Shown here: positions 1 through 40,387 of the stretch, in pieces
How the letters are laid out: each line of letters opens with the position of its first letter
Position numbering within the stretch: the first letter of the stretch is position 1
Origin: an uncultured Synergistaceae bacterium
GTDB lineage: Bacteria; Synergistota; Synergistia; Synergistales; Aminobacteriaceae
Length of the DNA stretch: 40,387 nucleotides
NCBI GenBank assembly: GCA_937870605.1
Contig: CALMZW010000227.1
Location: forward strand, 1-40,387
Direction: 5' to 3'
Made by a program: the position numbers and the translations under genes
Notes under the pieces: generated by a model
Told to the model about the DNA's origin: nothing
The model's database searches: none
The model's input: only the letters and a program-made list of their open reading frames with translations

Positions 1-1
1 G

Positions 2-175
2 CCGCCCGTGGGCATGTGTCTGTTCGCGGTGGACAGCTTCGCGAAGGTCGGCGTCATTCCGCTGTCCCGCGCCGTGTTGCCGTATCTCGTCGTCATCTTT
101 GTGCTGACCGTCGTGATCGCGTTCGTGCCGGGCATCGCGCTGTTCCTGCCGCGGCTGATGATGGGGGGAATGTGA
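2..175 (+). CDS. TRAP transporter large permease (DctM-like), C-terminal fragment truncated by the window edge
   Basis: Frame-2 translation PPVGMCLFAVDSFAKVGVIPLSRAVLPYLVVIFVLTVVIAFVPGIALFLPRLMMGGM* matches the typical C-terminal end of DctM permeases; stop TGA at 173-175. Confidence 0.75.
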   Translation, partial: PPVGMCLFAVDSFAKVGVIPLSRAVLPYLVVIFVLTVVIAFVPGIALFLPRLMMGGM

Positions 176-176
176 G

Positions 177-734
177 ATGGCGGAGCTGTTTCCGAAACTC
201 GATGCGACGATCCGCGGCTTCCTTCGCCGGTTTTCCATTGCCCTGCTCATCGCGCTGTCGCTCCTCCTGGTCGCGAACGTCCTTCTGCGTCTCACGAACG
301 ATCTGAGCATCGCGCTGACGGACAGGGGCTATTCGGATGCCGCGGCCTTCATCCAACGCCTTCTGCCGCTCGTATCGATGCACTGGTTCGACGAGATCGT
401 CGAGATGTGTTTCGCCGCGCTCGTGTTTTACGGTGCGGCGCTTCTGTGGACGACGAAGGGGCATTTCTGCGTCGGCGACTGGATTTCCCCGCGCCTTTCG
501 GGAGAGCGCGCCCGCGCGTGGTATCGCGTGCTGGTGGCGGCGCTCTGCGTCGCGTTCCAGGCGGTCTTCTTCTGGTATTCGCTCCTGCTGACCCTGCGCG
601 CGACGGAGCTGACGACGGTCTTCCAGATCCCGAAGTCGCTGCTGTATTCCTGCATGCCGGTATCCTCGTTCATCATGCTGGCTTACTCGCTCTGCGATCT
701 CTATATCGAACGAAAGCGCCTTTTCGCAAAATAA
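177..734 (+). CDS. TRAP transporter small permease (DctQ-like)
   Basis: 185 aa, four hydrophobic segments, HWFDEIVEMCFAALVFYGAALLWTTKGHFCVGDWIS typical of DctQ; starts 1 nt after the DctM stop. Confidence 0.75.
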   Translation: MAELFPKLDATIRGFLRRFSIALLIALSLLLVANVLLRLTNDLSIALTDRGYSDAAAFIQRLLPLVSMHWFDEIVEMCFAALVFYGAALLWTTKGHFCVGDWISPRLSGERARAWYRVLVAALCVAFQAVFFWYSLLLTLRATELTTVFQIPKSLLYSCMPVSSFIMLAYSLCDLYIERKRLFAK

Positions 735-765
735 GCGGGGCTTGAGCGCCCTTTCTTTCAAAAAA

Positions 766-797
766 CGAGGGGGTTCCGGGCCGTCGGAACCCCCTCG
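766..797 (+). terminator. Strong hairpin downstream of the TRAP operon; the T-tract lies on the minus-strand side
   Basis: Perfect 12-bp stem CGAGGGGGTTCC / GGAACCCCCTCG, loop GGGCCGTC. Preceded by AAAAAA on the + strand, so the U-tract would follow it on the minus strand; possibly bidirectional. Confidence 0.5.
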
Positions 798-1000
798 TCG
801 CATATTCCGATTTTCATGTCGCATGTTTACAAAAATCAATATTTCGGCGAAAAATTCGTAGAATGTATTTTTCATGATTCAGCTACATCTTTCAACTCGT
901 GGCCACGCCCGGAGCAGCTCCGGCGTTGACGACGCCCATCCCGGCCCATGCGGGCATCGCGCAGGTCGTTCTGACCCGTTCACAGCAGGGCGCACACGAC

Positions 1001-1037
1001 AAAAAGCGGGCTTCCCGGCAACCCGGGAAGCCCGCTT
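1001..1037 (-). terminator. Rho-independent terminator of the lactate permease operon
   Basis: 15-bp perfect stem AAGCGGGCTTCCCGG / CCGGGAAGCCCGCTT with a 4-nt loop, followed on the minus strand by TTTTT; about 55 nt after the permease stop. Confidence 0.88.
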
Positions 1038-1090
1038 CGTTCCTCCGACCGAGGGCGTCGCTTTTCGCGCCGTTGTTTTGTTCGGGCTCC

Positions 1091-2752
1091 CTAGAGTTTC
1101 AGCGGGAGCGGATTGAAGCCTTTCGAGATGAGATACGCCATGACCGCCGCGACGATGATCGCGTAGATGAAGCACGGGATTGAGTTCCGGCGGATGATGA
1201 TTCCCTCCGCATCGGGGCAGCCCACTGTGGCGCAGACGGCCACGACGTTGTTGACGCAGATCATGTTTCCCACCGCGCCGCCGACGACCTGGAGCGTGAC
1301 GATCAGGATCTCCGGCATGCCGAGGATGTGGGCCGTGTTGAACTGGAGCGACGAGAACAGGATGTTCGAGACGGTGTTCGACCCGGACATGAAGGCGCCG
1401 AGAACGCCGACGAACGGCGCGAACCACACGTAGAGCGTCCCCGTTCCGCTCGCGATGGCCTTGGCCAGCGTGGCCAGCATGCTGTCGAGCCCCGCTCCGT
1501 TCGCGCCGGACTTCAGCATGATCTGCACCATCGCGACGCCCGCGACGAGCGCTATGGCCGCGCCGGTGATCTGTTTGAAGGTCTTGCCCCACGCCTGCTT
1601 GACCTGGGCGAGGCTCATGCCGTGAAGGACGTGCGTGACGAGCGCGATCAGGATGAACGGGATCGTGCCCGGAAGGTACGCCCACGCGAACCCGTAGGTC
1701 AGTTTCTCGACGCCGAGGATGTTGGGGATGAAGATCTTCTGGGCGGACAGCAGCCCTTTCAGCCCGAGCGCCGGGATTCTCGTGACGACCAGAATGGCCG
1801 CGATCAGGATATAGGGCGCCCAGGCCTTGAGAAGGGACATCTTCGCTTCGCCGATGTCTCCGGTTTCGCTCACGGATTTCCACGATGCGTCCCATTTCGA
1901 CTTGTCCGGGAAATCCCACGTGGTTTTGGGCATCAGGAAGCCCTTCTTCGCGGCCGTGACGACGATGCCGAGGCCGATGAACGCGCCGGCCAGGGAGGGA
2001 AGCTCCGGGCCGAAGAACCGGGCGATGAGAACGTAGGGAACCACGAAGGCGAGGCCGGCGAAGATCGCGAACGGCGCGACTTCGAGACCGCCCTTGAACG
2101 ACCTCTTCTCGCCGAAATACCAGGTGAGAAGGCACATGGCCAGCAGCGGAAGGAAGATGCCGACCATGCCGTGGAACATCGCGACCCAGTTCGTGAGCGT
2201 GAGCCGGAAGATTTCCGGATTGGCGCTGACCGCCTGGAGGTCGCTCGCCAGCGTGGACATTGCGCCCGCGATGGGCGTTCCGACCGCGCCGAAGGAGACC
2301 GGCGTGCTGTTGAAGATGAGCGCGACGATGGCCGCGGCGAGCGGTGGGAAGCCGAGGCCGACGAGCAACGGGCCGGCCAGGGCGGCGGGGGTTCCGAATC
2401 CGGCCGCGCCCTCGATGAAGGCGCCGAACATCCAGCCGATGATGATCGCCTGGACGCGGCGGTCGTGGGTGATGTCGCTGAAGCCGTTGTTGATCGTCGT
2501 CATGGCGCCGGAAATCGTCAGCGTGTTCAGGATCAGGATGGCGCCGAAGATGATGACCAGAACGTCGAATGCGCTCAGCGCGCCGAATACCGTGAATGCG
2601 GCGATGTGCCGGAAGCTCATATTCCAGGCGAACAGGCCGACGATGACCGTCAGGAGCCAGGAGACCGGGAGCGCTTTTTTCGCGGGCCAGTTGAAGCTGA
2701 CCATCAGAACGATAGCGACGAGAATGGGCAGAAAGGCCAGAAAAGCGTACAT
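1091..2752 (-). CDS. lctP: L-lactate permease (LctP/LldP family)
   Basis: 553 aa; [32 protein letters not shown]..., [36 protein letters not shown] motifs of the lactate permease family. Confidence 0.93.
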
Positions 2753-2869
2753 TTCGTCAATCCTCCCTTTATGTGTTCATTGATGGACCACATTGTGCGG
2801 TTCCGGGAACATTTCATAAAAAGGAACGATGCCGTGACGTGAAATGTGACGCCTGAATGCTGCTTGCTG

Positions 2870-4147
2870 CTATTGCCGGACGATGACGGCGATGCCGTCG
2901 GGAATCACCGTAAAGGTCGAATGGTCACCTCCCGTTATGGCTTTCGCCATCGAAATGGCTGTTCCCATGTCGCACGCCCACTTCATGGACATGTTCTCCA
3001 CGATCTCGCGGGGGACGCCGGTGACCATGATGACCGTGTATTTCAGGAGAATCCGGGCGAGAACCTGTATCTCCCACTGGTCGGGGATCGTCTCGTCGCG
3101 GCCGCGCGCGAGAATTCCGTCCATGATCTTTTGAACCGAAGGTTCCTCGGCGAACGCGCGGTAGAAGCTCTCGCCCCCGTGGCCGTCGCTGCATTCCGAG
3201 GCGATGATGATGACCCCGCCCGGCTTGCACGAAGCCTCGGCGGCCGTCATGCCCTTGACGGACTGGTAGATGTTCTGGTCGAGCGGATACCCCCCGTTGC
3301 TCGTGATGACGATGTCGGCCGGGCGCGCGTCGACGCCCGCGAGATCGGACACGAACGCGCATCCGGCCTCGTGGGCCCGTTCCCTGTGCCCCGCGAACGC
3401 GGCGATGACGTGTTTGTCCGCGTCGATGACGACGTTGAGGATGAACGCGAGCCGCGCCTTTTCGGCCGCGTAGAGCATGTCGACGTGAAGCGGATTTCCG
3501 TCGAGGATTCCCGTCCGGGCGCGGTCGCTCGCGATGAACTCGGAGCAGTGGTTCGCCATGACGGTGGGGTAGCTCACGATCCCCGGGAGGACGCTCTTTC
3601 GTCCCCCCGAGAACCCCGCGAAGAAGTGCGGCTCGATAAAGCCCTCCGCCACGAGAAGGTCCGCCTCCCATGCCGTTTTGTCCAGATCGAGGCTGCCGCC
3701 CGACGGCAGCACGCCGATGCCCACGTGGGCGCTTTCGTCGTGACTGTCGTGCATGACGATCCGGGTCGTCCGGACGATGTCCTCTCCGTATTTCGCGACG
3801 AGTTCCTCCCGTGTCGACGCCCGATGTCCGCCCGTCGCGACGAGGATCGTGAGATCCGCGTCCGGCGCGCCCGCGCGGATCTCCGCCAGGAGCGGAGGCA
3901 TCGTGACGCGGCTCGGAACCGGGCGCGTGTGGTCGCTCGAGATGATGACGATGTTTTTCCGTCCCCGGGCGAGGTCGCGCAGCCTCGGAGAGCCGACCGG
4001 ATTTGCGAGCGCCGCGAGCACGAGTCCCTCTTCGCTCTTGTCCGGCCTGTATTCGTGCGCCCTGGAGACGAGCACCCCCGCAAGCCGATCATCGGGGATG
4101 TCCGCCGTCAGATGTTTCGCGCCGTAGGGCAGCGAGATCCGCGCCAT
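2870..4147 (-). CDS. larA: Nickel-dependent lactate racemase (LarA family)
   Basis: 425 aa; SSDHTRPVPSRVTMPPLL, ATGGHRASTREEL, HDSHDESAHVGIG, EPHFFAGFSGGRKSVLPGI are LarA/DUF2088 motifs. Confidence 0.88.
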   Translation of the reverse strand: MARISLPYGAKHLTADIPDDRLAGVLVSRAHEYRPDKSEEGLVLAALANPVGSPRLRDLARGRKNIVIISSDHTRPVPSRVTMPPLLAEIRAGAPDADLTILVATGGHRASTREELVAKYGEDIVRTTRIVMHDSHDESAHVGIGVLPSGGSLDLDKTAWEADLLVAEGFIEPHFFAGFSGGRKSVLPGIVSYPTVMANHCSEFIASDRARTGILDGNPLHVDMLYAAEKARLAFILNVVIDADKHVIAAFAGHRERAHEAGCAFVSDLAGVDARPADIVITSNGGYPLDQNIYQSVKGMTAAEASCKPGGVIIIASECSDGHGGESFYRAFAEEPSVQKIMDGILARGRDETIPDQWEIQVLARILLKYTVIMVTGVPREIVENMSMKWACDMGTAISMAKAITGGDHSTFTVIPDGIAVIVRQ

Positions 4148-4181
4148 GTCGTCTCCTCCTCTCCCCGTTCTCCCCGGTCCG

Positions 4182-5600
4182 CTATTCCATGTCGAAGATC
4201 TTGCCGGGGTTCATGATGTTGTTCGGGTCGAACGCCCTCTTGATGCGCCGCATCAGCTCCAGCTCCTGCGGACCCGACACGATGTTCATGAAGGGCTTGC
4301 GCTTGCAGCCGATGCCGTGCTCGCCGCTGATCGTTCCGCCGAGCTTCTTGACGACCTCGTAGAGTTCGACGACGGCCTTCTTCTCGATGTCGAACCACTG
4401 CTCCATGCTGTGCTTCGGGTTCTTGACGAGCGTGGAGTGGAGGTTGCCGTCGCCCGCGTGCCCGTAGGAGGGGATCAGGATGTCGTACTTTTCGGCGATC
4501 TTTTCGACCTCGGGGATGAACGCCGGAATCGCGGCGATCGGGACGACGATGTCCTCGAGGCTCTGATGCGGGCTGACGACCTTGAACGCCTCGGCGATGT
4601 TGCGCCGGACGCTCCAGCAGCGTTCCTGCGTCGTGTAGTTGTCCGCGACGTACGCCTCGATCGCCCCGTTTTCGAGGCAGAGTTCGCCGATCGTCTCGGC
4701 GTCCTCGGAAACCGCGTCCTGCCGCGTGCCGTCCACCTCGATGAGCAGCATGGCGCCCGCCTCGTGATACGGAAGGTGCTCGTTGAGGTATTCGCAGGAT
4801 GTCTGGCAGGAGAGCTTGTCCATGAACTCGATCGACGTCGGGATGATGCCGCCCTTGGACATGATGACGGGCACCATGTTGATCGCCGACTTCGGGTCCC
4901 TGAAGAGGACGAGCAGGTCGACCTTGAACTTCGGCAGCGGGGAGAGCTTGAGGATGACCTTCGTGACGAAGCCGAGCGTCCCCTCCGAACCGACGATGAG
5001 CTGCTTGATGTCGTATCCCGTGACGTCCTTGACGAGCTTGCCGCCGAGCTGAACGATCTCGCCCGTCGGCGTCACGAGCTCCATTCCCATGACGTAGCGC
5101 CCCGTGACGCCGTACTTGACGGCCTTGCCGCCGCCCGCGTTTTCCGCGACGTTGCCGCCGACGAAGCACGTCTCGACGCTCATCGGGTAGCCCGCGTAGA
5201 ACAGCCCGTGCTCGGCGATGGGCGCGTTGATGTCGTTCGTGACCACGCCGGGTTCGACGACGACCATCATGTTGTCGTAGTCGATTTCGAGGATCTTGTT
5301 CATGCGTTCGTTGGAGATGACGATGCCGCCGAAGACGGGAATCGCGCCGCCCGACAGGCCGCTCCCGGCTCCGTACGGGGTGACCGGGATGAGTTCCGCG
5401 TTGGCGAGCTTCATGATCTCCGCGATCTCCTGCGCGGTCCGCGGAGCGACGACGACCTCCGGCATGTGCGCGTACTGTTCGACCGGCGTCTCGTCGTGGG
5501 AGAACGACTCCATCTTTTCCTCGCTCGTGACGACGTGGCGCGCGCCGACGATCGCGGCGAGCCGTTCGACGATTTCGGGTGTCACCTTGTTGTAGTTCAT
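4182..5600 (-). CDS. lctD: FAD-linked lactate/glycolate dehydrogenase (GlcD/LctD family)
   Basis: Begins MNYNKVTPEIVERLAAIVG; PVTPYGAGSGLSGGAIP, GNVAENAGGGKAVKYGVTGRYV, GSEGTLGFVTKV, SYGHAGDGNLHSTLV, SGEHGIGCKRKPFM. ATGA overlap with the upstream etfA stop. The 800-aa ORF in the track is an N-terminal frame extension. Confidence 0.9.
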   Translation of the reverse strand: MNYNKVTPEIVERLAAIVGARHVVTSEEKMESFSHDETPVEQYAHMPEVVVAPRTAQEIAEIMKLANAELIPVTPYGAGSGLSGGAIPVFGGIVISNERMNKILEIDYDNMMVVVEPGVVTNDINAPIAEHGLFYAGYPMSVETCFVGGNVAENAGGGKAVKYGVTGRYVMGMELVTPTGEIVQLGGKLVKDVTGYDIKQLIVGSEGTLGFVTKVILKLSPLPKFKVDLLVLFRDPKSAINMVPVIMSKGGIIPTSIEFMDKLSCQTSCEYLNEHLPYHEAGAMLLIEVDGTRQDAVSEDAETIGELCLENGAIEAYVADNYTTQERCWSVRRNIAEAFKVVSPHQSLEDIVVPIAAIPAFIPEVEKIAEKYDILIPSYGHAGDGNLHSTLVKNPKHSMEQWFDIEKKAVVELYEVVKKLGGTISGEHGIGCKRKPFMNIVSGPQELELMRRIKRAFDPNNIMNPGKIFDME

Positions 5601-6601
5601 TTGGAACCGACCTCCCTGGAGAGACGTTCGTTCAGGAGCGGCAGGACTTCGAAGAGATCTCCGACGATGCCGTAATCGGCGACCCGGAAGATCTGGGCGT
5701 CGGGATCGCTGTTGATCGCGACGATCGTTTCGGCCGTCTTCATTCCCGCGAGGTGCTGGATCGCGCCGGAAATTCCGGCGGCGACGTACAGCTTGGGCGT
5801 CACGGTCTTGCCGCTGAGCCCCACCTGGTGCGGGTATCCGATCCACGCCCGGTCGACGGCGTCGCGCGACGCGCCGATGGAGCCCCCGAGCTTTTCCGCG
5901 AGTTCCCGGATGAGGGCGAAGTTCTCGGCCTTTTTGAGTCCCTTGCCTCCGGAGACGACGACGTCGGCGGACTGGATGTCGACCTCTTCGCCCTCGTTCG
6001 CCTTGAAACCGATCCGTCGTACGCGGCCGTCGCGAAGGGCCGGATCGAAGGGCAGCCGAACGATCTCTCCCGTCCTCGACGCATCGACGGGCGCCGGCTT
6101 CGTGGATCGGGGCCGGACGGTGGACATCTGCGGGCGGAATTCGGGCGTCTTGATCGTCGCCAGGATGTTGCCGCCGATGGCCGGACGCGTCTGGAGCAGA
6201 TTGCCCGTTCCCTCCTCGATGTCGAGATCGGTGCAGTCGGCCGTGAGTCCGGCGTGCGTCCGCATGGAGACGTGCGGCATGAGGGTCCGGCCCGATGTGG
6301 TCGCCGCCGCGATGATGATCTCGGGCGCGTACGTGTCGATGAGCTTCACGAGGACGTTGCTGAATGTTTCCGCCGTGAAGTGCGCGAGCGCGGGGTCGTC
6401 CACGACGTAGACGCGGTCCGCGCCGCGTTTGATGAGCTCCCGGACGGTCTCGTCGCTGATTCCGCTTGCGAGGACGACCGAAGAGAGCGTCGTGTTGCGC
6501 TTGTCCGCCAGTTTGCGCCCCCTGGTCAGAAGTTCGAAGGAAACCTGTCGCAGCGCTCCGTCCCGTGCTTCCGCGATGGTCCATACGCCTGCATAGGTCA
6601 T
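5597..6601 (-). CDS. etfA: Electron transfer flavoprotein alpha subunit
   Basis: 334 aa; IIIAAATTSGRTLMPHVSMRTHAGLTADCT, ADVVVSGGKGLKKAENF, YVAAGISGAIQHLAGMKTAETIVAINSDPDAQIFRVADYGIVGDLFEVLP are EtfA hallmarks. Confidence 0.95.
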   Translation of the reverse strand: MTYAGVWTIAEARDGALRQVSFELLTRGRKLADKRNTTLSSVVLASGISDETVRELIKRGADRVYVVDDPALAHFTAETFSNVLVKLIDTYAPEIIIAAATTSGRTLMPHVSMRTHAGLTADCTDLDIEEGTGNLLQTRPAIGGNILATIKTPEFRPQMSTVRPRSTKPAPVDASRTGEIVRLPFDPALRDGRVRRIGFKANEGEEVDIQSADVVVSGGKGLKKAENFALIRELAEKLGGSIGASRDAVDRAWIGYPHQVGLSGKTVTPKLYVAAGISGAIQHLAGMKTAETIVAINSDPDAQIFRVADYGIVGDLFEVLPLLNERLSREVGSK

Positions 6602-6623
6602 GTGATTGTCCTCCCCGGGCGGA

Positions 6624-7421
6624 CTAGATGAAGTCCTTGCTTTTCAGGAAATCGACCAGTCCGTCCACGGCGCGGACGGCGCTCTCCTCATCCGGCGCGG
6701 GAACGATCTTTCCGCCCCGGGTGACCTTCGGCATCTCGATCTTGACGACGCGCGTCGGGGAACCGTTGAGGCCCAGCTTGGCCGCGTCGATGCCGATTTC
6801 CGCCGCCGCCCAGACCGGTACGGCCGTCTTCCGGGCCTTTTGCTTGCCGCGCAGCGTGGGAAGCCTCGGGTAGCTGATTTCCTTGACGACGGTGACCAGC
6901 GCGGGAAGCCGCATCGCGAGGGTCTCGTAGCCGTCCTCGATGAGGCGCTCGACGACGATCTCCTTTTCGTCGGTCTCCACGATCCGGCTCACGTACGTGG
7001 CCAGGGAGACGTCCAGGAAGGAAGCGATTCCGGGGCCGACCTGTCCGGTGTCGCCGTCGGTCGCGCGTTCGCCGCAGAGGATGAGGTCGAACGCGCCGAT
7101 CTTTTTGATCGACTCCGAGAGCGCGTAGGCGGTCGCCCACGTGTCGGACCCCGCAAACTCGCGGCCGGAGACGAGAACCCCTCCGTCGCACCCCATCGCG
7201 ATGGCTTCCCTGATCGCTTTTTCCGCGTTCGGCGGTCCCATCGATATGACCGTCACCGTGCCGCCGAACCGGTCTTTCAACTGGATGCCGGCCTCAATGG
7301 CGTAGAGGTCGAGAGGGTTGATGATGCTTTCGACTCCCTCTCGCACCATGGTCCCCGTCTTTTCGTCCATCTTGACGTTGCTCGTCTCGGGAACCTGCTT
7401 GATCGGAATGACGATATTCAA
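6624..7421 (-). CDS. etfB: Electron transfer flavoprotein beta subunit
   Basis: NIVIPIKQVPETSNVKMDEKTGTMVREGVESIINPLDLYAIE; GERATDGDTGQVGPGIASFL. Likely TTG start at 7421, preceded by AAAGGGGGG; the upstream part of the listed ORF looks non-coding. Confidence 0.9.
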   Translation of the reverse strand: MNIVIPIKQVPETSNVKMDEKTGTMVREGVESIINPLDLYAIEAGIQLKDRFGGTVTVISMGPPNAEKAIREAIAMGCDGGVLVSGREFAGSDTWATAYALSESIKKIGAFDLILCGERATDGDTGQVGPGIASFLDVSLATYVSRIVETDEKEIVVERLIEDGYETLAMRLPALVTVVKEISYPRLPTLRGKQKARKTAVPVWAAAEIGIDAAKLGLNGSPTRVVKIEMPKVTRGGKIVPAPDEESAVRAVDGLVDFLKSKDFI

Positions 7422-7695
7422 CTGCCGTTCCCCCCCTTTGAGTGTGATCGATGCCGTCAATACGACAGCACAACACAACAGTACATCCGGCCTGGGGCCG
7501 GAATGCTTTTGTCTTTCGGATTCGGACGGAAACACAGTGATCCATTCCCCGGGAAGCGCTCCTGAGAGGATGGAACAAAGCAAGAAAAAAATTAAAAAAT
7601 TAACAACAAAAAGAAAAATACTCTCCGAAAACCGGACCGTAGTTTACTGGAGTTTCGGAAAAAGCTCGCTCCTTTTTTCTCTTGCTCTGTATTCT

Positions 7696-7724
7696 TAAAT
7701 AGCACTATGACAAAAAAATGTCAA
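7696..7724 (-). promoter_or_regulatory. Sigma-70-type promoter for the etfB-etfA-lctD-larA-lctP operon
   Basis: On the minus strand: TTGACA (7724-7719), 17-nt spacer, TATTTA (7701-7696). Confidence 0.65.
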
Positions 7725-8052
7725 TGTTTCGTTTTGGCTGATGAAATAGGAAAGGCGGAAAAGTCTGTTTGATGAGACGGGGCTGAATCCCGGATCGGAA
7801 CCGGATTCCCGAAGGGGGGTGCGGGGCGCGGGCAAACAATCGTTCCGACCGGGAGAGGCGCATCCGCTCCCCTGGAACCGGAGCGAATCGCCGTGACGGA
7901 GTTTTTGCCGCGCCAAGGCTTTCGGAAGAGGGATTTTCGTATTACACTATTTCCCAAAAGCCGAAGAGACGACGAATCGGCCGGAGGGAAGGATCCCCGG
8001 AAATCGAAAGGGGACGGCCTGTTCCCGGAGAAGAAACCGGAGGTATGCCCTG

Positions 8053-10035
8053 GTGTCGCACGCTTCCCGCTCTCCGCTACGGAAAGAAGTCAGCAGGTTT
8101 CGCGCCGGGACGCGCATCTTCGTCGTTCTCGCCCTGTGCCTGCCGCTTTTTTACACACATCCCGCCGCGAATTCCGCAGAGGCCGCCGCGCCGCACGCTG
8201 CGGGACTTCTGAAGGTCGTCCTCGACGACAACTACCCCCCCTACATCTTCCGCGATGCGCACGGCGTATTGCAGGGGATCCTCGTGGATCAGTGGCGTCT
8301 TTTCGGAGAACGGAGCGGACTGCGCGTCGAGCTTTTCGGCATGGACTGGGGAGAGGCGCTCGCCCGAATGGCGTCGGGCGATTTCGACGTCATCGACACG
8401 GCCTTCCGGAACGAGGAACGCGAGAAACTCTTCGACTTTTCCGAACCGTACGCCCGGATCGACGTTCCGATCTTCTTCCGGTCGGACCTCTCCGGGATCC
8501 GGGACGCCGAGTCGCTTCACGGATTCCGTGTCGCGGCGAAGAAGGGCGACAACGCCGTCTGGTTCCTGCGCAACCGCGGCGTGAGCGACATCGTGGAGTA
8601 CGACAATTACGAGAAGATCATCGAGGCCGCGCGCTCCCGCGATGTCGCGGTTTTCGTCGTCGACCGGCCCCCGGCGCACTACTTCCTCTACCGTTACGGC
8701 ATCAGCGAGGAATTCCGGCAGACGGAGCCTTTGTACGGCGGACGATTCCATCGCGCCGTACGCAAGGGAGACGCCGCGACGCTCCGGCTTCTGGAAAAGG
8801 GGTTCGCGGCCATCAGCGACTCCGAGTACCGCGAGATCGACCGGCGGTGGATGGGGGAAACGGCGTCCGGTCCGGGAATGATCTGGTATCTCCAGGTCAC
8901 GCTTGTCGCGGCGGGAATCGTCTCGCTGTTTTTGCTCGTCATGATCAGCGCGCTCCGGCGGATGGTCCGGACACGGACCGTCGCGCTTCAGGAGCAGATG
9001 GAAATGACCCAGGCGCGGGCCGAGGAACTGAAGGAGAGCGAAGACCGCTACCGGCAGCTTTTCGAGATGGAGTCGGACGCGATTTTTCTGATAGCGGAAG
9101 AGGACGGTCAGATCCTTGAAGTCAATAATGCGGCCGCCACGCTGTACGGCTTTTCGCGGGAGGAACTGCGAAACCTCCGGAATACGGATCTTTCCGCCGA
9201 GCCGGAGAAGACCGCGCAGGCGACGCGGAGCAGCGTGACGTCGATCCCCATCCGGTGGCACAGGAAGAGGAACGGGACGGTCTTTCCCGTCGAGATCCGT
9301 GCGACGCACTTTGAATGGAGGGGGCGCCGCGTGCATATCGCCGCGATCCGCGACGTCACCGAACGGCAGGGGATCGAGGAGCAGCTTCGCTTCCTGAGTT
9401 TCCACGACGCGATGACGGGACTCTACAACCGGACGTATTTCGAAGAGGAGCTTGACCGCCTCGACCAGCGCCGCGACGGGGCGGTCGGGATCCTCGTGAC
9501 CGACGTCGACGGACTCAAGCTGGTCAACGACACGCTGGGGCACGAGGAGGGGGACGCGCTTCTCGTGGAGACGGCGCGCGTTCTCGAGGAGGTTGTGCGG
9601 AAATCGGATATGGTCGCCCGGATCGGTGGGGACGAGTTCACGATCCTTCTTCCCGGCGCGGACGAAGCGTCGATGGAAGGGGTTGTCGAGCGAATCGGCG
9701 CCGCGTTGCGCAAACGCGAGGAGAAGTCCGACCCAACGCGCTCCGTGGTTCCGCGGCTTTCGCTGGGCTGGGCGATTTCGGCGGATTCCGGAACGCCCAT
9801 GCGAACGGCGTTCCGCGTCGCGGACGACCGGATGTACGGTGACAAGCTGCGACGGAAGGGATCGGGGCGGAACGCCTTTTTGCGGACGATCACGACGCTC
9901 CTGTCGGAGCGGGAACATCGCGACGAGGCGCTCCGCGAGCTGCGCATCGGGGAGGGAAGCAGCATCGCCCCCGACCTTGCGGCGCGCGTCGTCGATGTCC
10001 TTCTGTCGGCGGAGGAAAAACGGGCGGCGAACTAG
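8053..10035 (+). CDS. Membrane sensor diguanylate cyclase: SBP_bac_3-like periplasmic domain, TM, PAS, GGDEF
   Basis: GTG start; LLKVVLDDNYPPYIFRDAHGVLQGILVDQWRLFGERSG (SBP_bac_3), VAAGIVSLFLLVMISALRRMV TM, DRYRQLFEMESDAIFLIAEEDGQILEVNNAAATLYGFSREEL (PAS), HDAMTGLYNRTYFEEEL...RIGGDEFTILLPG (GGDEF). Confidence 0.88.
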   Translation: MSHASRSPLRKEVSRFRAGTRIFVVLALCLPLFYTHPAANSAEAAAPHAAGLLKVVLDDNYPPYIFRDAHGVLQGILVDQWRLFGERSGLRVELFGMDWGEALARMASGDFDVIDTAFRNEEREKLFDFSEPYARIDVPIFFRSDLSGIRDAESLHGFRVAAKKGDNAVWFLRNRGVSDIVEYDNYEKIIEAARSRDVAVFVVDRPPAHYFLYRYGISEEFRQTEPLYGGRFHRAVRKGDAATLRLLEKGFAAISDSEYREIDRRWMGETASGPGMIWYLQVTLVAAGIVSLFLLVMISALRRMVRTRTVALQEQMEMTQARAEELKESEDRYRQLFEMESDAIFLIAEEDGQILEVNNAAATLYGFSREELRNLRNTDLSAEPEKTAQATRSSVTSIPIRWHRKRNGTVFPVEIRATHFEWRGRRVHIAAIRDVTERQGIEEQLRFLSFHDAMTGLYNRTYFEEELDRLDQRRDGAVGILVTDVDGLKLVNDTLGHEEGDALLVETARVLEEVVRKSDMVARIGGDEFTILLPGADEASMEGVVERIGAALRKREEKSDPTRSVVPRLSLGWAISADSGTPMRTAFRVADDRMYGDKLRRKGSGRNAFLRTITTLLSEREHRDEALRELRIGEGSSIAPDLAARVVDVLLSAEEKRAAN

Positions 10036-10574
10036 ATCTTTTCGTTCAGCACCACGTAGTGCAGGTGGTCTTCCCAGACGCCGTTGATCCGGAGATACTT
10101 CCGGCTCATGCCCTCCAGCGTGAAGCCGAGTTTTTCCACGACCCTCCGGGAGCGGACGTTCCTCGGAATGATGTTGGCCTCGATCCTGTGGAGGCCCATC
10201 CCGTCGAAGGCGATTCGGATGACTTCCCGCATCGCTTCCGTCATGTATCCCCTGTTGATCTCGTCCGCATCCAGACGGCATCCCGCGAAACACGACAGAA
10301 ACGCCCCCCGGACGATGTTCGAGAGCCCGACATATCCGATGATCCGCTTCTCGCCCTTTTTCGAGAGATGCAGCTTCATCGCGCTCTGGCGGCGATGGTC
10401 CGCGTGTTCGGCCCGGATAAATTCCTGCGCCGACGGGAGCGTATAGTACGCTTCGTCCCGGACGGGCTCCCATTCCGACAGAAAGTCGCGGTTCCGCGTC
10501 AGGTAGTCCAGCAGTGCGGGGGCATCCCTCCGGGAAAGAGATCGCAGGACGAGTCGTTCGGTTTCGTATCGCAT
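10032..10574 (-). CDS. GNAT family N-acetyltransferase (RimJ/RimL-like)
   Basis: MRYETERLVLRSLSRRDAPALLDYL...GYMTEAMREVIRIAFDGMGLHRIEANIIPRNVRSRRVVEKLGFTLEGMSRKYLRINGVWEDHLHYVVL. Confidence 0.92.
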   Translation of the reverse strand: MRYETERLVLRSLSRRDAPALLDYLTRNRDFLSEWEPVRDEAYYTLPSAQEFIRAEHADHRRQSAMKLHLSKKGEKRIIGYVGLSNIVRGAFLSCFAGCRLDADEINRGYMTEAMREVIRIAFDGMGLHRIEANIIPRNVRSRRVVEKLGFTLEGMSRKYLRINGVWEDHLHYVVLNEKI

Positions 10575-10655
10575 CGGGAAGCCTCCGGGGAGTAAATGAA
10601 ATTATTCGGAAAGACAATTATACGACAGAGAGGCCGTCGGGTCGCCGCGTGACCG

Positions 10656-13600
10656 TCAGCCCTGGGCCTGCGACCGCCGGATCAGGCCCGAATACTCGTC
10701 GAGCGCATGGACGGACGGCGCGTCCGGCGCGACGAAGCGGTCCAGCACCTGCAACGCCGCGTTGACCGTGTCGAGCGACGTGATGCAGGGCACGTCGTAT
10801 TCGATCGAGGTGCGCCGGAGCAGAAAGCCGAAGCGGTCCGGGATTTTGCCTCGCGTCGGTGTGTTGATCACGAGTGCGATCCGGTCTTCGACGATCTCGC
10901 CGATGACATGGTCCCGATGCAAGAGTTCCACGGGAATTCCCGCAGCCGCGAGCGCCGCGTGCGTGTCCTCGGTGGCGCACAGCGCGTACCCCCGTCCGGC
11001 CAGCGTGCGCGCGATCTGCGTGCATTCGCGCTTGTCGCGGTCCGCGACGGACAGCAGCACCCGACCCGAAGGCGGAATCGTCAGGCCGGACGCGAGAAGC
11101 GCCTTGTGGAGCGCGGCGCCGTAATCCCTGTCAACGCCCATGACCTCGCCCGTCGATTTCATCTCCGGACCCAGGAAGGTGTCGACGTTCGCCATCTTGG
11201 CGAACGAGAAGACCGGCGCCTTGACGACGACGAACTCCGTGTCCGGGGCGAGGCCGGGCGCGAATCCGAGCGCCTTCAGCGTATGCCCGAACATCAGTTT
11301 CGTCGCGACGTCCACCATCGGGATTCCCGTGATCTTGCTCATGACCGGCACGGTCCGGCTCGCGCGCGGGTTCACCTCGATCACATGGACGCGGTTGTCC
11401 GCGTCGAGGACGAACTGGATATTGAACAGCCCCACGACCTTCAGCGCCAGCGCGAGTTTCGTCGCGTACGCCACGATCGTGTCGACCGTCTCGCGCGCGA
11501 GCGTTCGGGGCGGGTAGACCGCGATGCTGTCGCCGGAGTGGACGCCCGCGCGCTCGAAGTGCTCCATGACCCCGGGGATCAGGACGTCCGAGCCGTCGCA
11601 GACGCCGTCCACCTCGACCTCCTTGCCGAGGATGTACTTGTCGATCAGGACGGGGTGTCCCGTGGACAGGTCGACGGCGCGCTCCATGTACTCCGCGAGT
11701 TCCGCCTCGCCCCAGACGATCTCCATCGCGCGCCCGCCGAGGACGTAGGAGGGACGGACGAGAACGGGGTATCCGATGCGCCGCGCGACTTCCTTCGCCC
11801 CTTCGACCGAGACGGCGCTGCTCCCGTCCGGAAAGGGGATGTCGAGCCGCGTGAGAAGCTGCAGGAAGCGTTCGCGGTCCTCCGCCATGTCGATGCTCTC
11901 CACCGAGGTTCCGAGGATCCGCACCCCCTCGGCCTGAAGCTGCGCGGCCAGGTTGATCGCGGTCTGGCCGCCGAACTGAACGATCACGCCCTCGGGGTGT
12001 TCCTTCCGGACGACATCCATGACGCACTCCTTCGTGAGCGGTTCGAAGTAGAGCTTGTCGGACGTGTCGAAGTCCGTGCTGACGGTCTCGGGGTTGTTGT
12101 TGACGATGATGGACTCGATGTCCATTTCCCGGAGCGCGCGGACGGAATGCACGCTGCAATAGTCGAACTCGATCCCCTGGCCGATCCGTATCGGCCCGGA
12201 CCCGATGACGAGCGCCTTGCGCCTGCCGGACACATGCACGTCGTCCGTTTCCTCGTAGGTGGAGTAGAAGTAGGGCGTGACGGCCTCGAACTCGCCCGCG
12301 CAGGTGTCGACGATCTTGAAGACGGGGTTGACGGGGAACTTGCGGCGCAGCTTCACGATCGCGGCGAGCGGGACGCCCGCGAGGTTCGCGATGTACGAGT
12401 CGCCGAAGCCGATTTTCTTGGCCCGGGAATACAGGTCGTAGTCGAGCCACAGGAAGCCGGCCGTGTGGATCTCCCGTGCAAGCCGGACGATGTTTTCGAG
12501 CTTGCGGATGAAGAACTCGTCGATGCGCGTAACGTCGACGATCTCCGCGACCGAAACGCCCTTCTGGAGCGCCTTGCAGATCGCGAACACGATCTGGTCG
12601 TTGCGTCCCTTCATGAAGTCGAGAAGCCGTTCGCGCGAGAAGGGCTCGAACAGGCTCAGGCCGAGCTGATAGTCGAACTTGATGTCGAGCGAATCGATGG
12701 CCTTCAGCAGCGATTCCTCGAAGGTCCGTCCGATCGCCATGACCTCCCCCGTGGCCTTCATCTGCGTTCCCAGGGTCCGGTCCGCGCCCGTGAACTTATC
12801 GAACGGCCAGCGCGGCACCTTGGTCACGACGTAGTCGAGCGCCGGCTCGAAGCAGGCCGAGGTCGTCCCCGTGACGGGATTTTTGATCTCGTCGAGATTC
12901 AGTCCCAGCGCGATCTTCGCGGTGACGCGCGCGATCGGGTAGCCGGTGGCCTTCGACGCGAGCGCGCTCGAGCGGCTGACGCGCGGGTTGACCTCGATAA
13001 CGACGTATTCGAAGCTCTCCGGGTTCAGCGCGTACTGGATATTGCACCCGCCCCGTATGCCGAGGGCCCGGATGATCCGGATCGAGGCGGACCGAAGCAT
13101 CTGGTGCTCCACGTCCGACAGCGTCTGGCTCGGAGCGACGACGATGCTGTCGCCCGTGTGGACGCCGACGGGGTCGAAATTCTCCATGTTGCAGATGATG
13201 ATGCAGTTGTCCGCGCCGTCGCGCATGACCTCGTACTCGATTTCCTTCCACCCGGCGACGCTCTGTTCCAGAAGCACCTGGCCGATCATGCTGAGCTTGA
13301 GCCCCTTGCCGCAGATGTAGCGGAACTCCTCGAGGGTGTTCGCAACGCCTCCGCCCGTGCCGCCGAGCGTGTAGGCGGGGCGCACGATGACCGGAAAGCC
13401 GACTCGGGCGACAAACGAAACGGCGTCGTCCATCGTCGTGACGATCGTGCTGTGGGGCACCTTCTCCCCGAGATCCTGCATCGTCCGCTTGAAGAGATCC
13501 CGGTCTTCGGCCTTCCGGATCGAATCGAGCGAGGTCCCGAGCAGCTCGATCCCAAGCTCGTCCAGGATGCCGTCCCCGGCGAGACGGACCGCCATGTTGA

Positions 13601-13892
13601 GCCCCGTCTGGCCGCCGAGCGTAGCCAGGATGCCGTCGGGACGCTCCTTCCGGATGATCGCCTTGACGTACTCCGGCGTGATGGGCTCGATGTACACGCG
13701 ATCGGCGATGTCGGCGTCCGTCATGATCGTCGCCGGGTTGCTGTTGACGAGAACGACCGAAACGCCCTCCTCCCGCAGCGCCGTGCACGCCTGCGTTCCC
13801 GAGTAGTCGAACTCCGCCGCCTGCCCGATCGTGATCGGACCGGAGCCGATCACCAGAACTTTTTTGATGTCCGTCCGTTTAGGCATGGGCAT
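10656..13892 (-). CDS. carB: Carbamoyl-phosphate synthase large subunit
   Basis: 1078 aa; [34 protein letters not shown], duplicated ATP-grasp halves (second [25 protein letters not shown]), C-terminal MGS domain. Confidence 0.98.
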
Positions 13893-14952
13893 TCTCCACG
13901 AGCGACAGAAAGTCGTCGAAGACGGAAGCGCTGTCCTGCGGTCCGGGCGCGGCCTCCGGGTGGAACTGAACGCTCAGGATCGGCAGCGATGTATGGCGGA
14001 AGCCCTCGACCGTTCCGTCGTTGACGTTGACGTGCGTGATGGCCGCGTCGCCGCAGAAGTCGGGGCGCAGCGCGTAGTTGTGGTTCTGCGAGGTGACGGC
14101 GCACCGGCCCGTGATCAGATTCTTGACCGGGTGGTTTCCGCCGTGGTGCCCGAACGGAAGCTTGTATGTCTCGCCGCCGAGCGCGAGGCCGAGGATCTGG
14201 TGCCCGAGGCAGATCCCGAGAATTGGCCTCGTTCCGAGAAGCGCGCGGACCGTCGCCGTGCAGGACGGAATGTCGCGCGGGTCTCCGGGGCCGTTGGACA
14301 GCACGATGCCGTCCGGTTCGCACGCCAGAACCTCTTCGGGTGATGAAAACGCCGGAAGGACGGACAACGCGCAGCCCCGCGCGGAAAGGCGCCTGAGGAT
14401 CGACTCCTTGACGCCGAAATCGAGAACCGCCAGACGCTTTCCCGGTCCGGCGACGAATCGCGGTTCCTTCGTGCAGACTTCGGCGACGAGGTCGCGCTTG
14501 CGCGCCTTCGCGGCGTGCATCTCCCGCATGAGCGCGTCCGCGTCGCCGCGTTCGGAGGAGATGATGCCGAACATGCTGCCGAACGATCGCAGATGCTGCG
14601 TCAGCGCCCTCGTGTCCACGCCCCTGATGCCGACGATGCCGTGATTGCGGAAGTAATCCGCCGGACGCGTGGTGCTTCGCCAGTTGCTCGGACCGTCGCA
14701 GAGCTCCTTGACGACGAAGCCCTCGACGCGCGGACGCGCCGACTCCACGTCGTCGCCGTTGAAGCCGTAGTTGCCGATCAGGGGGTAGGTCATCGCGACG
14801 ATTTGCCCGTTGTAGGAGGGGTCCGTGAGCGTCTCCTGATATCCGGTCATCGCCGTGTTGAAGACCACCTCGCCCGCGCTCGTGCCCGTGCGTCCGAACG
14901 CCGATCCCGCGAAAAACGTTCCGTCCTCGAGAAGAAGCACCGCTTTATCCAT
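13879..14952 (-). CDS. carA: Carbamoyl-phosphate synthase small subunit
   Basis: [47 protein letters not shown]...; [34 protein letters not shown] glutaminase motif. 14-nt overlap with carB. Confidence 0.97.
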
Positions 14953-15258
14953 TCCCGTATCGCTCCCAGAGGGGATCTCCTTTTTGGGGATTCCCTGAAC
15001 TTCGGGACAGTATATCATAAAAAATAAAACAAAGTATATTGTCTTTGAGGGAGAAAAAGTTCGGGGATCCGGGTCTTGGTTCGATGTTTGTTTTCGCGGT
15101 ATGCTGTGCGAAACGGAGGGAGATCGTCGCTGCAGGATGTTCCGCGAAACGCGGCGCTACGGACGCGACTCCATGACGGGGCTTGAACGGGCATGCATTC
15201 GAACGGATATTTCCGGTCATTGCCGTGTGGTTACGTTCCTGTGACCCCGGCGGGCCGT

Positions 15259-17223
15259 TCAGTCTCCTTCGACCCGGTTGCGCCCGGCCGCCTTCGCCCG
15301 ATACAGCGCCTGATCCGCGCGGCGGTACAGGGCCTTCGAAGAGTCCCTGTGTCCCTGGAAGAGGCTGAAGCCGATGCTGATCCTTGGGGACGCGGAATGG
15401 CCCACATCTGCGAAGGCGCCGGCCCGGTGGATGGATGCGATCGTCTGCCGGATGCGTTCGAGGGCGGATCGCGCCTCGTCGGGATCCGTCTCCGGCAGCA
15501 GGATTCCGAATTCCTCGCCGCCGAGTCGACCGACGCGATCCTCCGCGCGCATTTCCTCCCGCATTGCCCTTGCGACGTCCCGGAGCACCTGATCGCCGAT
15601 ATCGTGGCCGAACGTATCGTTGATGTCCTTGAAATGGTCGAGGTCGGCGATCGCCAGAACGAGCGGATGCCCGTGGCGAAGGCTCCGCGCGGTTTCGCTC
15701 AATAACGTCGCCAGAAAGGCCCTCCGGTTCATGACGCCCGTCAGGGGATCGATTTCGGTGGTTTTGCGGAGCTGCGACTCGACGGCCCGGATGCGCAGGA
15801 AAGCGCCCGTCATGTCCGCCGTTGTCCGCAGGAGACGGATCGTATCGCTGTCCCACGCGGCGTCCGGGGTTCCCGAAGCGACGCCGATGGCTCCCCAGAA
15901 GCTCTTTCCGGCGAAAACTGGAAGGAACAGGAACGAACGCGCCGGTCCCGGGTCGATGTCGGGCGCAGCGGTTTGCAGCCTTTCGGACGTGAAGACAAGG
16001 TGCTCCGCGCGTTTCAGCGGTTCGATGAGCGCGGCGAGGTCCGGTGAAAACGGGATTCGGCCCGGGACATGCCCTTCATCCTCTGCGTGTCGTGCTTCAT
16101 CGCGGGTCTCGACGACGAGATGGATGTGTGCGTTGCGTTCGGGATTTTGAAGATCTCGTGCGCCGGCAGGAGTCTCGGCGCGGAGGATGCCGCACCAGAG
16201 CACGTCGCACGCATCGCGCAGCCGGATGCAGACGCGGGAGAGAACGCCTTCCGTCTTGTGATGGCTCAAAAGGATGCGCGCGATTTCCGACAGCGCCGTT
16301 TCGTGCGCCAAAAGCCGCGCGAGATCCCGCTGCCGCAGGCGCAATTCGTCTCCTGTCCGGGCGATCCGGTATGTGCCGTACGCAAACACGAAAAGGACCA
16401 GCAGGCCTATCGCGAACGCCTGGTAGGTCCAGTTCGGGATGAAGGTCAGATCCTCGTCGTACAGCCAGCGACGCTGGAGAACGTAATATACGGAACGCGG
16501 GTCTTTCAGCATTTCGTCGAGGCGCCTGTCGAGCGTTTCGAGAAGTCCCGCGTTTCGGCCCCGCGTGGTCGCGAAGAAGATCCGGCTCGGCGAGAAGACC
16601 ATCGGCGTGCGAAGCAGGTTGTGTTTCCGGACCAGGGGAAGGCTGATCGTGTATTCGGCGAGAACGCCGTGCGCCGCTTTGTTCGAGACGGCGTCGAAGG
16701 CCTCTTCGATCGTCGGGTAATCGAGGATCGAAAGATTCAGGTTCAGCTGCTGCGTTGTCCTGCGAAGCTCCGAGACCGCGACGAAGCCGCGCTGTGCGGC
16801 GATCCTGCGTCCCCGGAGGTCGAAGATGTCGAGAAAGGATTCTCCGGGTCGCACGAAGATCGTAAACCACGTGCTGTAGTGGTTCACCTTCGAGAAGTCG
16901 AAGAGAGAGGTGAGCCTTGGCGTCGGCGTCATGCTCACGAGGTCGATGTCTCCGGAAGCCAGCCGTGCGATGAGCGTTTCGCCGGGAGCGGAGACGAAGG
17001 AGAGATTCCATCCCTCGCGCTGCGCGACGGCTCGCAGGAGGTCCACGAAGAATCCCTGGTGGTTTCCCCGGCTGTCACGGAAGAAGAGCGGCTTGAGTTC
17101 GACCATTCCGTAGACGACGGAGCGGGAAGCGGCGAAGGCCCCTTCCGGGAAGAGGACGAGAGGCGCGGGCGCGAGAAAAAAGGAAAGAAGCGCGCAGAAA
17201 CATGCCGCTGCGCGGCGTCTCAT
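15259..17223 (-). CDS. Membrane sensor diguanylate cyclase: SBP_bac_3-like periplasmic domain, TM, GAF-like, GGDEF (GGEEF)
   Basis: SVVYGMVELKPLFFRDSRGNHQGFFVDLLRAVAQREGWNLSFV (SBP_bac_3), WTYQAFAIGLLVLFVFAYGTYRIA TM, TEIDPLTGVMNRRAFLATLL...GRLGGEEFGILLPETD. The listed ORF begins at 17400, inside the predicted promoter; a start at MRRRAAACFCALLSFF (signal peptide) or MPGISN is more plausible. Confidence 0.85.
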   Translation of the reverse strand: MRRRAAACFCALLSFFLAPAPLVLFPEGAFAASRSVVYGMVELKPLFFRDSRGNHQGFFVDLLRAVAQREGWNLSFVSAPGETLIARLASGDIDLVSMTPTPRLTSLFDFSKVNHYSTWFTIFVRPGESFLDIFDLRGRRIAAQRGFVAVSELRRTTQQLNLNLSILDYPTIEEAFDAVSNKAAHGVLAEYTISLPLVRKHNLLRTPMVFSPSRIFFATTRGRNAGLLETLDRRLDEMLKDPRSVYYVLQRRWLYDEDLTFIPNWTYQAFAIGLLVLFVFAYGTYRIARTGDELRLRQRDLARLLAHETALSEIARILLSHHKTEGVLSRVCIRLRDACDVLWCGILRAETPAGARDLQNPERNAHIHLVVETRDEARHAEDEGHVPGRIPFSPDLAALIEPLKRAEHLVFTSERLQTAAPDIDPGPARSFLFLPVFAGKSFWGAIGVASGTPDAAWDSDTIRLLRTTADMTGAFLRIRAVESQLRKTTEIDPLTGVMNRRAFLATLLSETARSLRHGHPLVLAIADLDHFKDINDTFGHDIGDQVLRDVARAMREEMRAEDRVGRLGGEEFGILLPETDPDEARSALERIRQTIASIHRAGAFADVGHSASPRISIGFSLFQGHRDSSKALYRRADQALYRAKAAGRNRVEGD

Positions 17224-17371
17224 TCGTTCCCGGAATCCGTTGGGGCGCCTGACGGATATGTTGGAAATTCCAGGCATCGTTCGCGTCAGTGTCTCGAAAC
17301 GCCGGAGAATGTGTTGTTCCGGAACGGCAGAGGCATAACGGACACCCTTTCGTGTACAGAAAGACAACGCC

Positions 17372-17400
17372 ATTATGCTCCAAAGTTTCAACGCGTGCAA
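17372..17400 (-). promoter_or_regulatory. Predicted sigma-70-type promoter for the SBP-GAF-GGDEF gene
   Basis: Minus strand TTGCAC (17400-17395), 17-nt spacer, CATAAT (17377-17372). Confidence 0.5.
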
Positions 17401-17482
17401 GAATTTTTGTTTGCTTCGCGTTGTTTTTTTTACAACAGGAGTCGGTTCTCTAAAAAATCGTAATTAAAAACGATATTTATAA

Positions 17483-18373
17483 TTAACGATGAGAGGCGCC
17501 TCCGGCCGCTTCCGAAAGGAAGTTCAGAAAAAAGGCGACGGCAAGAAGATCGGCGCTTCCCCCCGGGCTGATGTTCCGCTCGACGAAGAGGCGCATCGCC
17601 GCGGTCGTGAGGCCGCGCCCCTGCTCCGAGCATGTCCCTCCGGCCGCAAGGATGTCGGCGGCCGCCCCGCGCATCAGGCGAAGTCCGTCCGTTCCCGACC
17701 GGTGCAGGACGTTCGTGTCGTCCGAGTGTTGCATGATGACCAGAAGCGTGTCCGCTCCGGCGTCGCCGGGGGAGCGCCCCTCTCGCGCCGCGTTCCGGAG
17801 GAAGGGCAGGGCCCGGTTCACGACAGTCGGGAAGCCGCGCTCCGCTTCGCCCCGGATGCCCGTGACGCCGGTGCGGAGGTAGAGCCGTTCGCCGGCCGTC
17901 AGGGGCCGTTCCGGCGGCGCCTCCCGGAGGGATTCGAGTTCGCGCCGGACGACGCCTTCGACGATCCGGGACGCGAGCGCGGCGAGGCCTTCGGGCGAGA
18001 GCGGCTCGTTCCGGGCGGCGCGAAGGCCGGCCGCCGCGCAGATCAGCCCGAAGGAGAAGAGCAACCCCTTGTGCGTGTTCACGCCTCCGGTCGCCCGGAA
18101 CATCGCGCGCTCGGCACGCAGTCCGATCCGGCGGATGCGGGGAAGGAGGCTTCCGGGATCGGCCGCGCCATGGCGGAATCCCGCGCGCGCGAACAGCGCC
18201 ATCCACGGCGCGAGCGCCGCGGCGCTGTCGATGAAGGTGAAGCGCGTCATATCCCCGTGCGCTCCGGCGTCACAGGGGCCCACGAGTCCGGGCTTGGGGT
18301 GGACGGCGATCTCGTAGAGCATCGCCCGCAACGCACAGTCGCGGACCAGGGATTCGAGCCTGCGGCGTCTCAT
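17483..18373 (-). CDS. citG: Triphosphoribosyl-dephospho-CoA synthase (CitG)
   Basis: CALRAMLYEIAVHPKPGLVGPCDAGAHGDMTRFTFIDSAAAL, GVNTHKGLLFSFGLICAAAG, QHSDDTNVLHRSG; ATGA overlap with citX. Confidence 0.92.
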   Translation of the reverse strand: MRRRRLESLVRDCALRAMLYEIAVHPKPGLVGPCDAGAHGDMTRFTFIDSAAALAPWMALFARAGFRHGAADPGSLLPRIRRIGLRAERAMFRATGGVNTHKGLLFSFGLICAAAGLRAARNEPLSPEGLAALASRIVEGVVRRELESLREAPPERPLTAGERLYLRTGVTGIRGEAERGFPTVVNRALPFLRNAAREGRSPGDAGADTLLVIMQHSDDTNVLHRSGTDGLRLMRGAAADILAAGGTCSEQGRGLTTAAMRLFVERNISPGGSADLLAVAFFLNFLSEAAGGASHR

Positions 18374-18879
18374 GATCCGGGAGGCTGATCGAGCAGCGAA
18401 TCGATTGCGGCCAGAAGTTCGGAAAGCGGGTGCGTCCGCTCGCGCGCGCAGAGGCGCGCCGCGCGGACGCAGCACAGGCAGCGGCGTTCCGGAAGACCGA
18501 GCGCGGATCTGGAAACGGGGACTCCGTCCGCGTCGAGGACGTCGACGTCGAAACACCGCCCCCAGGGGTGGGAGTTTTCGAACTCCACCGCGAGCAGCTT
18601 CGCTTCATTTCCGCACAGCGACGTCGCGAGGTGCGCCTCCATTCCCGCCGCGCTTTCGAACGTTCCGGCATGCCGGGCGAGGGGATCGCGCCCCTTCCAG
18701 AAGACGGAGAGCGCGTCGAGGAACTCCCGGAAGGCGCGCGCGTATCGGGCGGATGTCTTGTCCGGTCCCGGGATGTTCATCGTCACCGAGACGATCGCGC
18801 CGCCGCACCGTTCGACGAGGGCGAGCCGCCGTCGTGTCCTCGCTTCCCGCGCGTCGAGAAGGACCGAAAACGCGTCCAT
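18370..18879 (-). CDS. citX: Apo-citrate lyase phosphoribosyl-dephospho-CoA transferase (CitX-like)
   Basis: MDAFSVLLDAREARTRRRLALVERCGGAIVSVTMNIPGPDKTS...ENSHPWGRCFDVDVLDADGVPVSRSALGLPERRCLCCVRAARLCARERTHPLSEL. Confidence 0.9.
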   Translation of the reverse strand: MDAFSVLLDAREARTRRRLALVERCGGAIVSVTMNIPGPDKTSARYARAFREFLDALSVFWKGRDPLARHAGTFESAAGMEAHLATSLCGNEAKLLAVEFENSHPWGRCFDVDVLDADGVPVSRSALGLPERRCLCCVRAARLCARERTHPLSELLAAIDSLLDQPPGS

Positions 18880-18884
18880 CGGCG

Positions 18885-19691
18885 TCAGTCGTCCTGCGGA
18901 CGGGGGAGCGTCGTCCCGTCGCCGAGTTCCGCTCCGAGCCGCAGCGAAATCGCGCGGGCGCTTTCGATCGCGGCCGGAACGAGTTCCGCGACCATGGACT
19001 CCGTGAAGCGCGGGATCGGCCCGGAGACGGTCAGACACGCGACGGGCATGTTGCTCGCGTCGAAGATCGGAACGGCGACGGAGGAGACGCCCTGTTCGCG
19101 CTCCGCGCTGCTCATCTCGTAGCCCCGTGTCCGGACGACGCGCAGGCGTTCCTCCACCTTCGCGGGGTCCACAAGCGTGTTGGGCGTCAGCGGCGTCGCG
19201 TCCTTCAGGATCGACGCGACGTCCTCCGGCTTCATGAAGGCCAGGAAGCAGCGTCCCGAGGCGCCCGCCCAGAGCGGGAACCGGTCGCCGAGTTTCGCGG
19301 ACCGCTTCAGGTTGTGGGAGCTTTCGAGCTGTTCGTAGCAGACGCGGATACGTCCCTCGCGGAGGTAGAGGTTCACCGTCTCGTTGAACCGGCGTCGGAG
19401 TTCTTCCATGTACGGAAGCGCGACGGTCCGCAACGCTCCGCTCCGCTTCGCGAGAGCCCCGAGATAGTAGCAGACGGACCCGAGCCGGAGCTGCCTCGAA
19501 TCCTCGTCCCTGTCGAGAAAGCCCGTTTCGACGAGCGCCGAAACGATCCGCGACGCCGTAGAGAGCGGCAGGGAGAGCTTCGCCGCAATCTCGGAGACGG
19601 AGAGCGCCGGCGCATACCAGGAAAAGCAGGTGAGGACCGAAAGCCCCTTCTTGAGAGCGGCTGTGCCCCCCTCGTGTTCGGATGATCGCAT
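18885..19691 (-). CDS. IclR family transcriptional regulator
   Basis: ALKKGLSVLTCFSWYAPALSVSEIAAKLSLPLSTASRIVSALVETGFLDRD (HTH_IclR) and GASGRCFLAFMKPEDVASIL (effector domain); adjacent to citX and divergent from the lyase operon. Confidence 0.92.
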   Translation of the reverse strand: MRSSEHEGGTAALKKGLSVLTCFSWYAPALSVSEIAAKLSLPLSTASRIVSALVETGFLDRDEDSRQLRLGSVCYYLGALAKRSGALRTVALPYMEELRRRFNETVNLYLREGRIRVCYEQLESSHNLKRSAKLGDRFPLWAGASGRCFLAFMKPEDVASILKDATPLTPNTLVDPAKVEERLRVVRTRGYEMSSAEREQGVSSVAVPIFDASNMPVACLTVSGPIPRFTESMVAELVPAAIESARAISLRLGAELGDGTTLPRPQDD

Positions 19692-19768
19692 GACATGCCT
19701 CCTCCGCTTCCTCTTCGATGCGCGCCGGACGCCTGCCCGTACGCATCAGAATATTGCCTTTTGCCGGA

Positions 19769-19796
19769 TTGACAAGCCCAAAGGATCAGGTATCAT
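19769..19796 (+). promoter_or_regulatory. Predicted sigma-70-type promoter of the lyase/TRAP/citDEF operon
   Basis: TTGACA (19769-19774), 16-nt spacer, TATCAT (19791-19796). Confidence 0.6.
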
Positions 19797-19801
19797 AAAT
19801 A

Positions 19802-19838
19802 TACCACATATTGAAAATCACTTCCATATATTGGAAGT
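19802..19838. promoter_or_regulatory. Tandem putative IclR operators
   Basis: Box A TACCACATATTGAAA (19802-19816) and box B TTCCATATATTGGAA (19822-19836) match at 12/15 positions and are offset by exactly 20 bp. Box B lies in the perfect inverted repeat ACTTCCA-TATAT-TGGAAGT (19820-19838). Confidence 0.5.
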
Positions 19839-19855
19839 TGCCCAAGGAGGCTCCG

Positions 19856-20746
19856 ATGAAGAAAAGTACGATTCTCCGCAGGATCCTGAAGGAACGGCGT
19901 GCGATTCCCGCGCCCGGGGCGCACGATGTAATCTCCGCGAAGCTCATCGAACGCGCGGGGTTCGAGATCATCCAGGTCAGCGGGTTCGGCCTGGCCGCGA
20001 CGTATCTGGGGCTGCCGGACATGGCGTTCCTGTCGTCGACGGATATGCTGAATTTCACGCGCAACATCGTCGACGCCGTGTCGATTCCGGTCATGGGGGA
20101 CGCCGATACGGGGTTCGGAAACAGCATCAACGCGATGCGCGTCACGGAGCAGTATATCAAGGCCGGAGCCGCGGGAATGAATATCGAAGACCAGATGTTT
20201 CCGAAACGTTGCGGGCATATCGAAGGCAAGACGATCGTGTCGATGGAGGAGATGGTCCTGAAGCTCCGCGCGTGCTGCAAGGTGCGCGACGAACTCGATC
20301 CCGACTTCATCATCAACGCGCGAACGGACGCGATCGCGGTCGAAGGCATCGGCGAGGCCATCCGGCGCGGCAACGCGTACGCCGAAGCCGGCGCCGACAT
20401 GATCTTCGTCGAGGCTCCCCGCTCGGTCGATGAGATCAACCGCGCCGTGAAGGAGATCAAGGCGCTCGTGAGCATCAACCTCTTCGACAACGTCGAGGGT
20501 GGAAAGACGCCGCTGGTTCCCGTGAAGGACCTCGCGGCCATGGGCGTCGCGCGCGTGAGCATCCCGGTCGGAACGACCTTCGCGGCGATGCGCGGCGTCG
20601 AGAAGTACCTCGAAGCCATCAAGGGCGGACAGCTCGCTCCCGGCCGGACCGATCTCGTCGCCACCTTCGCCGAGTTCAAGGATCTTGTCGGCGTGCCGAA
20701 GTTCCGGGAGCAGGAGAAGGAATTCCTGCCGAAGTTCGTCGAATAG
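19856..20746 (+). CDS. Isocitrate lyase/PEP mutase superfamily C-C lyase (2,3-dimethylmalate/methylisocitrate lyase- or oxaloacetate decarboxylase-like)
   Basis: MKKSTILRRILKERRAIPAPGAHDVISAKLIERAGFEIIQVSGFG; MGDADTGFGN; GAAGMNIEDQMFPKRCGHIEGK; INARTDA; GADMIFVEAP. RBS AAGGAGG. Confidence 0.88.
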   Translation: MKKSTILRRILKERRAIPAPGAHDVISAKLIERAGFEIIQVSGFGLAATYLGLPDMAFLSSTDMLNFTRNIVDAVSIPVMGDADTGFGNSINAMRVTEQYIKAGAAGMNIEDQMFPKRCGHIEGKTIVSMEEMVLKLRACCKVRDELDPDFIINARTDAIAVEGIGEAIRRGNAYAEAGADMIFVEAPRSVDEINRAVKEIKALVSINLFDNVEGGKTPLVPVKDLAAMGVARVSIPVGTTFAAMRGVEKYLEAIKGGQLAPGRTDLVATFAEFKDLVGVPKFREQEKEFLPKFVE

Positions 20747-20767
20747 ACGCGGAACGAGGGTGACGGC

Positions 20768-21658
20768 ATGAGCGGAGTTCTGGGCTTCATCGGTTTCGGC
20801 GAAGTCGCCTACCACATGTCCAAGGGGCTCAAGGGGGCCGGGTGGGGCGAGATCGTCGGGTTCGACGCCGCGCTTGCGAACGGCGGCGCCTACGCGGACA
20901 CGATCCGTTCCCGCGCGGCGGAAGCCGGGGCCGTCCTGTGCGGCTCGCTCGCCGACATGCTCGCCCGAGCCGACGTCGTTATCGCCGCGGTGCAGGCGAA
21001 GTTCGCGCCGCAGGCCGCGCGCGACGCGGCGCCGCTCATGCGGGCCGGGCAGTTTTACGTGGACGTCACGACGGCGAAACCCGCCTCGAAGCGCGACATG
21101 GAAGCGACGTTCGCGACGCGGGGAATCCGGTGCGTGGACGGAGCGATGCTCGGCCCCCTGCCGGTCAACGGGCACCGCGTGCCGATCCTCGCTTCCGGAG
21201 CGGCGGCGGCCGAATGGGCCGCGATAATGACCCCTTACGGCATGAAGATCGAGGTCATGGAGGGGCATGCGGGGGCGGCCTCAGCGATCAAGCTCGTCCG
21301 AAGCGTCTTCATGAAGGGACTCGAGGCGCTGTTCGTGGAGACGTTCCTGTTCGCGCGCCGGAGCGGGGCCGAGGATATCGTCCTCTCGTCGCTCGCCGAA
21401 ACCCTGAACGTTCCGTTCGAGAACACGGCGCAGCGGATGATCACGGCGGATCTCGTCCACGCGGAGCGGCGCGCGTTCGAAGTCGAGGAGTCCATCGGGC
21501 AGATGCGCGACATCGGCATCGAACCGATCATGGCCGAAGCGACCGTCCGGCGGCTCAAAAAGTCGGCTGCGCTCGGCACGCGCGAGGAACTTGGCGGCGT
21601 CGCGCCGAAGACGTTGGCGGACGTGTACGGGATCTGGCAGGAAAAGAAGTATTGCTGA
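20768..21658 (+). CDS. NAD(P)-dependent oxidoreductase, 6-phosphogluconate dehydrogenase-like N-domain with DUF1932-like C-domain
   Basis: LGFIGFGEVAYHMSKGLKGAG Rossmann motif; VDVTTAKPASKRDMEATFATRGIRCVDGAMLGPLP; GHAGAASAIKLVRSVFMKGLEALFVETFLFARRSG. Confidence 0.82.
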   Translation: MSGVLGFIGFGEVAYHMSKGLKGAGWGEIVGFDAALANGGAYADTIRSRAAEAGAVLCGSLADMLARADVVIAAVQAKFAPQAARDAAPLMRAGQFYVDVTTAKPASKRDMEATFATRGIRCVDGAMLGPLPVNGHRVPILASGAAAAEWAAIMTPYGMKIEVMEGHAGAASAIKLVRSVFMKGLEALFVETFLFARRSGAEDIVLSSLAETLNVPFENTAQRMITADLVHAERRAFEVEESIGQMRDIGIEPIMAEATVRRLKKSAALGTREELGGVAPKTLADVYGIWQEKKYC

Positions 21659-21722
21659 TCCCGTCGGAACGGGGCGTCCTCCGGCGATCGGGGAACGCGA
21701 CAGAGAAAGGAACGGGTGAACG

Positions 21723-22415
21723 ATGTCCGTAGGATTCCGTGTCTATATGAAACGAAACATGCCGCCGAGGGAGCTGGTCGAGGCGTTCCGTTCGATTCCG
21801 GCCGCGAATGTCGCGGACTGCATGGGGCGGCACTTCGCGATGCTTCCCGAGATTCGCCGGATGACGCTCCCCGGGGAGCTGAATATGGCCGGCGTCGCGC
21901 TGACCGTGAAGACGTGTTACGGCGACAACCTGATGATCCACCAGGCGTTCGACATGGCGGTCGAGGGGGATGTCGTGGTCGTCTCCAACGAGGGCGGGCG
22001 GAACCGTTCGCTGATGGGGGAGATCATGTTCGAGTACGCGAAGCGCAAGGGGATCGCCGGGATCGTTCTGGACGGCCCGCTTCGCGACGCGGGCGCCATC
22101 GCGGCCGGCGGCCTTCCCGTGTACGCGACCGGCTCGACGCCCGGCGGCCCGTACAAGGAGGGGCCGGGAGAGGTGAATGTTCCGGTCTCGTGCGGCGGAG
22201 TCGAGGTGCACCCCGGAGATATCATCGTCGGCGACGAGGACGGCGTCATCGTCATCCCCCGGCGCGACGCGGAACGCGTCTTGCGCGAGGCGCAGGCGTT
22301 CCAGAAGAGCGATACGGCGAAACTCCGGGCGGCGATCGACGGAACGGCCGACAGAAGCTGGGTTCGCAAGCAGCTCGACGCGAAGAAGTGCGAGTTTCTC
22401 GACGAGGCGTATTGA
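21723..22415 (+). CDS. RraA family protein (4-hydroxy-4-methyl-2-oxoglutarate/4-carboxy-4-hydroxy-2-oxoadipate aldolase-like)
   Basis: AANVADCMGRHFAMLPEIRRM; GDVVVVSNEGGRNRSLMGEIMFEYAKRKGIAGIVLDGPLRDAGAIAAGGLPVYATG; VHPGDIIVGDEDGVIVIPR. Confidence 0.9.
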   Translation: MSVGFRVYMKRNMPPRELVEAFRSIPAANVADCMGRHFAMLPEIRRMTLPGELNMAGVALTVKTCYGDNLMIHQAFDMAVEGDVVVVSNEGGRNRSLMGEIMFEYAKRKGIAGIVLDGPLRDAGAIAAGGLPVYATGSTPGGPYKEGPGEVNVPVSCGGVEVHPGDIIVGDEDGVIVIPRRDAERVLREAQAFQKSDTAKLRAAIDGTADRSWVRKQLDAKKCEFLDEAY

Positions 22416-22536
22416 TCCCGAAGCGTTTTGCACTGTGGTCTTCGGACTTCTTGCGTGTCGCCGGAAAGAGCGGATTTGTTTTTCCCCGGGTGCGGGGAGT
22501 GAAGCGGATGGAATCCAATTCAAGGGAGGGTGTGCA

Positions 22537-23490
22537 ATGAAGCGGAGTTGGGGAGCACTTGCGGTTGCGTTGGTTCTTGTTGTGGCGGCGGCGCCTGTTT
22601 TTGCGGCGGATGTGTTTGTCCGGATCGGAACGAGTACGGTGGGCGGCGGATTCTACCTGATCGGAAACACGATCGCGCAGCTCGGGACCGCGAAGATGAA
22701 GGAAATCAACTTCACGGCCGTGACCGGAGGATCGGTCAAGAACTGCATGAACCTCGGAACGAAGGATATGGAGCTCGGCATGGTGCAGTCGTCCACCGTG
22801 AACGACGCGTGGAACGGAACCGGCTCCTTCAAGGACAAGCCGATCAAGACGCTGCGCTATGTGACCGCGATTTATCCGATGCCCGCCCACATTCTCGTGA
22901 ACACCGACGCGGGGATCAAGAGCATCGCCGACTTCAAGGGCAAGAAGGTCGATTTCGGCTCCGTCGGACAGGGGATCGAGGTCAATACGCGCGAGTTCAT
23001 GTCCGTGTACGGACTCGCCGACGCCGACGTCACCGTCGAACGCTTCGGGCGCTCCGAGGTCGAGGAGGCGCTCAAGACGGGCGACTCCCAGGCCCACATC
23101 TGGACGACGAACGCGCCGAACGCGCAGGTTTCCGACATGATCCGCTCCGGCAAGGTCGGCCTGATTCCGATCGAGACCGCCAAAATCCACGAAATCGTCA
23201 TGAAGTTCCCGCACTATGCGCCGGCGGTCATCCCCGGGGGGACCTACCCCGGATACGACAAGGACGTCCAGGTCGTCGCGGCGATCGGCTCGCTGCTGAC
23301 CTACGAGGATATGCCCGAAGACGTCATCTACAAGATCACGAAGATGCTTCACGAAAACGTGCCGTTCCTTCGCGAGCGCCTGAATTACTTCTCGAACTTC
23401 GAACTCAAGACGGCGCTCGACGGCATGGCCGTTCCGCTGCACCCGGGCGCAAAGAAATACTACGTCGAAAAGGGACTTCTGAAGGAGTAA
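22537..23490 (+). CDS. TAXI family TRAP transporter solute-binding protein
   Basis: Signal peptide MKRSWGALAVALVLVVAAAPVFA; VRIGTSTVGGGFYLIGNTIAQL; FKGKKVDFGSVGQGIEVNTREFM; IPGGTYPGYDKDVQVVA. Confidence 0.9.
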   Translation: MKRSWGALAVALVLVVAAAPVFAADVFVRIGTSTVGGGFYLIGNTIAQLGTAKMKEINFTAVTGGSVKNCMNLGTKDMELGMVQSSTVNDAWNGTGSFKDKPIKTLRYVTAIYPMPAHILVNTDAGIKSIADFKGKKVDFGSVGQGIEVNTREFMSVYGLADADVTVERFGRSEVEEALKTGDSQAHIWTTNAPNAQVSDMIRSGKVGLIPIETAKIHEIVMKFPHYAPAVIPGGTYPGYDKDVQVVAAIGSLLTYEDMPEDVIYKITKMLHENVPFLRERLNYFSNFELKTALDGMAVPLHPGAKKYYVEKGLLKE

Positions 23491-23528
23491 CGGCCCGGGG
23501 TTCCAGTCCGGACGAAACGGAACGACGC

Positions 23529-23554
23529 CGGGGGAGGGGAAATCCCCTCCCCCG
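23529..23554 (+). promoter_or_regulatory. Intercistronic hairpin between the TAXI binding protein and the fused permease
   Basis: CGGGGGAGGGGA / TCCCCTCCCCCG near-perfect palindrome, 12-bp arms on paper around AA; weak T-content downstream (CTTTCTTG). Confidence 0.55.
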
Positions 23555-23581
23555 CTTTCTTGAAAAGGGAGGTTTCGGACC

Positions 23582-25504
23582 ATGGATCCAAACGATCTTC
23601 TTCTCGAAGAGGAAGACCAGAAGCCCGTCGCGGGGAAAAAGCGGTCATTGACCGGCCGGCTCGGGACGCTGATCACGGTGCTCACGGTGAGCCTCGCGGC
23701 CTTCCAGCTGTACACGGCTTTCTTCGGCCTGTTCCCGGCCATGCAGCAGCGCAGTCTCCACATGGCCTTCGTTCTGCCCCTCATCTTCCTCATCTATCCG
23801 ATGCGCACGTCGTCCCCGACGGCGCGTCCCTCGATTCCGGACTGGATTCTGGCGGCGATCGCGGCGGTCTGCACGCTCTACATCTATATGAACTATGAGG
23901 ACATCGCGAACCGCGCCGGAATGTACAAACCCTTCGAACTCTACCTCGGCGCGCTGATGATCTTCATCGTCTTCGAATCCGGGCGCCGCGTCCTCGGGTA
24001 CTCCCTGCCGATCTTCTGCGGCTTCTTCCTCTTCTTCGCCTACTTCGGGCGCTCCATGCCCGGACCGTTCCGCCATTTCGGGCTGTCGATCCCGAGGATC
24101 ATCGAGGAGCTCTACCTCACGACGGACGGGCTCTTCGGCCTCGTGACGGGCGTGTCGGCGACGTACATCTACCTGTTCATCCTGTTCGGCGCCTTCCTCG
24201 GGTCCACCGGGACCGCGAAGTTCTTCAACGACCTCGCGATGGCGCTGACCGGGCATCTCAAGGGCGGCCCCGCCAAGATCGCCGTCCTCTCGAGCGCCCT
24301 GATGGGCACGATCAGCGGAAGCACGTCGGCGAACGTCGCGACGACGGGGACGTTCACGATCCCGCTCATGAAGAAGATCGGATACCTGCCCCACTTCGCG
24401 GGCGCGGTCGAAGCGGCCGCCTCCACGGGGGGCCAGATCATGCCGCCGGTTCTCGGGGCTGCGGCCTTCATTATCGCCGACACGCTCGGGATCTCGTACC
24501 TCAAGGTGCTCGTGGCGTCCGTCGTTCCGGCGATCCTCTACTTCTTCGGGATCTGGTGCAGTTTGAGCCTCGAGGCGTCGAAGCTCGGCCTCAGGGGGCT
24601 CGACAAGAGCATGCTGCCGAAGGTGAAGGATGTCGTCCTGAAGAACGGGTACAAGTCCATCCCGCTCTTCGGGATCATCTATTTCCTCGTTCAGGGGTAC
24701 AATCCGCTCTACGCGGCGTGCTGGGGCATCATCCTCGCCGTGGTTCTGAGCTTCGTGCGCAAGGAAGACCGGATGGAGCCGAAGAAGTTCATCAAAACGC
24801 TCGAGGACGGCTCGAAGAGCGCCCTGTCCGTGGCGGTCGCGTGCTTCATCGTCGGCGTGGTCATCGGAATGATGGGCGCCACCGGCATCGCGCTGCGCGT
24901 CGGGGACGCGATCCTCACTATGACCCAGGGGAGCCTCGCGCTCACGCTGATCGCCACGATGCTTCTCGCCATCGCGCTCGGAATGGGAATGCCCACGACG
25001 GCGAGCTACGTCATGGCCAGCGCCGTGGGCGCGCCCGCGCTCATCCTTCTGGGCTGCAAGCCGCTCGACGTGCACTTCTTCGTCTTCTATTTCGCGGCGC
25101 TCTCGTCGATCACGCCGCCCGTATGCGTCGGCGCCTACACGGCCGCCGGAATCGCCGGAGCGGATCCCAACAGGACCGCATTCGCCTCGATACGGCTCGG
25201 GCTCGCGGGGTTCGTCATCCCGTTCGTGTTCATCTATTCACCCGAGCTGTTGCTGACGAACGTGACGAACTGGTTCTCGTTCGGCATCGCCGTAGTGACG
25301 GCGTGCGTCGGCGTCTTCTCCCTGGCCATCGCCACCGAGGGCTACGCGCTCGGGCCGGTCTCGCTTCCCCTGCGGCTCGTCGCGCTGGCCGCCGCGATCC
25401 TGCTGATCGTTCCGGGGATCGTTACGGACGCCGTCGGGATCGGACTTCTCGCGTTGGTTGTCGTTCTCAGTCGCCGCTCCGTGACAGCCGGAACGGGGCG
25501 CTGA
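23582..25504 (+). CDS. TRAP transporter fused permease (DctQM-type, TAXI-associated)
   Basis: 640 aa; HLKGGPAKIAVLSSALMGTISGSTSANVATTGTFTIPLMKKIGYLPHFAGAVEAAASTGGQIMPPVLGAAAFIIAD is a hallmark of fused TRAP permeases. Confidence 0.93.
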   Translation: MDPNDLLLEEEDQKPVAGKKRSLTGRLGTLITVLTVSLAAFQLYTAFFGLFPAMQQRSLHMAFVLPLIFLIYPMRTSSPTARPSIPDWILAAIAAVCTLYIYMNYEDIANRAGMYKPFELYLGALMIFIVFESGRRVLGYSLPIFCGFFLFFAYFGRSMPGPFRHFGLSIPRIIEELYLTTDGLFGLVTGVSATYIYLFILFGAFLGSTGTAKFFNDLAMALTGHLKGGPAKIAVLSSALMGTISGSTSANVATTGTFTIPLMKKIGYLPHFAGAVEAAASTGGQIMPPVLGAAAFIIADTLGISYLKVLVASVVPAILYFFGIWCSLSLEASKLGLRGLDKSMLPKVKDVVLKNGYKSIPLFGIIYFLVQGYNPLYAACWGIILAVVLSFVRKEDRMEPKKFIKTLEDGSKSALSVAVACFIVGVVIGMMGATGIALRVGDAILTMTQGSLALTLIATMLLAIALGMGMPTTASYVMASAVGAPALILLGCKPLDVHFFVFYFAALSSITPPVCVGAYTAAGIAGADPNRTAFASIRLGLAGFVIPFVFIYSPELLLTNVTNWFSFGIAVVTACVGVFSLAIATEGYALGPVSLPLRLVALAAAILLIVPGIVTDAVGIGLLALVVVLSRRSVTAGTGR

Positions 25505-25507
25505 CAC

Positions 25508-25840
25508 ATGAATTCCGGGCATGAAAACGCGGTTCCCGGCCGCGGCGTCGCAGGATCGTTCGAGTCCTGCGACGCGCTGGTGGTCGTGACGCTCCCACTT
25601 CCCCTGCCCGGAGGGGGGGCGAGCGCCTCCGGGGGAGTGTCGCTGCATCTTGAAAGCCCCTCCCTGGCGGTTTGCGGGGAGCGGATGCGGCGCGTGGCGC
25701 TGGAAACGCTGCGCGCTCTCGATGTGAACGACGCCGATGTGGCTATCAGCGACCGGGGAGCGCTCGACTGCACGCTGGCGGCCCGTGTCGAGACCGCGGT
25801 CCGGCGCGCCCGCGCTTCCGCGGAGGTGAACCGTCCGTGA
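25508..25840 (+). CDS. citD: Citrate lyase acyl carrier protein (gamma subunit)-like, divergent
   Basis: AGSFESCDALVVV (Ser attachment-site motif equivalent to AGTLESSD) and DRGALDCTLAARVETAVRRA; immediately upstream of citE. Confidence 0.82.
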   Translation: MNSGHENAVPGRGVAGSFESCDALVVVTLPLPLPGGGASASGGVSLHLESPSLAVCGERMRRVALETLRALDVNDADVAISDRGALDCTLAARVETAVRRARASAEVNRP

Positions 25841-26742
25841 CGACGACCCTGCGTCGCAGTTCGCTGTACGTTCCGGGAAACAACCCGTCGATGCTGATCA
25901 ATGCGGGAATCTACGGGGCCGACGTCCTCGTCTTCGACCTTGAGGACGCGGTGCCCTTCGCCGAGAAGGACGCCGCGCGCATCCTTCTCCGCAACGCGTT
26001 GTCGGCGGTCCGCTACGCTTCCGCCGAGGTAGTCGTCCGGATCAACTCGCTCTCGACGCCGTTCGGGCGGGAGGATCTCGACGTGATCGTCCCGCAGCGT
26101 CCGGACACGATCCGCATCCCGAAGTGCGAGACGGCGCGCGACGTGACGGACGTCGACCGGGCCGTCGGAGAGCTGGAGGCGGCGTCGGGGATCGAACGCG
26201 GCTCGATTCGCTTCATGCCGATCATCGAGACGGCGCTCGGCGCGTGGAACGTCATGGAGATCGCGACGGCGTGCCCGAGGGTCACGGCGTTGAACTTCGG
26301 CGCGGAGGATTACACGGCGGATATCGGCGCGATCCGCACGAAGGACGGGACGGAGCTTGCGGACCTGCGCGCTCGGATGCTTCTGGCCGCTCGCGTCGCG
26401 GGCGTTCAGGCGCTCGACTCGGTCTATTCCGATGTCGCGGACGACGACGGATTGTACGAGGAGTCCCGCCGGGCGCGGATCCTGGGGTTCGACGGCAAGT
26501 CGGTGATTCATCCGCGGCAGATTCCGGTCGTTCATCGGGCGTTCACGCCGTCGGAAAAGGAAATCGCGGCGGCGCTGCGCGTGGAGCGCGGACTCGCCGA
26601 GGGCAAAAGAATGGGCGTCGGCGTCGTCGTCGTCGACGGAAAGATGGTTGACGCCCCGGTGCTGAAGCGGGCGCGGAAGGTGCTCGAACTGGCCCGGGCG
26701 GCCGGAGCGCTTCCGAAAGAGGAGGAATCGTCATGCCGCTGA
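25837..26742 (+). CDS. citE: Citrate lyase beta subunit-like (CitE)
   Basis: GTG start overlapping the citD TGA; LRRSSLYVPGNNPSMLINAGIYGADVLVFDLEDAVPFAEKDAAR; RIPKCETARDV; IIETALGAWN; NFGAEDYTADIGA; GFDGKSVIHPRQIPVV. Confidence 0.93.
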   Translation: MTTTLRRSSLYVPGNNPSMLINAGIYGADVLVFDLEDAVPFAEKDAARILLRNALSAVRYASAEVVVRINSLSTPFGREDLDVIVPQRPDTIRIPKCETARDVTDVDRAVGELEAASGIERGSIRFMPIIETALGAWNVMEIATACPRVTALNFGAEDYTADIGAIRTKDGTELADLRARMLLAARVAGVQALDSVYSDVADDDGLYEESRRARILGFDGKSVIHPRQIPVVHRAFTPSEKEIAAALRVERGLAEGKRMGVGVVVVDGKMVDAPVLKRARKVLELARAAGALPKEEESSCR

Positions 26743-28277
26743 ACGGCGTGGGGCGGGACGTCCCGGACCGTATCCCGGGATATGGGGACGCGCGTCCCTT
26801 TTCGGCGGACGGAATCGCGGAAACGCCGCTGAGAGAGGCTCCGGAGACGGAGAGCGGCGCGGAAACGCGCGGGCGTTCCGTCGCGAAGGTCGTTCCGCTC
26901 GAACGGTCGCTCGACCTGCTCGACCTGCGCGACGGAATGACGATCTCGTTCCACCATCATCTCCGCGACGGGGACCTCGTCGTTTCGATGGTCCTCGACG
27001 CGCTGGCGCGCCGCGGCCTCAGGGGACTGACCCTCGCGCCGACGGCGCTCTTCCCGGTGCACGAGTCCATTCTGGCGCACGTCCGCGCGGGCGTGGTCGC
27101 GGGCATTCAGGGCAGCGTGAACGGTCCCGTCGGGCGGGCCGCGTCGGACGGGCTCTTCGACGGCCCCGTCGTGCTTCGGTCGCACGGGGGCAGGGCGCGC
27201 GCGGCCGCTTCGGGCGAACTTCCGGTCGACGTCGCGTTCATCGCGGCTCCGACCGCCGACCCCGAGGGCAACCTGAGCGGCCTGTCGGGGCCGTCCGCGT
27301 GCGGCTCGCTCGGCTACGCGCACACGGACGCGCGGTACGCGCGGCAGGTGGTCGCGCTGACCGACACCCTCGTCCCGTATCCGCTGCCGCGCGCGTCCAT
27401 CGACCAGAGCTGCGTGGACCTGGTCGTTCCGGTCGAGCGTCTGGGAATCCCGGAACGGATCGTCTCCGGGACGCTCGCGGTCACGAAGGATCCCTTGCGC
27501 CTCCTGATCGCCGAGCGCACGGCGCGCGTTCTGGACGCGTGCGGCGTGATCGCGCCGGGAATGTCGTTTCAGGCCGGGGCGGGCGGAATCTCGCTCGCGG
27601 CGACGGCCGCCGTGCGCGAACGCATGCGGGAGCGGAAGATCCGGGGGAGTTTCGCGTCGGGCGGCATCACGGGCGATCTCGTGGCAATGCACGAAGAGGG
27701 GCTCTTCGACGCGCTGCTCGACGTCCAGTCCTTCGATACGGAGGCGGTCCGCTCCCTTTCGCGGAATCCGGGGCACCGCGAGATGAGCGCGGCGATGTAC
27801 GCGTGTCCCTCGTCCCGCGGGTGCGTCGTCGACCGGCTCGACGCGGCGATCCTGGGAGCGACGCAGGTGGACGTCGACTTCAACGTGAACGTCAACACCG
27901 AGTCGGACGGCGTGCTGCTCCACGGCATCGGCGGGCACATGGACACGGCCGCCGGGGCCGGCGTGACCGTGATCGTGACGCCGCTGCTGCGCGGCAGGCT
28001 CCCGATGGTCGTCGACCGGGTCCTGACGGTCACGACGCCGGGATCGACCGTGGATGTGATCGTGACCGAGCGCGGCGTCGCCGTGAACCCGGCGAGGGCC
28101 GACCTGGCCGAAGCGCTCCGGAAGGCGCGACTGCCCCTTCGCGACATCGGCGATCTTCGCGACGACGCATACGCGCTGACGGGCGAGCCCGAAGCGCCGC
28201 GTTTCGGGGATCGGATCATCGGCGTCGTGGAGTATCGAGACGGAACGGTCATCGACGTGATCCGGAACGTTGTGTAG
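26733..28277 (+). CDS. citF: Citrate lyase alpha subunit-like (CitF)
   Basis: 514 aa; GMTISFHHHLRDGDLVVSMVLDALARRGLRGLTLAPTALFPVHE; GSVNGPVGRA; LPVDVAFIAAPTADPEGNLSGLSGPSACGSLGYAHTDA; GGISLAATAAVRERMRERKIRGSFASGGITG. Confidence 0.93.
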   Translation: MPLNGVGRDVPDRIPGYGDARPFSADGIAETPLREAPETESGAETRGRSVAKVVPLERSLDLLDLRDGMTISFHHHLRDGDLVVSMVLDALARRGLRGLTLAPTALFPVHESILAHVRAGVVAGIQGSVNGPVGRAASDGLFDGPVVLRSHGGRARAAASGELPVDVAFIAAPTADPEGNLSGLSGPSACGSLGYAHTDARYARQVVALTDTLVPYPLPRASIDQSCVDLVVPVERLGIPERIVSGTLAVTKDPLRLLIAERTARVLDACGVIAPGMSFQAGAGGISLAATAAVRERMRERKIRGSFASGGITGDLVAMHEEGLFDALLDVQSFDTEAVRSLSRNPGHREMSAAMYACPSSRGCVVDRLDAAILGATQVDVDFNVNVNTESDGVLLHGIGGHMDTAAGAGVTVIVTPLLRGRLPMVVDRVLTVTTPGSTVDVIVTERGVAVNPARADLAEALRKARLPLRDIGDLRDDAYALTGEPEAPRFGDRIIGVVEYRDGTVIDVIRNVV

Positions 28278-28367
28278 AAGATCGCGGGAGGTCCGTTCCC
28301 TGATGGAATCCCTGATTTCTCCGGCGACTGCCCGATGAACGGACGTTGCGCAGAAGTTCCATGAAGA

Positions 28368-28439
28368 CCGGAAAGCGACAGCGGCAGAGCTGTGATGGCT
28401 TCGCCGCGTCACCCGGACGCCCCCGGAGCGCCTTTCCGG
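28368..28439 (+). ncRNA. Putative structured noncoding element upstream of an intrinsic terminator
   Basis: Perfect outer pairing CCGGAAAG (28368-28375) / CTTTCCGG (28432-28439) enclosing AGC...GCT and GTGATGGC-TTC-GCC..TCAC hairpins; no convincing CDS. No known family recognised. Confidence 0.3.
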
Positions 28440-28454
28440 AAACGATGACGCGGG

Positions 28455-28493
28455 AACGTCCTTCTCCGACAGATCGGGGAAGGACGTTTTTTT
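28455..28493 (+). terminator. Rho-independent terminator between citF and the DUF3160 gene
   Basis: AACGTCCTTC - 14-nt loop - GAAGGACGTT followed by TTTTT; 10-bp perfect stem. Confidence 0.9.
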
Positions 28494-28555
28494 GCGCGTT
28501 TCTGGTGTACGATAGGACAGAATTGTTTTACCGAAAACCTTGCAGAAGGGATGTG

Positions 28556-31189
28556 ATGCGGGTGAAGAAAAGCATTGGGGCGATGGGTGCGTTTCTTGTC
28601 GCGGCTGTGCTGTTCGCGTCGTTCGGGAGCGGACGTGCGTCGGCCGACGAGACGTGCGTCGTCGTCCGTCAGATCGCGCCGGTGATGAAGACGCCCGGAC
28701 CGTACACAACGGTCGAGAACGGACGGGGCGTCGAAATGCGCGACGACATCGAGGCGTGCGTCTACTACGGGAGCCGCGTGACCGTCGCCCCCGTGACGGG
28801 GAAGCACGCGGCGAAATGGGTGGCGCTGAAATACGAGGGAACGATGCTCGGATACATCGAGAAGAATGCGATCGCTCCCTTCCCGGCGTACGATTCCTCC
28901 GACCCCGGGACCTACTCTGTCAGGACGGAGAAGCTCGAACTCTTCCTGCTTCCCGGGAAGCACCCGGCTGCGAAGTACAGCGCGTTCTTCCTGCCGCGCG
29001 GCGTGGCCGTCACCGGAATCGGAAAAGCGTCCGCGGCAGGGAAGGACTGGATCCTGCTGCGATTCACGAGCGTCGGCGCCTCGGAGGAGAACCCCGAGCC
29101 CGCGGACGTCCAGACGCGGTATGCGTGGGCCTTGGCCTCGGACCTGACGCGTCTCGGGGCATCGTACGTTCCGGACCTCTCGAAAGTCGACGAGTCCCGG
29201 ATTCCGTCGCAGATCATGACGGAGCAGGACGCGGGGATGAAGCGGCGTGTCGACATCGGAAAGGCGGAGCGGGCGAAGCTCGTCGCCCACGGCTTCTACG
29301 TCGATCCGAAGCCCGTGATCCTCGAGACGCTCGAAGTCGACGACCTGGTCGAGTCGTACCCGCGCGTTCGCGACCACACAACGCCGCTCTTCATCACGGC
29401 CGATCTCGGGCTGCACACGTTCCACCTCCTCTTCGACCGGATGCTCCAGAAGGTCGAGGAACGACACTTCGCGCCGTCGCTCGCGACGCTTCTCGGGCTC
29501 ATGAAGAAGGGCCTCGCGAACATGACGCCGGCGCTTGCGGCGAACGACGCGGGGAAGGTCGTCGCGTCCGCAGCGTCCGACTACCTCGACGTCGCCGCGG
29601 CGCTTCTGACGGGCAAGGGCGCGCTCTCGCCGAGGGGGAGGACCGAGGTCGACCGGATCCTCGCCGCGAAAGAGAAGAAGCGTTCGACGCTCTCGGGCCG
29701 CGATGAGGACTACACGCTCTACCGTCCCAGAGGACACTATGCGCTCACGCCGGAACTCGGGCGATACTTCCGGGCGATGAGCTTTCTCGGCGGCGTCACG
29801 TTCGGCCTGAAAGCGCAGGACGAGGCGGCGGCGCTCCGGAACACGGGCGTGATCGCGGTGCTCTGCGCGCTGCTCGACGATCCGGCGACGCTCGCGGCGT
29901 GGAAGAGGGTCTTCGATCCGTTCACGGAGCTTGTCGGCGCGTCCAACGACAACTCGTGGTACGACTACGGCCCCGTCGTGAAGAAGGGCTTCGCGCCGGA
30001 CGCCCCCGGCGACGCCGAGAGGATGCGCGCCCTCAACCGCGCGCTTCTCGACGCGAGCAGGCCGCCGCTCATCATCGGCGTTCCGGCCCCGAGGACGGGC
30101 GCGTCGCAGAAGGAGCGGGAAGAGGACGCGATCGGCTTCCGGTTCATCGGACGGCGGTTCACGTTCGACGCGATGGCGTTCAATATGCTGACGTCGCCGC
30201 AAACGGGAACGGACGAGAAGCCGCGGAACCTCCCCGATCCGCTCGACGTCATGGCGGTCCTCGGATCGCCCGCGGCGCGGCTCGAAGCGAGGGCGTTCGA
30301 GGGGTTCGCGAAATACGGCGAGAACCTGAAGAAGCTCCGGGAGGCGTGGGGGGCGTTCCCGCGGAATCCGCTCTCGGCGAACGTCTATTCCCGGCTGCTG
30401 CGGATCTTCTCGGAGTACTTCGAGCCGACGGGGAGCGGGCAGTTCTTCGCGAAGTCGCCGAACTGGGAGTACCGGAAGCTCGTCGCGGCCTCGGCGGCCT
30501 GGGCGGAACTCAAGCACGACACGATCCTCTACGGCGAGCAGTCCGGCGCGGAGATGGGCGACGGCGGGGACGTCTGGTACGCTCCCGACTTCCTGTTCCC
30601 GGAGCCGCGCGGATATGTCGAGCCGCAGCCGAAGCTCTTCGGCGCGCTCGCGTCCTGCGCGTCGGGCGTGGCGAAATTCCTCTCGAACGCGGGGATCACG
30701 GACGAGGAATACGCAGGAAAACTCGCGACGTTCGCCGACCTCATGAAGCGGCTCGCCGCGATCGCGGGGAAGGAGACGGCCGGAGGCGAGATCACGGCCG
30801 ACGACTACCGCTTCATCCGGGAGTTCCCGTGCGAGCTGACGCGCGAGCTCCTGTTGCCCGAAGACATGCAACAGCTCTATCCGCCGGTCGCCGAGGATGT
30901 CCGCGACCGGCTCCGGATGGCGCTCGTCGCCGACGTCGCGACCGACTACTTCGCGGGCCGCGCGCTCCATGTCGCGACCGGGACGCCGCGCCATATCAAC
31001 GTCTTCGTCGACGATCCGTGGGGCGGTCCGCGCGTGACGCGGGGGGCGGTCTTCTCGTTCTATTCGTTCGCGCGTCCGCTCGCCTCCGGGCGAATGGACG
31101 ACGCGGCCTGGAAGAAGCTGGTCTACGGCAAGGACCAGAAGGCGCTCGACGCGCTGCGGCCGGCCTGGACGAGAAAACCGGAGAACTGA
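28556..31189 (+). CDS. Exported DUF3160-family protein
   Basis: Start MRVKKSIGAMGAFLVAAVLFASFGSGRASA (signal peptide, RBS GAAGGG); DDLVESYPRVRDHTTPLFITADLGLHTFHLLFDRMLQKVEERHFAPSL; SASNDNSWYDYGPVVKK-type and C-terminal VATGTPRHINVFVDDPWGGPRVTRGAVFSFYSF segments. Confidence 0.8.
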   Translation: MRVKKSIGAMGAFLVAAVLFASFGSGRASADETCVVVRQIAPVMKTPGPYTTVENGRGVEMRDDIEACVYYGSRVTVAPVTGKHAAKWVALKYEGTMLGYIEKNAIAPFPAYDSSDPGTYSVRTEKLELFLLPGKHPAAKYSAFFLPRGVAVTGIGKASAAGKDWILLRFTSVGASEENPEPADVQTRYAWALASDLTRLGASYVPDLSKVDESRIPSQIMTEQDAGMKRRVDIGKAERAKLVAHGFYVDPKPVILETLEVDDLVESYPRVRDHTTPLFITADLGLHTFHLLFDRMLQKVEERHFAPSLATLLGLMKKGLANMTPALAANDAGKVVASAASDYLDVAAALLTGKGALSPRGRTEVDRILAAKEKKRSTLSGRDEDYTLYRPRGHYALTPELGRYFRAMSFLGGVTFGLKAQDEAAALRNTGVIAVLCALLDDPATLAAWKRVFDPFTELVGASNDNSWYDYGPVVKKGFAPDAPGDAERMRALNRALLDASRPPLIIGVPAPRTGASQKEREEDAIGFRFIGRRFTFDAMAFNMLTSPQTGTDEKPRNLPDPLDVMAVLGSPAARLEARAFEGFAKYGENLKKLREAWGAFPRNPLSANVYSRLLRIFSEYFEPTGSGQFFAKSPNWEYRKLVAASAAWAELKHDTILYGEQSGAEMGDGGDVWYAPDFLFPEPRGYVEPQPKLFGALASCASGVAKFLSNAGITDEEYAGKLATFADLMKRLAAIAGKETAGGEITADDYRFIREFPCELTRELLLPEDMQQLYPPVAEDVRDRLRMALVADVATDYFAGRALHVATGTPRHINVFVDDPWGGPRVTRGAVFSFYSFARPLASGRMDDAAWKKLVYGKDQKALDALRPAWTRKPEN

Positions 31190-32044
31190 GTGCTCGCTTC
31201 GCTCGCTACGCTCGTACGAACGGTCGTCGCGTGCGCGCTGCTGGGGGGGCTGTCCTTCCCCGGCGGCGCGCACGCGCTTGTGTGTCCGCCGTTGCCCGCA
31301 GGAATCCGGCTCGCCGTCTCCCGGCCGCCTTCATCCGGCGCCCTTCCGGTCGCAGCCGGGATCATCGGCGGCATCGTCCCACACCACGACGTCGCCGGGG
31401 CGATGATCCTGCGGTTCTACGCGACGCTGAAGGCTTCGGGGCTCTCGCCGAAGCGCGTTGTGCTCATCGCTCCGGACCACTACAGGGCGGGGCGGGGGTC
31501 CGTCACGGTCTGCGGCGCGGACTGGGAGACTTCGTCCGGGACGCTCCCGGCGGACGCGGCCGCAGTCGGCGCGATCGTTCGTTCCGACGCGGCGTCCCGC
31601 GACGACCGGATCTTCGTCCGCGAACACGGCGTGACGACGCACCTTCCGCTCATCCGGGAGGCGTTTCCCGGCGCGACGGTGATCCCTGTCGCCCTTCGGA
31701 CGTCCGCGTCGGACATACAACTGCTCGTCCTCCGGAAGATCCTCCTGCCGTTCCTCCGCGACGGGGGGCTCGTGATCCTGAGCATGGACCTGTCGCATCA
31801 CAAACTCCCGGCGGGTGCTGCGCGCGAAGACGCCCGGACGCTGCCGGTCCTCGCCGGAATGGACATAAAATCCCTTCGCGGCCTCGACATCGACACCCCC
31901 CGCGGCGCGGCGCTCTTCCTCGCGCTCGTGCGCGACCTCGGGGGCGAGCGCGGCGTCGTCTTCGATCACACGAACTCGGGCGTCATCCGGGGCAGGCCGG
32001 AAGAACCCTGTACGAGCTACGCGACGATGCTGTTTTCGCGCTGA
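31190..32044 (+). CDS. MEMO/AmmeMemoRadiSam system protein B-like, with N-terminal leader
   Basis: GTG directly after the DUF3160 TGA; GGIVPHHDVAGAMILRFY, LIAPDHYRAGRG, REHGVTTHLPLIREAFPGATVIPVAL, LSMDLSHHKL; N-terminus LASLATLVRTVVACALLGGLSFPGGAHA is signal-like. Confidence 0.82.
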   Translation: MLASLATLVRTVVACALLGGLSFPGGAHALVCPPLPAGIRLAVSRPPSSGALPVAAGIIGGIVPHHDVAGAMILRFYATLKASGLSPKRVVLIAPDHYRAGRGSVTVCGADWETSSGTLPADAAAVGAIVRSDAASRDDRIFVREHGVTTHLPLIREAFPGATVIPVALRTSASDIQLLVLRKILLPFLRDGGLVILSMDLSHHKLPAGAAREDARTLPVLAGMDIKSLRGLDIDTPRGAALFLALVRDLGGERGVVFDHTNSGVIRGRPEEPCTSYATMLFSR

Positions 32045-32065
32045 CCGTGCGGTACGGGGAGCGTT

Positions 32066-32332
32066 TTACCGGGGAGCGATTCCCCTCCCGACGGCCGTTT
32101 CGATGCGCGCGCGGAGCGTGCAGTCGAGCGCGCCGCGGTCGTCGATCCGGACGGTCGCGTTCGTGACGCCCTTCGTATTCAGTATCTCGCGGGCGGTCGC
32201 GCGCATGCGGTCGCCGAACTGTCGTTCGACCGGGCTCGTGACGGAGATCTCGATCCCGTCGGGATGCGGCCCGACCGTCACCATCGCGTCGCTCGATTCG
32301 AGCGATCCCGCGCTTGCCGTTCTGTCGATCAT
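32066..32332 (-). CDS. citD: Citrate lyase acyl carrier protein (gamma subunit)
   Basis: MIDRTASAGSLESSDAMVTVGPHPDGIEISVTSPVERQFGDRMRATAREILNTKGVTNATVRIDDRGALDCTLRARIETAVGRG: canonical CitD. Confidence 0.95.
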   Translation of the reverse strand: MIDRTASAGSLESSDAMVTVGPHPDGIEISVTSPVERQFGDRMRATAREILNTKGVTNATVRIDDRGALDCTLRARIETAVGRGIAPR

Positions 32333-32385
32333 CACTGGAATCCAACTCCTTTTCCTGGCGAATGGGTGTTCCCGGGAAGCGGGCG

Positions 32386-33471
32386 TCAGTGTCGCCCGGT
32401 CCCGAGCGCGATCCGTTTCCAGAGCGCCGCGCTTTCCGGGTCGCTCTCTTTCTTTCGTTCGATCGCGACGAGCGCGTCGTAGGTCGTCGCGGGGAGCAGC
32501 GCCCGCGTTTCCGCAAGCCGCCCCTCCCGGATGAGCCGCCGCACGCGCGACGCCGACACGGCCTCGCCGTCGCGTTCGACCCTCGGGATCTCCGTGACCC
32601 GGACGCCTCTGGGCGGCAAGACGCGCTTCAGGGCTTCGTTGTACGTCCTCGTGACGGGGCAGTAGGGCTCGGTTCCGACGAAGCGCTCCGTGACGCGAAG
32701 CGCGGGGGCGATCCGCTCGGCGAAGAGCGTCGCGTCGAGCGTCGCGTGGACCTGCGCCACGGCGTCGTCGCGCGTGAAGTACGACGGAAAGGTCCGCGAC
32801 GAGATGACGTACGGTCCCCCGCGAAGGACGGACACGTTCCCGAGGTCCGCCGTCCCGTCCCGAACGAGCGCAAAGCGCAGGTCGAACGGGAAAACCGAGC
32901 GGTCCTCCTCGACGACGAGGACGTAGAGATGCGGCGCGCGCGCGGCGGCCGTTTCGAGCAGATACCTGTGGCCGAGCGTGAACGGGTTCGCGTTGACGAC
33001 CGCAGCCCCCGCGCCGTCCGGCCGTCCGGCCGCCGCATCCGACAGCGCGGACAGAAACGGGGCGAGGCCGCCGCGTTCCCTCCCCGCGACGGACCACTCC
33101 AGGAGCGCGGCGTCGTCGGTCCGGGCGACGAGGTCGAACGAGAGCGCCTGAAAGACCGGAGCCGTCTCCGGCTTCGTGAACACGTACAGCTCCGTCTTTC
33201 CCTGCCGAAGCGCTTCTGTCACGAGCGCGGAGACGATCCGCGCGGCGATGCCTTCGTCGCGGCATTCGGGGAGCGCGCCGAGGCCCCGGATCGTCGCGCC
33301 GACCAGGGATCCCGTTCCGACGAGCCGCTCCGAGCCGTCGAAGACCCCCAGGATCCGATCGCCGTCGTCCGTCGCCGGAACGGAGAGGCCGAGGCGCGCA
33401 AGAAGCTCGCGCCGATCCCGACCCTCCGGTCCGGCGTCGCGGATCCATCGTTCCGTGAACGCAGCGAACAT
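32386..33471 (-). CDS. citC: [Citrate (pro-3S)-lyase] ligase (CitC)
   Basis: N-terminal GNAT-like half (LVGATIRGLGALPECRDEGIAARIVSALVTEALRQGKTELYVFTKPE) plus nucleotidyltransferase half (VVNANPFTLGHRYLLETAA...VSASRVRRLIREGR). Confidence 0.93.
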   Translation of the reverse strand: MFAAFTERWIRDAGPEGRDRRELLARLGLSVPATDDGDRILGVFDGSERLVGTGSLVGATIRGLGALPECRDEGIAARIVSALVTEALRQGKTELYVFTKPETAPVFQALSFDLVARTDDAALLEWSVAGRERGGLAPFLSALSDAAAGRPDGAGAAVVNANPFTLGHRYLLETAAARAPHLYVLVVEEDRSVFPFDLRFALVRDGTADLGNVSVLRGGPYVISSRTFPSYFTRDDAVAQVHATLDATLFAERIAPALRVTERFVGTEPYCPVTRTYNEALKRVLPPRGVRVTEIPRVERDGEAVSASRVRRLIREGRLAETRALLPATTYDALVAIERKKESDPESAALWKRIALGTGRH

Positions 33472-33502
33472 CGCTGTCGCCTCCTGCCGTGCTTTCCCGG
33501 CC

Positions 33503-35431
33503 TCAGCGCTTCGACGACGCCGCGAGGTTCAGCAGCCCGCCCGCGAGGAGAATGCCGCGTTCCCGTTCGGAGAGCGGGCAGAGCAGGCGCAGGCTTCGGC
33601 CGTCCGCTTCGGCTTGGGCGACGCCGCGTTCGAGCGCTTCCCGGACGCCGCGCAGGACGACACGGCTCGCGCCCTTCGGGGCGAAGATCGCGTAGTGCGA
33701 CGCGTCTTCGAACTGAAGCGGCAGGATGCCGAAGTTGATCAGGTTCTGCCGGTGGATTCGCGCGAAGGATTTCGCGATGACGGCCCGGACGCCGAGATAG
33801 CGCGGCGCGAGCGCCGCGTGCTCGCGGCTCGACCCCTGGCCGTAGTTGCCTCCGGCGACGATGACTCCCGCGCCCGATTCGCGCGCCCGCGCCGGGAAGG
33901 TCGGGTCGACGAGTTCGAAACAGTGTTTCGAGATCTCCGGGATGTTCGACCGGAGCGGCAGGATCTTCGCCCCCGCCGGCATGATGTGGTCGGTCGTGAT
34001 GTCGTCGCCGAGCACGAGAAGGACGTCCGCCGCGATGTCGTCGTCAAGGGGGGGGAAGACCGGCAGCGGCGCGATGTTCGGCCCCCTCGATATCTCCACG
34101 GAGCCGCCGTCTTCGGGCGGCGGAACGATCATCCGGTCGTCCGACGGGAGCGTGTCGGGCCACGCGGGTTTCGGATACGCCCCGAGCGTCCGCGGGTCGG
34201 TGATGCAGCCCCGAAGGGCCGACGCCGCGGCGGTTTCGGCGCTCGCGAGGTAGACGCGCGCGTCTTTCGTGCCCGTGCGCCCCTCGAAGTTCCGGTTCGA
34301 CGTCCGCAGGCTCGCGCCCCCCGACCGCGGGGCCTGACCGATGCCGACGCACGGGCCGCAGGCGCTTTCGAGGATCCGTGCGCCCGATTCCGCGAGATCG
34401 GCGAGTTCGCCGCCGCGCGAGAGCTGAACGACCGTCGAGCGCGACCCCGGAGCGATGCAGAGCGAGATGTTCGGCGGGACGACATGGCCCCTGAGGATCG
34501 CGGCGACGCGCGCCATGTCGAGGTACGATCCGTTCGTGCAGCTGCCGATGAAGACCTGGTCGAGCGGTGTCCCCGCGACCTCCCGGACCGGAACGACGGA
34601 GTCCGGGCTGTGGGGCAGCGCGACGAGCGGCTCCAGCGCGGCAAGATCGATGTCGACGGTTTCGTCGTAGGTCGCGTCCGGGTCGGCTTCCAGCGGAACG
34701 AAGTCGCGCTCCCTGCGGTGCATCTTCAGGAACGCACGGGTCTGCTCGTCGCTCGGAAAGACGGACGACGTCGCGCCGAGTTCGGCCCCCATGTTCGTGA
34801 TGGTTCCGCGCTCGTAGACCGAGAGCGTCGCGACGCCGGGGCCCGCGTATTCGAAGATCTTTCCGACGCCGCCGCTCGTCGAGAGCCGGCGCAGGAGTTC
34901 GAGAACGATGTCTTTCGCGGAGCACCAGGGCGGGAGCGATCCGGTCAGCAGCACCCGGACGATCCGGGGCATTCGGACGACGAACGGATGTCCGCCCATG
35001 GCCATCGCGACGTCGAGTCCGCCCGCGCCGATCGCGAGCATTCCGAGCCCGCCGCACGTCGGCGTGTGGCTGTCGGAGCCGAGGAGCGTCTTTCCGGGAA
35101 TCGCAAAACGCTCCAGATGCACGAAGTGGCAGATGCCGTTCCCGGCACGCGAGAGATACGCGCCGAACTTCGCGGCCGTCGTCGCGAGAAAGGCGTGGTC
35201 GTCCGCGTTCTCGTATCCCGTCTGGAGCGTGTTGTGATCCACGTAGCTCACGGAGCGCTCCGTCCGGACCCTCGGAACGCCCATCGCCTCGAACTCCAGG
35301 AAGGCCATGGTCCCGGTCGCGTCCTGGGTCAGCGTCTGATCGACGCGCAACGCTATCTCCGCGCCCGGTTCGCAGGGCGTCCCCGGCGCGCAGTGCGAGC
35401 GGATCAGCTTCTGTGCGCAATTTTCTCCCAC
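33503..35431 (-). CDS. Aconitate hydratase (fused, 'Aquifex-type' putative aconitase)
   Basis: VGENCAQKLIRSHCAPGTPCEPGAEIALRVDQTLTQDATGTMAFLEFEAMG; GSDSHTPTCGGLGMLAIGAGGLDVA; FIGSCTNGSYLDMA; SNRNFEGRTG; GGNYGQGSSREHAALAPRYLGVRAVIAKSFARIHRQNLINFGILPL. GTG start after AGAGAAGGGA. Confidence 0.92.
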   Translation of the reverse strand: MGENCAQKLIRSHCAPGTPCEPGAEIALRVDQTLTQDATGTMAFLEFEAMGVPRVRTERSVSYVDHNTLQTGYENADDHAFLATTAAKFGAYLSRAGNGICHFVHLERFAIPGKTLLGSDSHTPTCGGLGMLAIGAGGLDVAMAMGGHPFVVRMPRIVRVLLTGSLPPWCSAKDIVLELLRRLSTSGGVGKIFEYAGPGVATLSVYERGTITNMGAELGATSSVFPSDEQTRAFLKMHRRERDFVPLEADPDATYDETVDIDLAALEPLVALPHSPDSVVPVREVAGTPLDQVFIGSCTNGSYLDMARVAAILRGHVVPPNISLCIAPGSRSTVVQLSRGGELADLAESGARILESACGPCVGIGQAPRSGGASLRTSNRNFEGRTGTKDARVYLASAETAAASALRGCITDPRTLGAYPKPAWPDTLPSDDRMIVPPPEDGGSVEISRGPNIAPLPVFPPLDDDIAADVLLVLGDDITTDHIMPAGAKILPLRSNIPEISKHCFELVDPTFPARARESGAGVIVAGGNYGQGSSREHAALAPRYLGVRAVIAKSFARIHRQNLINFGILPLQFEDASHYAIFAPKGASRVVLRGVREALERGVAQAEADGRSLRLLCPLSERERGILLAGGLLNLAASSKR

Positions 35432-35496
35432 GGATGTCCCTTCTCTCTCTTTACAGAATAGTATGGCAAGGATTAGTATATCGCAGGAAGGCCTTT

Positions 35497-35513
35497 TTGG
35501 ATCATGGATCCAA
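35497..35513. promoter_or_regulatory. Putative GntR/FCD operator between the divergent aconitase and gntR genes
   Basis: Perfect inverted repeat TTGGATC-ATG-GATCCAA (7-bp arms). Confidence 0.45.
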
Positions 35514-35579
35514 GATCCAGTTGCAGATTTTTTGGGAGGTGCGACGCCCATCACGCCCTTTGCCGAAGACATACCCGTC

Positions 35580-36248
35580 ATGAAATCCTACCGGGAGGTG
35601 ATCTACGACTATCTCCGCAAGGCGATCATCAAGGGAGAGCTGCCGTCGGGGACGCAGATCACGGATTCCGACCTGGCCGAGCGCTTCGGCGTGAGCCGCA
35701 TGCCCGTGCGCGAAGCGCTCCGGAAGCTCGAGGCCGAGGGGCTCATCGAACGCAAGCCCGGCAAGGGAACCGTCGTGACCGGGATCACACGCGAGGAGAT
35801 CGCGCACATCTTCGCGATCCGGAAGGCGATCGAAGGTCTGGCGGTCCGGTACGCCGCGCGGAAGATCTCCGCGGACGAACTCGGGGCGTTGCGCGACGTG
35901 GTCCGGGAGGCCGCAGATATCCGGACGCGCCTTCCCGCGGATGCGCTCGCGGAGGCGCTGATCCCGCTCGCGGCCCGGTTCAACCGGATTCTCATCGACG
36001 CGTGCCGGATCCCGCGACTGATCGCCCTGATATGGACGCACCGGGATTACCTGCAGCAGTTCAGCGTGGTGCGCGTGATCATTTCGGCGCGCCTCTGGAA
36101 GAGCTTCGAAACGCGCGAACGGCTTCTCGGACTTCTCGAATCGGGGAACGAGGACGCCGCGTGCGCCCTCTGGCAGGAGCACCTCGACGCGTCGTTCCGG
36201 TCGTTTTTCGAGGCCATCGACATGGAACCCGGACAGGACTACGTCTGA
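35580..36248 (+). CDS. GntR family transcriptional regulator (FadR/FCD type)
   Basis: SYREVIYDYLRKAIIKGELPSGTQITDSDLAERFGVSRMPVREALRKLEAEGLIERKPGKGTVVTGITREEIAHIFAIRKAIEGLA. Confidence 0.92.
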   Translation: MKSYREVIYDYLRKAIIKGELPSGTQITDSDLAERFGVSRMPVREALRKLEAEGLIERKPGKGTVVTGITREEIAHIFAIRKAIEGLAVRYAARKISADELGALRDVVREAADIRTRLPADALAEALIPLAARFNRILIDACRIPRLIALIWTHRDYLQQFSVVRVIISARLWKSFETRERLLGLLESGNEDAACALWQEHLDASFRSFFEAIDMEPGQDYV

Positions 36249-36985
36249 TGTTCACAGCGACGTGGAGGGGAAACGCGTTTTTCGAGATCGCGGCGGGGGA
36301 TGTGCATCTGGCCGTTGACCCGTGGATCCGGGGGAACCCCGGGTGTTCGCTCCGGATGGACGAATTCCGGCCCGGGCGGCTGACCCATGTCTTCGTCACG
36401 CACGGTCACCCGGGGCACTGGGGACGCGGCGACTCGGCCGACATCGCCGCCGCTTGCGGCGTTCCGCTTTTTGCGCCCCGTCCGCTTGCGGAGCACATAC
36501 GGAAAACGCGAGATGCGAACGCCGATGTACGCGGGGTGGAGAACGGATGGTCGCTTTCGGGCGAAGGTTTTTCCGCGGAATTCCGCGTCTGCCCGCATCC
36601 GGAATCGCCGGATCTCCGGCCGGAAGACGCTGCGGTTCCGTCGGAGCCGAACGGGCTGTACCGCTTCACGCTGTATGGAAAGACCGTCGTGCATGTCGGC
36701 GACGGTCTGCCCGATCCCGTGTTCGATGACATCCGGAGGACGGGGGCGCGCGTGGACCTCGCCTGTCTTCCGCTCTGGGGAGCGGGGATGGCCGCCGGGA
36801 TGGAGGACGCCGTCGCGCGTCTGCTCCGGATCGTCGAAGCCCTTCGCCCGGCGCGCGTGGCGTGTCATAACCGCTTCGATCCCGCGCTTCGGGCGTGGAA
36901 CGCCGTGTGCGGCCGGTTCCGCCGGGAGTTTTCGGACGTCGAACTGCTTCCGCAGCGGCTCGACGAGGGCGTTGCGATTCGTTAA
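36248..36985 (+). CDS. Metallo-beta-lactamase-fold, UPF0173-like protein with altered HxHxDH motif
   Basis: FFEIAAGDVHLAVDPWIRGNPGC; HVFVTHGHPGHWG (normally THGHxDHxG); TVVHVGDGLPDPVFDDI; CLPLWGAGMAAGMEDAV; VACHNRF. TGATG overlap with gntR. Confidence 0.75.
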   Translation: MFTATWRGNAFFEIAAGDVHLAVDPWIRGNPGCSLRMDEFRPGRLTHVFVTHGHPGHWGRGDSADIAAACGVPLFAPRPLAEHIRKTRDANADVRGVENGWSLSGEGFSAEFRVCPHPESPDLRPEDAAVPSEPNGLYRFTLYGKTVVHVGDGLPDPVFDDIRRTGARVDLACLPLWGAGMAAGMEDAVARLLRIVEALRPARVACHNRFDPALRAWNAVCGRFRREFSDVELLPQRLDEGVAIR

Positions 36986-37036
36986 GGCGATCCGACACCC
37001 GGAGAGGGTGTCTATACGAAAGGGAGGGGTGCAGGA

Positions 37037-38014
37037 ATGAGAAAGGCTCTTGGAATCGGCGTTCTTCTGATGGTGGTTCTGTGCGGCGCGTCGCTCGCAC
37101 AGGCGGCTTGGGCTCCGGTGAGGCCCGTGGAGATCGTGGCTCCGGCGGGACCCGGCGGCGGATGGGATCTTCTGGCCCGGACGATGCAGAAAGTCCTGAC
37201 CGAAGAAAAAATCCTGAGCGTGCCCGTGCTCGTCACGAACAAGCCCGGCGGCGGCGGTGCGACCGGATGGACGTACCTCAAGAGCAAGAGGGGACAGGGC
37301 GAGTTCCTTGCGGTGACCTCCGCGCTCATCCTGCAGAACAACCTTCTCGGAAAGAGCGATCTGACATTCAAGGACTTTACGAACGTTGCGAACCTTCAGA
37401 CCGAATGGGAAGTCGTCGCAGTCGCCGGCGATGCTCCCTGGAAGACGGGCAAGGAATTCTTCGAGGCGCTGAAGAAGGATCCGTCGACGATGCCGATAGG
37501 CGTGGGCCCCGCGCTGGGAAATAACGATCATGTCCAGTTCCTGATGCTCGCGAAGGCCTATGGCGTGGATCCGACAAAGATCAAGTTCGTCGTCTACCCG
37601 AACACCGCAGCCGAACAGATTCCCGCCGTAATGGGAGGCCATATCAAGGCGATCACGATCAGCATGGCGGAAACGCTGGAGCAGCACAAGGCCGGAAAGA
37701 TCCGGCTCATCGGCATCAGCTCGCCCGAACGACATCCGCTGCTTCCCGATGTCGCCACCTGGAAAGAACAGGGGATCGACCACATATTCCCGCACTGGCG
37801 GGGTCTGATCGCGGCGCCCGGCATCACGGACGACATGAAGGCGTTCTGGAACGATGCGATCGCGAAGATGGTTGCGAGCAAAACGTGGAAGGAATCGCTC
37901 GCGAAGCTCGGCTGGGATCCGTACTACCTCAACGCCGCAGATGACGAAGCGTTCCTGGCCAAAACGAACGAGAGTTCGAAGGAACTCTTCAAGGCGGTCG
38001 GCCTCGTGAAATAG
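37037..38014 (+). CDS. tctC: Tripartite tricarboxylate transporter substrate-binding protein (TctC/Bug family)
   Basis: Signal peptide; RPVEIVAPAGPGGGWDLLARTMQKVLTEEKI; VTNKPGGGGATGWTYLK; GHIKAITISMAETLEQHKAGKIRLIGISSPERHPLLPDVATWKEQG. Confidence 0.92.
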   Translation: MRKALGIGVLLMVVLCGASLAQAAWAPVRPVEIVAPAGPGGGWDLLARTMQKVLTEEKILSVPVLVTNKPGGGGATGWTYLKSKRGQGEFLAVTSALILQNNLLGKSDLTFKDFTNVANLQTEWEVVAVAGDAPWKTGKEFFEALKKDPSTMPIGVGPALGNNDHVQFLMLAKAYGVDPTKIKFVVYPNTAAEQIPAVMGGHIKAITISMAETLEQHKAGKIRLIGISSPERHPLLPDVATWKEQGIDHIFPHWRGLIAAPGITDDMKAFWNDAIAKMVASKTWKESLAKLGWDPYYLNAADDEAFLAKTNESSKELFKAVGLVK

Positions 38015-38021
38015 AAACGGG

Positions 38022-38072
38022 AGCGGCGAGGGGCGTCTCTTCACGGAGAACGCTTCCCGCCGCTTTTTCTTC
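38022..38072 (+). terminator. Intercistronic terminator/attenuator between tctC and tctB
   Basis: AGCGGCGAGGGGCGT / ACGCTTCCCGCCGCT pairing (15 positions, one mismatch, two G-U) followed by TTTTTCTTCT. Confidence 0.75.
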
Positions 38073-38159
38073 TCTTCGTGGTTGTGCGGATGCGCGCAAC
38101 CGAAACACGTGACCGCTTCCCGCCGCTTTCCGGGGAGGGAAGATCGAAGGAGGGTTCTC

Positions 38160-38648
38160 ATGACCAAGAATGCGGCTGCCGGGTTTTTCGCCCTTGTTCT
38201 CGGGGCGGCGTATCTCATCGCGTCGTTCCGGCTCCCGGAAGTCACGGCCGGGGACGAAATCGGGCCGAAGCTCTTCCCGATCATCATCGGCGTGATCGTC
38301 ATGCTGTCCGGCGGGGCGCTGGCATTGTCGGAACGTCGATCGCAACAACAAAGCCCGGAGGCGAAGAAGGATCTCTTCTCCTTCCGGTTTATCGAAGAGA
38401 GAGACACCTGGGTCAGGATTGCTCTGACCATGATCTGCGGCATCGTCTACGGTCTGGTTCTCGACTGGCTGGGGTACGTCATCGCGACCATAATCTTCAT
38501 GTTTTTCGCGGCGTCGTTCATCAACGTCCGGCGTCATCTGGAAAACGCGATCATCGCGGTCTCCTTTTCAATCGTGAGTTTCGGCGCCTTCGCGGTGCTT
38601 TTGAAGCTGAGTCTGCCCCGGGGATTGCTGGGTTTTCTGCCCTTCTAG
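38160..38648 (+). CDS. tctB: Tripartite tricarboxylate transporter small membrane protein (TctB)
   Basis: MTKNAAAGFFALVLGAAYLIASFRLPEVTAGDEIGPKLFPIIIGVIVMLSGGALAL; four predicted TM segments; RBS GGAGGG; between tctC and tctA. Confidence 0.88.
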   Translation: MTKNAAAGFFALVLGAAYLIASFRLPEVTAGDEIGPKLFPIIIGVIVMLSGGALALSERRSQQQSPEAKKDLFSFRFIEERDTWVRIALTMICGIVYGLVLDWLGYVIATIIFMFFAASFINVRRHLENAIIAVSFSIVSFGAFAVLLKLSLPRGLLGFLPF

Positions 38649-38691
38649 GACAGACGCCCCGCGCTTCCGGATAGAGGAGGGATTCGTTTTT

Positions 38692-40188
38692 ATGGACGCG
38701 ATCTTTCAGAATCTGACCATAGGTCTCCAGACGGCGATGTTGCCGATCAATATCCTCTGGGTCTTCATCGGCGGGCTTCTCGGCACCGTGATCGGCATGT
38801 TGCCGGGGCTCGGCCCCGCCACAGGCGTGGCCATCCTGATCCCGATCACCTACGGCATGAACCCCGCAACGGCGCTCATCACGATGTGCGCCGTGTACTA
38901 CGGCGCGATGTTCGGCGGGTCGCGCGCCTCGATCATGATCAATACGCCGGGCGACTCGTCGGCGATCGTCTCGTGCTTCGACGGCTATCCGATGACGAAG
39001 AACGGGCAGGCGGGGCCGGCGCTTGCGATCTCCGCTATCGCGTCGTTCATCGGCGGAACGATCGGAATGGTTTTTCTCGTCTTCCTGACGCAGCCCGTCG
39101 CGTCCGTCGCGCTCAAGTTCGGCCCGGCGGAGATGTTCTCGCTGATGATCTTCGCGCTCACGGCGACGGTCACGCTCTCGGAAGGAAGCCTGCTCAAGGG
39201 CTTCATCTCGATGGGCATCGGCTTCATGCTGGCGACGATCGGCATCGACGGCCAGTCGGGCGTGATCCGCTACACGTTCGGCATCGAGGACCTGCAGGAC
39301 GGGATCGATTTTCTCGTGGTCATGATCGGACTCTACGCGGTTGCGGAGGTCTTCAAGAACTACAGGGACATCAACACCGAATACAAGGTGGACGCCAAGA
39401 CCATAGGAAAGGTCTGGGTGAGCTGGGCGGACTTCAAGAAGTGTCTCATGCCCATGCTCCGGAGTTCGCCGCTCGGCTTCGTCGTCGGCGTCCTGCCGGG
39501 AATGGGCGGCACGATCGCCACGTTCATGTCCTATGCGATGGAGAAGTCGCTCAGCAAACACCCCGAGAAGTTCGGCAAGGGCGCCATCGAAGGGCTCGCC
39601 GCGCCGGAGGCCGCGAACAACGCCTGTTCCTGCGGCGCGATGGTGCCGCTGCTCACGCTCGGCATTCCCGGTTCGGGGACCACGGCCGTCATGCTCGGCG
39701 CGCTCATGATGCTCGGCGTCCGCCCGGGCCCGATCCTCTTCCAGCAGCACCCGGAAATCGCCTGGGGCGTCATCGCGTCGATGATCGCCGGTAACATCAT
39801 CCTTCTCATCATCAACCTCCCGCTTGCCATCCCTCTGGTGCAGCTGCTCCGGATCCCCCAGCGCATCATGCTCCCGCTGATCCTGGGCATGGGCTATATG
39901 GGAACGTATTTTCTGAACTACAGCTCCTTCGATTTCATCCTGGTTTCGCTGTTCGCACTCGGGGGCTATCTGTTGATGAAGCTCGACATCCCACTGCCGC
40001 CGCTGGTGCTTGCCCTCATTTTGGGCGGAATGACGGAACAGGCTTTCCGGAACGCTATGGTCATCGCCAACAGCAATCTTCTGTTCTTCCTGGAAAAACC
40101 GATTTCGCTCACGCTTCTGGTGTTGGCCTGTTTCTCGATCGTCTATTCCCTGCGGAAGCGTCGGAAGATCACCGAAATTCATCCGTAA
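38692..40188 (+). CDS. tctA: Tripartite tricarboxylate transporter large permease (TctA)
   Basis: GTVIGMLPGLGPATGVAILIPITYGMNPATALITMCAVYYGAMFGGSRASIMINTPGDSSAIVSCFDGYPM; GFVVGVLPGMGGTIATFMSYAMEKSLSKHPEKFGKGAIEGLAAPEAANNAC. Confidence 0.96.
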   Translation: MDAIFQNLTIGLQTAMLPINILWVFIGGLLGTVIGMLPGLGPATGVAILIPITYGMNPATALITMCAVYYGAMFGGSRASIMINTPGDSSAIVSCFDGYPMTKNGQAGPALAISAIASFIGGTIGMVFLVFLTQPVASVALKFGPAEMFSLMIFALTATVTLSEGSLLKGFISMGIGFMLATIGIDGQSGVIRYTFGIEDLQDGIDFLVVMIGLYAVAEVFKNYRDINTEYKVDAKTIGKVWVSWADFKKCLMPMLRSSPLGFVVGVLPGMGGTIATFMSYAMEKSLSKHPEKFGKGAIEGLAAPEAANNACSCGAMVPLLTLGIPGSGTTAVMLGALMMLGVRPGPILFQQHPEIAWGVIASMIAGNIILLIINLPLAIPLVQLLRIPQRIMLPLILGMGYMGTYFLNYSSFDFILVSLFALGGYLLMKLDIPLPPLVLALILGGMTEQAFRNAMVIANSNLLFFLEKPISLTLLVLACFSIVYSLRKRRKITEIHP

Positions 40189-40200
40189 GGGGGAATGTGC

Positions 40201-40387
40201 GTGAAATCGTCGAAGCCGCTGCGGTCCCTTCTGTACGTTCCGGGAAACTCCCCGTCCATGGTGCAGCACTGCATGGTTCTCGGAGCGGACGGCGTCATCC
40301 TGGATCTCGAGGACGCCGTGGCGCTGTCGGAGAAGGACGCGGCGCGCTTTCTCGTCCGGCATGCGCTCGAGACGCTGGATTTCATGG
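40201..40387 (+). CDS. citE: Citrate lyase beta subunit (CitE), N-terminal fragment truncated by the window end
   Basis: GTG start after AAGGGGGAATGTGC; MKSSKPLRSLLYVPGNSPSMVQHCMVLGADGVILDLEDAVALSEKDAARFLVRHALETLDFM. Confidence 0.88.
   Translation, partial: MKSSKPLRSLLYVPGNSPSMVQHCMVLGADGVILDLEDAVALSEKDAARFLVRHALETLDFM

Follow-up and report, generated by a model that had tools for sequence, protein, structure and literature searches.

Which acid is taken up and cleaved through an operon in which a TAXI-TRAP importer is encoded together with a lyase of the PEP mutase/isocitrate lyase fold and the three subunits of a citrate lyase-type complex? The question is raised by a 40,387 nt stretch of DNA (the window) from a Synergistota MAG. 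Eight genes lie on one strand at 19856–28277, in the order claimed in the preliminary description, and their products match protein families far above the Pfam curated cut-offs. Intergenic gaps measure 21, 64, 121, 91 and 3 bp; citD and citE share a GTGA overlap, and citE and citF overlap by 10 nt, both as claimed. The single promoter predicted ahead of the operon was recovered as TTGACA-16-TATCAT (19769–19796, plus strand), a consensus match only, agreeing at 11 of 12 positions. It is the sole forward sigma-70-like site; at the lower threshold of 9/12, 0.8 sites are expected by chance, counting both strands. On the minus strand, divergent from the operon as stated earlier, reside genes for an IclR-family regulator (18885–19691; PF01614, PF09339), the prosthetic-group transferase CitX (18373–18921, start approximate; PF03802, 141.9 bits) and the triphosphoribosyl-dephospho-CoA synthase CitG (17483–18355, start approximate; PF01874, 265 bits; TIGR03125, 283 bits, above cut-off). 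The citDEF genes, which had also been called divergent, run in the same direction as the operon.

The lyase, hereafter PEPM (19856–20746, plus strand; PF13714, 185.7 bits), starts at ATG 19856, preceded by the RBS AGGAGG; all orthologues begin with MK, and an upstream TTG at 19811 was discarded. Orthologues are 74–82% identical. The active site is methylisocitrate lyase-like: the KRCGH motif (K-[KR]-C-G-H in the superfamily) is present with the catalytic Asp/Glu/Arg set, and the PrpB residues D58, D85, D87, E115, K121-R-C123-G-H125, R158, E188 and N210 are retained. Fold, gating motif, metal and catalytic residues are thus those of PrpB, 2,3-dimethylmalate lyase and petal death protein, but PEPM is distant from all of them in sequence. 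Since it falls under every NCBIfam equivalog cut-off (240.2 bits against 354.4 for PrpB), the sequence does not settle which substrate it prefers. In contrast to PrpB systems, the operon has neither prpC nor prpD. A serine at the position of PrpB P236, which we take to mark oxaloacetate hydrolases, is found in PDP; all lyases of the core type defined below have proline, and the lyase cysteine is kept. A close PEPM paralogue (66–70% identical) adjoins LeuC/LeuD-type hydro-lyases, and in Acetomicrobium and Thermovirga also MmgE/PrpD proteins, a neighbourhood which forms a methylcitrate cycle-like set lacking a synthase.

The next two plus-strand genes encode a DUF1932 beta-hydroxyacid dehydrogenase-like oxidoreductase (20768–21658; PF09130, PF03446; PDB 3qsg), with the conserved lysine of these enzymes, and an RraA-family aldolase/decarboxylase (21723–22415; PF03737, 151.5 bits; NF004850, above cut-off). 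No relevant literature on DUF1932 was found. The RraA protein shares the fold and the class II aldolase metal/catalytic motif (G[DE]-x20-R-D) of HMG/CHA aldolases (LigK/ProA), and its best solved match is PDB 3noj. It differs in scoring only 110 bits against the 304.5 of the LigK equivalog, and aromatic-degradation genes were not seen nearby. Import would be ensured by a TAXI solute-binding protein (22537–23490, plus strand, start set at 22537; PF16868, 256 bits; PDB 1us4, 8s4j) and a fused TRAP permease (23582–25504, plus strand; TIGR02123, 679 bits, cut-off 320.65). The receptor retains the TAXI fold and the Ser75 and Gln93 positions of the glutamate transporter VcGluP. In contrast, E125 and Y45, which in VcGluP coordinate the amino group of the ligand, are replaced in the core-type operons by Met and Phe, respectively, the E125 change being seen in all of their receptors that were aligned. 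Because of the E125 change, the ligand is likely an acid without an amino group.

The citD (25508–25840; PF06857), citE (25837–26742; PF03328) and citF (26733–28277; TIGR01584, 571.8 bits, above cut-off) genes, all on the plus strand, are adjacent and intact. By alignment, the window CitD features the serine (ESCD) that carries phosphoribosyl-dephospho-CoA; near-invariant residues of CitE and CitF are retained, and CitX, CitG and CitC are all encoded in the same genome. The D-E-F order and the adjacent citX and citG genes, as the CitD serine, are shared with the citrate lyases (EC 4.1.3.6) of Klebsiella and lactic acid bacteria, which comprise CitDEF plus CitC, CitX and CitG. The operon differs from those systems because CitE stays under the citrate-lyase equivalog cut-off (NCBIfam TIGR01588, 339.3 against 443.4 bits), and CitDEF is tied to a TAXI-TRAP importer and an isocitrate lyase-fold lyase, rather than to a citrate carrier and oxaloacetate decarboxylase.

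Genomes were scanned with a PEPM alignment, which worked as query; a scan with a single DUF1932 protein gave no matches. By synteny, the core of the operon, which is conserved in anaerobic Synergistota, consists of the iclR gene, divergent to the genes for PEPM, the TAXI receptor and the fused TRAP permease; IclR orthologues adjoin the same operon in most relatives. DUF1932+RraA and CitDEF are two optional modules. Core and CitDEF are combined in 12 genomes from 9 genera, with conserved gene order, and such recurrence tells that the arrangement is not due to chance. Four genomes with inspected gene neighbourhoods carry the core but no CitDEF; several operons have no DUF1932+RraA, a pair which elsewhere stands alone with TctCBA; CitDEF elsewhere is paired with aconitase or IDH. 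The gene-order check therefore upholds the link of lyase and importer to CitDEF, not the constant presence of DUF1932+RraA, and the view of four enzyme classes forming one obligate pathway has to be abandoned, both modules being dispensable. Since each is dispensable, they may serve different substrates. G135-type loci, in which TAXI-TRAP genes lie near CitDEF, were left out of the count, because PEPM is missing and malic-enzyme-like and CitS-like genes (named from sequence only) intervene.

CitF proteins from core-linked operons fall into three separate lineages in the tree, and a topology placing them in one clade is rejected (dlnL 480, p-AU 2.4e-63). PEPMs from the same operons, G061 excepted, form one supported clade. 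CitDEF has thus been joined to the core, or replaced there, at least three times, and on every occasion follows the TRAP gene immediately. Such repetition speaks for a functional link between CitDEF and core, and the linkage in relatives, which the preliminary description proposed to check by gene order, holds for three phylogenetically separate versions. In the tree, CitF from aconitase/IDH or TctC loci are sister to the A2 and A3 CitF.

A second citrate-lyase locus, absent from the preliminary description, occupies positions 32069–40387. On the minus strand are citD2 (32069–32332), citC, encoding the citrate lyase ligase (32386–33471; PF08218, 219.4 bits; no second copy was found in the genome), and an aconitase gene (33503–35446; NF005558, 899 bits, above cut-off). 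On the plus strand are genes for a GntR/FCD regulator (35463–36248; PF00392, PF07729) and the TctC, TctB and TctA components of a tricarboxylate transporter (37037–40188; PF03401, PF07331, PF01970), and citE2 (40200–40387; PF03328), truncated by the contig end. The rest of citE2 and citF2 apparently reside on contig C335 (L061). The layout (aconitase, CitC, GntR, TctCBA, citEF) is the conserved citrate type.

On balance, we favour the view that the operon is an IclR-controlled importer-plus-lyase system for an imported 2-hydroxy di- or tricarboxylic acid, probably alkyl-substituted; the reactions, their order and the substrate are inferred. The acid would enter through TAXI-TRAP and be cleaved by PEPM by retro-aldol/Claisen chemistry, as in methylisocitrate lyase or dimethylmalate lyase, to give a carboxylate together with a 2-oxo acid, for instance pyruvate. 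As an added module, CitDEF would provide a second cleavage, directed at a related acid needing thioester activation (e.g. citramalate or a citrate homologue): CitF would exchange acetyl for the substrate acyl, and CitE would release the 2-oxo acid, leaving acetyl-carrier. In the window, this complex would work with the normal bound prosthetic group. DUF1932+RraA would form a further optional module, in which a hydroxy acid is oxidised and the resulting oxo acid cleaved or decarboxylated.

Alternatively, the operon may serve ordinary citrate fermentation, TAXI-TRAP taking up citrate and CitDEF releasing acetate from it, with the oxaloacetate formed alongside being decarboxylated to pyruvate by RraA (or PEPM). 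RraA-family aldolases do possess oxaloacetate decarboxylase activity (PMC5065237). The complete set of lyase subunits with citX and citG beside, the cofactor serine of the window CitD and the affinities of the A2 and A3 CitF fit this reading as well. Yet PEPM features the lyase cysteine and proline in place of the serine presumed to mark oxaloacetate hydrolases, the four genomes named above have the core but no CitDEF, and a locus of citrate-type layout is found in the same window. Moreover, Aminobacterium colombiense, whose only CitDEF is that of this operon, does not use citrate (PMC3035294), negative growth tests being compatible with co-metabolism or cryptic use. Because of the latter two points, the substrate is probably a related 2-hydroxy acid and not citrate, as had been proposed, and citrate fermentation is judged unlikely.

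Less probable still is a mosaic of unrelated organic-acid modules which share a regulator but no pathway. The modules are indeed found apart, but it speaks against this reading that CitDEF of different lineages was brought at least three times to the same core, always immediately after the TRAP gene. The lowest probability is given to CitDEF acting on citramalate in a methylaspartate route. The CitE score below the citrate-lyase cut-off is in keeping with it, and so is the finding that, in the PDB, the A. colombiense CitE matches human CLYBL, a citramalyl-CoA lyase, best. However, glutamate mutase GlmE was not found in the window genome, and is absent from all but 1 of the 101 genomes searched. 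The route, discarded on this ground, is very unlikely; citramalate might still be imported.

Three operons of the same type encode a CitD which has lost the cofactor serine, replaced by Lys in L043 and L201 and by Arg in L070. The serine-less CitD is under purifying selection where testable. CitC, CitX and CitG were not found in the G005 and G014 genomes, two of the three with serine-less CitD, which suggests that their CitDEF is a carrier-free, perhaps CoA-based, variant. A strong PF08218 match in G014 was rejected as CitC, since it is only the C-terminal domain of a protein of 648 aa whose N-terminal part is different; the gene for this protein adjoins others resembling glycan-modification genes. 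A basic residue at CitE position 189 was discarded as a mark of CoA use, since a serine-bearing relative has the same residue. A structure prediction of CitD from the single sequence was rejected at a pLDDT of 42. A model for such complexes is provided by citramalyl-CoA lyases (CLYBL, RipC), CitE-like enzymes acting on CoA thioesters, which differ in being stand-alone proteins outside any CitDEF complex. We tentatively consider a fermentation route in which an alkylated hydroxy di- or tricarboxylate imported by TAXI-TRAP is split by two unrelated lyases. The citrate lyase-type complex of some species (A. colombiense, G061, G014 and, in a different context, G178) would have lost the covalently attached prosthetic group and act on free CoA thioesters, CitD being structural only.

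For strict anaerobes best known for fermenting amino acids, the operon points to a carboxylic-acid niche not described so far. Why citrate lyase, whose subunits are relatives of CoA enzymes, needs a dedicated bound cofactor is an old question, on which the serine-less CitD has a bearing. Because A. colombiense has only a serine-less CitDEF and lacks CitC, CitX and CitG, whether the complex is carrier-free is directly testable in this cultured type strain.

All eight genes of the preliminary description, encoding an ICL-fold (PEPM) lyase, a DUF1932 dehydrogenase, RraA, a TAXI receptor, a fused TRAP permease, CitD, CitE and CitF, were found at 19856–28277 (plus strand) of the window, which is contig C227 of a 2.8-Mb MAG. 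Gaps of 21, 64, 121, 91 and 3 bp are followed by overlaps of 4 and 10 nt. The predicted promoter corresponds to a promoter-like site, TTGACA-16-TATCAT at 19769–19796 (11 of 12 consensus matches), and the divergent IclR-citX-citG group was also recovered. The lyase starts at 19856, downstream of an AGGAGG ribosome-binding site, and its orthologues begin with MK; the TAXI receptor starts at 22537. The gap separating the TAXI gene from the TRAP gene contains a GC-rich hairpin (perfect 11 bp, 23529–23554), possibly an mRNA stabiliser or attenuator; hairpins are common behind highly expressed binding-protein genes. The lyase (PF13714) is methylisocitrate-lyase-like, yet falls under all equivalog cut-offs. 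The DUF1932 protein matches PF09130 and PF03446, RraA matches PF03737 and exceeds the cut-off of subfamily NF004850, the receptor matches PF16868, and the permease TIGR02123. CitF exceeds its equivalog cut-off; CitD and CitE fall short of theirs.

Named relatives of the lyase operon all belong to the Synergistota, where 23 of 188 genomes encode an orthologous TAXI receptor. The proposed gene order held in part. Across 9 genera, 12 genomes have TRAP followed by CitDEF in one operon, linked to the lyase and receptor (G000, G002, G005, G012, G014, G016, G017, G021, G028, G039, G043, G061; in G017 the lyase is on one contig, the TAXI-to-CitF part on another), but DUF1932 and RraA are missing from three operons (L068, L070, L189). 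The G031 locus ends inside TRAP, CitDEF is about 8 kb off in G004, and the surroundings read in G065, G067, G074 and G079 contain the core without CitDEF. The DUF1932-RraA pair also occurs away from the core with TctC/TctA, as a separate module (L042, L044–L046, L053).

Several operons carry an extra module made by TctBA, a LeuC/LeuD-type hydro-lyase and TctC, and two of these also hold PEPM2, a close lyase paralogue (loci L037–L039). In Acetomicrobium, Thermovirga and others PEPM2 resides beside LeuCD, TAXI-TRAP, 2–3 MmgE/PrpD proteins and DUF4387 (PrpD and DUF4387 names checked for L074 only). The set looks like the lower part of a methylcitrate cycle, with the synthase missing. MmgE/PrpD, DUF4387, LeuCD, TAXI-TRAP and a PrpB-like lyase form one cluster in L072–L079, L082 and L086. 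In the citrate-type operon of L169 (4804–7073), a distant PEPM-family lyase (39%) is flanked by TctA and citD, a further lyase-CitDEF pairing. A cluster of GntR, two LeuC/LeuD pairs and CitDEF is conserved in nine loci (L168, L173, L176, L177, L181, L185, L186, L188, L196), with an added IDH-like dehydrogenase gene in L173; it might convert 2-oxoglutarate via isocitrate to citrate, and this to acetate and oxaloacetate, a possible glutamate fermentation route.

In the CitF tree, operon proteins fall into three lineages: A1 (window, L063, L126–L128, L178), A2 (L041, L068, L070, L189), nested in the group whose CitDEF accompanies two LeuCD pairs (with the IDH-like gene as well in L173), and A3 (L043, L201), inside the TctC/aconitase group. 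A single CitF clade for these operons, defined by gene context independently of the tree, was rejected (dlnL 480, p-AU 2.4e-63). Their lyases, that of G061 excepted, form one clade (95/95). These phylogenies thus imply at least three events in which CitDEF was either added to one shared core or exchanged within it.

Three operons encode a CitD lacking the cofactor serine, Ser14 in Klebsiella (Klebsiella and E. coli CitD served as reference sequences). At the position that bears the prosthetic group in citrate lyase, the residue is Lys in Aminobacterium colombiense (L043, AGSDGKSDC) and G061 (L201, AGSSEKCDC), and Arg in G014 (L070, AGTPERSDC), where CitD is fused in frame to CitE (L070 9733–10935). 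As a caveat, serine is still present one position on in the L043 and L070 proteins. The cofactor serine is kept (pattern ES[SGMC]D) in the remaining 9 such operons and in 64 further CitDs; the phylum-wide search added one serine-less CitD, with Lys, in G178 (L264 9853–10104), whose GntR/TctCA locus lacks the lyase core. In a quick tree, CitFs of G178, L043 and L201 form a single clade, and L070 stands apart; judged from these sequences, the serine was therefore lost twice. Lys-type CitDs are not decaying, since dN is 0.21 against a dS of 1.9 for the L043/L201 pair, and partner CitE and CitF retain nearly all near-invariant residues. Genome searches found neither CitX, CitG nor a real CitC in A. 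colombiense (G005, a single contig of 1,980,592 bp) or G014. CitX is present in G061 and G178 despite the serine-less CitD, and presumably serves another lyase. CitC, CitX and CitG were not found in the fragmentary, contaminated G024 either, yet its CitD is normal, so gene absence from draft genomes is weak evidence. A PF08218 (citrate lyase ligase) domain was also found C-terminally in a 648-aa protein (L202 1669–3615), in surface-glycan-like surroundings.

Citrate is an unlikely substrate of the operon. CitDEF would follow the reaction cycle described for citrate lyase (PMC10798043). The natural candidate for citrate itself is a second locus of the window (32069–40387), whose minus strand carries citD2-citC-aconitase and whose plus strand carries GntR, TctCBA and citE2. 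Its citE2/citF2 part, cut by the contig end, apparently continues on contig C335 (L061). The layout is repeated in relatives (L171, L174, L179, L193), with whose CitFs citF2 clusters. A. colombiense utilises neither citrate nor malate, fumarate or succinate, and its growth on 2-oxoglutarate is poor (PMC3035294). Compared with the glutamate-binding residues of the TAXI-TRAP transporter VcGluP (PMC11574862), core-type receptors retain S75 and Q93, but the amino-binding E125 is changed to Met and Y45 to Phe, which argues against an amino acid ligand. A search of the window's genome for glutamate mutase found none. The lyase retains the catalytic set of PrpB (2-methylisocitrate lyase) and proline 236, a position occupied by Ser in petal death protein.

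From the genes, motifs and synteny observed, we infer reactions and substrate as follows. TAXI-TRAP would import an acid which the lyase would cleave in a single step, and CitDEF would add a thioester-dependent cleavage of a related acid. DUF1932 and RraA would be an optional part; RraA-type aldolases also decarboxylate oxaloacetate (PMC5065237), and by analogy RraA could serve CitDEF directly. The literature searched contains no description of this gene combination, weak evidence of absence as subscription journals were thinly covered. The enzymes are of known kinds; what appears new is their combination, and the serine-less CitD.
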